Source: a virus. Taken from it: a stretch of 41,760 nt of DNA. Both the position numbers and the translations under genes were made by a program. Location: positions 1-41,760 of IMG/VR virus record IMGVR_UViG_3300005663_000099; one strand, written 5' to 3'. The notes below the pieces were generated by a model. That model was not told where the DNA came from. It ran no database searches and was given only the letters and a program-made list of their open reading frames with translations. Of the stretch, positions 1 through 41,760 are shown in pieces (positions within the stretch are counted from its first letter, which is position 1; the number at the start of each line of letters is the position of its first letter).

Positions 1-1
1 G

Positions 2-235
2 GGGACCGCGGGGCGGCGCGCGTCGGGGCTGGAGCCGGCCGCCGCCGCGCGGTGCTGCTCTACCGGGGTCCCGGCCGGGGACGGCCTCGGATACGACGAC
101 ACCCTGATCTGGGTCAGCCCGGACGGCGCGGCGCGGCACTTCCTCGGTCGCCTTCGCGCGGTGGCCGACGAGCCGCAACCGCTCCTGGACAGCCCCAGCA
201 CGCCACCACCACAGCGAACTGAACGGGGAAGCTGA
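2..235 (+). CDS. 3' end of an unidentified GC-rich gene (5' truncated)
   Basis: An open frame runs from the window edge to TGA at 233-235, giving about 77 residues with no start inside the window. The second half reads like a folded protein (LIWVSPDGAARHFLGRLRAV), followed by a Pro-rich tail. I do not recognise the family. All arginine codons are CGN and third positions are almost all G or C, whereas the phage genes downstream use AGG heavily. The text resembles a high-GC, actinobacteria-like chromosome. It may be host DNA at a prophage edge, a recent acquisition, or an assembly chimera. Function unknown. Confidence 0.4.
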   Translation, partial: GTAGRRASGLEPAAAARCCSTGVPAGDGLGYDDTLIWVSPDGAARHFLGRLRAVADEPQPLLDSPSTPPPQRTERGS

Positions 236-313
236 GGAGCACACATCGACGGAAAGCGGTCGGCATACGCAAGGGTAAAATAGTTGGCACACTGCGAAAG
301 TGCGATTGTTATA

Positions 314-412
314 GTAATTGCGCTTCACAACCCAATCTCATATTTTCCCAGCCCATTGGGGACCCTTAAAAATATTCACAGAAAACCAGCACCCCACCAG
401 TACGTAATTACC
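314..412. promoter_or_regulatory. Inverted-repeat control element, copy 1
   Basis: GTAATTGCG at 314-322 is inverted at 404-412, where the right arm reads cGTAATTACC with one mismatch. The 80 bases between are AT-rich and hold a weak hairpin (CCCA...TGGG near 350-360). The right arm continues into a block starting at 401 that recurs at 29920 in front of the replication operon. Because both copies precede the two main promoters, I infer an operator pair or another regulator-binding site. An origin is also possible. Confidence 0.5.
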
Positions 413-588
413 GTAACAATCTCAATAATGGAAGACAGAAGAAGTATAGAGAATCGGTATCTAGGTCAGGAAGAGTAGGAGGATTGGTTATTGGTGGAAT
501 AAGCTTTTGTGTTAAAGGTTTTGGGATGGACACAGCACAGGTTTTCGACTTGTGTCTTGCGTAGATTGAAGAATAAATTATTAAGTGC

Positions 589-617
589 TTTACAAACAGG
601 GGTTTACGGGTTATAAT
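589..617 (+). promoter_or_regulatory. Sigma-70-type promoter of the structural operon
   Basis: TTTACA (589-594) and a perfect TATAAT (612-617) are separated by 17 bases in an AT-rich stretch about 130 bases upstream of the small terminase gene. The context ATTATTAAG before the -35 box and TTATAATGTAG at the -10 recur almost unchanged in the promoter at 30014-30042. No other convincing promoter was seen before the end of the structural block near 29.8 kb, so this probably drives the whole head and tail operon. Confidence 0.75.
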
Positions 618-745
618 GTAGGAACCGAAACTGTGGGTTGGAACAACAATCTGCCTTTCTGATTTCTACATCACGCACATTACCTTAGACACCACGTGGA
701 ATCCCAGGCTCTTCCTCGAGCCGTTAAGCTCTAGGAGGCTTGGTC
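618..745 (+). promoter_or_regulatory. Long leader of the structural operon
   Basis: About 120 transcribed bases precede the first gene. They hold a small hairpin (GTTG-gaa-CAAC, 637-647), a block CACGCACATTAC near 672-683 that recurs as CACGCGCACATTAC at 30089-30102, and a hairpin GGCTC/GAGCC (707-722) just before the ribosome binding site AGGAGG (733-738). The repeated block at a similar distance from two promoters suggests a leader signal, such as antitermination or translation control. This is inference. Confidence 0.35.
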
Positions 746-1384
746 GTGCGGTCGAATCACGACACGCACCCGCTCGACGGCCGAGACGCGGCGGACGTTC
801 CCGACGGGGAGGAGTGGTCGTCGCCGGCCGGGGCCACGAGGTGCACGGGGTTCGTGAGCAACGGCGGGAGGCGCGGCGCGCGCTGCCTGAAGTTCGCCGT
901 CTCCGGGTACAAGCGCTGCAGGAGCCACGGCGCGCCGAGGTTCAAGATGGCCAGATCGCGATACGAGTTCGGCAACAAGGCGCTGAACGAGAAGCTCGAG
1001 GAGATGCGCGACGACGAGGACTACCTCTCGACGCGCGACGAGCTGGCGCTCGCCAGGACGATGCTGCTGGCCGCGACGAGGAAGATCAACGGCGTGGACC
1101 TGGACAAGGTGCCGCTGGAGATGATAACGCTCATCGAGGGGTGGACGGCCGACGTCACCAGGATGGTGGAGGTGACGAACAAGATCGAGCGCGGGCTGAG
1201 GCTGCACATCAGCGTGGACAGCCTGAACCAGGTCGTCGCGCAGATCGCCAACGTCATCATGGAAGAGGTCGAGGATGAGCAGAGGGCTGAGCGCATCATC
1301 GAGAAGCTCCAAGGCATATACGTCCCAACTGTTGGTCAAGGCCCTGAAGTCGAAGCTGAGGAACCGCAGGAGGAGGAAGGCTAG
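746..1384 (+). CDS. Terminase small subunit
   Basis: This is the probable DNA-recognition subunit of the packaging motor, which hands the genome to the large terminase. The N-terminal third has a Cys/His cluster (RCTGF...ARCLKF...RCRSHG, about residues 32-60) of the kind seen in many phage small terminases, where it probably binds zinc. The rest is helical with an acidic tail ([12 protein letters not shown]). I chose the GTG at 746 because AGGAGG at 733-738 sits 7 bases upstream; the TTG at 740 is too close to it. It is the first gene of the structural operon and overlaps the large terminase. The identification rests on the Cys/His motif and gene order. Confidence 0.75.
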
Positions 1385-2876
1385 GGGCGGCGACATCCTC
1401 TCGTGGCAGAAGTACTACCTGCCCCACCACTTCGAGAAGCCGTACTCCGCGCTCCACAGGCACATCGGCCGGAAGATGGAGGCGATGGCCGCCGACCGCG
1501 GGCAGAAGGAGGGGGTGACCGCCCCGAGGGCGAACGCCAAGACGACGTGCGCGACGCTCGGCTACCCGCTCTACGCGACGTGCGAGGGGCTGGAGCGGTA
1601 CGGGATACTCATCAGCGACACCGTGTCGCAGAGCAAGAAGTTCCTCGCGGCGATCAAGCACGAGCTCACGACGAACCGGCGGATAAGGCAGGACTACCCC
1701 GAGGCGTTCGGCGCCGGGCCGACGTGGAACCAGGACGAGGTCCTCACGAGGAACGGCGTCAAGTGGGACGCGGGCGCGGTCCGCAAGAGCATACGGGGCA
1801 CCAAGGAGATCGAGAGCAGGCCGACGATCGTCATCAGCGACGACCTGGACGACAACGACTGCAAGTACTCGCCGACCAAGAGGGACAAGAACTGGGCGTG
1901 GACCCAGGACACGCTGTTCCCGCTCGGGACCGAGGGGGTGACGAACTTCTGGTTCAACGGCACCGCGATACACCCGGACTGCGTGGTGGCGAGACTGCCG
2001 AAGCAGGCCGGCGTCGCGTGCCCGACGTTCAGCTCGATCGTCACCTGGCCGGAGCGCGCGGAGCTGTGGGCGGAGTGGGAGAGGATCTACCTGGACCCGG
2101 CCGAGTTCGACGTGGAGAAGCGCCGGGCCGAGGCCGTGGAGTTCTTCCGGTCGAACCGCGTGGAGATGGAGCGCGGGGCCGAGGTGCTATGGCCGGAGGC
2201 GGAGAGCCTGTACGCCCTGATGCGCCAGAGGGCGACGATGGGCCACAGGGCCTTCGAGTCGGAGAAGCAGGGGAACGCGGTCGACCCGTCGATGTGCGAC
2301 TGGGGCGTCGACCCGTTCCAGGGCGACGTGTGGTTCGACAACTGGCCGGCCGAGACGCTCTGCCGGGTGATGGCCCTCGACCCGTCGAAGGGGGAGCGCG
2401 ACCGGCCGAACGACTGGCAGGCCACGACGATGCTCGCGGTCGGGGCGGACGGCCTGCTCTACCTGGACTACCGCATGGCCAGGGCGCCGATGCGGGACAT
2501 GGTCGAGACGTACGTCGACGACATCGCGCTGTTCCGGCCGGACGTGGCGGTGGTCGAGGACGCGGTGTTCCAGGAGCTGATCCTCCCGATGGCGGAGGAC
2601 GTCGCGGCGGACCGCGGCCTGCTCGCGCCGCTCGAGGGCATCAGCCACGGGGGCGTGAGGAAGATCATCAGGGTGAGGCGCCTGTCGCCCTGGATCACGA
2701 CGGGCAGGATGCGGTTCAGGCGGCGGAGCCAGGGCTGCGCGGAGGTGATCGAGCAGCTGAGCCAGCACCCGAACGCGTCGTACGACGACGGGCCGGACAG
2801 CACGGAGATGGCGGTGCGCAGGGCGATGGAGCTGCTCGGCGCCGAGTACGGCGATCAGGTGAGCGACCCATTCTAG
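1275..2876 (+). CDS. Terminase large subunit (packaging ATPase-nuclease)
   Basis: ATP-driven motor that pumps DNA into the prohead and cuts it. The Walker A-like loop is APRANAKTT (residues 83-91, Lys89), a variant of the PRGHAKT loop of several phage terminases with Ala in place of the last Gly. Walker B is TIVISDD (184-190). The C-terminal nuclease has the expected acidic residues in MALDPSKG (Asp369), VVEDAVFQ and a final [10 protein letters not shown]. At 533 residues it is normal in length. The ATG at 1275 follows GAGG but makes a 110-base overlap with the small subunit; a TTG at 1332 is a possible shorter start. It is followed directly by the portal gene, as expected. Confidence 0.9.
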
Positions 2877-2885
2877 GGCAGGGCG

Positions 2886-4757
2886 ATGGCCGAGAGCAAC
2901 GGCACGACGGACGGCGGGCAGGCGACCTTCGGCGGCAGGAGGGCGAACGTCGAGACGGCGCACGGCATGAGGGAGGCCAGGTCCGGCGACGGCAGGAGGG
3001 CCGACAAGCTGGTCGACGCCCGGCACCCCGAGTGGACCGCGGCGCACGGGGACTGGGAGAAGTGGCGCCTGACCTACGAGGGCGGCCGCGAGTACATGGA
3101 CGCGTTCCTCATCGAGTACTCGCGCCGCGAGCGCGTCGAGGACTTCGAGGTGCGCAAGGAGCTGAGCTACAACCCGAACTTCGCCGGCTCGAACATCGAC
3201 ATCGTCCGCAACGCGATCATGGTCAAGATGCCCGACGTCGTGCGGAGCGGGAGCGCCGAGTACGAGGAGATCGTCCAGAGGGACGTGGACATGAGCCGCT
3301 CGTCCATGGGGACGTTCATCGGCCTGGAGGTCGTCGCGCTGCTGCTCAGCCAGGGCCGCAGGTACATGGGGGTGGACGCCCCGATCGCGCAGTCCGCGGC
3401 GCCAGGCAGGCCGGTCACGAAGGCAGAGGAGAGGGACAGGGGTCCGTACGTCTGGGCGATCGACGCCGAGGACGTGCTGAGCTGGGCGCTGGACGACGAG
3501 GGCCGGTTCGTCAGCGTCCTGATTCGCGAGACGGTCGACGTCTTCGACCCGGAGATCGGGATGGCGACGGGCACGCGCCAGCAGTTCCGCGTCATGTGGA
3601 TGGTGGACGAGGAGTTCGAGCGCGAGGTCGCCCTGGCCGACGGCGAGGTCGAGACGCTCAGGGGGCCGGGCGTGCTGGTCCGCGTGCTGAACCAGGACGA
3701 CGAGGACGTGGTCCAGCCGCAGGTCCTGCCGCTGAGCCGCATCCCCATCGTCCGCTTCGAGCTGGTCGACAGCCTGATGAAGGACATGGCCGAGATGCAG
3801 CAGGCCATCCTCAACCTGGCCTCGACGGACATGAGCTTCCTGTTCCGCGGGAACTTCCCGATCTACACGGAGCAGTTCGACCACACGAAGTCCGCGCTGA
3901 AGCCGCGGGGTTCGAAGCGGCAGGTGCAGAGCAACGACGAGATCGTCAGCGAGCGCGACAGGCTGATCGACGAGGACGACCGCAAGAACGTCCGCGAGGC
4001 CGGCGCCGGCAGCAGAGGCGTCGGCTACGGCAAGGACCTCGAGCGCCCCGGCTTCATCGCGCCGACGACGGAGAACCTCAAGGGCTCGATGGACAAGCAG
4101 GACAAGCTCGCGCAGGACATGCGGGCGCTCCTCGACCTGGGCATGGTGAGCATCAGCGTCAGGGCAGCGGAGCAGAGCGGGAAGAGCAAGGAGGCGGACC
4201 GCGTCGGCGTCGAGGCCTTCCTCGCCTACCTGTGCTCTGTGCTCGAGGCCGGCGAGGAGAACGCCGCGGTAATCTTCCACGAGTTCCTCGGCCAGCCGAA
4301 CCAGGCGAGCCAGGTGAAGTACCCGCAGGGCCACACGCTGAAGACGCGCGGGGAGCGGAGGGCGGAGGCCAAGGAGCTGCGCGACCTGTCCACCGCGGTC
4401 CGGTCGCCGACCTACCAGAAGGCGCTGCACAAGCGGCTGGTCGACGTGCTGCTCAGGTCCGAGTTGGACCCGACGCAGCTCGCGGCGATCGAGAACGAGA
4501 TCGAGGACAGCGTGTACTTCGACGACGACAAGGAGCGGTCGGAGCTGATCCAGAAGGATGTGGCCGCGAAGATCCTGTCGAAGGCGACAGCAGCGAAGCT
4601 CAGGGGGTACGACGACATCGAGTCGACTAGGGCTTCTTTGGAGATGGAGCTCGAGATCGAGGCCATGGCCGGAGGAGTAGGGGACACTGAGGTGCCCGAC
4701 GACCTGGACGTTCCCCCGGACGACGACGACAGCACGGGAGGAGACGGCGATGGCTAA
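2886..4757 (+). CDS. Portal protein
   Basis: The dodecameric head vertex through which DNA enters and leaves. Assigned from its position between the large terminase and a MuF-domain protein, its length (623 residues, typical of portals) and its long helical central region. There are few short hallmark motifs to cite. The C-terminus (about 600-623) is very acidic (DDLDVPPDDDDSTGGDGDG). The ATG at 2886 lies 10 bases after the terminase stop. The stop overlaps the next ATG at 4750. An alternative non-portal role is unlikely given the gene order. Confidence 0.82.
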   Translation: MAESNGTTDGGQATFGGRRANVETAHGMREARSGDGRRADKLVDARHPEWTAAHGDWEKWRLTYEGGREYMDAFLIEYSRRERVEDFEVRKELSYNPNFAGSNIDIVRNAIMVKMPDVVRSGSAEYEEIVQRDVDMSRSSMGTFIGLEVVALLLSQGRRYMGVDAPIAQSAAPGRPVTKAEERDRGPYVWAIDAEDVLSWALDDEGRFVSVLIRETVDVFDPEIGMATGTRQQFRVMWMVDEEFEREVALADGEVETLRGPGVLVRVLNQDDEDVVQPQVLPLSRIPIVRFELVDSLMKDMAEMQQAILNLASTDMSFLFRGNFPIYTEQFDHTKSALKPRGSKRQVQSNDEIVSERDRLIDEDDRKNVREAGAGSRGVGYGKDLERPGFIAPTTENLKGSMDKQDKLAQDMRALLDLGMVSISVRAAEQSGKSKEADRVGVEAFLAYLCSVLEAGEENAAVIFHEFLGQPNQASQVKYPQGHTLKTRGERRAEAKELRDLSTAVRSPTYQKALHKRLVDVLLRSELDPTQLAAIENEIEDSVYFDDDKERSELIQKDVAAKILSKATAAKLRGYDDIESTRASLEMELEIEAMAGGVGDTEVPDDLDVPPDDDDSTGGDGDG

Positions 4758-5003
4758 GACCCAACGCGACCTGGACTTCGAGGCGGAGATGGACGCGAGC
4801 ACGCTCGGCGAGGCGGCGACGATCCGCGCCGATCGTGGCCGCCTCGCCGAGCGAAGAAGGCCGCGGGCAAGCTGGCCAAGGATGCAGACGCGAGGGCCAA
4901 GGGTCTGAAGAAGGTCGCCAAGACGAAGCCGGAGAGCAGGGTCGCGAAGAAGGCGCCGGTCCGCAAGGCGGCGAGGAGAGCGGGCGGACGGCGCGGGAGG
5001 TAG
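4750..5003 (+). CDS. Small Lys/Arg-rich head-region ORF with a broken frame
   Basis: The ATG at 4750 overlaps the portal stop and opens MAKTQRDLDFEAEM and so on, but this frame ends at TGA 4906-4908 after turning into an unlikely Arg/Pro text from about 4855. One base back (-1), the frame reads a sensible basic protein (AKKAAGKLAKDADARAKG and on) to TAG 5001-5003, just before the next gene at 5007. That frame has no good start of its own. The pieces make sense as one protein of about 84 residues if the frame changes near GCGAAGAAGG (about 4851-4860). This is either a sequencing indel, a real mutation or programmed frameshifting. Function unknown. Confidence 0.45.
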
Positions 5004-5006
5004 CGA

Positions 5007-7910
5007 GTGGCCAAGCGGACGACCAACAGGTTCGTCGACGAGGTCCTCACACGCCGCGAGTCGTTCCAGGAGATCAGCGAGCGGACCGCGGCGAGCATGA
5101 GGCGAGAGCTGCTCCGGATCCGTAGGGAGAGCACCAGGATCCTGAGACGGAACCTCGGACCGTTCGTCGACCCCGAGGGGAACCTCACGTCGACCGGCGC
5201 CGCAAGGCTCGCCGCCCAGAGGACCGTCGACGACGTGAACGACGTGCTGCGCCGTGGACTGACCGGCGCCGAGTCGAAGCTCGGGGACGCGAGGCTCAGG
5301 GGTTTCAGGAGAGCCGCGGCCGACGCGGAGTTCAGCATCGACGCCGGGGCTGGGCAGAAGCTGACCCTCGGCTCGTCGACGTCGCAGATCTTCGAGGAGG
5401 CGGCGAGGCAGGCCGCGAGCAGGCCGGTGCTCGGCATTCCGGCGAACAGGCAGCTGCGCGGCGTGCTCAGGGCGACCGCCCAGAAGAACAGGGAGATCAT
5501 CACCGGCGCGGTCCTCAACGGTGAGGCGATCGGCGACACGGCAGAGAAGCTGAAGCAGGCCGGGGATCTGAACAACGCGGCCGCCGTCCGGATCGCGCGG
5601 AACAACATGAACGCGGTGGCGAACGACGCGCACCGCGCGGTGTACGAGGCGAACAGCGACATCTTCTCGGGGTACAAGTGGGACGCGACGTTCGACAATC
5701 GGACGACGGCTATCTGCGCGAGGCTGCACGGAACGATCTGGCCACTCGGCTCTGCTCCTCCCGGTCCTCCCGCCCACCAGAACTGCAGGAGCGTGCTGGT
5801 CGGGGTGTTCAAGGATCCGGAGATCGAGGAGTTCGCGCAGGCCGGCGAGCGGAGGGTCAGGAAGTACAACAAGACCGGAGAGGAGACGGGCAAGGAGCTG
5901 ATCTCCTCGAACAAACGGTTCGACGAGTGGCTCAGGACGCAGCCGAGCATCGTGCAAAACGACATCGCCGGCAGTCCTCTCAAGGGCAAGCTGTTCCGTC
6001 AGGGCAAGATCGACCTGAGGGACATCGTCGGGGACGACCTCCTGATCCGCGGGGACAGGCAGGTGGTGAGGAGAGCGCTGGCCAAGAGTCCGGCGGACGA
6101 GGCGCTCAAGTCGCTGGCCGACGACCTAGGAGTCAGGCCGGTCACTCAGGCGATCGTCGAGCAGGAGGACCTGCGTCTCGCGAGGAAGGCGGTACACGAC
6201 CTCGGAGACGACGCCGGGATGACGAGCCACCGAAGTTCCGTCGACTCGATCACGACGAGCGAGGAGAGGCTGCTCAAGAACGTCGAGAGCCGGGTGTCGA
6301 AGACGAAGAGGCGCATCCAGGACCTGGACGACGAGATCGGGGTGGAGACCAACGTCGATAGGCGACGGAAGCTGCTGGACAAGAAGCGAGCGTTGGAGAC
6401 CAAGCAGAGGGCCAATATCGCGGAGAGGAACAGACTGCGCAGGCTGAGGACGCTCCCACCGGAGCCGGTCCCTCCGCAGCCGATCGTCCCGGCGGACGAG
6501 CCTCCGGTGGTCAGGCCTCCGACGAAGCCGCTGCCCGGTGAACCGCTCCCGCTGACGGGCGAGGACCTGGAGGCGGCGAAGCGCAGGCTCAGGTCCGTCG
6601 AGTCGACGCTCTCGAGAAACAGAAAGAAGATCAGGGGACTCGAGGCGCAGCTGAACAACCAGAGGACGCCGACCGGCCAGATCGCCAGGGTGAAGCGCGG
6701 ACTGCAAGACTTGAACGGCAAGCAGGGGTTACTGATCGAGGAGCGTGACGCGCTGAAGGTAAGGATCAGGGCCAAGGCCTCGCCGGTCACGACGGCCAGC
6801 AAGCGCAGGAGGATCGGGCAGCTCAAGGAGACGAGTGACCCCGTCGGCAAGAAGGCCAGGGGGACTGATCCCGCGAAGTTGGACAAGGCCGAGCTAGACG
6901 ATATCGCGAAGAAGCAGAAGTTGGTGGACGAGGCGGAGGCGGAGGTTAGGAAGGCCAGGCGCCAGCAGACCCTGTTCAAGTCCGAGACCCGCAGGCTGAA
7001 GGACGAGCTGTTCCAACTGGTAAGGGCGCCGGCCAAGTTCGAGAGGCTCAACAAGGAGCTGAGCGTCGCGAGGAGCGGGCTTAGGAGAGCGCAGATCGAG
7101 GTGGTGGACGCTCAACGCAGGGTGCGCGCGGCTCAGAGACCGCTGACCAAGGCGTGGAGGGGCAGGCGCACGAGATTAGCGCCCGACCTCAGGAAGCCCA
7201 CCCCGCTCGGTACCACTGGTGAGGGGCTGGACGCCGCTCTCAAGCTGGCGCGCGAGGAGATGAAGACGCTTGGATTGACCAAGGAGAGATTGGCCAGCGA
7301 GGGCGCCGACTCGTTCCTCGATGCGCTAAGAGCGGCCAACAGGAGAACCAAGCTCAACAATGATCAGCTCACCATCGTGAGCAAGATGCGGAGGGGAATG
7401 AGACTCGCGGTGAAATCACCGTCCAAGGCCACGCTCGAGAGATGGTCGAAGACTATGAGAGAGCTGCTCGAGTCTATAGACGAGGGACTAACACGCGATG
7501 CGCTGCTCCAACAGATAGACTGGAACGCCCTTGGTAAGGTCAGAGCTGGCGCGAACAGGTTCGGTAACTCGATTACCATGGGCAGCGCGGACGAGAATTG
7601 GAAGGTGCTACACGAGTTCGCGCACCACATAGAGTACAGGAATTCGAGGGTGAGCGGTCGCGTGCAGACCTGGCTCCGCAGGAGGACCAGGGGCGAGACG
7701 CCGACGCCGCTCTGGCGCGGTTCTAACGAGGTTAGTAGGAAGGACAGGTTCTGGCACGACTACACCGGGCGCGTCTACGACGACGGGCGCATGGCCGAGG
7801 GGTTCACCCAGGGATTCGAGGCGCTATTCGACTCGGTGGAGTGGCAGGAGATACTCAAAAAGGACTTCGAGCACGTCGAGCTGATCTGGTCTCTGCTCAG
7901 GGGGTACTGA
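5007..7910 (+). CDS. MuF-type minor head protein fused to a zincin-like C-terminal domain
   Basis: Residues about 1-270 form a phage Mu gpF/SPP1 gp7-like head morphogenesis domain, with the hallmark DNRTTAICARLHG...PPAHQNCRS at about 228-262. These proteins sit inside the head by the portal and can be ejected with the DNA. A Pro-rich hinge (about 483-520) and long coiled-coil segments (about 410-740) follow. The last 120 residues contain HEFAH (869-873), a zinc protease HExxH motif, with a later acidic segment (AEGFTQGFEALF, Glu931 and Glu938) that could give the third ligand. MuF proteins with toxin or enzyme tails are a known polymorphic class. GTG start: the stop of the preceding frame is 3 bases upstream and GGGAGG precedes it. 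At 967 residues it is far longer than a plain MuF protein. Confidence 0.8.
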   Translation: MAKRTTNRFVDEVLTRRESFQEISERTAASMRRELLRIRRESTRILRRNLGPFVDPEGNLTSTGAARLAAQRTVDDVNDVLRRGLTGAESKLGDARLRGFRRAAADAEFSIDAGAGQKLTLGSSTSQIFEEAARQAASRPVLGIPANRQLRGVLRATAQKNREIITGAVLNGEAIGDTAEKLKQAGDLNNAAAVRIARNNMNAVANDAHRAVYEANSDIFSGYKWDATFDNRTTAICARLHGTIWPLGSAPPGPPAHQNCRSVLVGVFKDPEIEEFAQAGERRVRKYNKTGEETGKELISSNKRFDEWLRTQPSIVQNDIAGSPLKGKLFRQGKIDLRDIVGDDLLIRGDRQVVRRALAKSPADEALKSLADDLGVRPVTQAIVEQEDLRLARKAVHDLGDDAGMTSHRSSVDSITTSEERLLKNVESRVSKTKRRIQDLDDEIGVETNVDRRRKLLDKKRALETKQRANIAERNRLRRLRTLPPEPVPPQPIVPADEPPVVRPPTKPLPGEPLPLTGEDLEAAKRRLRSVESTLSRNRKKIRGLEAQLNNQRTPTGQIARVKRGLQDLNGKQGLLIEERDALKVRIRAKASPVTTASKRRRIGQLKETSDPVGKKARGTDPAKLDKAELDDIAKKQKLVDEAEAEVRKARRQQTLFKSETRRLKDELFQLVRAPAKFERLNKELSVARSGLRRAQIEVVDAQRRVRAAQRPLTKAWRGRRTRLAPDLRKPTPLGTTGEGLDAALKLAREEMKTLGLTKERLASEGADSFLDALRAANRRTKLNNDQLTIVSKMRRGMRLAVKSPSKATLERWSKTMRELLESIDEGLTRDALLQQIDWNALGKVRAGANRFGNSITMGSADENWKVLHEFAHHIEYRNSRVSGRVQTWLRRRTRGETPTPLWRGSNEVSRKDRFWHDYTGRVYDDGRMAEGFTQGFEALFDSVEWQEILKKDFEHVELIWSLLRGY

Positions 7911-8251
7911 TGCCGGACGTGGAGCTGTTCAGGCAGAGCGACGGGGAGATCGTCGGCCGCGTGTCGTTCGAATGGATCGACCCCGCGGAGTTCACGATCG
8001 AGAACATCCGCGTCCGCGTGCCGCGTCCGCTCTACAGGTTCGCGGTGGTCGACAACCTCGCGAACCCCAACCTGCACAAGCCGGTCGGCGGCGTAGGCGT
8101 CAGAGGGGTTGGCATCTACTACGAGGTGCTCCAGCAGGTGATGCTGGACGTGGCGGCGTCGCTCAAGGGTATTGACGTGAGGTTCCCAACTAAGCGGAAG
8201 CTGCCGAAGCGAATCAGTGAGGCTGACAGCGCGCCACTGCTGGAGACCTGA
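7910..8251 (+). CDS. Unknown protein directly after the MuF fusion
   Basis: 113 residues with no family I recognise. The ATG at 7910 overlaps the TGA of the MuF gene and follows AGGGGG at 7899-7904, so the two are translationally coupled. The first half is beta-rich and acidic (RVSFEWIDPAEFTIENIRVR), then comes a Gly/Val turn region and a helix, ending in a basic patch (PTKRKLPKR). Tight coupling to a possible toxin-like tail makes an immunity or chaperone role conceivable, but a plain head or connector protein is equally likely. Confidence 0.7.
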   Translation: MPDVELFRQSDGEIVGRVSFEWIDPAEFTIENIRVRVPRPLYRFAVVDNLANPNLHKPVGGVGVRGVGIYYEVLQQVMLDVAASLKGIDVRFPTKRKLPKRISEADSAPLLET

Positions 8252-8718
8252 TGGCGACGACACCGACCACCACACCGTACGCGACCGAGGCGTTCGCGGA
8301 CATCTACTTCGGCGAGCGCCTGGACTCCGAGGCCTGGGACAACGCCGTCGCGGGCAACAAGGAGAAGGCGCTGAAGCAGGCGACGCACGACATCGACAAC
8401 CTGAACTTCGTCGGCAGCAAGACCGACCCGGATCAGGAGAACGAGTTCCCGCGCCGCGGCGACACGACCGTGCCGGTCGAGATCCAGGAGGCCTGCGCCG
8501 AGCAGGCGATCGCCCTGCTCGAGGGGCTGGCGATCAAGAAGCTGCACGCGAAGGCCGGCATCGTGAGCGAGAGGGTGGGCGACGCGAGCAGGTCGTACGG
8601 CGAGGCGGGGCGGACGAAGTTCCTCGAGGAGAACCTGGGACTGAGCAGCCAGGAGGCGCTCCGCAAGCTGTACGAGTGGATGGTCGACCCGAGGGACATC
8701 ACGCTGGAGCGCGTGTAG
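8251..8718 (+). CDS. DnaT-like head-tail adaptor family protein
   Basis: 155 residues resembling the phage family labelled 'putative DnaT-like ssDNA-binding', whose members sit in head-tail connector positions. The pattern seen is an aromatic start (YATEAFADIYF), a central QATHDIDNLNFVGSKTDP, then a charged segment before PVEIQEACAEQAIALL. The known members have the same order of an alternating helix, a WxG-type turn and an alpha-helical C-terminus. It is probably a connector or head completion protein rather than a replication protein. ATG overlaps the preceding stop. It sits before the scaffold gene, earlier than usual for an adaptor. Confidence 0.6.
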   Translation: MATTPTTTPYATEAFADIYFGERLDSEAWDNAVAGNKEKALKQATHDIDNLNFVGSKTDPDQENEFPRRGDTTVPVEIQEACAEQAIALLEGLAIKKLHAKAGIVSERVGDASRSYGEAGRTKFLEENLGLSSQEALRKLYEWMVDPRDITLERV

Positions 8719-8790
8719 AACGTATTCGTGCCTGCGACCGCGCGTCCGCCCAAGCGCGCGCTAGGCGTCGGGCAAAGAGGAGGGCATGCC

Positions 8791-8985
8791 ATGCCCAAGC
8801 ACACGGGAGGAGGCGTCACGTCCTTCAACAACCGGATCGACGGCCTTCCGTCGGCGGCGAAGGTCAAGGGCGACCGTCCGAAGCCGGGGCTCAAGGGCCA
8901 GCCCACCAGGGGCAAGGGGCTGGGGAGCAATCCGCAGGCCGCGGCCCGCAAGGGCTTCGAGGAGGCCCGCAACCCCCGCAGCTAG
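8791..8985 (+). CDS. Small basic Gly/Pro-rich protein
   Basis: 64 residues, MPKHTGGGVTSFNNRIDG at the start, then a disordered-looking stretch rich in Lys, Gly and Pro, ending in a short helix (AAARKGFEEARNPRS). The ATG at 8791 has GAGGAGGG at 8777-8784 six bases upstream, better than the upstream in-frame GTG at 8728. Not recognised. Its place between connector and scaffold genes suggests a minor head component. Confidence 0.6.
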   Translation: MPKHTGGGVTSFNNRIDGLPSAAKVKGDRPKPGLKGQPTRGKGLGSNPQAAARKGFEEARNPRS

Positions 8986-9088
8986 CGCTGCGCGCACCCG
9001 GACGATTCCGGGGAAGGCCTAACCGTCGGGCCTCGTACGGCGGGACGCACCGGACCGCGCGGGTAAACAGCGGGTGGAGAACACAACG

Positions 9089-9997
9089 ATGAGATTCACG
9101 CAGTGGGCAGAATCGGGAGGCTACGTTCCTTTCAACCTGGCGCCGGACTTTCGTATGGGCCACGTCAACGTCTACTTCTTCGCCGATGCCGGCGGGGGTG
9201 ACGGCGGCGGAGGCGGCGGAGGCGGCGACGGAGGGGATGGGGGTGACGGAGGCGGAGGCGGAGGGGGTGACGGGGGAGGCGAGCCGGGCGGAGGCGACGG
9301 CGGTGCGGGCGGCGGAAGCGGCGGCACCGATCTGAAGTTCAGCCAGGCGGACCTGAACCGCATCTCCAAGAAGGAGCGGGACAAGTACAACTCTGAGAAG
9401 CAGGTGCTCATCGACCAACTCAAGGACGTGGAGAAGCAGAAGGGTCTGAGCGACGAGGCGAGGGCCAACCTGCAGACCCAGATCCGCGACGCGGAAGAGT
9501 CGCTCATGACCGCTCAGGAGAAGTCCAAGGCCGAACTTGGGCGGGCCGCCAAAGTACACGGCGAGGCGCTCGACGTCGAGAAGAGTCGGGCGGATCTGAA
9601 CTGGGACATGTACGTCTCGGAGAAGAAGCGCGTCGCCATCTCCGCCGCGGCCAGCAAGCACGGCGCCTACAGGGCCGAGCAGCTGACCGCGGTCGTGGAG
9701 CCGATGACGGAGATCGTTCCCGTCAAGGACTCCAACGACAACATCATCGGCCACGACGTGATCGTCAAGGTCACGGAGAAGGCCGAGGATGGCACCACGA
9801 AGGAAAAGGCGCTGACCGTCGACGAGTACGTCGACGCGATGAGGGCCAACGAGGATCACGCCAATCTGTTCGTGTCCACCAAGCAGGGTGGATCAGGGTA
9901 CCGGCCGGGGACCAGTGGAACCCCGATCGGCGATCTTTCCAACATGTCCGCCACGGACAAAATCAGAGCCGGGTTGAAGGCGGGAACGAACCGCTAA
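9089..9997 (+). CDS. Probable capsid scaffolding protein with a long Gly/Asp linker
   Basis: 302 residues immediately upstream of the major capsid gene, the classical scaffold position. After about 30 N-terminal residues comes a low-complexity tract of nearly 50 residues of Gly and Asp (9181-9331), then charged coiled coil (LKFSQADLNRISKKERDKYN onward), a short beta segment, and a C-terminal tail ending TDKIRAGLKAGTNR that could bind capsid. Scaffolds of the GP20 type share the charged helix. The ATG at 9089 has GGAG nine bases upstream; a GTG at 9074 would overlap that site. The Gly/Asp tract is unusual for a scaffold. Confidence 0.65.
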   Translation: MRFTQWAESGGYVPFNLAPDFRMGHVNVYFFADAGGGDGGGGGGGGDGGDGGDGGGGGGGDGGGEPGGGDGGAGGGSGGTDLKFSQADLNRISKKERDKYNSEKQVLIDQLKDVEKQKGLSDEARANLQTQIRDAEESLMTAQEKSKAELGRAAKVHGEALDVEKSRADLNWDMYVSEKKRVAISAAASKHGAYRAEQLTAVVEPMTEIVPVKDSNDNIIGHDVIVKVTEKAEDGTTKEKALTVDEYVDAMRANEDHANLFVSTKQGGSGYRPGTSGTPIGDLSNMSATDKIRAGLKAGTNR

Positions 9998-10037
9998 CGG
10001 AGCGGCCCGTCACCGGCGTTTCGAGGAGGCCATTGAC

Positions 10038-10940
10038 ATGGCACTTTTGAAAGTCGAAGCACAGAAGCTGTCGAACGACATGCTCCGTGCGGGGGTGATC
10101 GAGAACATCATCACCTCCGACGAGGTGTTTTCGATGCTTCCGTTCATTCCGGTGAACGGGCGGACCTACCGCTACACGCGGGAGGCGACGTTGGGGAGCG
10201 CGAGCTTCATCGACGTCGGGGACACCATCACGGAGAGCGCGGCGACGTTCACCTCCGTGTCCGAGGATCTGCGCCGGATCGTCGGCGACGTGGACGTGGA
10301 CGAGTTCCTGCAGGGGACCCACTCCGACGCGACGGATCAGGCGGCGACGCAGATCAGCAAGAAGGCGAAGGTCGTCGGCCGCACGTACGCGGACCGCTTC
10401 ATCACGGGTGACAACGGCACGAACCCGAAGGAGTTCGACGGCCTCATCCAGCTCTGCCCGGCGGCGCAGAGTTTCCTCGTGGCGACGAACGGCGCGGCGC
10501 TGTCGTTCGACTTCCTGGACCAGCTGATCGACCTCGTGAAGATCGGCGGTCAGCGGGTGTTCATCATGAACAGCCGCACGCGCAGGGCGTTCATCAACCT
10601 GGCGAGGGGGGTCGGCGGAACGCAGCCGGAGACCCTCGTGGTCGAGGGCATCGTCGGGCCGGTCACGGCCTACCGCGGGATCGCGATCCTGCGGAACGAC
10701 TTCGTCCCGATCGACCAGGTGGCGGGAACGGAGACGGCCGCGACGACCGTCTTCCTCGCCGCGCTGGACGAGGACGAGGGCGTGGCGGGCCTGATGGCCC
10801 AGTCGCAGGCCGGCATCGAGGTCGAGGACGTGGGCCCGGTGCAGACCGAGGACGCGCGCCGCTGGCGCGTGAAGTGGTACGCGAGCCTCGCGCTCCACAG
10901 TGAGCTGGCCATGGCCTGCGCGACGGGCGTCAACAACTAG
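10038..10940 (+). CDS. Major capsid protein (HK97-fold, inferred)
   Basis: 300 residues preceded by a strong GAGGAGG site. Features fitting an HK97-type shell protein: an N-terminal helical arm, an extended E-loop-like region (YTREATLGSASFIDVGDTI), a spine helix with QISKKAKVVGRTYADRFI, and a beta-rich A-domain close to the C-terminus (RRWRVKWYASLALHSELAM). The substrate-like segment FIMNSRTRRAFINLARGVGG matches the common 'nmnsrt' region of phage capsid proteins. The scaffold precedes it and a strong hairpin follows, as often seen for the most abundant virion protein. Confidence 0.85.
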   Translation: MALLKVEAQKLSNDMLRAGVIENIITSDEVFSMLPFIPVNGRTYRYTREATLGSASFIDVGDTITESAATFTSVSEDLRRIVGDVDVDEFLQGTHSDATDQAATQISKKAKVVGRTYADRFITGDNGTNPKEFDGLIQLCPAAQSFLVATNGAALSFDFLDQLIDLVKIGGQRVFIMNSRTRRAFINLARGVGGTQPETLVVEGIVGPVTAYRGIAILRNDFVPIDQVAGTETAATTVFLAALDEDEGVAGLMAQSQAGIEVEDVGPVQTEDARRWRVKWYASLALHSELAMACATGVNN

Positions 10941-10963
10941 CAAAAGCTAGAGGTCAGAGTCAA

Positions 10964-10989
10964 CCTCCCTCGGGGAGACCCGGGGGAGG
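10964..10989 (+). terminator. Strong RNA hairpin after the capsid gene
   Basis: CCTCCCTCGGG pairs with CCCGGGGGAGG around a GAGA loop: 11 base pairs (one G-T) closed by a GNRA-type tetraloop. No T-run follows, so it is more likely an mRNA stabiliser, a processing site or a partial terminator that raises capsid over downstream expression than a full stop. Confidence 0.55.
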
Positions 10990-11019
10990 CTACCGTGATC
11001 TCTAACCTGGAGAACTGAG

Positions 11020-11319
11020 ATGGCAGCAGGCAACCTGGTACTGGGCCGCGAGTGGGCGACCATCGAGGTCGACGACACGTCGAAGTCGCTGGACTTCAAC
11101 AAGACCAACGGGTTCCTCGTGCACAAGTCCGGCGATCCGGTGTTCCTCCAGATGGGCGGGGACGGGTCCGCGATCCCGGTCACGGACGCCGAGGTCAAGG
11201 GCACCATCAGGATGGAGGCGGGCGACTCGGCCCCGCTGCCGAACGGGCCGGGCAAGGTGTTCCGCCAGTGCGCGGCCACTCAGTCGGCCAAGCTCCAGTT
11301 CTTCCCTAGCGTATCGTAG
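11020..11319 (+). CDS. Small capsid-adjacent protein, possible decoration protein
   Basis: 99 residues, beta-rich, beginning MAAGNLVLGREWATIEVDDT and ending in KLQFFPSVS. It follows the major capsid gene and its hairpin, the slot often held by head decoration or fibre-anchoring proteins. No family recognised. The ATG at 11020 lies 8 bases after a CTGGAG site. Its size and lack of charged tails fit a structural role, but the assignment is from position only. Confidence 0.6.
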   Translation: MAAGNLVLGREWATIEVDDTSKSLDFNKTNGFLVHKSGDPVFLQMGGDGSAIPVTDAEVKGTIRMEAGDSAPLPNGPGKVFRQCAATQSAKLQFFPSVS

Positions 11320-11328
11320 GAGCACGAC

Positions 11329-12969
11329 ATGGCGCCAACATTCGCAGGCGGACCGCCTATTCCTGGCAGTGCTCTGGCTCAGAGGCAGTTCCAGGGCAAC
11401 GCGGTCCAGGACATCGCCGCGCTGAAGGCCATCCTCCCGAGCGACCGCTTCGACAAGCAGGAGCGCACGGTCGAGGGCCCGCCGCTGGAGCAGTACTTCT
11501 TCGACGCGCAGAGCTCCGCGGCGTCGAACGAGCCGGACATCCTGGTGCCGAACGACTCGCCGGCGAACGGTCGGTGGCTCAGGCTAAAGCCGAGCGGCGG
11601 GGTCCCGGCCTCCCACGCGCCCAGTCACGCGGCACAGACCGGGTCGGACAAACTGTCCACCGGCGCGGCTGGGGCGATCGCCGTCGGGGATTCCGCAGCG
11701 GTCGGGACCGCCGAGACCTTCGCCCGGTCCGATCACAAGCACTCACTCGCCGCGCCAGGTGTGCCGGCCAATGTTACGAAAGCGGCGGCGGCGGCAGGGG
11801 TGGCAGCTGAAGCTGCGCGGGCGGATCACAAGCACGACATCGCCACGGCGGTTCCAGTTCCTATTGGCGTGACGAACTCCGAAGGGGTCGCAACCGAATT
11901 AGCGCGGGCGGATCACAAGCACGATCACGGCGCTCAGCTCATCGGGACGCATCACGCCGCCGCGGTCCCCGCCGGTGCGAACGGGTTCATGACCGGGGCC
12001 GACAAGACCAAGCTCGACGGGATTGCGACGGGCGCCGATGAAACAGGAGCCAATCCACCGCAGGCTCATGCGCCTAGTCATGCCGCAGCTACGGGACCAG
12101 ATGCGCTTTCTACAGCAGCAGCAGGAGCAATTGCTATCGGAGATGCTGCTGCGGCTGGTGCGGCGGAGACCTTCGCCCGATCCGATCACAAGCACTCATT
12201 GGCGGTTCCGGCCGCACCGGCCAATGTCACAAAAGCTGCGGCAGCAGCAGGAGCAGCGGTCCAAGCTGCGCGGGCAGATCATAAGCACGACATCGCGACG
12301 GGAACTCCCGGTAGCATCACCGATTCAACGAACGCCGAGGGCGCAGCCACTTCCTTAGCTCGCTCCGATCACCAGCACGAGCACGGAAGCAGGTCAGGAG
12401 GGACGTTGCACCCGGATGCTGTGAACCTGGGCGCGTCCGGCTTCATGTCCGGCGGTGACAAGGCAAAGCTGGATGGAATTCCGGCAACCGCAGATGAGAC
12501 AGGAGCCAATCCGCCGCAGGCTCATGCGGCTTCTCATGTTGGCGGCGATTCTATTCAGAACGCAACAGCGGCACAAAAAGGTCTCGCGACCGCTGCTCAG
12601 ATCACGAAGCTGGATGATCTGAATTCCCAGGCGTCAAACACGGTCAGCACGACGGATGCGACCACCACCACGATCGCGACCATTCCTATCGCGGAAGCCA
12701 GCGTGAACTTGATCGAGGCGCGCTGCCTCGCGCGCAGGACCGACAGCAATGAGAACGCAGCCTACATCCGGAAGGTGGTTGTCCTTAGGGACGGCGCTGG
12801 TGTCGCCACCCTACTTGGCGCACAGGACGGGACGCTGACACGGGAAAACGACAATCAGTGGGATTGTAATCTCGTCGTGGCAGGAAACAACGTTCTGGTG
12901 CGGGTGACTGGGCGCGCCGGCCGCAGCATCGATTGGAAGTCCTTCCACGAACTGAGGACCATCACATGA
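11329..12969 (+). CDS. Fibre-like structural protein with HxH metal-binding repeats
   Basis: 546 residues. Residues about 95-400 consist of two tandem copies of a 151-152-residue unit. Each copy holds three DHKH-type motifs (six in all, the last DHQH) and a segment like GADKTKLDGIATGADETGA. HxH motifs in T4 long and short tail fibres bind a line of iron ions in a trimer, and the 'KLDGI' segment is common in phage fibres. The C-terminal 130 residues look like a globular beta domain. Placed next to the capsid and before the connectors, it could be a head fibre or a tail fibre. It overlaps the next gene by ATGA. Confidence 0.75.
   Translation: MAPTFAGGPPIPGSALAQRQFQGNAVQDIAALKAILPSDRFDKQERTVEGPPLEQYFFDAQSSAASNEPDILVPNDSPANGRWLRLKPSGGVPASHAPSHAAQTGSDKLSTGAAGAIAVGDSAAVGTAETFARSDHKHSLAAPGVPANVTKAAAAAGVAAEAARADHKHDIATAVPVPIGVTNSEGVATELARADHKHDHGAQLIGTHHAAAVPAGANGFMTGADKTKLDGIATGADETGANPPQAHAPSHAAATGPDALSTAAAGAIAIGDAAAAGAAETFARSDHKHSLAVPAAPANVTKAAAAAGAAVQAARADHKHDIATGTPGSITDSTNAEGAATSLARSDHQHEHGSRSGGTLHPDAVNLGASGFMSGGDKAKLDGIPATADETGANPPQAHAASHVGGDSIQNATAAQKGLATAAQITKLDDLNSQASNTVSTTDATTTTIATIPIAEASVNLIEARCLARRTDSNENAAYIRKVVVLRDGAGVATLLGAQDGTLTRENDNQWDCNLVVAGNNVLVRVTGRAGRSIDWKSFHELRTIT
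11611..12519 (+). repeat. Tandem duplication within the fibre gene (453 + 456 bases)
   Basis: Copy 1 is 11611-12063 and copy 2 is 12064-12519; a third partial start follows at 12520. The anchor GATCACAAGCAC occurs at 11731, 11824, 11911 and, in copy 2, 12184, with diverged forms at 12277 and 12367. Offsets between copies are 453, 453 and 456 bases. The copies differ at many synonymous sites, so the duplication is old. Confidence 0.85.
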
Positions 12970-13748
12970 TTACTGGATCAACAGGCATGGGCAACGGTCA
13001 GCTATTGGTGTCGGTTGACCACGATCCTACTGCTGTGGCAACGGATGTGCCCAAGGGTTCTTTAATCGTTGAAGAGTCCACTGGGCACACCTTCTGCAAA
13101 AATGATGACGGATCGACTACTAACGTCGAGTCGCTCATTTCGATGGCGTTTGTGAAAACGGGCAGTCAGGATCTTACGGCTGGTACCCCGGTCAATCTGA
13201 ACATCACGGACGCCAAGAAAATCCGTCGGATCTTGCGCGCGCGCTTCTGGATCTCGGCCAACGGTGCTGACGTTGGAGCGAATGTCGAATGCCGGATTGC
13301 CTTGAAGTTCTTCAACACCGACGCCTTTCTCATGTCTGAACTGGATACGAACGGCCTTGGGGGCTTGCTCGAAGACTTCGCCGAATTTCAGTTCGTCAGT
13401 CAAGACATCAAAGTGGCGCCGAACAATGGCGCTGGCGCGGTGGACATTGACGATACCGTGAAATTCGGCATTGACGATCTGGTGCGCATCCACGATGGAA
13501 CGAACTATGAATTTCAACGCCTGGACGCGATCCCCGACGCGGATACGACGAGCCTGTACGACACGATCCTGAAAGCGGGCAGCCCGGCATGGGCTTTGGA
13601 CAATGACGTGTCTCGCGTCCTGGAGATCCGCGATCTAGGATACATCGACCAGGACGGCACGGACGAAATTCATCTACGCATGATCCCACGTGCCGGCGAT
13701 AACAACTGCCGTCTGCACTACTGGATCGAGTACGAAGGAGCCGGCTAA
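12966..13748 (+). CDS. Probable virion appendage protein, unknown fold
   Basis: 260 residues, beginning MITGSTGMGNGQLLVSVDHD. It shows alternating beta segments, no transmembrane helix, and a Cys near the end of the first third. Translation is coupled to the fibre gene (ATGA overlap) and to the next fibre-like gene (TAATG). The sequence MITGSTGMGNGQ resembles starts of phage appendage proteins, and the context makes a fibre-associated or receptor-binding role likely. No family is certain. Base composition is more AT-rich than in the head genes. Confidence 0.6.
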   Translation: MITGSTGMGNGQLLVSVDHDPTAVATDVPKGSLIVEESTGHTFCKNDDGSTTNVESLISMAFVKTGSQDLTAGTPVNLNITDAKKIRRILRARFWISANGADVGANVECRIALKFFNTDAFLMSELDTNGLGGLLEDFAEFQFVSQDIKVAPNNGAGAVDIDDTVKFGIDDLVRIHDGTNYEFQRLDAIPDADTTSLYDTILKAGSPAWALDNDVSRVLEIRDLGYIDQDGTDEIHLRMIPRAGDNNCRLHYWIEYEGAG

Positions 13749-14710
13749 TGTTGATTGGTAATGCTGGTGCACATCCGCTTCTCGCCGATGGCTCACGGGC
13801 TTCGGTGGGCAATCAGAAAAGATCAATCGCAGAGAACGTTACAGCGCATGCCGGGTCGTCTCAAGGCGATGGTCCGATTACAACTGACATCGTGCAAATT
13901 TCGACGTGCGGGGTTGCCGGCGATGCAGTTACGTTGCCTCCAATCGTTCCGGGCATGCTCATCACGATTGAAAACAACGGCGCGAATTCCGCCGACGTGT
14001 TCCCGGCCACCGGCGGCAACATAAACGGCGGCGGGGTTAATTTGGCCGAAGCACTCCCTGCTGGTGAGTTCGTCACCTATTACGCCTTCGATGGGGTGAA
14101 TTGGTCAACGCTTTCAATGACGGGTGGAGGTGGTGGCGTAACCGATCACGGTGCCCTAACGGGCCTCAGCGATGACGATCACAGCATCTATGCGCTTCTC
14201 GCGGGGCGTTCAGGGGGTCAGGTGTTGATCGGTGGCGTGGCCTCTGGAGAAAACCTGACCTTACTGAGTACCGCGCATGCGACAAAGGGTCTCATCAACT
14301 TTGGATCCTACGTTCTCGATGGGGTAGCCAAGAAATGGCTAGGTATAGAGTTTGGCGATTTCAGATTTCAGCTAAGAGATAATAGTTCTCTAGATGCCTT
14401 TGAGTTCACGAACGACGCCGGCGAAAGGTTGATGAATCTGCGGACAGACGGCCGGGCATTCTTCGGAATCGGGACAGGTATTAGTGCCGCCGTCGCATTC
14501 TATCAGCCATCGACCACAGGAATTCCAGTCTTGGGCCTAAGTCAGTTAGATATTAACAACGCATTCATCAATTTTATTGGAACAACCGCCGCGGATGGAT
14601 CTCGGAGCATTTCATCAGACGTGACCGAGGATTCTGCTAAATTCGGCGCGTATCGTATCATGATTAATGGCACGACCAAGTGGGTTCGCGTATACAACGA
14701 TCACAGTTAG
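13748..14710 (+). CDS. Fibre/appendage protein with a conserved fibre segment
   Basis: 320 residues. The middle (about residues 132-170) carries DHGALTGLSDDDHSIYALLA followed by GRSGGQVLIGG and ASGENLTLLST, a module repeatedly found in phage fibre and minor tail proteins, where it precedes a host-binding domain. The N-terminal 120 residues form a separate beta-rich domain. The last 120 residues are probably the variable tip. It starts by TAATG overlap with the upstream gene. It is noticeably more AT-rich than its surroundings from about 14280 on, as expected of exchanged host-range sequence. Confidence 0.7.
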   Translation: MLIGNAGAHPLLADGSRASVGNQKRSIAENVTAHAGSSQGDGPITTDIVQISTCGVAGDAVTLPPIVPGMLITIENNGANSADVFPATGGNINGGGVNLAEALPAGEFVTYYAFDGVNWSTLSMTGGGGGVTDHGALTGLSDDDHSIYALLAGRSGGQVLIGGVASGENLTLLSTAHATKGLINFGSYVLDGVAKKWLGIEFGDFRFQLRDNSSLDAFEFTNDAGERLMNLRTDGRAFFGIGTGISAAVAFYQPSTTGIPVLGLSQLDINNAFINFIGTTAADGSRSISSDVTEDSAKFGAYRIMINGTTKWVRVYNDHS

Positions 14711-14722
14711 GGAGCTGGAACG

Positions 14723-15010
14723 ATGGCGAAGAAGAAACCCAAGAAGCAGAAGAGGCGGCGGCCTCAGCTTCCGATCAACGCAAACAGGGCTGGTCAGGCC
14801 AAGCTCCCCGTAGCGATCCCGCCCGATGCTCTCAAGGACATTCTGGCGCTGTGTGCCCAGGTGGTCCAGGCACAGCAGCGCGTCAATGACATGGTGAACG
14901 GCGTCCTGCTGGGCTTGTGCCTGGAAGGTGACTACGCCGCTGATTTGAAAGGTGGACAGTTCCTGCCGGTCGTATCGGTGGAGGATACGGTGGAGCAGTC
15001 AGGAGAGTAG
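14723..15010 (+). CDS. Small protein with a basic N-terminus
   Basis: 95 residues. The first 15 are almost all Lys, Arg and Pro (MAKKKPKKQKRRRPQLP), followed by a helical segment with two Cys (ILALCAQVVQAQQ, GLCLEG). Not recognised. It follows the fibre genes with a GGAG site near 14711. An assembly or chaperone role near the fibres is possible but unproven. Confidence 0.55.
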   Translation: MAKKKPKKQKRRRPQLPINANRAGQAKLPVAIPPDALKDILALCAQVVQAQQRVNDMVNGVLLGLCLEGDYAADLKGGQFLPVVSVEDTVEQSGE

Positions 15011-15112
15011 CGTGATGCTCATTAGGTTTGGCGGGGTGCGTCACTCTTCGATGAAGGGATTTGACCTGTCGACGTATCAAACTTCAACGCGCTCGGCGCG
15101 GGGAGACAGAGA

Positions 15113-15439
15113 TTGTGGGACAAGATACTGGACGCAGTCCTCACTGGTTCGCCGTGGGGGATTGTCGCGGCGCTCGGGGTGGCGATCTGGCTTAGGGAGC
15201 GGAGGCACGACAAGCAGATCAAGCAGCTCGTCGAGGAGAAGGACGACCTCCACGAGGAACTGAACGGCAAGATCGAGACGCTGACCGACAAGTACGTGAG
15301 GGACATGGGCGAGGAGAAGGAGCTTCGACTCAAGGAAGCGATCAAGTTCAACAACGAGTACAACGCCGCCCTCGGTGGCGTGGCCAAGGCCATCGAGACT
15401 ATGAAGGCGATCGTACAATCCAAGAGGGGAACCTCATAA
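15113..15439 (+). CDS. Small membrane protein with coiled coil, holin- or spanin-like
   Basis: 108 residues. One hydrophobic segment (SPWGIVAALGVAIWL, about 13-27) is followed by a charged tail with coiled-coil character (KQIKQLVEEKDDLHEELNGK). This N-in or N-out single-pass layout with a long charged helix is seen in small phage holins and inner-membrane spanins. The start is TTG at 15113 after GGGGAGA; an in-frame TGA at 15062 rules out a longer form with ATG. It ends by overlap with the next gene (TAATG). A lysis role is an inference. Confidence 0.55.
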   Translation: MWDKILDAVLTGSPWGIVAALGVAIWLRERRHDKQIKQLVEEKDDLHEELNGKIETLTDKYVRDMGEEKELRLKEAIKFNNEYNAALGGVAKAIETMKAIVQSKRGTS

Positions 15440-15834
15440 TGGGTCTGTGGAGCATGATCTTCGGCGGCGGCGGCAAGGAGGGCAAACCCAATGGCAGGGC
15501 TGTCCGCCTGAAAGCTGAGCCGAAGGAGGGGTGTCCCAAGCGCAAGAGGAGGCGCACGACCCTGAGACTCGCGGATCAACTGATCGCAGAAGAGGCTGTT
15601 GGGGCGCAGATCGAAGAGGAGGACGAGGTGCAGAGAGCCATCGATCAGATGCGCGACGAGCGGCAGGCGACCGTGACGGCGCCCTTCATGGAGACGATCG
15701 ACGGACTGGGCGATGTAGCCCAGGTGTATTTACAAGAGCAGTCGGCGGAGGAGTCCGCCCAGGAAGAGGAGCACCACGATGGCAGGGAAGAGATTCAAGA
15801 TCACCACGAGGGATCCGTCGGACCTGACGGGTAA
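15439..15834 (+). CDS. Unknown charged protein
   Basis: 131 residues starting MGLWSMIFGGGG, a short hydrophobic stretch, then a basic patch (CPKRKRRRTTLRL), a helix and a very acidic C-terminus. The last 18 codons overlap the next gene in another frame, so the true end of selection may be earlier. No family recognised. Confidence 0.5.
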   Translation: MGLWSMIFGGGGKEGKPNGRAVRLKAEPKEGCPKRKRRRTTLRLADQLIAEEAVGAQIEEEDEVQRAIDQMRDERQATVTAPFMETIDGLGDVAQVYLQEQSAEESAQEEEHHDGREEIQDHHEGSVGPDG

Positions 15835-16063
15835 GTCCTGCGGCTTCGACTTCGAGGACGGGGTCTGTACGGTGGACATCGCCGACGGCGACATCCGCGC
15901 GGATCAGGGCCTGCAGAATGCCAAGAGTATTCACGGGTGTCGCGTCGAGGTGCTCGGCGTCATCGACGACGACGGCGACTTCACCGCCAAGAAGAAGAAG
16001 AAGGCCGAAGAGAAGAAGCCCGAGGAGAAGCCCACCGCCAAGAAGGACGAGGGCAAGAAGTAG
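15779..16063 (+). CDS. Small protein with a beta domain and a Lys/Glu tail
   Basis: 94 residues: a compact N-terminal part (MAGKRFKITTRDPSDLTGKS to EVLGVIDDDGDF) with two Cys, then a disordered tail alternating Lys and Glu. A site AGGAAGAGGA eight bases upstream supports the ATG at 15779. Not recognised. It sits just before the connector genes. Confidence 0.6.
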   Translation: MAGKRFKITTRDPSDLTGKSCGFDFEDGVCTVDIADGDIRADQGLQNAKSIHGCRVEVLGVIDDDGDFTAKKKKKAEEKKPEEKPTAKKDEGKK

Positions 16064-16243
16064 GTGGCCCGTCCATCTGTCACGAGGGTCAAGCGATCGC
16101 CTTTCAGGGGACGTGCCTCCAAGGACGATCCTAGCAAGGTAGTCATCCGTATTCGCGCTGCGCGGAGGCGCCGGTTCAAGAAGGACCGCTCCGCCTCCGC
16201 CCGCAGCGCGAATCGCACGTTGGCGAGGGTGAAGAAGAGGTAG
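16064..16243 (+). CDS. Very small, very basic protein
   Basis: 59 residues from GTG at 16064, which directly follows the previous stop, to TAG at 16241-16243, three bases before the next gene. More than a third of residues are Arg or Lys (for example RIRAARRRRFKKDRS). It exactly fills the space between two genes and a GAGGG site lies ten bases upstream, which supports it as real. It could bind DNA in the head or be a small structural peptide. Function unknown. Confidence 0.5.
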   Translation: MARPSVTRVKRSPFRGRASKDDPSKVVIRIRAARRRRFKKDRSASARSANRTLARVKKR

Positions 16244-16245
16244 CC

Positions 16246-16605
16246 ATGGCCGAGCTGTTCGCAGAACCCCACACCGTCACCCAGAGGCGCGCGGCCGTGG
16301 CCCGCGACGCGGACGACAACGTGGCGGAGCAGGACTTCGACGGGTCGCCGGCGCTGGACCGCCAGCTGGAGTGCATGGTTCAGACGAGGGGCGGCGACAT
16401 CACGACGGACAACGAGGGCCGCATCTTCGAGCTTGAGGGTGTGATCTTCACATCCGAGTCCGATGTGAAGGTCGACGATCTGTTCACCGTCTCGGAGACC
16501 GGGTTGACTGGCCGCTTCAGAGCCGCGGCCGTCGCGCCGAAGTTCGACATCGACGGGGTGTACCTCCACACGGAGGTCGGACTGGAGAAGGAGATCAGGC
16601 GCTGA
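16246..16605 (+). CDS. Probable head-tail connector (head closure) protein
   Basis: 119 residues, beta-rich C-terminal half (GVIFTSESDVKVDDLFTV). It is first in a run of three genes, each overlapping or touching the next, that precede the tail tube gene. In siphoviruses this slot holds the stopper or head closure protein, the tail terminator and a gp10-type component. The family match is by context and size, not by a diagnostic motif. Confidence 0.55.
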   Translation: MAELFAEPHTVTQRRAAVARDADDNVAEQDFDGSPALDRQLECMVQTRGGDITTDNEGRIFELEGVIFTSESDVKVDDLFTVSETGLTGRFRAAAVAPKFDIDGVYLHTEVGLEKEIRR

Positions 16606-17024
16606 TGGCCGATCAGGTATTCACCGACTTCTACAGGCACGTGTTCAAGGCTCTGAGCGCGGATCCGACGATCAGTGCCGCGGTCGCAGCCCAGAACATC
16701 CGCCCGTCCAACGATCCGATCGAGCCGACCACGGGCCCGGTGATCTACTACTCGTGGACGAGCAGCCAGTGGATCAAGAGACGCAAGCGTGGTCAGGGCA
16801 CGTTCAACATCACGGTCGCGTCGGAGAAGAACAAGAGGGTGGCTCTCCAGCTCCTGGAGCAGGTGCGCGAGGTGCTGCAGCCCAGGACTCTGCGGGACGC
16901 GGATAACAGGGTGATCCCGAGCAAGTTCGAGGAGAACGAGGCGTTGACGGACGACTCTATCGGACTGTCGGAGAGGTTCGAGGCATCCACGTCGTACGAC
17001 GTCCGCCTCATCAAGGCGGCGTAG
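16605..17024 (+). CDS. Probable tail terminator/completion protein
   Basis: 139 residues with the pattern of the tail completion family: a helical start (FTDFYRHVFKALSADPTI), a beta strand with VIYYSWTSS, then a helix VALQLLEQVREVLQPRTL and a final strand (YDVRLIKAA). Such proteins cap the tail tube and join it to the head. ATG overlaps the previous stop (TGATG). The family assignment is moderate; order and size agree. Confidence 0.6.
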   Translation: MADQVFTDFYRHVFKALSADPTISAAVAAQNIRPSNDPIEPTTGPVIYYSWTSSQWIKRRKRGQGTFNITVASEKNKRVALQLLEQVREVLQPRTLRDADNRVIPSKFEENEALTDDSIGLSERFEASTSYDVRLIKAA

Positions 17025-17513
17025 ATGCCACACACGGGGCAGTCTCCACCCACCGCACGCGGACGTGCGCGTGGCAAGGTCGCGGTCTTCACCAAGCGGG
17101 TGAACCACCCGGGCACGGCGGCGCAGCCGTTCCTGAGGCCTAGTATCATCGCCGCGAGGTTGTTCGTCCGGTCGAGAGCCGGGAGGATACTGACACAGGC
17201 GCCGCGGAAGAACCCTACCGCGGTTGTGAGGGACCTGGACAGACTCGTCAAGCAGGCGGCGTTCGCTGCGCAACGGAGGGCGCAGCAGTTAGCGGCCGTC
17301 GACACGGGCCGATTGAAGGGCAGCATCAACGTCCGCCAGGTGGCGGTGATGCAGTACACCGTCGGTACGAACGTCGTGTACGCAGTCCACGTAGAATTCG
17401 GGACGAGACCACACATCATCCGCCCCGTCAACAAAAAGGTCCTGCACTTCATGTCGAAGCGCGGTGGCAACAAACGGCGAAGGACGCGACGCGGTCGAAG
17501 CCGCCGTCGGTAA
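17025..17513 (+). CDS. HK97 gp10-like tail component
   Basis: 162 residues. The central part, VDTGRLKGSINV ... VYAVHVEFGTRPHIIRP, is the signature of HK97 gp10-like proteins, which act at the head-tail junction. The N-terminal 60 residues are basic and extended, and the C-terminus is an Arg-rich run. The stop of the terminator gene abuts the ATG at 17025. Confidence 0.75.
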   Translation: MPHTGQSPPTARGRARGKVAVFTKRVNHPGTAAQPFLRPSIIAARLFVRSRAGRILTQAPRKNPTAVVRDLDRLVKQAAFAAQRRAQQLAAVDTGRLKGSINVRQVAVMQYTVGTNVVYAVHVEFGTRPHIIRPVNKKVLHFMSKRGGNKRRRTRRGRSRRR

Positions 17514-17564
17514 ACGGTCAAGTGACCTGCCTAACCAGGTCGCGTTCACCAGGAGGAAGTGGAA

Positions 17565-18404
17565 ATGGCACAGGGATTCTTCGAGGGAGGCAATGCGGAG
17601 AACTACACGATCGGCGGAATCCGAGCGTGGTTCAACCGTCTGATCGACGGTGCCGCAACGCCCAAGGAGTTCGAGGGCTTCTTCGACCTCGGCAACGTTG
17701 TCGAGGCTCCGCAGGAGTCAGAGAAGGAGGAGGTCGAGCACTTCACGGCCAAGACCGGGACGCGCAAGCGCGACCGTCTCGTGACCCGCGACATTTCCGA
17801 GGACATCGTGCTCACGCTCGACGAGCTGAGCATCGAGAACCTCCGGCACTTCTTCCGTGCCGGGACCGTGACGGACGTCGCCGCCTCCGCAGGCGGCAAG
17901 TCGGTCGACGACGAGGTCATGTCGCTGACCCGCACGGACACGCGCTTCCTGCGCTTCGGGCGCAACGCGGCCACGATCGTGGTCAAGGACCTCACGGACG
18001 TGACGACGTTCGTGCTGGACACCGACTACTCCGTGGTCGAGGTCCTCGCGACGGGCGGCGATTCCTGGAAGGGGATCAAGCGCATCGCGGCCGGCGCGAT
18101 CACGGACGGCCAGCTCGTGCGGGTGGACTACGTGTCGGACATCGCGGTTCACCGCCTCATCAAGCCCCAGGTGGTCTCGAACGTTGAGGGGCAGCTCGTG
18201 CTGATCGGCGCGTCCGACACCGGCAACGAGTTCATCCGCCACCTCAACAACGTGCAGATCGACCCCGAGGGCTCGTTCGACTTTGACGACGAGGACTTCA
18301 GCACCTTCCAGTTGCGGGTGGCCATCCTCGACGATTCGGACGACATCGCGAGCGAGCCGTTCGGCACCCTCGAGTTCTACGGCACCGGGTTCGACCTCGC
18401 ATAG
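17565..18404 (+). CDS. Major tail tube protein
   Basis: 279 residues, the abundant subunit of the tail tube. It follows the connector genes and has an isolated strong site AGGAGGA (17551-17557) seven bases before the ATG at 17565, as expected for high expression. The long text is beta-rich with two domain-like halves (NVVEAPQESEKEEVEHFTAK; later IDPEGSFDFDDEDFSTFQL). The alternative GTG at 17559 would leave no spacing. Confidence 0.78.
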   Translation: MAQGFFEGGNAENYTIGGIRAWFNRLIDGAATPKEFEGFFDLGNVVEAPQESEKEEVEHFTAKTGTRKRDRLVTRDISEDIVLTLDELSIENLRHFFRAGTVTDVAASAGGKSVDDEVMSLTRTDTRFLRFGRNAATIVVKDLTDVTTFVLDTDYSVVEVLATGGDSWKGIKRIAAGAITDGQLVRVDYVSDIAVHRLIKPQVVSNVEGQLVLIGASDTGNEFIRHLNNVQIDPEGSFDFDDEDFSTFQLRVAILDDSDDIASEPFGTLEFYGTGFDLA

Positions 18405-18467
18405 ACGCAGCCTGAACACTACGTAGGATGGAAGCTCGTAAGAGGTTGCTTCTACGGAGGAAAGGTC

Positions 18468-18833
18468 ATGAGCAAGACGAACAACTACGATCGGCCGAAG
18501 CTGTCCGGTATCAACGACACCGGGATGGACATGACGCTGCTGGTGGGTGAGAAGCCGGATGCCCCATCGGCGATCGGCGGGACCGGGAGTACGGCGGAAC
18601 TGGACTGTCGCGTGCAGGCGGACGCGGATGAGTCGGGCGGCGCGGATGTGCAGGACCTTTACAAGATCGAGGTTCTTCCCGCCGTCGCTTTGTCCGGTGC
18701 TCAGACAGTGAAGATCACTGTCACTCCCATCAAGGGAGATGCATCGGAGGGCACACCGCAAATCATCACTGTGACGCACCCAGAGAATATGGATGCGTGG
18801 CAGAGCGCGGCTGGGAGAGCGCGACAAGCCTGA
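18468..18833 (+). CDS. Unknown protein between tail tube and chaperone genes, possible Ig-like domain
   Basis: 121 residues after CGGAGG. The C-terminal half alternates strands (YKIEVLPAVALSGAQTVKIT) in a way that suits a small beta sandwich. Proteins in this slot are often tail tube decorations or minor tail components. No firm family. Confidence 0.55.
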   Translation: MSKTNNYDRPKLSGINDTGMDMTLLVGEKPDAPSAIGGTGSTAELDCRVQADADESGGADVQDLYKIEVLPAVALSGAQTVKITVTPIKGDASEGTPQIITVTHPENMDAWQSAAGRARQA

Positions 18834-18867
18834 TCTGCGCTACCAACACTAGGGAGGAGAGAGCTCC

Positions 18868-19401
18868 ATGGCGAGTTCAGACACTAAGGACAGTAGGAGG
18901 AGAAAGAAAGTGGCTAAGAAGAAAGCATCGCAGGACCGCCTGGAGAAGGCGATCAGAGACAAGACGAAGGAGATCACGATAGACGGAAGGAAGTTGACCC
19001 TCCGTAAGTGGTCGCTCCGCCAGGGGATGAAGCTCGGCGCCAAGATCGCCAGCGTCATTCGCGAGGCAATGCCGACCGGCAACGTCGCCGACATCATGCA
19101 CGCCAACGTAGAGCAGATCGTTCTCGACAACGAGGGCAACTTCATTGACGTCCTCGTGTCGTCGGTGGAGAGGTGCTTCGACGGGGACGGCGACGGCCGG
19201 CGTCAAGCCGCATCAGATTGGGTGGACGATCTCGCCTTAGAGGATGGCCTCGAGCTGTTCTCCGAGATCGCGAGGATGAATATCCGCCCTTTGATACTAA
19301 AGCTCGGCGAGATGAACAAAAATCTGATCCCCGGGCTAAATCAAAAAGACGGAAGCGGGAAGCCCGAGGTGTCGCAACCGCAGACCTCGTCGCCGAGCTG
19401 A
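18868..19401 (+). CDS. Tail assembly chaperone (G-like, short form)
   Basis: 177 residues. It sits just upstream of the tape measure and overlaps a second frame by about 60 codons, the layout of lambda G/T chaperones. The start is very Lys-rich (RRRKKVAKKKASQDRLEKA), followed by a beta-hairpin (TKEITIDGRKLTLRKW) and helices. The short form would coat the tape measure during tail assembly. It ends at TGA 19399-19401; a fraction is expected to shift frame before that. Confidence 0.72.
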   Translation: MASSDTKDSRRRKKVAKKKASQDRLEKAIRDKTKEITIDGRKLTLRKWSLRQGMKLGAKIASVIREAMPTGNVADIMHANVEQIVLDNEGNFIDVLVSSVERCFDGDGDGRRQAASDWVDDLALEDGLELFSEIARMNIRPLILKLGEMNKNLIPGLNQKDGSGKPEVSQPQTSSPS

Positions 19402-19685
19402 TAGCCGCAGGGCACCCACCAGAATGGGTGATGGACGACTACTCCGCGGATGAGTTGCAGGTACACTACGAGGCGGTTATCCGCCGCCGCGCGAACGTGA
19501 CTAAGCTCGGGGCAATCGCGGTGCGGGTGGCGAACAACGCGAAGAACAGGTCGTTCCAGAAGTATCTGAAGGAGCTCGACCTGACGGGTTGGCGGATAGA
19601 CACACAGATGGGCAGGATCGGGATGGACGTCGGGAGTTTCTTCTTCGACCTCGACAGGAAGTTGACCAAGGGACGGAAACGCTGA
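18868..19685 (+). CDS. Tail assembly chaperone G-T fusion by -1 frameshift
   Basis: The downstream frame, open from 19173, lacks a convincing start but reads clean protein after about 19350: GVATADLVAELIAAGHPPEW and on to TGA 19683-19685, next to the tape measure ATG. Moving from the G frame to it needs a -1 shift. The A-run in CAA AAA GAC (19342-19350) allows a lysine tRNA on AAA to re-pair after slipping back one base; a second A-run (19317-19321) is a less favourable site. The fusion would be about 272 residues. The exact slip position is inferred. Confidence 0.6.
19342..19348 (+). other. Candidate -1 frameshift site
   Basis: CAAAAAG, read in the G frame as CAA AAA G. One base back, the AAA codon is again AAA, so the peptidyl-tRNA could slip, after which the frame continues AGA CGG AAG. 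It does not fit the full X XXY YYZ rule, so efficiency may be low or depend on a nearby structure. A-runs are rare in this GC-rich gene. Confidence 0.45.
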
Positions 19686-22600
19686 TGGCCACAGTCGAAG
19701 AACTACTAGTCAAGATCGGCGTCGACCCCGTCAGCGTCAACCAGTTCCTCCAAGACATCAACAGGGTAGTGGATAAGGCCGAGGATCAAGAGGTCAACAT
19801 CTCCGTCCAGACGGCGGCTGGCCGAAACCTCGCGACCGTCACCGCCTCCACCGCCGCCCTCGGCGCCGCAGCGCAGCGGACCACCACCGCGTTCCAGCAG
19901 GGCCTCGACCAGGTCAAAACTTCCGCGAATGAGCTGCGCACAGGACTGCTCGCGCTGAGCGCCGTGGCAGGGATCGGTCTGGCCGGTTCCATCCGCGCCG
20001 CTCAGGAGGAGTCCAAGAACTTCGCGGCCGCGAACGTCATTCTGAAATTGAGTAACGAAGATCTGGGTAAAGCGCAGGAGGCTCTACGTAAGGTAGCTGA
20101 TGACGTCGGTCTAACCTTTCAGGAGGTCTCAGCAGCCCTGTTCGACGTCGCGTCCGCAGGATTCAAAGGCGCTGAGGCGATAGACATCACCACCGTCGCG
20201 GCGAGAGTGGCCGTTCCCGCGAACACGTCAGTCGCCACCGCGTTCAATGCCATCGCCACGGCGATGAAGAACTTCGGGTTCGAGGCGGCCGACGCTGGCG
20301 ACGCTCTGGTCAAGGTTGCGGATCTGTCGCGCGCTTCGTTGGGCGGTATCGCCGACGCGCTCGGGATTCTCGGCCCCATCGCGGGCCAGGCCGGCATCAG
20401 CTTCGCCGAGATCGGTGGTTCGCTGGCTCAGATCACCGAGCAGGGGCTCAGTGCCGACCTCGCCGCGACAGCGCTACAGGCAACGCTAATCGCGTTCATC
20501 TCCCCGAGTGAGAAGGCCAGAAGAACCTTCGAGAAGCTTGGCATCGCGACTGGCGATGCAGCTTTCAGATCGCAGACCCTTGCGGAGAAGATCGATCTCA
20601 TCAAGGAGGCCGCCCGCACAGGAGGGGTGGAGGTCTCCGAACTTTTCGACAATATCCGCGCCTTTAGAGGCGCTGCGATCCTCATCAAGAATTCGGACGC
20701 CGTCGCGCAGAAGGTCGAGGAGATCGGGGACGCGGCCGGCAGAACTCAGGAGGCGATCGACAGCTTCTTCAGTCAGGCCGGCCCGCAGTTGGACAAGCTT
20801 GGTGCGTCGTTCATCAACCTCGTCACGATAATCGGGGCGGATCTGCTGGACGCGCTGCTGCCTACGATCAAGGCGCTCGAAGAGTTCATCCGCACTAACA
20901 GAGACGTGATAACAGAGATCGCCAAAGTCGTCATCACCGTAGGTCTAGTCGTGGCCGGCATCCTGCTCTTCGTCTTTGCTGCCAAGCAGGCTGTGGCGGC
21001 AGTCGGGTTATTGGTCGGCGGTCTTAATCTGCTTGCCGGCGCGCTCACCGCAAACACCGCCGCGACCGCCGCTAACACCGCGGCCAGAGCGTCAGCGATC
21101 TCTCCTGAGCTATTCCAGTTCTTTGCCATAGTGAGGACTTTCCTCACGTCCGAGACGAGGTCGGTCATCGCCCTGGCCAGGGGTTACCTGGTACTGGCCG
21201 CGGCCAGGATCAAGGCCATAGCCGGGCGCTTCCTGCAATCCTTAAGGGAACTGCCGTTTCTGTTCAGGCGACAAACTGAGGCCTTAGCAGCCAACGCTTT
21301 CGCTCTGAACAGGAACTCTGTCGGGTTGGGCGCACTCAATGCCGAGGCTGCGAGGCTATCGCCGACCCTGGCGAAGAACATTAAAAACGTCAGTCTGCTC
21401 AGCAACGCGCTGGGTGTGCTGGGGGCAGCGGTTATCGGTTTTCAGATAGGCAGCTTCGTAGATTCATTTTTCGGATTCAGCGAGGCAGTCCGCACGGCTG
21501 CAAAGACGAGCACGCAGTCCGCCGCCTCTATAGTCGGGTCGCTCGCAGCGCTGTCTCTGCCAGTGATTAACGTGCTGTTTGTTATCGCCCAGTTGGAGAA
21601 CGCACTGGAGAAAGCCAACCAGCAAAAACTTCAGCCCATAGAGGCGGCCGAATTGAAGGAGGACATCGTTCTTCTCGAGCGGTTCAATAGGATCCTCAAC
21701 GAGGGCCGTGACATCTCAGAGCGCAGGGCCTTCCTAGAGGCCATCAACGATCAAGCCAGGATCGTGTCCCTCGAAAAATTGGAGAAACAGGGTCAACTCA
21801 ACGCCGCTCAGGCTGGCGACCTCGCCGCTACCAGACTGAGACTCGCTGCAGCGACGGAGACTGTTATCCAGAAGGAGAGGGAGGTCGGCGAAGTCAGCAC
21901 TGTATCAGCCGACCGTCGCAAGAAGTTGGAAGCGGCCGAGAAGAGCCTCGCCAAACTACGCGCTACCATAGCGCGGGATCTCATCACCATTCGCCAGGGT
22001 GAGGCCGCGTCTGAGATCGACGCGCTGCAGACCTCGCTCGACAAGAGGGTGGAGTTCCTGCGCAAGATCGGCGCGATACAGATCGCGGAGGTTCGCGACA
22101 CCCAGGAGAAGATCAGGAAGGCCAGGGCAGCGGAGGAGGTGGATCAGACCGGCTTGAGGGCACTGCTAGAAACGCTGCGCCAGCAACGATCGGACTTAGC
22201 CAGGACGCTCCAGGACATAACCGATCTATTCGAGATCGCCCAGGCCAAGATCATCGCAACCGGCGCGAAACGCGTCGAGGAACTCCGCAGGCAGGGCGAG
22301 CAGGAGATCGCCATAGTTCGCCGGACCGCGGACGCCACGATCCGTGAGCAGCGCAGGATAGTCACGGAGGCCGAGCGCGAGATCGCGAATCTGCGCGCCG
22401 TGAGAGATCGCGGAGTCGCGGACGCGACGTCCTTCCTCGAGAGGTTGAGGGACGCCGCCATACGCGAGTTGGACCCGGCGCTCGCCCAACTGCGCAGATT
22501 CGAGAAGGAGGCGTTTCAGGGGCTCACTGGAGCGACCGCGCAGCAGGCCGCGGCGAGCATCGAGTTCATCCGCAAGCAGCTTGAGAAGCTCGCTGGGGCT

Positions 22601-23518
22601 ACCCAAGAGGAAGCCGACGCGCAGAGAGAGCTCAAAGAAACTACCGAGAGGCTCGCAGCAGCCGAGGACGAGGGGGCGCAGGTCCAACTACTCGAGCAGC
22701 AGACCGCTCTCGAAGAGAAGCTCGCCAATCTGCAGGCTCGCAGGGAGATCAGAGCCAAGGCCGCGCAGGCCGCGGAACAGAATCTTACTGAGGTAGCGGA
22801 GAGCGCCGCGGCCCGTCAGCTCGAGAGTCAGACTAAGATCGAGGACCAGCAGGCTAAGATCGAGGCTGCGAATCTTCGCATCGCTGACGTCAAGACATTG
22901 CTGGCCGCTCGCGAGAAGCTGATAGGCGTGGAACTCGAGGCCAACATCAGGCGCACGCAGCTGCTCGTCCAGGCTGAGCTGGAGAGGGCTCGCGTGCAGG
23001 TGGAGTTCTCCAAGCTTCTCGCGCAGGGTTTGGTGGATACCGGTTCCGCTGAGACCGCTAGGAGGGCTCTCGAGGCGGCAACCGAACGCGTAAAGACGTT
23101 GCAAGCCGAGACGGCCATCACTCTAGACAAGCAGCGCGAGGCGGTGGGCCTCCTGGAGCAGAAGGCAGAGGACGCCTTCGACGCGCTGACCAGGGAGACC
23201 GACGCACAGGCGGAGCGCGCGAAGAAGGCGGCGGAGGTCACGGCTCGGCTGGTTCCGTTGGCGGACGAGACAGCAAGACGCGTGGCAGCGGCGCAGACCG
23301 CCGAGAGTGAGTTCGTGAGTTCGGTGGATAAGATACTCGCGGCGAGCGGCGAACTCAATACCAGCTTCACGGCCTTCGCCAGTACCGTGGTGACGAAGAA
23401 CGAGGAGCAGGCGCAGGTCAACAGCAATACCGCGAGGCAGATAGCCGACCTACAAAGTCAGTTAGCGGCCACGCAACTCTCGCCTGCGGACGAACAGAGT
23501 GGCGGAGGGTTGGACTAA
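19685..23518 (+). CDS. Tape measure protein
   Basis: 1277 residues, by far the longest gene of the tail block, which sets tail length (roughly 190 nm at 1.5 angstrom per residue). Residues about 95-330 match the core region of TP901-type tail tape measures (FAAANVILKLSNEDLGKAQE; SLGGIADALGILGPIAGQAG). Hydrophobic segments lie at about 413-455 (ITVGLVVAGILLFVFAAKQA). From about 640 to the end it is almost all coiled coil with Glu, Arg and Ala. The ATG at 19685 overlaps the chaperone stop (TGATG). No peptidoglycan hydrolase domain was seen. Confidence 0.92.
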   Translation: MATVEELLVKIGVDPVSVNQFLQDINRVVDKAEDQEVNISVQTAAGRNLATVTASTAALGAAAQRTTTAFQQGLDQVKTSANELRTGLLALSAVAGIGLAGSIRAAQEESKNFAAANVILKLSNEDLGKAQEALRKVADDVGLTFQEVSAALFDVASAGFKGAEAIDITTVAARVAVPANTSVATAFNAIATAMKNFGFEAADAGDALVKVADLSRASLGGIADALGILGPIAGQAGISFAEIGGSLAQITEQGLSADLAATALQATLIAFISPSEKARRTFEKLGIATGDAAFRSQTLAEKIDLIKEAARTGGVEVSELFDNIRAFRGAAILIKNSDAVAQKVEEIGDAAGRTQEAIDSFFSQAGPQLDKLGASFINLVTIIGADLLDALLPTIKALEEFIRTNRDVITEIAKVVITVGLVVAGILLFVFAAKQAVAAVGLLVGGLNLLAGALTANTAATAANTAARASAISPELFQFFAIVRTFLTSETRSVIALARGYLVLAAARIKAIAGRFLQSLRELPFLFRRQTEALAANAFALNRNSVGLGALNAEAARLSPTLAKNIKNVSLLSNALGVLGAAVIGFQIGSFVDSFFGFSEAVRTAAKTSTQSAASIVGSLAALSLPVINVLFVIAQLENALEKANQQKLQPIEAAELKEDIVLLERFNRILNEGRDISERRAFLEAINDQARIVSLEKLEKQGQLNAAQAGDLAATRLRLAAATETVIQKEREVGEVSTVSADRRKKLEAAEKSLAKLRATIARDLITIRQGEAASEIDALQTSLDKRVEFLRKIGAIQIAEVRDTQEKIRKARAAEEVDQTGLRALLETLRQQRSDLARTLQDITDLFEIAQAKIIATGAKRVEELRRQGEQEIAIVRRTADATIREQRRIVTEAEREIANLRAVRDRGVADATSFLERLRDAAIRELDPALAQLRRFEKEAFQGLTGATAQQAAASIEFIRKQLEKLAGATQEEADAQRELKETTERLAAAEDEGAQVQLLEQQTALEEKLANLQARREIRAKAAQAAEQNLTEVAESAAARQLESQTKIEDQQAKIEAANLRIADVKTLLAAREKLIGVELEANIRRTQLLVQAELERARVQVEFSKLLAQGLVDTGSAETARRALEAATERVKTLQAETAITLDKQREAVGLLEQKAEDAFDALTRETDAQAERAKKAAEVTARLVPLADETARRVAAAQTAESEFVSSVDKILAASGELNTSFTAFASTVVTKNEEQAQVNSNTARQIADLQSQLAATQLSPADEQSGGGLD

Positions 23519-24933
23519 TGGTCGACCTTAAGATGGACGGCATCCGCCGCTGGAAGTTCACCTCGTCAGCCGGTGTGATCGAGCTGATCAACACGGATTT
23601 CTGGATCGACTACGACTCGACCGTACAGGGGACCGGAACGGCCGAGCTGTCCTTGACGCTCACCAACATCTGGCAGCACAGCGATCTCGATCTTCTACAG
23701 GGACTCGCGAGGCGGAAGTTCGTAGAGGATCGCCTGAAGGAACTGCACTGGGATCACGTCGGCAAGAAGGGCACACTGATAATCGACGAGGGCACTCCGC
23801 AAGAAGTGACCATAGACGGCGTTACGCTCCTGGACGTCGTCACGGAGATGGGCGACCTCAACGACCTGATGGAGTACTCGCTGGTCTTCAGCTTCCCGCT
23901 CACGTCGTCCAGTGGTACGGGTGGAGTGGAGATCGCGCGCGAGTTGTCGTTCCTCGCCTGGGGCCACAACTTCGCGCAGAAGTCCGAAAAGCTCAACCTC
24001 TCCCCATGGAATAACCAGAACTCCGGTGGACTGACACCGGACGACATAATCGCACCTGACGGCGCGCTCACCGCAGATAAGTTGACGGACTCGGACGGCG
24101 GGAACTTTTTCAGGGTGCAGCAGACCGTGCCACTCGGTAGTACGAAGCCAGACCTCTACGAGTTTACCCTGTTCGTCCCCGTGCTTAGCTCTCAGACCCT
24201 GTGGCAGGGGTTCATAGCGGAGGTGGCTGGCGGCGGAACACCAGTTGACACAGCGTACACCATAGATCAAGTGAATGGCGCGCTTGTGCTAAGGGCCGGA
24301 TCCGTGGCAGCGCAATTTACCAGGGTGGACAGATTCAACGCGGACTGGTGGAGGATAGGGATCAGACTTCAGAATAACGCCAGCGGCAATGATGATGCCG
24401 TCATCAGGCTTCAGCCGACGGTTAACACAGATGGTACCGGTACCTGGGTGGCCTCCGTCACGGGAGATAACCACACCTGGGGATTCCAGGTCTCGCGGGT
24501 GCACGCGAACAAGACGTCTCTGATCCCGTACGTCCCCACTGACGCCGCGGCGATAGGGACCACCCCGCTCGCGCCGAGTCTGGAGAACTACGTCATAGCG
24601 CGGGAGAGGGAAGACCGCGCGGTGTTCAAGGACGTGTTCCGCGCGTCGCCCATCAGAGTGGCAGGAAGTCCCGGGCGCGTGCGGCTCAACGTGGTGGGGA
24701 TCAAGCAACTGACCACACAGACCGAGGCTACTCTGCTACAGAGGCAGGAGGCCGAGGGGATTATAGAAGCGTGGAACGACCTGGTCGGGAAGGACGGCCT
24801 ACTCAGAATCGACAACGGTGTGACCGGCGAGGAGCAGATCGCCGCTCACCTATCGGGCGTGAGCATCGGGGATCTGAGACTTCCTGACGCGGTCACGTTC
24901 GATCTACGGTTCGAGACGGAATACTCAGAATGA
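23518..24933 (+). CDS. Distal tail protein with a carbohydrate-binding-like insert
   Basis: 471 residues directly after the tape measure, the position of Dit. The flanking parts (1-145 and 350-471) look like a split tail-tube-type beta domain, ending PDAVTFDLRFETEYSE. Between them, about 150-345, lies a jelly-roll-like module with the pattern seen in phage carbohydrate-binding modules: LNLSPWNNQNSGG, APDGALTADKLTDSDGG and WRIGIRLQNNASG. Such 'evolved' distal tail proteins add cell-surface binding to baseplate assembly. The stop of the tape measure overlaps this ATG (TAATG). Confidence 0.68.
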   Translation: MVDLKMDGIRRWKFTSSAGVIELINTDFWIDYDSTVQGTGTAELSLTLTNIWQHSDLDLLQGLARRKFVEDRLKELHWDHVGKKGTLIIDEGTPQEVTIDGVTLLDVVTEMGDLNDLMEYSLVFSFPLTSSSGTGGVEIARELSFLAWGHNFAQKSEKLNLSPWNNQNSGGLTPDDIIAPDGALTADKLTDSDGGNFFRVQQTVPLGSTKPDLYEFTLFVPVLSSQTLWQGFIAEVAGGGTPVDTAYTIDQVNGALVLRAGSVAAQFTRVDRFNADWWRIGIRLQNNASGNDDAVIRLQPTVNTDGTGTWVASVTGDNHTWGFQVSRVHANKTSLIPYVPTDAAAIGTTPLAPSLENYVIAREREDRAVFKDVFRASPIRVAGSPGRVRLNVVGIKQLTTQTEATLLQRQEAEGIIEAWNDLVGKDGLLRIDNGVTGEEQIAAHLSGVSIGDLRLPDAVTFDLRFETEYSE

Positions 24934-27098
24934 CAACAGCACTAGAGACCGTCACAGGCTTGACGGTAGAACACAAGACGCTCACTGCTAACGGCGCGGC
25001 TGTGCTACAGGTCAGGCACGACGTTCCGATCGACAGTCTGCTCATTCTGAAGGAAGGCGAGTCGGTATCGTATACCGACTTCGAACTGGGTCTGCAGTTC
25101 AAGGGCAAGATCACCACAGTCAGACCGAACTTCGCGACGGGCGAAGGTCTGCAGTACATCTGCGCCGACGCTTACCGCACATTGGCGAAGACCCCAGGGT
25201 TCATCACCGGCGATAACGGCAAGAAGTCCGCCAAGGTGAAGTTCCTTGAGGGGACGTTGATGAAGTCGGCGCTCAACGCGCTGCTGATAGAACTTCCCAT
25301 CTCGATTATCTTCCCGGGAGGAGTTGACCTCACCGACCTACCCAATCCCGTAATCCCGACCACGGACAAGGGTGGGCAGTTCCTGGATACCTGGATTGAC
25401 GACCTTCTAGAGAACACTGAGGGTGGCATCGCGCAAGTTGAGCTCGATTCGAACGGCGATCCAGTCCTCAAGTTCAGGGACTTCTACGCGCAACCAGACA
25501 TCACTCTCGAGATAGGTAACTTCAATACTCTGTCCCCTGTGGGCGGCGGTGATCCTGTGCTGGAGCAGGCCAACGCCGGTAAGACGCTCGATAGGAAGTT
25601 CAAGCGTATCGTCATCGAGGGTTGCGGGGAGTTCACCAGGCGGGAGGACGTCTTCATAGCCGGAGTCGGCACACCTCTCGGTGATCCTGACGACACGACC
25701 CGCTGGAAGTTTACCTTCCCGGAGAAGAGGGTCACCGGTCGATTCCTCGATCCGGATGGTAAGTGCTTCGACATCTTCATCATGAAGTTCCAGCAGGGTT
25801 TCAGCACGGGTCTGGAGTTCTCGAACTTCTTCATTAACCCGGCCATCTTCCTCTTCGAGGAGTTGGACGGGCAGATGTTCGCGTTAGTGGACACCCGTAT
25901 GGTGGGATCGAGTAATGTCACCGTAGTCACTACGCAGGCCTGGTTCACGTACACTTCGTACGACGGACCAATCATAGCGGACAAGATCAGCGCCGACGCA
26001 GCGCTCGACAACGAGGGCGACTACTGGGAGGACATGCCCGAGTTCTTCAAGTACACCGACGAGAATGCGGTAGTAATAGTAGACGACGCCACGAAGATGC
26101 AGCCGTTCGCAGACGCTCTGTTCAAGAGGTTCAGCGAGCTGCCTGATCTGAGTGGCAGCGTCAGGATTCACGTGAAGGGAGTGAAGTCGGATCTTAGGAT
26201 CGGCAGCCGATTGACTAATTCCGAGTTCGAGAACGCGCGGATCCACAGGATCAATATCGACTATGTGGAGAGATCGCGCATCCTGGAGGTCAGCACTCTG
26301 CCGATCCGCGAGACGTTCGCGCTGCTTAAGTTACAGCGTGCGCAGAAGACTCTCCCGCGTGGTGGGTGGCTAAGGAATAAGTCCAACGACAACCAAACCA
26401 ACTGCTTCTGCGGCGGACCGATATGGACCGACGACGGCGGAGGTGGTGTCGGTGGCTTGCTCGGCAATCTCGGTCGCAACGTGGACGGTGAGAGCTGGGA
26501 GTGCATCCAGTGTCACTGTCAGCGGTTGAACAACGCCAACGGTCAGTTTGCCACTGAACTGGATTGCGAGCGGGTTTGCAACGACGATGGCCCAGCGGGG
26601 TACACTTTCGTTGACTGTGCCGGATGTGTCTGCGCGGAGCAGGGCGGAGATTTTGCCACGCGCGCCGATTGCGAGGCGGCAAATCCCAATCCGATAAACG
26701 ACACAGACTGCGATTTCATCTGCGACGACGACAACGGGTGTCAGGCGGTGGGCACCGGGCAAGGGCAGTACGGAACGCTGGCCGCCTGTCAAGCCGCCTG
26801 TGAGGGCGGAGGTGAAACTGGTAGCGGAGACCCTGGCAACTTACATAGTCTGGGCAGCGGAGCTCCACCGACCGCGCCGACCACGGACACCGTGACTCCT
26901 CAGGCTCCGGCCGGAACGGGTCCATGCGCGGAGTCGGTCGCTCCACAGACATTCACCATCGTGGCCCCCAGTTTCGCCGGCGCGAGTAGCGAGACACCGG
27001 TCGTCACGCTCATCAAGGACATCATCACGGATTCGTGCGGGAGGGTGGTTTCAGTGGTCGAGCACCCGCCATTCAGCGTCGTGCCCAAGTGGCAGTAG
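24930..27098 (+). CDS. Tail hub/baseplate protein with a Cys-rich repeat tail
   Basis: 722 residues. The N-terminal 460 residues fit a tail hub (Tal/gp27-like) by order and by beta-barrel-like character (SYTDFELGLQFKGKITTV early; SVRIHVKGVKSDLRIGSRLT late). Residues about 490-630 then contain 16 cysteines in loose repeats of the type C-x2-C...G-x-[FY]-x-T-x3-C-x3-C (for example GQFATELDCERVC and GQYGTLAACQAAC). The C-terminal 70 residues are Pro/Thr-rich then a beta domain. The cysteine region is probably disulfide-bonded or metal-bound and exposed at the tail tip. ATGA overlap with the upstream gene. Confidence 0.65.
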   Translation: MTTALETVTGLTVEHKTLTANGAAVLQVRHDVPIDSLLILKEGESVSYTDFELGLQFKGKITTVRPNFATGEGLQYICADAYRTLAKTPGFITGDNGKKSAKVKFLEGTLMKSALNALLIELPISIIFPGGVDLTDLPNPVIPTTDKGGQFLDTWIDDLLENTEGGIAQVELDSNGDPVLKFRDFYAQPDITLEIGNFNTLSPVGGGDPVLEQANAGKTLDRKFKRIVIEGCGEFTRREDVFIAGVGTPLGDPDDTTRWKFTFPEKRVTGRFLDPDGKCFDIFIMKFQQGFSTGLEFSNFFINPAIFLFEELDGQMFALVDTRMVGSSNVTVVTTQAWFTYTSYDGPIIADKISADAALDNEGDYWEDMPEFFKYTDENAVVIVDDATKMQPFADALFKRFSELPDLSGSVRIHVKGVKSDLRIGSRLTNSEFENARIHRINIDYVERSRILEVSTLPIRETFALLKLQRAQKTLPRGGWLRNKSNDNQTNCFCGGPIWTDDGGGGVGGLLGNLGRNVDGESWECIQCHCQRLNNANGQFATELDCERVCNDDGPAGYTFVDCAGCVCAEQGGDFATRADCEAANPNPINDTDCDFICDDDNGCQAVGTGQGQYGTLAACQAACEGGGETGSGDPGNLHSLGSGAPPTAPTTDTVTPQAPAGTGPCAESVAPQTFTIVAPSFAGASSETPVVTLIKDIITDSCGRVVSVVEHPPFSVVPKWQ

Positions 27099-27107
27099 GG
27101 GAACAGC

Positions 27108-28481
27108 ATGGACAGTAAGAAGAGAGGCTGCCGAGGCTGCGGTAGTGCTCAGGCGGACCAACCGCCGGTTCTTGAACTGCGCGACGGTCAACTCGTTGAG
27201 GTGAAGCCCGCGCAGAAGAAGCGCTCGTTGTTGGATAGCGCTAAGGAGATGATCGAGGTTAAGCGCGGGGGTCGGGTTCAGGAGAAGTACCGCGCTGTCC
27301 GAGAGATGATCTGCCGCCATTGCCCGGAGGAGACATTCGACGATCGCGGCCGGCCGACAGGGGAGAAGCTCTTCCGCACCCACCTCAGGAGACCGTACTG
27401 TGGGGTTCCGTGGTACGGCAAACTGACGAAGCGCGACGTGCACCGCCTGGGTTGTGGGTGCAACCTCGACGACAAGGTCAAGTGGGAGGACTCAGCCTGT
27501 CCCCGCGGTAGGTGGGGACCTGGCAAGAAGTTCGGCGCCGGGGTCCACACGATATTCGATAACCGCAGCGAGGGGACGCTCGAAGGTGTGGCCGACGTTC
27601 ACGTCATGTCCAGAGACCACCAGCCAGACGTAACGGGCATCGGCGATACGTTAGCTTTCCTACCACTCATGCGCGCGTACGCGAAGGCCAATCCCGAGAC
27701 TCGAATCCGGTACGCCATCATGGGGGCGACGGAAGAGTGGGCCAGACTCGGCTACGACGATCTAACATTCGAGGACGACGGGGAGAGGGACCACGGGGAG
27801 CTGGACGTCTGGGGTTCTCACACGCACCTAGCCGGCATTGATCGGATCTGCGTGGAGAAGGGATGGGTCAGGCAAGAGTACTGGGCCGATCGACTCGGCG
27901 TGGAACCAGAGAAGTTCAAGCTGACCCCTGATCCTGAATGGCTGCTCCAGGAGAAGCAGGGATTGGCTGAGCCGCTACTCGAGGGCAAGCCAATCGTCGG
28001 GCTGTCGCCGTTCGCTTCGATGAACGTGCAGAGGACATGGCCCGCACACCACTGGCTCAAGCTGCTGCAGATGCTGCAGGACGAGGGGATCTACGTCTAC
28101 CTGCTGGACGGCCCCGATCAGCGCAGGACCGCGTGGTTCAACTGCGAGAGGCTGCTCGGAGTTCCTGCGGCCAGGGCCGTCGCGAGGATGAGCCTGACCA
28201 CCCTGCACATCGGCAACGACTCCGGGATGAATCACCTGTGCGGGCTGACGACGTCCAGGGGACTGGCGATCTGCGGGCCGACGAGGGGCGAGCAGGTCTT
28301 CGGGTGGTACGGTAACATCGAGACCATCCAGGCGGAGGGCTGGTGCGTGGGATGCTACTGGGAAACGGCGAAGGGATTCGCTCTCCCGTGCAAGATGGCC
28401 TGCGAACCGATGTGGGATCTGAAACCAGAAGCAGTGTTCCAGCGAGCACTGCAACTCATAGCAGAGGAGGACGAGGCATGA
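27108..28481 (+). CDS. GT9-like glycosyltransferase with N-terminal zinc-ribbon-like region
   Basis: 457 residues. Residues about 175-455 show the GT-B layout of family 9 (ADP-heptose:LPS heptosyltransferase type): GIGDTLAFLPLMRAYAKANP at the first nucleotide-binding loop, then KPIVGLSPFASMN, and the acceptor/donor signature HIGNDSGMNHLCGL followed by GPTRGEQVFG. Residues 1-140 are Cys-rich (CRGCG, ICRHCPE, LGCGCNLDDK, ACPRGRWG), a zinc-binding add-on often seen on phage members. It lies between tail tip and lysis-like genes, so it may glycosylate virion proteins or alter the host surface. The sugar is unknown. Confidence 0.75.
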   Translation: MDSKKRGCRGCGSAQADQPPVLELRDGQLVEVKPAQKKRSLLDSAKEMIEVKRGGRVQEKYRAVREMICRHCPEETFDDRGRPTGEKLFRTHLRRPYCGVPWYGKLTKRDVHRLGCGCNLDDKVKWEDSACPRGRWGPGKKFGAGVHTIFDNRSEGTLEGVADVHVMSRDHQPDVTGIGDTLAFLPLMRAYAKANPETRIRYAIMGATEEWARLGYDDLTFEDDGERDHGELDVWGSHTHLAGIDRICVEKGWVRQEYWADRLGVEPEKFKLTPDPEWLLQEKQGLAEPLLEGKPIVGLSPFASMNVQRTWPAHHWLKLLQMLQDEGIYVYLLDGPDQRRTAWFNCERLLGVPAARAVARMSLTTLHIGNDSGMNHLCGLTTSRGLAICGPTRGEQVFGWYGNIETIQAEGWCVGCYWETAKGFALPCKMACEPMWDLKPEAVFQRALQLIAEEDEA

Positions 28482-29056
28482 GGATCATCCGGATATTGAT
28501 ACTGGCGGCAATGCTCGCGCTGCCCGTGTCAATGATTACTAGCGAGCAGGCCTACGCGCAGGACGGAGAACCGGAGATAACGGCCCCAGTTCCAGCGGCA
28601 GAGGCACCGGCTGAAGCACCGAAACCTACTGAGGCGGCGAAGCCAATCGAAGAGAAGAAGTCCGACGAGACCGCGCCAGCGTCGTCCGCCCCGGAGGTGG
28701 CGGTCACTCAGCCCAAGTGGCTGAAGGCGATCGGAATGGCGTGGAAGCCACTACTTGCGATCCTCCTCGCGCTGGCCATAGCAAAAGTGGGAGTATCCGA
28801 AGCGGGCAAGGCGTTCATCCGAGCCGGCTTCACCGTCATAGACATGACGTACCTCTCCTACGTGCAGCCCGCCAAGGACCCAGATAACAAGGACGTCGAG
28901 TGGAACCCAGCCGAAGCCAGGAAAAGAGCTTGGCAGACGTTCAAGAAGTCAGCCCCGATGCTCATCAAGCTGCTCTACGTTTGGAAGGGCAAAGAGTGGG
29001 GTGAAGCCATGATGCACAAGTTCGCCAATATGCGAGCGAAGAAGAACAAGGAGTAG
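28478..29056 (+). CDS. Exported membrane-anchored protein, lysis candidate
   Basis: 192 residues. A clear signal peptide (ILILAAMLALPVSMI, likely cut after AYA near residue 27) is followed by a 60-residue Pro/Ala/Glu linker, a transmembrane helix (LLAILLALAIAKVGVS, about 88-103) and a charged C-terminal part ending in Lys-rich helix. ATGA overlap with the GT9 gene. A periplasm-facing linker plus an inner-membrane helix could suit a holin, spanin or surface-modifying protein. No catalytic domain is visible. Confidence 0.6.
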   Translation: MRIIRILILAAMLALPVSMITSEQAYAQDGEPEITAPVPAAEAPAEAPKPTEAAKPIEEKKSDETAPASSAPEVAVTQPKWLKAIGMAWKPLLAILLALAIAKVGVSEAGKAFIRAGFTVIDMTYLSYVQPAKDPDNKDVEWNPAEARKRAWQTFKKSAPMLIKLLYVWKGKEWGEAMMHKFANMRAKKNKE

Positions 29057-29059
29057 TCC

Positions 29060-29278
29060 GTGTCCATCATATTGGACCTACTCAAATCCATCATCGGCGC
29101 GGTGATCGGCGAATTGTTCGATCAGCTGCGCATGGAGGACACCGTTGAAGACACCAGACCGCTACTTGAGGACTTTGACGTGGATCGTGGTCCTGATGAC
29201 ATGGCTCACCTTGACATCTTCGACGGGGTGCTTGACGAGAACGACGACGGTGTTCGTCCGATCGACCCGTTTACCTGA
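29060..29278 (+). CDS. Short protein with an amphipathic N-terminus and acidic tail
   Basis: 72 residues from GTG at 29060, seven bases after AAGGAG. The first 20 residues are hydrophobic to amphipathic (ILDLLKSIIGAVIGELFDQL), the rest very acidic. It might lie on a membrane. The second half shares its DNA with the next gene in another frame. Function unknown; by position part of the putative lysis block. Confidence 0.55.
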   Translation: MSIILDLLKSIIGAVIGELFDQLRMEDTVEDTRPLLEDFDVDRGPDDMAHLDIFDGVLDENDDGVRPIDPFT

Positions 29279-29480
29279 GGAAGTGAAGGGCTTCGCGCGA
29301 CTGGCGCAGCAGAGGGCAGACATAACGGTCAAGGGCGTGATGGTGAAACAAGCCGACGTGGGCGGTAGGGTGGTGCTGCTGGACTCCGACCTTGCCGCCC
29401 TCGTCAGGATCAAGCTGAGACTGCAGAAGATACTCGCTGATCCCGCGCTGAAGAGCGCGATCAACGCCAAGGGATTGTGA
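29145..29480 (+). CDS. Probable small lipoprotein (outer-membrane spanin candidate)
   Basis: 111 residues starting at TTG 29145, with a perfect GGAGG (29134-29138) six bases upstream. A hydrophobic segment (WIVVLMTWLTLTSSTGC) ends in a lipobox-like STGC, with Cys at residue 29, then comes a soluble domain with no further hydrophobic stretch. Embedding of a lipoprotein gene in another frame of a membrane-gene neighbour is typical of Rz1-type spanins. The first 134 bases overlap the preceding gene. The lipobox is not canonical (Ser at -3), so this is moderate. If a spanin, the host is Gram-negative. Confidence 0.55.
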   Translation: MKTPDRYLRTLTWIVVLMTWLTLTSSTGCLTRTTTVFVRSTRLPEEVKGFARLAQQRADITVKGVMVKQADVGGRVVLLDSDLAALVRIKLRLQKILADPALKSAINAKGL

Positions 29481-29493
29481 CGGAGGGCAGGAC

Positions 29494-29712
29494 ATGACCA
29501 GGAAGAAAGCCGGTAAGGCGAAGCGCAAAGCCAAGAAGGTGCAGCGCAAGGTGGGGAAAGTCCTCGGGGAGTTCAAACGAGGGACGCTCCGCAGCTCGTC
29601 TGGCAAGAAAGTGACGAGTAAGAAGCAGGCCATCGCGATAGGTTTCAGCGAAGCAGGCGCTTCGCGTAAGAAGAAGAAGGGGAAGAAGCGCAAGGCACGG
29701 CGCAGGAGGTAG
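29494..29712 (+). CDS. Small basic protein of the DUF6496 type
   Basis: 72 residues. The core GEFKRGTLRSSSGKKVTSKK followed by QAIAIGFSEAG matches the short conserved family found in phages and bacteria next to structural genes, whose function is unknown. Both ends are Lys/Arg runs. A strong CGGAGGG site precedes the ATG. Nucleic-acid binding is likely from the charge. Confidence 0.7.
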   Translation: MTRKKAGKAKRKAKKVQRKVGKVLGEFKRGTLRSSSGKKVTSKKQAIAIGFSEAGASRKKKKGKKRKARRRR

Positions 29713-29714
29713 CT

Positions 29715-29831
29715 ATGGCGTCCCACCTCGGACGTAGCACATCACGCAAACCACCCAAGCGGAGGCGCAAGGCCCAGGTACGCAGCAGGAGTCGCGCGAA
29801 GAAAAGAAAACGCAGACGCATGCGTCGGTAA
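29715..29831 (+). CDS. Protamine-like micro-protein
   Basis: 38 residues, ATG at 29715 with AGGAGG (29704-29709) five bases upstream, two bases after the previous stop, ending TAA at 29829-29831. Sixteen residues are Arg and six Lys; the end is KKRKRRRMRR. The perfect ribosome site and tight spacing support it. It is the last gene before the second control region. It may neutralise DNA in the head. Function unknown. Confidence 0.55.
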   Translation: MASHLGRSTSRKPPKRRRKAQVRSRSRAKKRKRRRMRR

Positions 29832-29840
29832 AAGTGTACA

Positions 29841-29931
29841 GGTAATTGCGCTCTACCCCTAGCCCTAGGGGTAAGCCCTACCCCCTCACACCCAGGCGTT
29901 CGGGACCTAGCCCCCTACGTACGCAATTACC
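29841..29931. promoter_or_regulatory. Inverted-repeat control element, copy 2
   Basis: GGTAATTGCG (29841-29850) is perfectly inverted as CGCAATTACC (29922-29931), with 71 bases between. The right arm lies in a block from 29920 (TACGCAATTACCGTAACAA, then CAAGAATAGAAGGAAG) that matches 401-438 closely. Together with the shared promoter, this makes 29841-30102 a diverged copy of 314-683. A regulator that loops or bridges two sites is one reading. Confidence 0.6.
29854..29873 (+). terminator. Hairpin between structural and replication operons
   Basis: TACCCCTA pairs with TAGGGGTA around GCCC: 8 perfect base pairs, 23 bases after the last structural gene. No T-run follows, but a second CCTACCCC at 29877-29884 could pair with the GGGG in an alternative fold. 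It may end or slow transcription of the structural operon. Confidence 0.45.
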
Positions 29932-30013
29932 GTAACAACCACAAGAATAGAAGGAAGCACAACAAAGGAAGCGAGCGCAGGTAAACGGACCGTAAAACTG
30001 ATTTATTAAGAAG

Positions 30014-30042
30014 TGTACTTATGGTCTTTTACGTGGTATAAT
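30014..30042 (+). promoter_or_regulatory. Sigma-70-type promoter of the replication operon
   Basis: TGTACT (30014-30019), 17 bases, then a perfect TATAAT (30037-30042) in GGTATAATGTAG. The preceding ATTATTAAG-like block and TTTACG within the spacer match the promoter at 589-617. It lies 78 bases before the helicase gene. The leader between has a hairpin GGTGG/CCACC (about 30065-30080) and the shared CACGCGCACATTAC block. Confidence 0.75.
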
Positions 30043-30119
30043 GTAGATCCACGCTTGAGGGAGGGTGGCACAAAACCACCGGGTTCTTCACGCGCACATT
30101 ACGAAGGACGGAGAGGATC

Positions 30120-31952
30120 ATGGGAATCATGCAAGAGGAAGTAACGAAGACGAAGCTGTTCACGCTCTCGGTTTACGACGAGCGGCACTTCATCCTCCAC
30201 TTCGCGTCGCTCGACGCGGAGACCTACAACTACGCTCACGGGCTGGTCGCTGGTTTTCCCGAGCGTAGGTATCGCAAGTCCATCAACGCCTGGATCATCC
30301 CGTTCACCGAATCAACGTTCGACTACCTCGCCCTCAAGTTCACCGATGAGGAGTACGAGGTGGACTCGGATGCGCGTGTGGTCATCGACTACCACATGCG
30401 GACCCGCGAGTCGCTGAGCAAGAAGGAGATGCGCCGTTGGGAGTACGTGTTCGACGGTAAGGTGCCGGAGATCAAGCACGAGCCGAGGACGAAGGCGTAC
30501 AACCACCAGACTGTGTGCCTCGACGCATGGCACGGATCCGAGTACTTCGGTGTGCTCATGGACACTGGCGTCGGGAAGACTTGGGTCGCGGTGAACGAGG
30601 CCTGCTGGTCCGCGAACGAGAAGGTCGCGGCTGGGGGGTCGGCGTATAAATTGTTGATCGCCTGTCCAAAGTCTCTGCGCGGTACGTGGATGGCGCAGCT
30701 GAACGAGCACCTGCCCGAAGGCTATCCTTATTGGGTGAAGCGCGTGAGGGGTGGTCGGGTCTACGCAGTTCAGGACTGCATCAACTTCGTCAAGGTCAAG
30801 GACTACAAGCTCAAGGTTTTCATCTGCTCGTACGAGCAGGTCAAGAACATGCAGGAAGAACTCATCAAGATGAAGTTCGACCTGTTCGTGCTGGACGAGT
30901 CCACCCACATCAAGAACCCCGGTGCCAAGCGCACGAAGGGCTGCAACGAGGTCGGGGACTCGTGCTCGCGAAGGGCGATCATGACCGGCACGCCGGTTGC
31001 GAACAACGTCCTCGACCTCTACTCGCAGTTCAGGTTCCTGCAGGACGGGTGCCTCGGCTACGACACCTACAAAGGATTCAAGAACCGTTACGCGGTCGTG
31101 TCGCGACTCGAGAGTGGGTGGGAGCAGATCCAGGGTTATCAGAACATCGAGGAGCTCAAGCACCGTATGGCGAAGTGCTCCTTCGTCGTGCGCAAGAAGG
31201 ACTGCCTCGACCTACCTGAGAAGCAGTACATGCTGCACCCCGTCGAGATGGGACCTCGTCAGCAGTCGATGTACGATCAGATGGCTCAGCACTTCCTCAC
31301 TACCCTTGAGGAGGACATGAGCACGGTCGTCGGCGAGGGAATGGTGTCGGCAAAGATCATCCTCACGCAGTACCTCCGCCTCTCGCAGATATGCTCGGGC
31401 TTCGTCAAGACCGAGGAGGGCGACGAGGTAGGCATCAAGGACGGCGACGTCAAGCTGCAGCTGCTCAAGGAGCTGGTCGAGACGTTCGACCCGAACAACA
31501 AGTTCATCGTGTGGTCGCGGTTCACGTGGGAGGTCAACGCCATCACGGACCTGCTCGACGCCATGGGCGTCGGTTGGGGTAGGCTGAAGGGCAAGGACAG
31601 CGAGAAGAAGCGGGACGCGGCGATCGAGGGATTCAATCGTGACGACCTCGACGTGAGAGTGATCGTCGGAGACCAGGGTTGCGGGGGATACGGACTCACG
31701 CTGCTCGGCACGAAGGACCACCCCAACTCGGACATTATCTACCTGAGCAATGACTTCTCCTCGCTCAAGCGCGGACAGTCGGAGGATCGCGGTCACAGGA
31801 TCGGGATGCACGGCACCGTCACGTACCACGACATCGCCTGCGAGGATTCGATGGACTACGTGATCGCCAAGAGGTTGCAGAGCAAGAAGGAGATGGGCGA
31901 CCTGGTGAAGGACTACGAGTCGATACGGAGGCTTCTGCTTGGCCATGCCTAG
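30120..31952 (+). CDS. SNF2/DEAD-type superfamily 2 helicase
   Basis: 610 residues. ATP-dependent DNA translocase: motif I MDTGVGKTW (about 147-155), motif II LDES (258-261; DEST instead of DEAH), motif III MTGTPVANN (about 288-296), and in the second RecA fold a motif VI-like region SLKRGQSEDRGHRIG. The order and spacing match SNF2-type phage helicases that remodel forks or displace proteins. It is the first gene of the replication operon, preceded by GGAGAGG. The MCM-like protein downstream is the more likely main fork helicase. Confidence 0.85.
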   Translation: MGIMQEEVTKTKLFTLSVYDERHFILHFASLDAETYNYAHGLVAGFPERRYRKSINAWIIPFTESTFDYLALKFTDEEYEVDSDARVVIDYHMRTRESLSKKEMRRWEYVFDGKVPEIKHEPRTKAYNHQTVCLDAWHGSEYFGVLMDTGVGKTWVAVNEACWSANEKVAAGGSAYKLLIACPKSLRGTWMAQLNEHLPEGYPYWVKRVRGGRVYAVQDCINFVKVKDYKLKVFICSYEQVKNMQEELIKMKFDLFVLDESTHIKNPGAKRTKGCNEVGDSCSRRAIMTGTPVANNVLDLYSQFRFLQDGCLGYDTYKGFKNRYAVVSRLESGWEQIQGYQNIEELKHRMAKCSFVVRKKDCLDLPEKQYMLHPVEMGPRQQSMYDQMAQHFLTTLEEDMSTVVGEGMVSAKIILTQYLRLSQICSGFVKTEEGDEVGIKDGDVKLQLLKELVETFDPNNKFIVWSRFTWEVNAITDLLDAMGVGWGRLKGKDSEKKRDAAIEGFNRDDLDVRVIVGDQGCGGYGLTLLGTKDHPNSDIIYLSNDFSSLKRGQSEDRGHRIGMHGTVTYHDIACEDSMDYVIAKRLQSKKEMGDLVKDYESIRRLLLGHA

Positions 31953-32283
31953 AAAAATCTACACGCCCAAGAGGCTCGGACACGACTACTCTGACGCGGA
32001 GAAGTACGGCGAGATATTCGTCGTGTACGACAAGCACCAGAGCCCGTTCCAGATCCGCACAGCGCGGGAGATCGCGGAGGACTTCCTCAAGCAGCACCCA
32101 CCGAACGACGGCGATCTGCTGCTGGTGAGTGGCCCCGCGACGCTCAACATAGTATTGGCGAACTGCATCCTGACGAGGATCAGACGGCTCGGCATGCTGA
32201 TCTTCCACGCGCGGGATCGCATCTACATCGAGAGGGAATACTACAGTGAGTGCGACACCACGACAGGACAAGCGGGATCATAG
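31939..32283 (+). CDS. Unknown replication-operon protein
   Basis: 114 residues. The TTG at 31939 has GGAGG (31927-31931) seven bases upstream; the in-frame ATG at 31945 is 13 bases away, so the TTG start is preferred. The text is alpha/beta (GEIFVVYDKHQSPFQIRTAR; DGDLLLVSGPATLNIVLANC) with a basic N-terminus. No family recognised. It overlaps the helicase by 14 bases and the next gene by 38. Confidence 0.6.
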   Translation: MAMPRKIYTPKRLGHDYSDAEKYGEIFVVYDKHQSPFQIRTAREIAEDFLKQHPPNDGDLLLVSGPATLNIVLANCILTRIRRLGMLIFHARDRIYIEREYYSECDTTTGQAGS

Positions 32284-32836
32284 CGAGGTAGTCGGCAAGC
32301 TGCTCGAGCTGGAGCCGAAGATCAACGTCCTCCTTGATGAGGTGGCGTTGTACCTGGAGCGCGCTCCGGCTGAAGCCGTCACCATTGACCTCCAACGCTT
32401 AGGCGACCTCGTCCTCGCCATGGACAATATCAAGATCCAGTGTGAGGAGGGCAGGAAGGCGGTCAACAGGATCGCCCATAAAGTGCACGACCACTTCTGT
32501 CGCGAGATAGTAGACGCGGAGGAAGTTCCGTACAGACATCCGAATGCAACGTTCACACCACACGTAGACAGCGAGTTCTCGATCAAGAACGCGGACGCTC
32601 TGTTCAGCCACTTGCAGATAGCTCAGGGGCTGTCCCAGAAGGAGGCGTACGATCGATTCGTAGAGTTGGCGCAGAAGAAGTCCGAACGCAAGAAGCTGTG
32701 CCAGTCCTACCTTGAAGACGGACAACCCCTACCCGATGGGATGAAGGGGTTCAGTTGGGCGAAGGTCATCATCAGAAGGAAAAGGAGAAAAGGAAATGGC
32801 GGAGAAGAAGACAGAGGTAGCGAAGACGAGTTCTGA
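32246..32836 (+). CDS. Unknown replication-operon protein with an acidic C-terminal Phe tail
   Basis: 196 residues from GTG 32246 (GAGGG nine bases upstream). Long helices fill most of it (KINVLLDEVALYLER; NADALFSHLQIAQGLSQKEA). After a basic run (IIRRKRRKGNGG) it ends in an acidic tail with a terminal phenylalanine (EEDRGSEDEF), as the next three large replication proteins also do. That tail is encoded in a 41-base overlap with the next gene. Function unknown; binding to DNA or to the replisome is plausible. Confidence 0.6.
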   Translation: MSATPRQDKRDHSEVVGKLLELEPKINVLLDEVALYLERAPAEAVTIDLQRLGDLVLAMDNIKIQCEEGRKAVNRIAHKVHDHFCREIVDAEEVPYRHPNATFTPHVDSEFSIKNADALFSHLQIAQGLSQKEAYDRFVELAQKKSERKKLCQSYLEDGQPLPDGMKGFSWAKVIIRRKRRKGNGGEEDRGSEDEF

Positions 32837-33563
32837 GGTTCAGCTACCGGCCTACGTGGAGGAGGCGGAGGGAACGCTGGAGCACGCTCGCGCGAGCGAC
32901 TTCATCATCCCGCGACTCCTGCTGATGCAGTCGCTGTCGCCGCAGGTGGTGGACGGCGACGCGAAGTCCGGCGAACTCTACGAGAACGTGGAGGGCGCTC
33001 GGTTCGCCGAGTTGCTGGACAAGGACACCTCGGAATCGCTGGACTTCATCCCGTGCTACCACTACCTCGAGTGGTTCGAGTGGGCGGAGAGGAGCTCAGG
33101 CAAGGGCATCATCGCCCGCAGCACCGACCCGAAGGGAGTCCTGGCGCAGAGCGTCGCGCGCGGCGAGATGGTGCAGCGCGACGGACGCGACCTGTTCAAG
33201 GTGACGGAGTACCACAACTTCGTCAGCCTGTTCCCGGGCTACTCGCTCGAGAAGCCGGTGGTCATCAGCTGCAGCAAGACGCAGATCAAGAAGGCCCGCG
33301 CGCTGCTCACGCTGATCCGCTACCGCGGGCCGAAGGTTCCGCTGTACGCGGGCAAGTACACGGTCACGGGCATCAAAGAGCACAAGGCCGACTTCACGTA
33401 CTGGAACTTCGAGTTCGAGAACGCCGGCTTCGCGGAGGAGGTCGAGTACGCCGCGTCGAAGGCGCTCTTCAAGGTCTGCAAGGAAGCCTACGGTCGGGGC
33501 GCCCTGCAGTCGCACGTCGACGAGGACGACGAGCCGAGCCGAGGCAACGAGAAGGACTTCTAG
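32796..33563 (+). CDS. Probable single-stranded DNA-binding protein
   Basis: 255 residues. The N-terminal half has the form of a phage ssDNA-binding family: ASDFIIPRLLLMQSLSPQVV, then GELYENVEG and SLDFIPCYHYLEWFEW. The C-terminus is acidic and ends in phenylalanine (DEDDEPSRGNEKDF), like SSB and T7 gp2.5, where this tail binds partner proteins. It sits among helicase, exonuclease and polymerase genes. The fold itself cannot be proven by eye. AAAAGGAGAAAAGG precedes its ATG. Confidence 0.6.
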   Translation: MAEKKTEVAKTSSEVQLPAYVEEAEGTLEHARASDFIIPRLLLMQSLSPQVVDGDAKSGELYENVEGARFAELLDKDTSESLDFIPCYHYLEWFEWAERSSGKGIIARSTDPKGVLAQSVARGEMVQRDGRDLFKVTEYHNFVSLFPGYSLEKPVVISCSKTQIKKARALLTLIRYRGPKVPLYAGKYTVTGIKEHKADFTYWNFEFENAGFAEEVEYAASKALFKVCKEAYGRGALQSHVDEDDEPSRGNEKDF

Positions 33564-33572
33564 TCTCGAGCG

Positions 33573-33808
33573 AGGGAGAAGGGTGGTCCTGCTGGTAACG
33601 GCGGACAAGGTTGCTCCAACTACCTGAAACACCCCACTCTCCCTAGCACCTGCGAGGCGAGGAAGGCGGACGTGCAGCGTGGAAGGACATGCTACCCCGC
33701 TAGGCCCGAGGGTAAAAGTGCAGCCGAGGCCTCTTGAAGGCACAGCTGAAATATCGGGCGAAGAGCACATCCAATAGCCGGTGTCGAATCCGGTCACGTC
33801 CGTCTTCC
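33573..33808 (+). ncRNA. Candidate structured RNA (uncharacterised)
   Basis: The 261-base gap between two genes holds two helical domains. The 5' domain pairs AGGGAGA (33573-33579) with TCTCCCT (33638-33644), inside it GGGTG (33581-33585) with CACCC (33630-33634), then GGTA/TACC (33594-33597/33621-33624) stacked on a GTTG-ctc-CAAC hairpin (33610-33620). The 3' domain is closed by 14 base pairs (33661-33674 with 33795-33808, one G-T) and contains CAGC/GCTG, GCCT/AGGC, CCCGA/TCGGG and a CCGG-TGTCGAAT-CCGG arm resembling a tRNA T arm. I can match no known family. It might be an independent RNA, a leader regulating the next gene or a replication signal. Confidence 0.5.
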
Positions 33809-33824
33809 AATATCACGGGGTCTC

Positions 33825-34145
33825 ATGAGAAACTGCGCCATAGGTGGATGCGATCAGCGGCACCCGGACGTGTGCCCGAGCTGCACGCACTGGAATCCGT
33901 CTACCGGAAGCCGCTACTACTTCTGCGCGAGGTATCAGGCCTCGAGGGCCACGTGCGATCTACCGCACGAAGCCTGCGCGACCTGCGACTACTTCGAGGG
34001 CGATCTGTCCCGCACCATGGGGCCAGGTCGTCCGAACATGAGCGGCATCGATTGGAACGACCCAGAGCACGTCCGCAAGTACTACCGCGAGAAGATGCGC
34101 AGACGTCGAGCCAACGCGAAGCTGGCGGAGGGATTCGAGGTATGA
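33825..34145 (+). CDS. Cys-rich, probably zinc-binding protein
   Basis: 106 residues. The first 65 carry eight cysteines in pairs (CAIGGC, CPSC, FCARY, ATC, ACATC), consistent with one or two zinc knuckles; the rest is a basic helix (KYYREKMRRRRANAKLAEG). ATG at 33825 has only a weak GGGG upstream and lies 16 bases after the structured RNA, so translation may be controlled by it. It overlaps the exonuclease gene (TATGA). A nucleic-acid-binding role is likely. Confidence 0.65.
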   Translation: MRNCAIGGCDQRHPDVCPSCTHWNPSTGSRYYFCARYQASRATCDLPHEACATCDYFEGDLSRTMGPGRPNMSGIDWNDPEHVRKYYREKMRRRRANAKLAEGFEV

Positions 34146-35146
34146 GCGAGTTCATGCTGATCGACGGTTCGCTCATGGCCTACCGCTACTACGAAGCGAT
34201 GCCGGACCTGTCGAACAGTTCAGGTACGCCGACGAACGTGGAGTACGGGATGCTCCGCGGTCTCGAATCCCTGGAGCGGAAGTACCCCGACGCGCAGCTC
34301 GTGCTGGTGTGGGATTCTCCCAAGGCCAAGAGCGAGAAGCAGAAGATCGACCCGCTGTACAAGGCGAACCGCTCGCCCGGCGGCAAGCGCGGTCTGTGGT
34401 CGCGGCTGGAGAGGTTGAAGGAGCGCGTGATCCGGCACAGGTGGGCTAACGCGAAGCTGGACGGGATTGAGGCCGACGAAGTAATGTACAGCATCGCACG
34501 CCACCTTGCACCGGCCTACCCACACGAGACCAACATCCCTTCCAAGAACCTAGTGCTCCTGTACACGAACGACGAGGATCTGCTGCAGACGATCACCGAC
34601 AATATCATAGTGCTCAAGTCCCACCAGTCCAAGATATTCGAGTGGGACGGGGAGAAGGTAGTGGAGAAGTTCGGCGTCCACCCACACCAGCTCCCGCTAC
34701 TCCGCGCGGCACTCGGTGACAAGTCCGACAACCTGCCTGGATGCGGATGCCTCGGCCGGCCGAAACTCGCGCAGGCCGTACGCGAGGCGTTCAAGGTCGC
34801 CTTCGAATCACGTCAAGTTTCAGCTGGTCCTGCCGACCTCGTCAAGAACATCGCGGAGAACCACGTCACGTGGTTCGGCCCTAAGACCAGGGTCAAGTGG
34901 GACGGCTTCGTGGCTAGCGGCCAGCTCCACCGCAACTTCGAGCTGATGCAGATCAGGCTCAACCCCGACGTCGAGACCGAGCGGGAGTTCTACCGCAGCA
35001 ACCACGTGCGGAAGGTGACCATGCTCTGGGTGGAACCCACGCTGGAGGTCGAGCCGGTGGCGGAGGCCCTGGCCGAGTGGGAGATCAAGTCGCTGCGGAT
35101 GTGCAAGGAAGTGTTCGCGAAGGCGGAGGACGACGAGGAGTTCTAG
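34142..35146 (+). CDS. FEN-type 5'-3' exonuclease
   Basis: 334 residues. Removes RNA primers and 5' flaps; it is the separate 5' nuclease that family A polymerases of this type need. The metal-site residues are recognisable: MLIDGSLMAYRY (Asp8), VLVWDSPKAKSEKQ then YKANRSPGG (arch), GIEADEVMYSIA, LLYTNDEDLLQ, and the helix-3-turn-helix entry ALGDKSDNLPGCGCLG (190-205). The C-terminus ends AKAEDDEEF, an acidic tail with terminal Phe. ATG overlaps the upstream stop; its stop overlaps the next GTG (TAGTG). Normal length. Confidence 0.88.
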   Translation: MSEFMLIDGSLMAYRYYEAMPDLSNSSGTPTNVEYGMLRGLESLERKYPDAQLVLVWDSPKAKSEKQKIDPLYKANRSPGGKRGLWSRLERLKERVIRHRWANAKLDGIEADEVMYSIARHLAPAYPHETNIPSKNLVLLYTNDEDLLQTITDNIIVLKSHQSKIFEWDGEKVVEKFGVHPHQLPLLRAALGDKSDNLPGCGCLGRPKLAQAVREAFKVAFESRQVSAGPADLVKNIAENHVTWFGPKTRVKWDGFVASGQLHRNFELMQIRLNPDVETEREFYRSNHVRKVTMLWVEPTLEVEPVAEALAEWEIKSLRMCKEVFAKAEDDEEF

Positions 35147-37989
35147 TGGCTGACGTCAACGAGACCCTGGCCTGGCTCGAGCAGTTTGACGTGCACGGCG
35201 AGTCGATAGGTGAGGACGAGTTCAAGACCCTGTGTCCGTTCCACGAGGACACGGAGCCGTCTTGCTCGATCAACCTAGACAAGCGTGTATTCAAGTGCTA
35301 CGCGTGCGGAGCACAGGGCGACATCTTCAAATTCCTGGCTGGGAAGATCGGCAAGTCTAAGTCGGCCGTCCAGAAGCTGCTCAAGATTCAGAGTGCGGCA
35401 GGCGACCTCGACACCATCTCGCCTGACCTGATCCTCAAGTGGCACCGCGATCTGCGGGCGTCGAAGAAGTGGCTGAACGTCCTGAAGGGCAAGGGCATCG
35501 AACCGCAGACGGTGGACGACTACCTGCTAGGGATCGACGGTAAGCGCATCACCATCCCGGTGAAGAACAGAGCCGGCGACTTCGTCAATGTCCGCAAGTA
35601 CAAACCCAACGCTGTCGCGACAGACAAGAAGACGATCAACCTCAAGGGGTACGGCAACGCGATGCTGTACCCTATGGAGGCTCTGGGCTTCGACGAGATC
35701 TTCGTAACGGAGGGCGAGTGCAAGGCTCTCCTGCTGAACCAGCTCGGGTTCCCGGCTGTGTCTCCGACTGGTGGAGCTGACACGTGGTCCGAGTCCTGGA
35801 ACCTGCACTTCGCCGACAAGCGCGTGGTGGTGATCTACGACATAGACGACGCCGGCAGAGCCGGCGCGAACCGAGTGGCCAAGAACGTCTACCCCGTCGC
35901 CACCGACGTCCGGGTGGTCAGACTTCCCATGTCGCGCAAGGAGTACCGCAAGGGTGACATAACGGACTTCGTCGTGGCGCTTGGCCACGGCGCCGAGGAG
36001 ATCCGCAGGCTGGTCGAGAACTCCGAGCCGTGGTCTCCTTCCATCTTCTTCGACGAGGGGGAGGTCGAAGACGAGAAGGTTCACACGATGCACCTGGCGA
36101 AGTCCTCGTCGGCCAAGTACTCCGGCAAACTGGTCGAGAGCGAGGTGGTCGTAAGCGCGAAGGACGTCGCTCCGTACATCGTGCCGAAGAAGTTCGAGGT
36201 CAAGTGCACGAAGGACAAGGAGATCTGCACGATCTGCCCCATCTTCAATTCCAAGGACGAGGGCACGGTCACGATAGACAACAAGCACCCGGTGCTGCTC
36301 GAGATGCTGAACATCCACAAGGACAAGCTGGCCCGCGTACTCCAACGGGCGGCGAGCATCCCGAAGCAGTGCGACGTCTGCCGATTCAAGATCATCGAGA
36401 CGGTGAACATCGAGGAGCTCCGCCTGGTGCCCCAGCTCGGTATCAGCACGACCGAGGAGGAGCACGTCGCGAAGCGCGCATTCTACGTCGGCTACGGGAT
36501 AGAGACGAACAGCCCGTACGTCATCAGGGCCAGGGTAGTCCCGGAGCCGAACACGCAGTACGCGACGATGATCGTCTACGAGGCCGAGGCCGCGCAGGAT
36601 TCGCTGAGCACGTTCAAGCTCACGGAGAAGATGGCCAGGAGGCTGATGAAGTTCCAGCCGGACGCCTGGACCGAGGCCAGCGTGGATCAGAGACTCGACG
36701 AGATCTACGAGGACCTGGAGGCCAACGTCACCAGGATCTACCAGCGCCGGGACATGCACCTGCTAGTGGACCTGGTCTACCACTCCGTGCTCTACATCCC
36801 ATTCCAGGGGAAGAACGTGAAGGGGTGGGTCGAGGGCATCATCCTAGGCGACTCGGGCCAGGGCAAGTCGGAGACCGCGTCGCTGATGCGGAACCACTAC
36901 AGCCTCGGCGAGAAGTTCGACACGAAGGGGGCGACCGCGGCCGGTCTCCTGGGCGGAGCGATGGAGACGGCCAAGAGGTGGTTCATCACGTGGGGGATCA
37001 TCCCGCTGAACGACAGGCGCCTCGTGATACTCGAGGAGATCAAGGGGATGAACCCCGAGGTCATCGCCAAGCTCACGGACATGCGGTCGTCGGGCGTCGC
37101 GGAGATCGTCAAGATCGAGAGGGCGAAGACCAACGCCAGGTGCAGGCTGCTCTGGATCAGCAACCCCCGCGCGGACAAGCAGATCATGTCGTACAACTTC
37201 GGGGTGGGGGCGATCAAGGAACTGATCGGCTCGCTCGAGGACATACGCCGATTCGACATCGCGATCCTCGTCGCGTCCGGCGAGGTCGACAAGAAGTGGC
37301 TCAACGTGTCGGACAAAGACCGTCCGAAGATCAAGGCCACCTACGACCAGGAGTTGTGCCGCTCGCTCGTGCTGTGGGCCTGGTCGATGGATCCGAAGTC
37401 GGTTAGGATAGACGACGACGCGCAGGCTCAGCTGCTCAAGTACGCCGGCGAGATGGGCGACAAGTACTCGTCGCAGATACCGCTAGTGGAGACGGCCGAC
37501 CACCGGCTGAAGCTGCTCCGCCTGTCGGCGTCCCTCGCCGCACGGACGTTCTCAACCGATAACGGAGGGAGCAGCCTGACCGTGCGCAAGTGCCACGTCG
37601 ACTACATCGCGAATTTCATGGACAAGCTCTACTCCTCCGCTGTGTTCGGCTACAACACGTTCAGCGACCTGCTACGGGGCGAGGACTCGCTGCACGACGA
37701 GAAGGAGATAATCAACGAGCTGTCCGCCATCCCCCACGCGAAGGACACGGTGAGATCGCTCCTCGAGAGCAAGGGCATCACGGTCTTCGACATAGCGGAC
37801 CTGACCGGGATGGACATGGACAAGTGCCGGGAGCTGATCGGGTTCCTGGTGCGGAAGAACGCGCTGAAGAAGGGCAGGCGGGCGTACGTGAAGTCGCCGG
37901 CGTTCATCGCCCTGCTCAAGCGACTCCAGCTCGGCGACGAGTTGGAGAACAGGACGGCGGCAGACATCACTGGCGAGGAGGAGTTCTGA
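35146..37989 (+). CDS. DnaG-type primase fused to an MCM-like AAA+ helicase
   Basis: 947 residues from GTG 35146. Residues about 25-65 are a CHC2 zinc finger (Cys30, His33, Cys51, Cys54). About 130-290 is a TOPRIM primase core (FVTEGECKALLL, Glu189; YDIDDAGRAG, Asp232-235). A middle region has two CxxC pairs (361/364, 409/412) as in the zinc subdomain of MCM N-termini. The helicase part has Walker A GDSGQGKS (568-575), GATAAGLLGG, Walker B LVILEE (626-631; Glu-Glu for Asp-Glu), RCRLLWISNPR (sensor) and IRRFD (700-704, arginine finger). Phage primase fusions normally carry a DnaB/RecA-type helicase. C-terminal winged helix follows, then GEEEF. Overlaps neighbours at both ends. Confidence 0.82.
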   Translation: MADVNETLAWLEQFDVHGESIGEDEFKTLCPFHEDTEPSCSINLDKRVFKCYACGAQGDIFKFLAGKIGKSKSAVQKLLKIQSAAGDLDTISPDLILKWHRDLRASKKWLNVLKGKGIEPQTVDDYLLGIDGKRITIPVKNRAGDFVNVRKYKPNAVATDKKTINLKGYGNAMLYPMEALGFDEIFVTEGECKALLLNQLGFPAVSPTGGADTWSESWNLHFADKRVVVIYDIDDAGRAGANRVAKNVYPVATDVRVVRLPMSRKEYRKGDITDFVVALGHGAEEIRRLVENSEPWSPSIFFDEGEVEDEKVHTMHLAKSSSAKYSGKLVESEVVVSAKDVAPYIVPKKFEVKCTKDKEICTICPIFNSKDEGTVTIDNKHPVLLEMLNIHKDKLARVLQRAASIPKQCDVCRFKIIETVNIEELRLVPQLGISTTEEEHVAKRAFYVGYGIETNSPYVIRARVVPEPNTQYATMIVYEAEAAQDSLSTFKLTEKMARRLMKFQPDAWTEASVDQRLDEIYEDLEANVTRIYQRRDMHLLVDLVYHSVLYIPFQGKNVKGWVEGIILGDSGQGKSETASLMRNHYSLGEKFDTKGATAAGLLGGAMETAKRWFITWGIIPLNDRRLVILEEIKGMNPEVIAKLTDMRSSGVAEIVKIERAKTNARCRLLWISNPRADKQIMSYNFGVGAIKELIGSLEDIRRFDIAILVASGEVDKKWLNVSDKDRPKIKATYDQELCRSLVLWAWSMDPKSVRIDDDAQAQLLKYAGEMGDKYSSQIPLVETADHRLKLLRLSASLAARTFSTDNGGSSLTVRKCHVDYIANFMDKLYSSAVFGYNTFSDLLRGEDSLHDEKEIINELSAIPHAKDTVRSLLESKGITVFDIADLTGMDMDKCRELIGFLVRKNALKKGRRAYVKSPAFIALLKRLQLGDELENRTAADITGEEEF

Positions 37990-38327
37990 TGATGGTCGTT
38001 CCCACCGATGTGTACCTGGAGCAGGTCAAGATCCAGGTCAGGACCAAGGGCCGGTACCCGACCGACAAGCACGAGGACCACAAGGACCGCTGCCTCCAGC
38101 TCGCGGCCGAGGTGTTCGAGGTGCTGGAGCTGGCCGAGTGGAAGCCGCACCGCCACGACCGGACCAAACCCATCGACAGGGAGAAGCTGAAGGACGAGCT
38201 GGTGGACGTCTACAAGTTCTGGCTGAACCTCCTCATCATCCACGGCATCGGACCGCAGGAGTTCGAGGACGCCTACAACAAGAAGCACGGGATCGTGCTG
38301 GACAGACTACGACAGGAGGGGTTATGA
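37989..38327 (+). CDS. MazG/dUTPase-like all-alpha NTP pyrophosphohydrolase
   Basis: 112 residues. The metal-binding helices are visible as AAEVFEVLELAEW and KDELVDVYKFWLNLLI, followed by the end typical of the superfamily (FEDAYNKKHGIVLDRL). Members hydrolyse NTPs or dNTPs to the monophosphate and pyrophosphate. ATG at 37989 overlaps the primase stop (TGATGA); an ATG follows directly. It is coupled to a second pyrophosphohydrolase gene and the DNA polymerase. Substrate unknown. Confidence 0.7.
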   Translation: MMVVPTDVYLEQVKIQVRTKGRYPTDKHEDHKDRCLQLAAEVFEVLELAEWKPHRHDRTKPIDREKLKDELVDVYKFWLNLLIIHGIGPQEFEDAYNKKHGIVLDRLRQEGL

Positions 38328-38752
38328 CACAGGATGACAGGGCCGACAAGTTCGACATCGCCGACGAGAGGGTGAGGGTGGATCTGCTGCCGTCCCACCC
38401 GCTGGTCGAGATCGCGAAGGTGCTCACCCACGGCGCCGGGAAGTACGGGGCGGACAACTGGCGACGGGGCCTGGAGTGGAGGAGGTACTACGGCGCGGTG
38501 ATGCGTCACATGCTCGCGTGGGAGGGAGGCGAGGACCTGGACCCGGACAGCGGACTGTCCCACCTCGCGTGCGCGGGATGCAACGTCCTCTTCCTGATCG
38601 AGATGGCCAGGACGCGACCGGACCTGGACGACAGGTTCAAGTACAAGGCCGAGCTGATCGGCGACTCCGACGTCAAAGTTCGCTACCTGCCGCGCAGTCC
38701 GCTTCAGACGGGAGGCATCGCGCATGGCGCGGACCCTGATACAGACAGCTGA
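38324..38752 (+). CDS. dATP/dGTP pyrophosphohydrolase-like protein (MazZ-type, DUF5664)
   Basis: 142 residues from ATG 38324 (AGGAGGGG upstream, ATGA overlap). The sequence follows the DUF5664 pattern: RVDLLPSHPLVEIAKVLTHG, AGKYGADNWRRGLEW, RRYYGAVMRHMLAWEGGED and LSHLACAGCNVLFLIE. Characterised MazZ proteins hydrolyse dATP/dGTP in phages that replace adenine with diaminopurine, but the family is also common in ordinary phages, and no PurZ is in the window. The last 29 bases overlap the polymerase gene. Confidence 0.75.
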   Translation: MTQDDRADKFDIADERVRVDLLPSHPLVEIAKVLTHGAGKYGADNWRRGLEWRRYYGAVMRHMLAWEGGEDLDPDSGLSHLACAGCNVLFLIEMARTRPDLDDRFKYKAELIGDSDVKVRYLPRSPLQTGGIAHGADPDTDS

Positions 38753-40622
38753 GCAGCTCCCGCGGTTCGATCCGAAGGAGCCGCTGTTCGTCGACCTGGA
38801 GACCACCTCCTTCGACGACGGCGAGCCGGCGTTCCAACCGTTCAAAGGTCACAGGGCGGCGGGCTACGCGATCTGCACGGCGGACGGGAGGGACGCCTGG
38901 TACCTCCCGCTCCGCCACCACGGGTCGGACGTGGCCGAGAAGGTCAACCACAACTTCGATCTGAAGCAGGCGCAGTCCTGGCTCCAGGGCGTGATCGGCT
39001 CCGGCCGGGACATCCACAACCACAACATCAAGTTCGACGGGCGCTTCTGGCACTTCGACGGGTGCGAGGCGAAGGGCAGGCTGGTGGACACGCTGGTGCT
39101 CGCCCGCCTGGTCGACAACGACCGGGTGGCGTACGGCCTGAACGCGCTGACCGGATCCAAGACCGACGAGGACATCAAGGCCTACCTGAAGTCCATCAAG
39201 TCCAAGGACTACGGTCGCGTGCCGATAGACCTCATGGCCAGGTACGCGATGAACGACGTGGTCATCACGCAGAAGCTCGAGGTCGAGCTGCTGAAGAAGC
39301 TCCGGCCGGAGACCGCCCCCGTGTGGGACGTCGAGCAGAGGCTCACCAGCCAGCTGCTCAAGTGGGAGATACACGGGATACGGGTTAACAAGAGGCGGCT
39401 GGCTAAGGCATGGAGGGTCAGGCTGGAGCAGGCCATAGGCCTGGAGGAGCAGGTCCACGAGGCAGCGGGCGTGGTGTTCGACGTGAACTCCGACAAGGAC
39501 GTCACGCGGGTGATGATAGGGAAGCTCGGCATCGAGCCGGTCGCCTGGACCAAGTCCAAGAACCCGCAGTGGAACAAGGAGGCGCTGGCGATGATCCACC
39601 ATCCCATCGCGCGCCTGCTGGCGGAGTGCAGGAGGGAGTACCACTTCTGCTCGCTCTTCTGCGAGGGCTGGCTGAAGAGGATCGGCGACGACGGGAGGAT
39701 GCACGCCAACTTCAACCTGGGTGGCACGAGGACGGGGCGCCTGTCGTCCAGCGACCCTAACCTGCAGAACTCCAACGACGACGCGAAGCAGAACATCGAC
39801 GCGGACGAGGACTGTGACATAGTATCCAGCGACTTCTCGCAGATCGAGTACAGACTCTTCGGCCACTACGCCGGGGACAGGGAGATCATCGCGGCGTACG
39901 CCGCGAACCCCAATCAGGATTACCACCAGGCCCTCGCCGACATGCTCGGCATCTCGAGGCAGGTGGCGAAGACCATGAACTTCGCGTTCATCTACGGGAT
40001 GGGAAAGCGCAAGCTGCTGAGGAAGCTGTCGGTGATGATGGCCCACGAGTCAGAGGACTCCGCGATGATCGCGAGGCTGACGTCGTTCCTGCCGAACTAC
40101 GACGGGCACGAACTGCAGGAGGCGGACTACGACAAGATCGCGTCGAACGTCTTCGACACCTACCACAGGAAGATGCCCGCGGTCCGCAAGCTGACGCGCC
40201 GGGTGAAGGACAAGGTCGAGGTCCACGGCTACCTCCGTAATTGGAGGGGGCGGATCTACAGGTTCCCGGATCCGCAGTACAGCTACAAGGCGCCGAACTA
40301 CCTGATCCAGGGATCGGCCGCGGACATCTTCAAGGAGAGGCTGCTCGCCGTCCTCGAGCAGTTCCCCTACGCCCGCCTCGTGACGAACGTCCACGACGAC
40401 TGCGTGTTCTCCGTGCCGAAGGACATGACGGAGGAGTTCGTCCGCGAACACCGCAAGGTGCTCGTCGACGTTCAGCCGGTTGAGGGGACGAAGCCGCTCC
40501 GAGTTCCGATGGTCGTCGAGACGAAAGTCAGCAGCAGGGTGTGGGGACAAGCGGTGAAGGTCGGCGACGACGGAGACGTGGCCAAGGCCCTCGCGGAAAG
40601 TGAGTTCGGGCACGCGGCGTGA
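38724..40622 (+). CDS. Family A DNA polymerase with 3'-5' exonuclease
   Basis: 632 residues. The replicative polymerase. Exonuclease residues: FVDLETTSF (Asp24, Glu26), HNIKFDGRFW, YAMNDVVITQKL. Polymerase motif A SSDFSQIEYRLFGHY (catalytic Asp370), motif B RQVAKTMNFAFIYGMG (Lys416, Phe420, Tyr424) and motif C VHDDCVF (Asp558, Asp559; Asp in place of the usual Glu). No 5' nuclease domain, in line with the separate FEN gene. GGAGG (38711-38715) sits eight bases before the ATG. It is the last large gene of the replication operon. Confidence 0.93.
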   Translation: MARTLIQTAEQLPRFDPKEPLFVDLETTSFDDGEPAFQPFKGHRAAGYAICTADGRDAWYLPLRHHGSDVAEKVNHNFDLKQAQSWLQGVIGSGRDIHNHNIKFDGRFWHFDGCEAKGRLVDTLVLARLVDNDRVAYGLNALTGSKTDEDIKAYLKSIKSKDYGRVPIDLMARYAMNDVVITQKLEVELLKKLRPETAPVWDVEQRLTSQLLKWEIHGIRVNKRRLAKAWRVRLEQAIGLEEQVHEAAGVVFDVNSDKDVTRVMIGKLGIEPVAWTKSKNPQWNKEALAMIHHPIARLLAECRREYHFCSLFCEGWLKRIGDDGRMHANFNLGGTRTGRLSSSDPNLQNSNDDAKQNIDADEDCDIVSSDFSQIEYRLFGHYAGDREIIAAYAANPNQDYHQALADMLGISRQVAKTMNFAFIYGMGKRKLLRKLSVMMAHESEDSAMIARLTSFLPNYDGHELQEADYDKIASNVFDTYHRKMPAVRKLTRRVKDKVEVHGYLRNWRGRIYRFPDPQYSYKAPNYLIQGSAADIFKERLLAVLEQFPYARLVTNVHDDCVFSVPKDMTEEFVREHRKVLVDVQPVEGTKPLRVPMVVETKVSSRVWGQAVKVGDDGDVAKALAESEFGHAA

Positions 40623-40807
40623 GGCTTGGCGCAGTACCTATACCGCACTGGTGTATCTCCTCGCGGGACATGCCCAGAGGGGACCTGGGGAAGCGGTCAG
40701 AATGGTCATCCGGAGTCCGTAGGATAGCCGCCACCGAGATCCGCCAGTCTCGGGGTAGGATTACAAGCCCGGGGGCCAAAGGGCCAAATCTGAGGGGCAG
40801 GGGCTAG
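40619..40807 (+). CDS. Doubtful short ORF after the polymerase
   Basis: 62 codons from a GTG overlapping the polymerase stop to TAG just before the terminator. The composition is Arg/Gly/Ser-rich without clear structure and no ribosome site is convincing. The stretch also contains possible RNA hairpins (CCGAGA/TCTCGG, about 40734-40755), so it may be untranslated. Confidence 0.25.
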   Translation: MRLGAVPIPHWCISSRDMPRGDLGKRSEWSSGVRRIAATEIRQSRGRITSPGAKGPNLRGRG

Positions 40808-40830
40808 TTAGGACGCGTCCTAAAGTTTTT
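40808..40830 (+). terminator. Rho-independent terminator of the replication operon
   Basis: The perfect 16-base palindrome TTAGGACGCGTCCTAA (40808-40823) can form a 6-base-pair stem with a CGCG loop and is followed by AGTTTTT. The stem is short, but the T-run and location after the polymerase gene support termination. Confidence 0.6.
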
Positions 40831-40851
40831 CAAGTTTCTCAGGTTTTCTAG

Positions 40852-40880
40852 TGTACAACGCGAGAGGTGCGGTGTATATT
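40852..40880 (+). promoter_or_regulatory. Promoter of small-gene cassette 1
   Basis: TGTACA (40852-40857), 17 bases, TATATT (40875-40880). The spacer ends GCGGTG, exactly as in the promoter at 41213-41241. The same -35 core TGTAC occurs in the replication promoter at 30014. Confidence 0.65.
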
Positions 40881-40935
40881 GATACAGGTGAATGACATGA
40901 ACGAACACAACACGACACTACGAGGAAAACGAACC

Positions 40936-41211
40936 ATGCGAACTGAAGAACGCAAGCTCTGCGAAAAACTCTTCCACGTCAAAGTCATCCGCTTCAGTGG
41001 AAGCTACCGCGTCGCGGTGTTCGACTTCAGCTACAATCAGACACTCGAGGGAACGTCGATGAGCCAAGGCTCACGCCGTTCGAAGTACATCAACGACCTT
41101 CCCTTCGCATCGAGAGACGAAGCACAGAAGCTCGCGAACGCATACGCATCAAGCGCGTCCTACGAGACGAAGAGCTTCCGTCATTGGAAGCACAAAAACT
41201 TTCAGATTTAA
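40936..41211 (+). CDS. Small unknown protein, cassette 1
   Basis: 91 residues, MRTEERKLCEKLFHVKVIRF and on; alpha/beta with a basic, aromatic C-terminus (SFRHWKHKNFQI). I chose ATG 40936 because the 25 bases before it (ACGACACTACGAGG...) and the first codons ATGCGAAC match those of the next cassette at 41285, and a GAGGA lies nine bases upstream. An ATG at 40897 with AGGTGA is a possible longer form. Function unknown; codon use is less GC-rich than in the main operons. Confidence 0.6.
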   Translation: MRTEERKLCEKLFHVKVIRFSGSYRVAVFDFSYNQTLEGTSMSQGSRRSKYINDLPFASRDEAQKLANAYASSASYETKSFRHWKHKNFQI

Positions 41212-41212
41212 T

Positions 41213-41241
41213 TGTACATCCGCGGATTCGCGGTGTATGAT
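41213..41241 (+). promoter_or_regulatory. Promoter of small-gene cassette 2
   Basis: TGTACA (41213-41218), 17 bases ending GCGGTG, TATGAT (41236-41241). It begins two bases after the cassette 1 stop codon and parallels the promoter at 40852 in sequence and spacing. Confidence 0.65.
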
Positions 41242-41284
41242 AGTAAGAGTGAAACGCACGACGACACTACGGAGGACACGGGAC

Positions 41285-41470
41285 ATGCGAACAAAGAGAA
41301 TCATCAACGTCAAACAACAGCCGAACGGATCGACGCCTGAAACCAATGGGCCGTTCGTGTATCTCGTCAAGAAGTTGACGAATGTCACGACGCCACACAT
41401 CGGCAAGGCGACCACTCAGCGACAAGTCTTGGAGCTCATCAACAGAGGCATCACGGTCAACGTGGCTTAA
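41285..41470 (+). CDS. Small unknown protein, cassette 2
   Basis: 61 residues from ATG 41285, with GGAGGA eight bases upstream: MRTKRIINVKQQPNGSTPET, then a beta/helix part (GPFVYLVKKLTNV; QRQVLELINRGITVNVA). The text 'THIGKATTQRQVLELI' resembles no family I know. The leader and start are homologous to cassette 1, but the proteins are not obviously related. Function unknown, perhaps an early host-interaction gene. Confidence 0.6.
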   Translation: MRTKRIINVKQQPNGSTPETNGPFVYLVKKLTNVTTPHIGKATTQRQVLELINRGITVNVA

Positions 41471-41531
41471 GGTACGGCGCGAGCGTCGCGTCGACATCAC
41501 GAAGTAGGCACGAAGAACGGAGGGCACGGGT

Positions 41532-41741
41532 ATGGGAAACACGGAGGTGGTGGCGAGGCTTCGCGGACTCCTCGTCAAGGTCAAGGACGCGGTCGCCGAG
41601 GGGGACGACATGAACAAGGACATCGACCTCCACGCCGCGGTCCTCGACGCCTCGGACATCGAGTTCGACGAGATCCGCGAAGAGCTCTCGGAAGTCGAGA
41701 GCAACCTCGAGCAGATCATCGAGGACGTCGACGGCGACTGA
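41532..41741 (+). CDS. Small acidic helical protein
   Basis: 69 residues, nearly all helix with an acidic C-terminus (EVESNLEQIIEDVDGD). CGGAGGG lies ten bases before the ATG, in a leader like that of cassette 2 (ACGGAGGGCACGGG). No promoter of the TGTACA type was seen in the 60 bases upstream, so it may be read from the 41213 promoter. Not recognised. Confidence 0.55.
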   Translation: MGNTEVVARLRGLLVKVKDAVAEGDDMNKDIDLHAAVLDASDIEFDEIREELSEVESNLEQIIEDVDGD

Positions 41742-41760
41742 TCGCCCGTCGGCAAACGCT

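Follow-up and report, generated by a model that had tools for sequence, protein, structure and literature searches.

A covarying C-terminal tripeptide on a Gp34-like protein and a primase-helicase suggests a shared docking site in a phage replisome

The window analysed here is the entire 41,760-base IMG/VR virus record IMGVR_UViG_3300005663_000099, in which 42 genes of at least 60 amino acids were called mechanically. Every gene of its replication block, from an SNF2-type helicase at 30120 through a family A DNA polymerase at 38724, lies on the plus strand (Table 1). Three families, the middle one assigned through a homologue in L102, occur in the same order as in the gp32-gp33-gp34 trio of Pam3 (PF23992, PF23984, PF23977); these are listed as of unknown function in PHROGs and under phage gene names in Pfam. 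The primase-helicase matches PF01807 (2.7e-13) and PF00493 (MCM, 5e-6), and its family was confirmed in relatives.

Table 1. Features of the replication block, in positions of the window.
Feature	Position	Strand	Basis or remark
SNF2-type helicase	30120..31952	+	PF00176, 1.5e-24; no tail in the window
Pam3 gp32-like small protein	31939..32283	+	PF23992, 2.4e-9; alternative candidate receptor
Pam3 gp33-like protein, 196 aa	32246..32836	+	phmmer to L102 and L094; alignment; AF2
gp33-like C-terminal tail GGEEDRGSEDEF	32798..32833	+	second frame across the Gp34-like gene start
Pam3 Gp34-like protein, OB-fold-like, probable ssDNA-binding protein, 255 aa	32796..33563	+	PF23977, E 9.8e-35; AF2
Gp34-like tail DEPSRGNEKDF, predicted disordered	33528..33560	+	last three residues are the covarying code
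Small Cys-rich protein, no tail	33825..34145	+	alignment; kept in nearest relatives
5'-3' exonuclease / flap-type nuclease, 334 aa	34142..35146	+	PF02739, E 2e-26
Exonuclease C-terminal tail AEDDEEF	35123..35143	+	sequence
DnaG-type primase (CHC2 zinc ribbon and Toprim) fused to MCM-type AAA+ helicase, 947 aa	35146..37989	+	
Helicase-half C-terminal tail TGEEEF	37969..37986	+	sequence; covariation
Two nucleotide pyrophosphohydrolase-like genes	starts 37989, 38312	+	
Family A DNA polymerase with 3'-5' exonuclease domain, no tail of its own	38724..40622	+	PF00476, 4.3e-56

Exactly four of the 42 called genes encode a terminal Phe, namely those for the gp33-like protein (ending in GGEEDRGSEDEF), the Gp34-like protein (DEDDEPSRGNEKDF), the exonuclease (AKAEDDEEF) and the primase-helicase (AADITGEEEF). 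An earlier sequence-only reading had noted the endings SEDEF, NEKDF, DDEEF and GEEEF, and all four frames and endings were confirmed. Its description of the four as replication proteins holds for the exonuclease and primase-helicase by their Pfam matches and for the Gp34-like protein by predicted fold; the product of the gene at 32246 is placed among them by gene neighbourhood alone.

The Gp34-like protein belongs to the Pam3_Gp34 family, with profile matches to PF23977 and phrog_2402 (E 9.8e-35 and 7.4e-28, respectively), the latter also matched by 28 of 34 relatives. Pam3_Gp34 was its only Pfam match, and the bacterial SSB profile was not matched. Its AF2 model (pLDDT 87) resembles the phiC31 RDF (Z 9.1), the BRCA2 OB region (Z 6.3) and T4 gp32 (Z 5.4), with matches to RPA and SSBs at Z of about 2.5-4; a Foldseek search against the PDB gave no match at E<=0.001. 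From this predicted fold, the protein is probably an ssDNA-binding protein with an OB-like fold. The last 11 residues of the model (245-255) have pLDDT under 50 and are predicted to be disordered. Homology with the phiC31 RDF, as suggested by the fold, was unsupported by sequence, and phiC31 gp3 and the phiC31 primase have a terminal D and no such tail. In the literature searched, neither the tails of the Pam3 trio and their pairing with a helicase nor biochemical data for the Gp34/helicase family were found described.

The gp33-like protein was recognized through phmmer matches to L102 (4e-9) and L094 (5e-7); it has no Pfam match itself, and its homologue in L102 matches PF23984/DUF7307 at 7e-10. 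It comprises a helical/beta core followed by a disordered extension, KRRKGNGGEEDRGSEDEF, which is missing in most relatives. The AF2 model (pLDDT 89) shows low confidence in the tail, and Foldseek found no match in the PDB at E<=0.001. Single-protein scans of IMG/VR returned no close relatives of the gp33-like protein, the exonuclease or the primase-helicase. Most gp33-like relatives also have no such ending: the F tail occurs in three of 14 aligned sequences (the window, L095 and L027) and is absent in 11. In L095 and L027 the F tail mismatches the code of the accompanying Gp34.

Relatives were collected by alignment scans with the primase-helicase, which yielded over 100 viral contigs and two MAG contigs bearing near full-length relatives; named phages for comparison came from tblastn and were read with their annotation. 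The Gp34 alignment proved too variable for use as a scan query. Both Gp34 and the helicase were present at 87 loci, several of them on contigs that are fragments. Across these loci the two C-termini often match within a genome and differ between genomes, as F/F, Y/Y, M/M, L/L, I/I and V/V. Examples (Gp34 and helicase) are GADM/GADM (L002), DTQY/GNQY (L021), DSEM/NPEM (L051), AEEI/GSEI (L062), SDEV/NSEV (L065), TGEL/ESEL (L014), KAEF/KAEF (L100), TKF/EKF (L091) and SDIPF/DDIPF (L071), and NSEV is paired with ASEV in a single contig read as two pieces (L102 and L016). After dereplication at 80% helicase identity, the terminal residue was identical in 32 of 52 genomes, where shuffling predicts 11.9, and in 16 of 24 non-Phe pairs, where it predicts 3.8; P was at the limit of the 50,000 shuffles, and a smaller set was also run.

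As shuffling ignores phylogeny, tail changes were mapped on a tree built from helicase bodies after removal of the tails, both tree and parsimony being simple. Seventeen changes were placed in Gp34 and 17 in the helicase; nine fell on the same branch (2.6 expected; hypergeometric P 6e-5), and all nine went to the same residue in both proteins. Informative independent pairs were concordant in eight cases and swapped in none. The match is strongest at position -1 (73%, 28% expected), declines through -2 (59%, 39% expected) and -3 (20%, 10% expected) and is absent beyond -4, and is thus limited to about the last three residues. Among other genes, 29 of 479 (6%) end in the same residue as the helicase. 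Spread of the tail DNA between the genes by gene conversion was rejected as an explanation, given that the codons differ (AAGGACTTC vs GAGGAGTTC) and that similarity ends after about three residues. The matching is not strict: in one clade Gp34 keeps Phe while the helicase ends in Y, M or L (L112, L114, L115, L132, L135). The tail lies on the helicase half of the fusion; in L100 and L101, where primase and helicase are separate genes, it is on the MCM gene (KAEF with a Gp34 KAEF, and KEDF with a Gp34 GEDF, respectively). The common docking code proposed in the sequence-only reading is well supported, by sequence covariation beyond phylogeny, for the Gp34-like protein and the primase-helicase; since it drifts to Y, M, L, I or V, it is not defined by Phe.

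The genes at 32246 and 32796 overlap by 41 bases, the gp33-like tail lying entirely inside the overlap, and the exonuclease and helicase ends contain sequences that can double as Shine-Dalgarno elements, GAGGAG (35135-35140) for the GTG start at 35146 and GAGGAGGAG (37975-37983) for the ATG at 37989. The caveat raised earlier, that the tails may be explained by codon context at overlapping starts, was therefore checked. On such an account the endings would be by-products of gene packing, Glu-Glu reflecting the GAGGAG of the next gene's Shine-Dalgarno and the gp33-like tail being a shadow of the Gp34 start. GAGGAG does lie just 5' of the starts at 35146 and 37989, and 37 of 65 helicase genes show coupling to the one that follows. 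However, helicases whose genes are separated by more than 25 nt from the following one carry 2.27 acidic residues in their last ten, against 2.30 in coupled ones, and 80% of them have a hydrophobic end, against 92%; Gp34 is also tailed although mostly uncoupled. When 74 alternative frames through Gp34 starts were read, an acidic ending with Phe appeared solely in the window and L095, the two genomes in which that frame truly ends the gp33-like gene. In seven cases an ATGA overlap leaves the helicase only NNA as its final codon; Gp34, which is uncoupled there, was aliphatic too in five of them, a small sample that suggests compensation. Because uncoupled genes keep their tails, codon context cannot by itself have produced those of the helicase and Gp34, and the 74-frame control makes it unlikely for the gp33-like tail. 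It may account for part of the exonuclease tail, which is not cleared because no relatives were found. Gene packing as the explanation of the endings is considered very unlikely. A different reading, compatible with a functional code on Gp34 and the helicase, is that these two alone share it and that the exonuclease and gp33-like tails are coincidental. No tailed exonuclease relatives were found, gp33-like tails are rare, and two extra acidic endings with Phe among about 40 window genes have P of about 0.02 against a background of about 0.5%. Counted among about eight replication genes, the same two cases give P of about 0.0008, both values being rough and non-phylogenetic. Taking one genome per 95% cluster with the window included, 10 of 794 other genes of related genomes carry a code-matching tail of this kind, and two of the ten are the gp33-like and exonuclease genes of the window. 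Both genes belong to the one replication block, and the final residue of each product agrees with the local code; the gp33-like F tail recurs in L095 and L027, in the latter with no overlap with the Gp34 gene. Coincidence is plausible for these two tails, though short of an even chance; they look like local recruitments of the Gp34/helicase code.

Two further readings place the docking partner elsewhere than on the polymerase. Gp34 could itself receive the tails in its ssDNA-binding groove, giving self-inhibition and recruitment of the helicase to Gp34-coated DNA. In crystals, tails of T7-type SSBs reach into the groove of adjacent molecules (PMC5686142), the helicase code is weakly associated with columns of the Gp34 body, and the co-drift would be explained with no need for a third protein. 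Yet these association values are barely above a null that ignores phylogeny, and groove binding would be expected to be mainly electrostatic and to demand no defined last residue, which leaves groove docking unlikely. Alternatively, the tails could imitate the C-terminal end of the host SSB and so hijack its binding partners. Many Gp34 relatives end in DDEVPF, DEEIPF or GEIPF, and the helicase of L071 ends in DDDDIPF, which contains the bacterial SSB-Ct motif (DDDIPF, PMC5872125). In genomes with a DUF669-type protein at the Gp34 position, that protein mostly ends in ...PF, while the primase-helicase is untailed. The same paper describes the bacterial SSB-Ct as highly conserved. In many phages of the window group, by contrast, both proteins end in M, L, I, V or Y, and host mimicry appears less likely still.

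The reading preferred here, and judged probable, is that the Gp34-like protein and the helicase share a co-evolving docking tripeptide at the C-terminus, fitting one pocket within the replisome of the phage itself. The last three or so residues of their flexible tails would form the code, usually Asp or Glu and then a hydrophobic residue whose terminal carboxyl is free. It would drift across phages (F, Y, M, L, I, V) in step on the two proteins because both must fit the same pocket. Many codes are not Phe, and a receptor common to both tails is therefore argued to be phage-encoded. By analogy with T7, the favoured candidate, as a guess, is the family A polymerase, on which the helicase and the ssDNA-binding protein would dock in turn; such a polymerase was found in 32 of the 37 tail-bearing relatives whose flanks were long enough. 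A column-wise partial-Mantel search for the receptor over polA, the SNF2 helicase, the gp32-like protein and Gp34 gave values that equalled or barely exceeded a non-phylogenetic null, none standing out from phylogenetic noise. In the window phage the flap-type exonuclease and the gp33-like protein may have joined the same hub through the code, which would then receive primer or flap removal and a gp33-type accessory factor; that their tails work in the same way is likewise conjecture. The SNF2 helicase may have joined in two Tyr-code relatives, L061 and L130, where it bears a code-matching Tyr tail (SESY and LEEY). Put more broadly, and more tentatively, the tripeptide could be a drifting password, one phage-encoded socket reading the last three residues of several replisome proteins that change in concert: the ssDNA-binding protein and MCM-type helicase and, by recruitment, the exonuclease, the gp33-like protein or the SNF2 helicase. 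If so, a concerted password would separate the replisome parts of co-infecting phages.

These observations suggest a role for the widespread Pam3_Gp34 / phrog_2402 family, whose function is unknown, and would extend the principle of tail docking to an unrelated MCM-type helicase. The T7 replisome is the textbook acidic-Phe case, but a residue that is nearly fixed there offers evolutionary analysis little purchase. In the window group the terminal residue has switched jointly in the two proteins along about nine branches; this is strong indirect evidence for a shared site and makes identification of the receptor a swap experiment.

In T7, the known precedent, gp2.5 ends in DGDF and gp4 in DTDF, both acidic with Phe and next to a family A polymerase, as in the window; the two T7 proteins bind that polymerase. 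The T7 helicase is of the SF4/DnaB type, and T7 gp4 carrying the gp2.5 tail remains active. Annotated gp2.5 and gp4 likewise both end in Phe in T3 and in Erwinia, Kayfunavirus and Ghunavirus phages, and RHEph01 has DDDIPF and ETAPF, respectively, beside a family A polymerase. In P-SCSP1i an unannotated upstream protein ends in EEEF and gp4 in L, and in JSF34 gp4 ends in F with an uncertain candidate for gp2.5. The acidic tail of the T7 helicase binds basic patches of the polymerase (PMC5997990, PMC12230644). The window differs from T7 in that its helicase is MCM/AAA+ (PF00493 match) and not SF4 (RecA/DnaB-like), no relation of Gp34 to gp2.5 was detected by sequence, and the exonuclease is tailed whereas T7 gp6 is not. 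Moreover, nearly every T7-group phage sampled has Phe at the final position, where members of the Gp34 group carry F, Y, M, L, I or V, in step on the two proteins. The bacterial SSB tip (DDDIPF) has the same build of an acidic disordered tail and a terminal hydrophobic residue, and several Gp34 relatives and one helicase end in a literal xDIPF tip. Unlike in bacterial SSB, the tip in the window group is also carried by the helicase, and its last residue is often not Phe.

Gp34, an OB-fold-like, probable ssDNA-binding protein, is replaced by a DUF669-type protein in the related genomes L017, L019, L028-L033, L067, L073, L078 and L087. The replacing proteins mostly end in PF, and the primase-helicases of these same genomes carry no C-terminal tail. 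In L071, another relative, the primase-helicase ends in AVADDDDIPF, literally the bacterial SSB tip, and its Gp34 in DSDIPF. Acidic tails ending in Tyr were also observed on the SNF2 helicases of two genomes whose Gp34 and helicase tips share a terminal Tyr (SESY in L061, LEEY in L130), and two further relatives encode primase and MCM-type helicase as separate genes.

Coordinates of the features discussed
Genome	Positions	Feature
Window	29494-29712	72-aa open frame
Window	32796-33563	Gp34
Window	33563-33825	260-base gap
Window	37989-38752	MazG-like and dATP/dGTP diphosphohydrolase genes
L061	166-1893	SNF2 helicase
L071	6890-9871	Primase-helicase
L100	6989-9822	Separate primase and helicase
L101	6686-9531	Separate primase and helicase
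L130	1267-2979	SNF2 helicase

The open frame is highly basic, being Lys/Arg-rich along its full length, with the C-terminus KKKKGKKRKARRRR. The gap separates Gp34 from the Cys-rich gene in an otherwise tightly packed block. The nucleotide-metabolism genes adjoin the polymerase. Since several Gp34 relatives (Bm1, VP2, OH) belong to phages that encode a 2-aminooxy adenylosuccinate synthetase (PurZ-like) and a dATP triphosphohydrolase, a 2-aminoadenine genome is a possibility worth checking; these remarks concern the window together with L005, L006 and L009.

Sequence comparison of Gp34 with gp3, the phiC31 recombination directionality factor, did not support a relationship. The nearest fold to the predicted Gp34 structure is that of gp3 (9teh, Z 9.1, 4% identity), whose gene lies amid the replication genes of phiC31.

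Follow-up and report, generated by a model that had tools for sequence, protein, structure and literature searches.

Several phage RNAs offer points of comparison for a structured RNA located within a phage replication operon. ROOL and GOLLD are phage noncoding RNAs of unknown function that occur near tRNAs (PMC12286853). Reports describe inhibition of tmRNA by the tRNA-like-domain-only tmRNA of phage DS6A or a similar molecule, with titration of SmpB as a possible mechanism (PMC4131195; PMC11915505). At the junction that follows the gp34-like replication gene, the sequence records of Vibrio phage PhiVC8 and Pseudomonas phage YuA annotate Rho-independent terminators. This work presents an analysis of the same junction in an uncultured phage (IMG/VR record IMGVR_UViG_3300005663_000099); the complete 41,760-nt stretch of DNA is referred to here as the window. 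The analysis supports the presence of two stable predicted RNA domains, which together are more likely an unusually elaborate form of gene-boundary RNA than an RNA of an entirely new kind.

Two predicted RNA domains in an operon gap

The RNA lies directly 3′ of the gp34-like gene, between two replication-region genes, in a noncoding gap of 261 nt on the + strand (positions 33564 to 33824) that extends from the gp34-like stop codon to an ATG at 33825. An ORF check of the gap gave no convincing frame on the + strand, confirming an earlier note on this DNA that had described a 261-base noncoding gap inside the operon. All evidence on the window RNA itself comes from this one sequence, and its function is what we infer. 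The features are as follows:

32796 to 33563, + strand: Pam3 gp34-like replication-region protein, 255 aa, acidic C terminus (Pfam PF23977, 120.9 bits; phrog_2402)
33570 to 33647, + strand: 5′ RNA domain, a three-way junction beginning 7 nt past the stop codon, with a closing stem of 9 pairs and a 5-bp continuation
33661 to 33808, + strand: 3′ RNA domain, a cloverleaf-like four-way junction with a 14-bp closing stem (fold z of −3.68; stem reached by 0 of 1,500 shuffles)
33676 to 33693, + strand: first hairpin inside the closing stem, at the D-arm position (6 bp, loop GAAGGA; P of 0.92)
33699 to 33766, + strand: long middle branch at the anticodon-arm position, including GCCCGA/UCGGGC (P of 0.78 to 0.98)
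33777 to 33794, + strand: T-arm-like hairpin GCCGG-UGUCGAAU-CCGGU adjoining the closing stem (P of 0.97; 0 of 3,000 interior shuffles, by criteria chosen post hoc)
33809 to 33824, + strand: 16-nt leader before the CxxC gene, with a weak ribosome site, CGGGG, read from the sequence
33825 to 34145, + strand: small cysteine-rich CxxC protein with a GRPNxSGxDW motif (alignment; tblastn identities of 35 to 59% in relatives L056, L058, L060, L063, L078, and L122)

The CxxC family is unnamed, lacks a Pfam or PHROG match, and is kept beside the gp34-like gene across the phage group. Elsewhere in the window, a noncoding stretch upstream of the helicase gene (29838 to 30119), with a TATAAT box at 30037 to 30042 and short repeats (CCCTAGGGGTAAGCCCTACCCC), is likely to serve the replication operon as an early promoter or a control region. 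A dATP/dGTP diphosphohydrolase domain (38138 to 38752) adjoins a family A polymerase (38724 to 40622) that resembles DpoZ (NF038380, 230 bits, under its cutoff of 500); no PurZ was recognized among the proteins scanned.

As folded, the 5′ domain consists of GCGAGGGAGA/TCTCCCTAGC (9 pairs) followed by GGGTG/CACCC (5 pairs), with further helices GTCCTGCTG/CGGCGGAC (8 pairs) and AGGTTG/CTACCT (5 pairs). The earlier note had given 7, 5, 4, and 4 bp for this domain. Folded alone (33572 to 33645), this domain has a z score of −3.74.

The 3′ domain is closed by GGAAGGCGGACGTG (33661 to 33674) paired with CACGTCCGTCTTCC (33795 to 33808). The 14 consecutive pairs noted previously are present, 13 of them Watson-Crick and one G-U, and none of 1,500 dinucleotide shuffles reached even 13 bp (shuffle maximum, 12). 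The T-arm-like CCGG/CCGG hairpin, also noted previously, is real: it has 5 bp and the 8-nt loop UGUCGAAU, with no gap to the closing stem. This geometry arose in 13 of 3,000 interior shuffles, and geometry together with a T-loop-like sequence arose in none, under criteria selected post hoc. The suggested pseudoknot CCCGA/TCGGG, on the other hand, resolves into an ordinary nested helix, GCCCGA/UCGGGC, with a pairing probability of 0.98. The interior of the 3′ domain shows no excess stability (660 of 3,000 shuffles were equally stable), and the energy excess of this domain is therefore due to the 14-bp stem.

For the gap as a whole, the folding z score is −3.24, and none of 200 shuffles was as stable. 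The RNA accordingly passes the shuffled-energy check named in the earlier note, which had held the amount of pairing to exceed chance, but less impressively than claimed: since z scores below −3.2 were also obtained for 6 of the 139 + strand windows of equal size sampled from the phage, folding energy alone is not exceptional. (The strongest + strand outlier among the sampled windows, at 9601 to 9861 with a z score of −5.64, lies within a scaffold-like gene.) Inclusion of 100 to 300 nt of flanking sequence on either side leaves the pairing probabilities of the helices in both domains intact, and only the outermost 5′ pairs weaken.

These figures bear on the view that the structure is decayed or fortuitous and has no function now, being left over from a tRNA-like gene or from a short mobile element whose terminal inverted repeats would be 14 bp long. 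We consider this improbable. The energy is comparable to that of some coding windows, the 3′ interior folds no better than its shuffles, and nothing searched contained a relative; against this, the 14-bp stem and the T-arm-like hairpin exceed chance, no target-site duplication lies beside the repeats, and the window was found to contain no second copy of the element.

Searches for known RNA families

With the Rfam 15 models, at both gathering and lax thresholds, the RNA matched no family, the sole match (s2m) being meaningless. Group I introns, riboswitches, ribozymes, GOLLD, ROOL, and the other Rfam 15 families all gave no model match. The label of unclassified RNA, for which the earlier note had proposed a covariance search against Rfam, therefore stands, and the broader description of a two-domain structured RNA without family assignment is supported. 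Nucleotide relatives were found neither in phages nor among all fetched loci (blastn and nhmmer), and a covariance model of the 3′ domain gave no match over 75 relatives. A scan of viral and genome contigs for the exact T-arm pattern, followed by model and nhmmer searches, yielded a best score of 26.4 bits on an Armatimonadota contig (L225), away from the pattern site, which we attribute to chance.

The RNA matched neither the tRNA covariance model (RF00005) nor ARAGORN, lax thresholds included. The 5-bp T-arm-like helix is like that of tRNA, but the loop has 8 nt rather than the 7 nt of TTCRANN, and the closing stem has 14 bp rather than the 7 bp of an acceptor. The tmRNA models (RF00023 and RF04321) also gave no match in the window RNA; RF00023 detected tmRNA in relatives L057 and L079. 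If the 7 bp adjoining the T-arm are counted as an acceptor, A-U stands where the G3-U70 alanine identity pair would be. A candidate 5-codon tag frame (GCA GCC GAG GCC TCT TGA) exists and is doubtful, having no supporting context. A tmRNA with the tag AAEAS was rejected for want of G3-U70 and a model match. A minus-strand reading, in which GGATTCGAC resembles the tmRNA 5′ motif, was likewise rejected, with no 3′ half, no model match, and a z score of −2.0. An intrinsic terminator was also rejected: the terminator scan was negative, and the tails are ACCTG after the 5′ domain and AATATCAC after the 3′ domain. As a U-tract follows neither domain, intrinsic termination is unlikely here.

The same junction in related phages

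Related phages were found via the primase-helicase, in which the closest are 47 to 57% identical; two further scans for closer relatives, using the CxxC and gp34-like alignments, gave a single useful new record, L122. Genes in the relatives were assigned by tblastn, and the stop codons of more distant ones are perhaps misplaced in a few cases. The order of the gp34-like and CxxC genes is kept in L056, L057, L058, L060, L063, L078, L079, and L122. No insert separates the two genes in L056, L063, and L122, where they overlap or almost touch, and the element is therefore an addition rather than a coding remnant.

In the IMG/VR contigs L057 and L079, the gp34-like gene is followed by a hairpin, a tRNA-like RNA (RF00005, 33.7 bits), 16 nt, and the orthologous CxxC gene. 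The 3′ domain in the window occupies the place of this tRNA-like RNA and, like it, ends 16 nt before the CxxC gene. Between L057 and L079, the tRNA-like RNA is no more conserved than the adjoining gp34-like and CxxC genes. L059 has a hairpin and then a second domain (z of −5.0) with a closing stem of 7 + 10 bp. A 108-nt stretch in L060 folds as a small cloverleaf whose stability does not go beyond that of shuffles (z of −0.4). The L058 junction holds a 14-bp hairpin and a short frame, and L078 and L091 have stems of 17 and 14 bp, respectively, followed by U-runs. In L012 (6343 to 6420) and L013 (3658 to 3745), tRNA-like genes lie ∼7 nt after the gp34-like stop; their acceptor stems are lengthened to 9 bp, and their anticodon regions are abnormal.

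Full tmRNA genes were also observed in two of these uncultured phages, inside the replication operon and just upstream of the gp34-like gene (L079:3052-3359 and L057:4026-4333; RF00023, 93 and 91 bits), with a tag frame of ANPVRMAA-stop and G3-U70; ARAGORN missed them. Directly upstream of the tmRNA in L079 is a tRNA-like stretch of ∼58 nt (L079:2985-3050), with acceptor TACCGCGG/CCGCGGTA and T-arm GGGC-TTCGAGT-GCCC, that resembles a tRNA-like-domain-only tmRNA.

More broadly, a strong, often terminator-like hairpin after the gp34-like gene recurs in distant phages, including PhiVC8, YuA, Ab18, and BcepF1. Among cultured phages carrying the gene, 9 of 10 have a hairpin of 8 to 13 bp at this spot. 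Of 83 distinct loci, 38 (46%) have a helix of ≥10 bp in the 100 nt that follow the gp34-like stop, compared to 2.3% in shuffles and, by the same measure, 7% after the helicase gene, 4% after primase, and 18% after polymerase; a U-rich tail is present on 30 of the 46 post-gp34 helices with ≥9 bp. Because this survey was prompted by the data and the loci are related, its counts are not independent and describe a trend rather than probabilities. We define the recurring post-gp34 stem-loop, a class introduced in the present analysis, as a strong stem starting from a few to ∼30 nt past the stop. The 5′ domain in the window has these properties, its 7-nt distance falling within the usual range. These observations indicate that RNA structure is a regular feature of the junction and that the 5′ domain stands at the usual hairpin site. 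The earlier note missed this context, namely, that relatives of the phage regularly have either a terminator-like hairpin or a tRNA-like RNA at this spot.

The relatives also bear on a cis-acting leader, in which the RNA would mask or unmask the ribosome site of the CxxC gene and in this way govern translation of that gene and of those coupled to it. As the earlier note had it, the RNA ends 16 nt before a gene with a weak ribosome site, and when the 261 nt are folded in isolation, the ribosome-site region UCACGGG is paired with CCUGCGA at a probability of 0.96. With coding context, however, this probability drops to 0.03 to 0.13, and ribosome-site sequestration was rejected on that account; moreover, three relatives keep the CxxC gene and lack the element, while others have unrelated sequence there. 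We regard such a leader as quite improbable.

The tRNA-like and tmRNA genes in this part of the operon (L057/L079, L012, and L013) raise a further alternative, namely, that the 3′ domain, or the entire 261-nt stretch, forms a stable, trans-acting RNA, a tRNA-like decoy for a host factor that handles tRNA or tmRNA. Candidate factors are SmpB, EF-Tu, RNase P, and a tRNA-cutting defense enzyme. The cloverleaf-like junction, with its T-arm-like hairpin against the closing stem, is consistent with such a role, and the reported inhibition of tmRNA by a tRNA-like-domain-only molecule provides a precedent (PMC4131195; PMC11915505); by analogy, the 3′ domain may work like the DS6A RNA. Nevertheless, no tRNA or tmRNA model matches even at lax thresholds, the T-loop has 8 bases instead of 7, the acceptor-like stem is twice the normal length, and CCA and G3-U70 are absent. 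We consider a decoy rather unlikely. A bolder version, in which the RNA would found a new class of phage tRNA mimics with a doubled acceptor stem and an enlarged middle arm, excised from the replication mRNA to occupy a host factor that recognizes tRNA or tmRNA, strikes us as improbable.

A proposed gene-boundary RNA compared with known systems

We tentatively favor, at somewhat under an even chance, the reading of the gap as an elaborate boundary RNA between cistrons, placed where the gp34-like cistron ends. The two-part order of a hairpin and then a second domain, common to the window, L057/L079, and L059, is among the observations that support it. Such structures would cap or sever the polycistronic mRNA past the gp34-like gene. 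Candidate steps are termination, polymerase pausing, a block to 3′ exonucleases, and an endonuclease cut in the long stem; the choice among them is conjecture. As a result, the gp34-like protein could be produced in an amount different from that of the CxxC, exonuclease, and primase proteins encoded downstream. In addition, the cloverleaf-like 3′ domain may be freed from the transcript as a stable molecule resembling tRNA, as presumably happens to the RNA of L057/L079. Several points argue against a boundary element: there is no U-tract and, by scan, no terminator at this junction in the window; such a boundary would require far fewer than 261 nt; and the searches found no RNA homologue and hence no covariation support.

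The survey suggests that RNA structure regularly occupies one junction of a widespread phage replication operon, in the form of simple terminator-like hairpins, tRNA-like RNAs, or an ornate two-domain structure. It offers a testable case for the possible control of gene dosage by an RNA boundary within such an operon and for the possible origin of tRNA-like RNAs at such a site.

Among described systems, ROOL and GOLLD resemble the window RNA in being phage noncoding RNAs but are larger (GOLLD is often >800 nt), whereas the window RNA has no Rfam match. With tmRNA, including the DS6A form, it shares a phage-encoded, tRNA-like domain with a long insert; it differs in lacking a model match, G3-U70, and the D-region motif and in having only the doubtful 5-codon tag frame. 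The tRNA-like RNA of L057/L079 has a canonical T-loop, a 6- to 7-bp acceptor, and no sequence similarity to the window RNA, which fails the tRNA model; common to both are the junction, the preceding hairpin, a T-arm adjoining the closing stem, and 16 nt to the orthologous CxxC gene. The window RNA differs from the annotated terminator of PhiVC8 and YuA in that its 5′ domain is branched, a second domain of 148 nt follows, and there is no U-tract, yet the upstream gene, the neighborhood past its stop codon, and the strong stem are the same.

Follow-up and report, generated by a model that had tools for sequence, protein, structure and literature searches.

We report a phage protein of 947 amino acids that joins a DnaG-type primase to an MCM helicase in a single chain, and which, judging from its sequence and predicted structure, probably serves as the replicative primase-helicase of the phage. 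It is encoded on the plus strand at positions 35146–37989 of the window, by which we mean the whole stretch of 41,760 nucleotides that was analysed, and its reading frame was open throughout. A preliminary description of this DNA had recognised a CHC2 zinc finger and a TOPRIM core joined to an MCM-like AAA+ module in one protein, and this architecture was confirmed by Pfam families, PDB profiles, and an AlphaFold model. Our literature search, which covered earlier surveys incompletely, found no account of a DnaG–MCM fusion and no biochemistry of this family. A large phage family with this fusion is apparently undescribed.

The fusion gene starts with a GTG codon at 35146 that overlaps the TAG of the preceding gene, and its stop codon lies at 37987–37989. 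The replication genes were arranged in the order nuclease, primase/MCM, dNTP enzymes, and polymerase. Genes for a terminase (phrog_38) and a portal protein (phrog_145) were found in the window, in agreement with the earlier assignment to a phage. The claim that no DnaB-type helicase is present was also borne out, with DnaB_C giving no match in the window while the control search was positive in 14 of 14 reference genomes. A RecA/DnaB-fold helicase domain of the T7 gp4 type was absent from the fusion protein, whose C-terminal half is MCM, and DNA_primase_S, the AEP-type primase family, had no match in the window record. These absences apply to the source record, a linear IMG/VR contig of 41.8 kb that may be incomplete. 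The regions near 29480–30140 and 40600–41760 were searched for origin repeats, and just short, weak repeat families were found.

Table 1 Features of the fusion gene and its replication neighbourhood, in window coordinates.
Feature	Position	Strand	Details
SNF2/UvsW-type helicase (the module's second)	30120..31952	+	PF00176 1.5e-24
5'-3' exonuclease (FEN type), upstream partner gene	34142..35146	+	PF02739 2e-26; stop overlaps fusion start
DnaG-type primase/MCM helicase fusion	35146..37989	+	947 aa, GTG start
CHC2 zinc finger	35215..35382	+	residues 24-79; Pfam Zn_ribbon_DnaG 2.7e-13; ligands C30, H33, C51, C54
DnaG catalytic-core N-terminal subdomain	35422..35640	+	residues 93-165; DnaG 2au3 profile alignment
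TOPRIM domain	35695..36033	+	residues 184-296; E189, E191, K193, D232, D234, D271, D274; Toprim_2 and PDB DnaG matches
MCM N-terminal tier with OB-like barrel and putative zinc-type subdomain	36070..36603	+	residues 309-486; AlphaFold pLDDT 92.9; VIA Z 13.5
MCM AAA+ ATPase	36604..37671	+	residues 487-842; Pfam MCM, SsoMCM profile match, VIA Z 29.0 over 310-842
Walker A GDSGQGKS	36847..36870	+	residues 568-575; G568, G573, K574 invariant in 54
Helix-2-insert beta-hairpin	36952..36993	+	residues 603-616; DSSP strands 603-608, 611-616 between beta-2 and Walker B
Walker B LVILEE	37021..37038	+	residues 626-631; E631 in 53/54; position 630 D in 44, E in 10
Pre-sensor-1 beta-hairpin with K656	37096..37134	+	residues 651-663; DSSP strands 651-654, 660-663
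Arginine finger R702	37249..37251	+	EDIRRFD (MCM SRFD); invariant in 54/54
Sensor-2 arginine R792	37519..37521	+	R in 47/54, K in 7/54; aligned to MCM LIR helix
C-terminal winged helix-turn-helix	37699..37896	+	residues 852-917; DSSP helices and two-strand wing
Family A DNA polymerase (likely partner replicase) containing a 3'-5' exonuclease domain	38724..40622	+	PF00476 4.3e-56, PF01612

The helicase half matched Pfam MCM (PF00493) at 5e-6 over residues 554–710, with a score of 26.2 bits where the family cut-off is 23.3. The same family was matched in all 11 relatives searched and was the sole AAA+ family common to them. When the AAA+ family profile was searched against PDB sequences, it retrieved MCMs only, with SsoMCM at 1.7e-18. 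The best score of the AAA+ part was thus to MCM, and no other AAA+ clade was retrieved from curated families or PDB sequences. Each of the motifs quoted earlier was found, namely GDSGQGKS (568–575), GATAAGLLGG (595–604), LVILEE (626–631), RCRLLWISNPR (665–675), and IRRFD (700–704), and the ATPase residues were conserved across an alignment of 54 relatives. The preliminary description had also noted two CxxC pairs where MCM has its zinc subdomain. Conserved cysteines do lie in that region, but their pattern is C354-x6-C361-x2-C364-x44-C409, and C412 is not conserved. The four cysteines were present in 48–51 of the 54 relatives and were lost in a Paenibacillus-type lineage.

The AlphaFold model (pLDDT 90) aligned with archaeal MCM over residues 310–842, and in structural alignments its sequence identity to solved MCMs was about 12–18%. 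When the N-terminal tier (residues 306–486) was folded alone, MCM N-domains made up all 50 matches listed (Z 12.2–13.5). A list of fold matches filled by MCMs does not by itself count against other AAA+ clades. Both the MCM-type inserts and the MCM N-terminal tier were predicted in the model. Of the two outcomes that the preliminary description had named as refuting its reading, a better score to a non-MCM clade or a lack of MCM-type inserts, neither was observed. The lysine K656, found in 47 of 54 relatives, aligned with the hairpin lysine of SsoMCM, and one MCM alignment extended through the winged helix to residue 917. By sequence and predicted structure, the C-terminal half is a complete MCM protomer with N-terminal tier, AAA+ domain, and winged helix.

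In the primase half, residues 13–309 aligned with DnaG 2au3 when the family profile was searched against the PDB (6e-28), and DnaG structures were likewise retrieved for the TOPRIM region in PDB profile searches, indicating a DnaG-related fold. Pfam Toprim_2 matched residues 186–262 at 2.3e-4, and DNAG_N was matched in three of 11 relatives. The CHC2 ligands were kept in 43–50 of the 54 relatives, and the window protein retained all four together with E189, E191, D232, D234, D271, and D274. The TOPRIM motif of T7 reads EGExD, as in most of the family. Position 193, where this motif has D, was K in the window protein and D in 47 of the 52 relatives with letters there. In the window's own clade this motif was EGExK or GGExK, and K193 was found in all full-length members of that clade. 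E189 was replaced by G in three of five members of this clade in alignment A2, and by A or G in 15 of the 54 relatives overall. One relative, L015, had lost CHC2 ligands. Because its TOPRIM metal site is altered (EGExK), the window copy may be a poor primase or may make no primers.

The same module was found in 50 phage records from Microbacterium, Arthrobacter, Bacillus, Weizmannia, and Paenibacillus. Co-linear matches to at least 80% of the protein length were obtained in 47 phage records, and more than 60 distinct DnaG-fused MCM sequences were collected in all. The carrier phages mostly annotate the module protein as 'DNA primase' or 'DNA primase/helicase'. A scan of viral contigs identified 80 relatives with an alignment-based query and no relative with a single-sequence query. 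In GTDB genomes there were at least two matches, one of them nearly full length in a MAG; we claim no cellular distribution because this figure is a minimum among the matches listed. The helicase half of the window protein matched PHROG 18685 at 1.1e-89, a group without a function in PHROGs for which we propose one here.

One clade of the family carries an AEP-type primase on the same MCM in place of DnaG. Bacillus phage vB_BboS-125 and B. velezensis p3 had the family's own MCM module with an AEP small-subunit domain, and no TOPRIM was found elsewhere in the records of this clade. In the full tree a long-branched DnaG-type member (L080) fell within the AEP group, while in a tree without four long rows the AEP proteins formed one clade with a support of 96. 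We do not claim a second primase swap because the AEP proteins were a single clade at 96 once those rows were removed. Two further relatives, L058 and L059, had just a DnaG-core-like N-terminal stretch of about 100 amino acids ahead of the MCM, and no further TOPRIM or AEP was detected in their records. In another relative, L063, the gene is split by a gap; this is not a recognised intron, because Rfam searches of the window and L063 gave no match.

Among 36 carrier records, 18 encoded PolA, 15 bacterial Pol III alpha, and none both, so that exactly one replicative polymerase family was found in 33 of 36. DnaB_C was matched in none of the 36, a count that covers carriers alone without a comparison set of similar phages. 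An SNF2/UvsW helicase was found in 31 of 36; AEP-type records gave a weak match or none. The replicative role is supported by the domain and fold matches, the conserved ATPase residues, the gene order, the replacement of DnaG by AEP in one clade, and the lack of DnaB_C in carriers that almost always have one replicative polymerase family. The altered TOPRIM motif and the nearly constant SNF2/UvsW helicase count against it. Six copies of the protein would form an MCM ring around the leading-strand template and, by homology, would travel 3'-to-5' with the N-terminal tier leading, as described for the polarity and N-first travel of MCM (PMC12593628). The primase on the N-terminal tier would lie at the point where the excluded template of the lagging strand exits the fork. 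Its RNA primers would be extended by the phage polymerase, which is PolA here but in a sister clade is Pol III alpha, and would be removed by the upstream FEN-type nuclease.

We infer that unwinding at the fork falls to the MCM module, with interchangeable primase and polymerase. The 'hybrid fork engine' of the preliminary description is likewise a reading of sequence and predicted structure. On balance we favour a chimeric class of replisome, in which DnaG sits at the front of a leading-strand MCM ring, one clade uses Pol III alpha (family C), and the MCM stays constant while primase (DnaG/AEP) and polymerase (A/C) are exchangeable cassettes. It is possible, though we consider it less probable, that the MCM is the fork helicase while the DnaG part in the window's clade no longer synthesises primers and now acts as a tier for DNA binding or loading, priming being left to host DnaG or transcripts. 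The K for D193 throughout the full-length members, the E189 changes, the missing CHC2 ligands of L015, and the short DnaG-core-like stretches of L058 and L059 point this way, whereas the remaining acidic TOPRIM residues and four zinc ligands of the window protein speak against it.

It seems unlikely that the protein is an initiator that merely melts the origin and primes once, leaving the fork to the SNF2/UvsW type or host DnaB. Some phage AAA+ proteins are initiators and the SNF2-type helicase is common among the carriers, but enzymes of the SNF2/UvsW type act as SF2 translocases or in branch migration rather than as ring fork helicases, their match is weak or missing in the AEP-type records, and the module has a full MCM unwinding apparatus. 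The low identity to solved MCMs could suggest an AAA+ protein of another clade (D5/SF3, Lon-like, or VirE) that resembles MCM in motifs alone. This is very improbable, since MCM was the sole AAA+ family that all 11 relatives matched in Pfam and the sole one retrieved in PDB profile searches, with no support for non-MCM clades from either source, and since the N-terminal tier and inserts fit MCM. Although the window record holds a single copy, an assembly or annotation artefact is the least credible explanation, refuted by co-linear fusions in dozens of independent phage records.

Bacterial primases are customarily paired with RecA-fold lagging-strand helicases, and MCM with AEP primases. The DnaG–MCM fusion and the AEP/DnaG and PolA/Pol III swaps therefore suggest that the components are not locked into 'bacterial' and 'archaeal-eukaryotic' sets. 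If the chimeric reading is true, the clade with Pol III alpha combines an archaeal-eukaryotic-type helicase with a primase and a polymerase that are both bacterial. Cultured phages that infect soil bacteria make it possible to test whether the lagging strand can be primed from the N-face of a ring moving 3'-to-5', and a single-chain primase-MCM would offer a compact model for MCM mechanism.

Like the fusion protein, T7 gp4 and its T7-like/Twinkle relatives are single chains in which a zinc finger and TOPRIM primase at the N-terminus precede a ring helicase, and 1nui (cf. T7 gp4) was a profile match for the primase half. The fusion differs in having an AAA+ MCM with an N-terminal tier, expected to travel 3'-to-5' on the leading strand, whereas T7 gp4 has a RecA-fold helicase that travels along the lagging strand 5'-to-3' (PMC12593628). 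A 2025 review called T7 gp4 unique for having both activities in one polypeptide (PMC12593628). DnaB also rides the lagging strand 5'-to-3', opposite to the travel proposed for the fusion. Compared with cellular MCMs (SsoMCM, Mcm2-7), the family has the same N-tier fold, helix-2-insert and pre-sensor-1 hairpins, arginine finger, sensor 2, and winged helix, but it differs in its low identity, the C-x6-C-x2-C-x44-C cysteines, the primase in front, and a Walker A of GD(T/S)xxGKS instead of GDPGTAKS. A Bacillus cereus prophage reportedly has an MCM with AEP, as McGeoch and Bell in 2005 and Samuels in 2009 are said to have described. AEP–MCM proteins have in common with this family a primase fused to MCM in a bacterial virus or element, whereas the primase here is DnaG/TOPRIM, unrelated to AEP; the PrimQH family is an example of AEP primase with MCM in bacterial mobile elements (PMC5862659). 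SCCmec elements also have a 3'-to-5' AAA+ helicase and a primase, with Cch described as MCM-like (Cch/Cch2 helicases and primase pair; PMC7581432). The SCCmec components are separate proteins with a non-DnaG primase, whereas the phage family joins DnaG and MCM in one chain.

The window gene encodes a DnaG-type primase joined to a helicase half with the predicted fold of MCM. All the motifs cited in the preliminary description were found in the protein, and the bacterial CHC2 and TOPRIM primase proposed there was recovered by Pfam and by a profile of 54 relatives, in which the N-half matched DnaG 2au3 at 6e-28. PHROGs divided the protein as Pfam did, assigning residues 10–300 to 'DNA primase' families and residues 305–924 to phrog_18685 (no assigned function, 1.1e-89). 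The phage origin was borne out by terminase and portal genes, which mark the window as a tailed-phage contig, and DnaB_C had no match anywhere in the window, as claimed. The GTG start of the fusion overlaps the stop codon of the upstream nuclease gene.

Features of the window, with the domains of the primase-MCM fusion
Feature	Position	Strand	Details
Glycosyltransferase family 9 (heptosyltransferase-like)	27108-28481		A little upstream of the replication module
Replication gene 1, SNF2-type helicase	30120-31952
Replication gene 2, Pam3 gp34-like protein
Replication gene 3, FEN-type 5'-3' exonuclease			Just before the fusion gene
Replication gene 4, primase-MCM fusion	35146-37989	+	947 residues, GTG start
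Zn_ribbon_DnaG	residues 24-79		Pfam 2.7e-13
Toprim_2	residues 186-262		Pfam 2.3e-4
Altered TOPRIM motif	35701-35730		EGExK or GGExK in the window's clade; also relatives L014, L015, L018, L019, L002 (MW202657)
MCM	residues 554-710		Pfam 5e-6, exceeds cut-off
Replication gene 5, small dUTPase/MazG-like protein
Replication gene 6, dATP/dGTP diphosphohydrolase-like protein
Replication gene 7, family A polymerase			With 3'-5' exonuclease domain
40-nt direct repeat (75%)	40904-40943, 41253-41292		Contains a ribosome-binding-like stretch and an ATG; might represent small-ORF leaders that were duplicated

Membership of the AAA+ part in another clade was weighed against PDB sequences. For this part, MCMs were the only matches of a profile built from 11 cultured-phage and plasmid relatives, and the profile of 54 relatives matched SsoMCM at 1.7e-18. 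In the AlphaFold model (mean pLDDT 89.8), residues 310–842 superposed on SsoMCM 65–607 (VIA-align, Z 29.0, rmsd 6.2 over 459 residues); the high rmsd probably reflects a shift between tiers, because a C-tier-only chain aligned at 3.0 A over 312 residues. The N-tier was not reported by sequence profiles; folded by itself (pLDDT 92.9), it had MCM N-domains as 50 of 50 among the matches listed (Z 12.2–13.5). MCM-type inserts were also located by DSSP of the model, with hairpins 603–616, between beta-2 and Walker B, at the place of h2i, and 651–663, ahead of sensor 1, at that of PS1. K656 and R792 were each kept in 47/54 relatives and R702 in all 54, and a winged helix (852–917) closed the model. 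Together, these features indicate that the MCM part is complete in the predicted structure. The 'two CxxC pairs' described earlier proved half correct, the conserved set being C354, C361, C364 and C409. Nearly all relatives keep these four, which are missing in a Paenibacillus larvae-type lineage (L008, L011, L083, L085, L086).

By tblastn, the fusion matched 99 phage records, 47 of them across at least 80% of the protein, and the AAA+ part alone matched 50 (hosts: Microbacterium 36, Bacillus 7, Arthrobacter 2, Paenibacillus 2, Weizmannia 1, other 2). Existing annotations included 'DNA primase/helicase', 'DNA primase small subunit' and 'DNA directed DNA polymerase'. A related module was found at 80 IMG/VR loci. 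The 81 distinct MCM modules used for the tree were 63 DnaG-fused, 11 fused to an archaeal-eukaryotic-type primase (AEP), 4 unfused and 3 truncated. A number of near-copies enter into all these tallies. One locus, L063, had its gene in two pieces (7739–9283 and 9959–11257), with ~675 bp between N-tier and AAA+ domain and no intron match in Rfam.

In Bacillus phage vB_BboS-125 and B. velezensis plasmid p3, the same MCM module followed an AEP domain (PF01896, best 3.4e-10), as it did at nine metagenome loci; TOPRIM had no match in the AEP-type records tested. With four long-branched rows left out, a branch with support 96 separated the AEP forms from all others. A single primase exchange therefore suffices, its direction not being given by this unrooted tree. 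Among 36 carrier records, DnaB_C was found in none, PolA in 18, Pol III alpha in 15, the two polymerases together in none, and an SNF2/UvsW-type helicase in 31. The Pol III carriers formed one clade (support 99, same rows omitted). Thus, in this set of phages it is the MCM module that stays constant, whereas the primase and the polymerase differ. The DnaE-like Pol III alpha occupied two genes in Microbacterium phage Hiddenleaf (L003 19865–23216) and Arthrobacter phage Wollypog (L009 11800–15676), and an open frame of ~1,050–1,180 aa in several metagenome carriers.

The primase itself also varied. Its TOPRIM motif reads EGExD in most relatives and is altered in the window's clade; E189 was replaced by A or G in 15/54 relatives, spread over several lineages. 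Two unfused MCM helicases, L058 (7797–9950) and L059 (7725–9887), retained a ~100-aa N-terminal stretch like the DnaG core, with no TOPRIM or AEP found in either record; here the primase has apparently decayed and been almost wholly lost. These changes suggest that some lineages may have lost or altered primer synthesis, whereas the key ATPase residues hardly change among relatives. This contrast again singles out the MCM as the essential part.

Primase-helicase fusions, e.g. T7 gp4, are known. MCM in phages and AEP-MCM fusions have been reported (PMC5862659), and phages are known to swap polymerases (PMC11348598); we found no description in the literature of partners swapped around an MCM helicase. 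Literature coverage without the key 2016 survey yielded no description of the DnaG-MCM pairing and its spread, or of its combination with Pol III alpha. CMG translocates 3'-to-5' on the leading strand with the N-tier leading (PMC12593628). By analogy, a putative phage ring would travel likewise, and if so, the N-terminal primase would ride in front, close to the point where the excluded lagging-strand template emerges, and could prime that template for the phage polymerase. T7 gp4, in contrast, translocates 5'-to-3' (PMC12593628), opposite to the 3'-to-5' travel predicted for the fusion ring.
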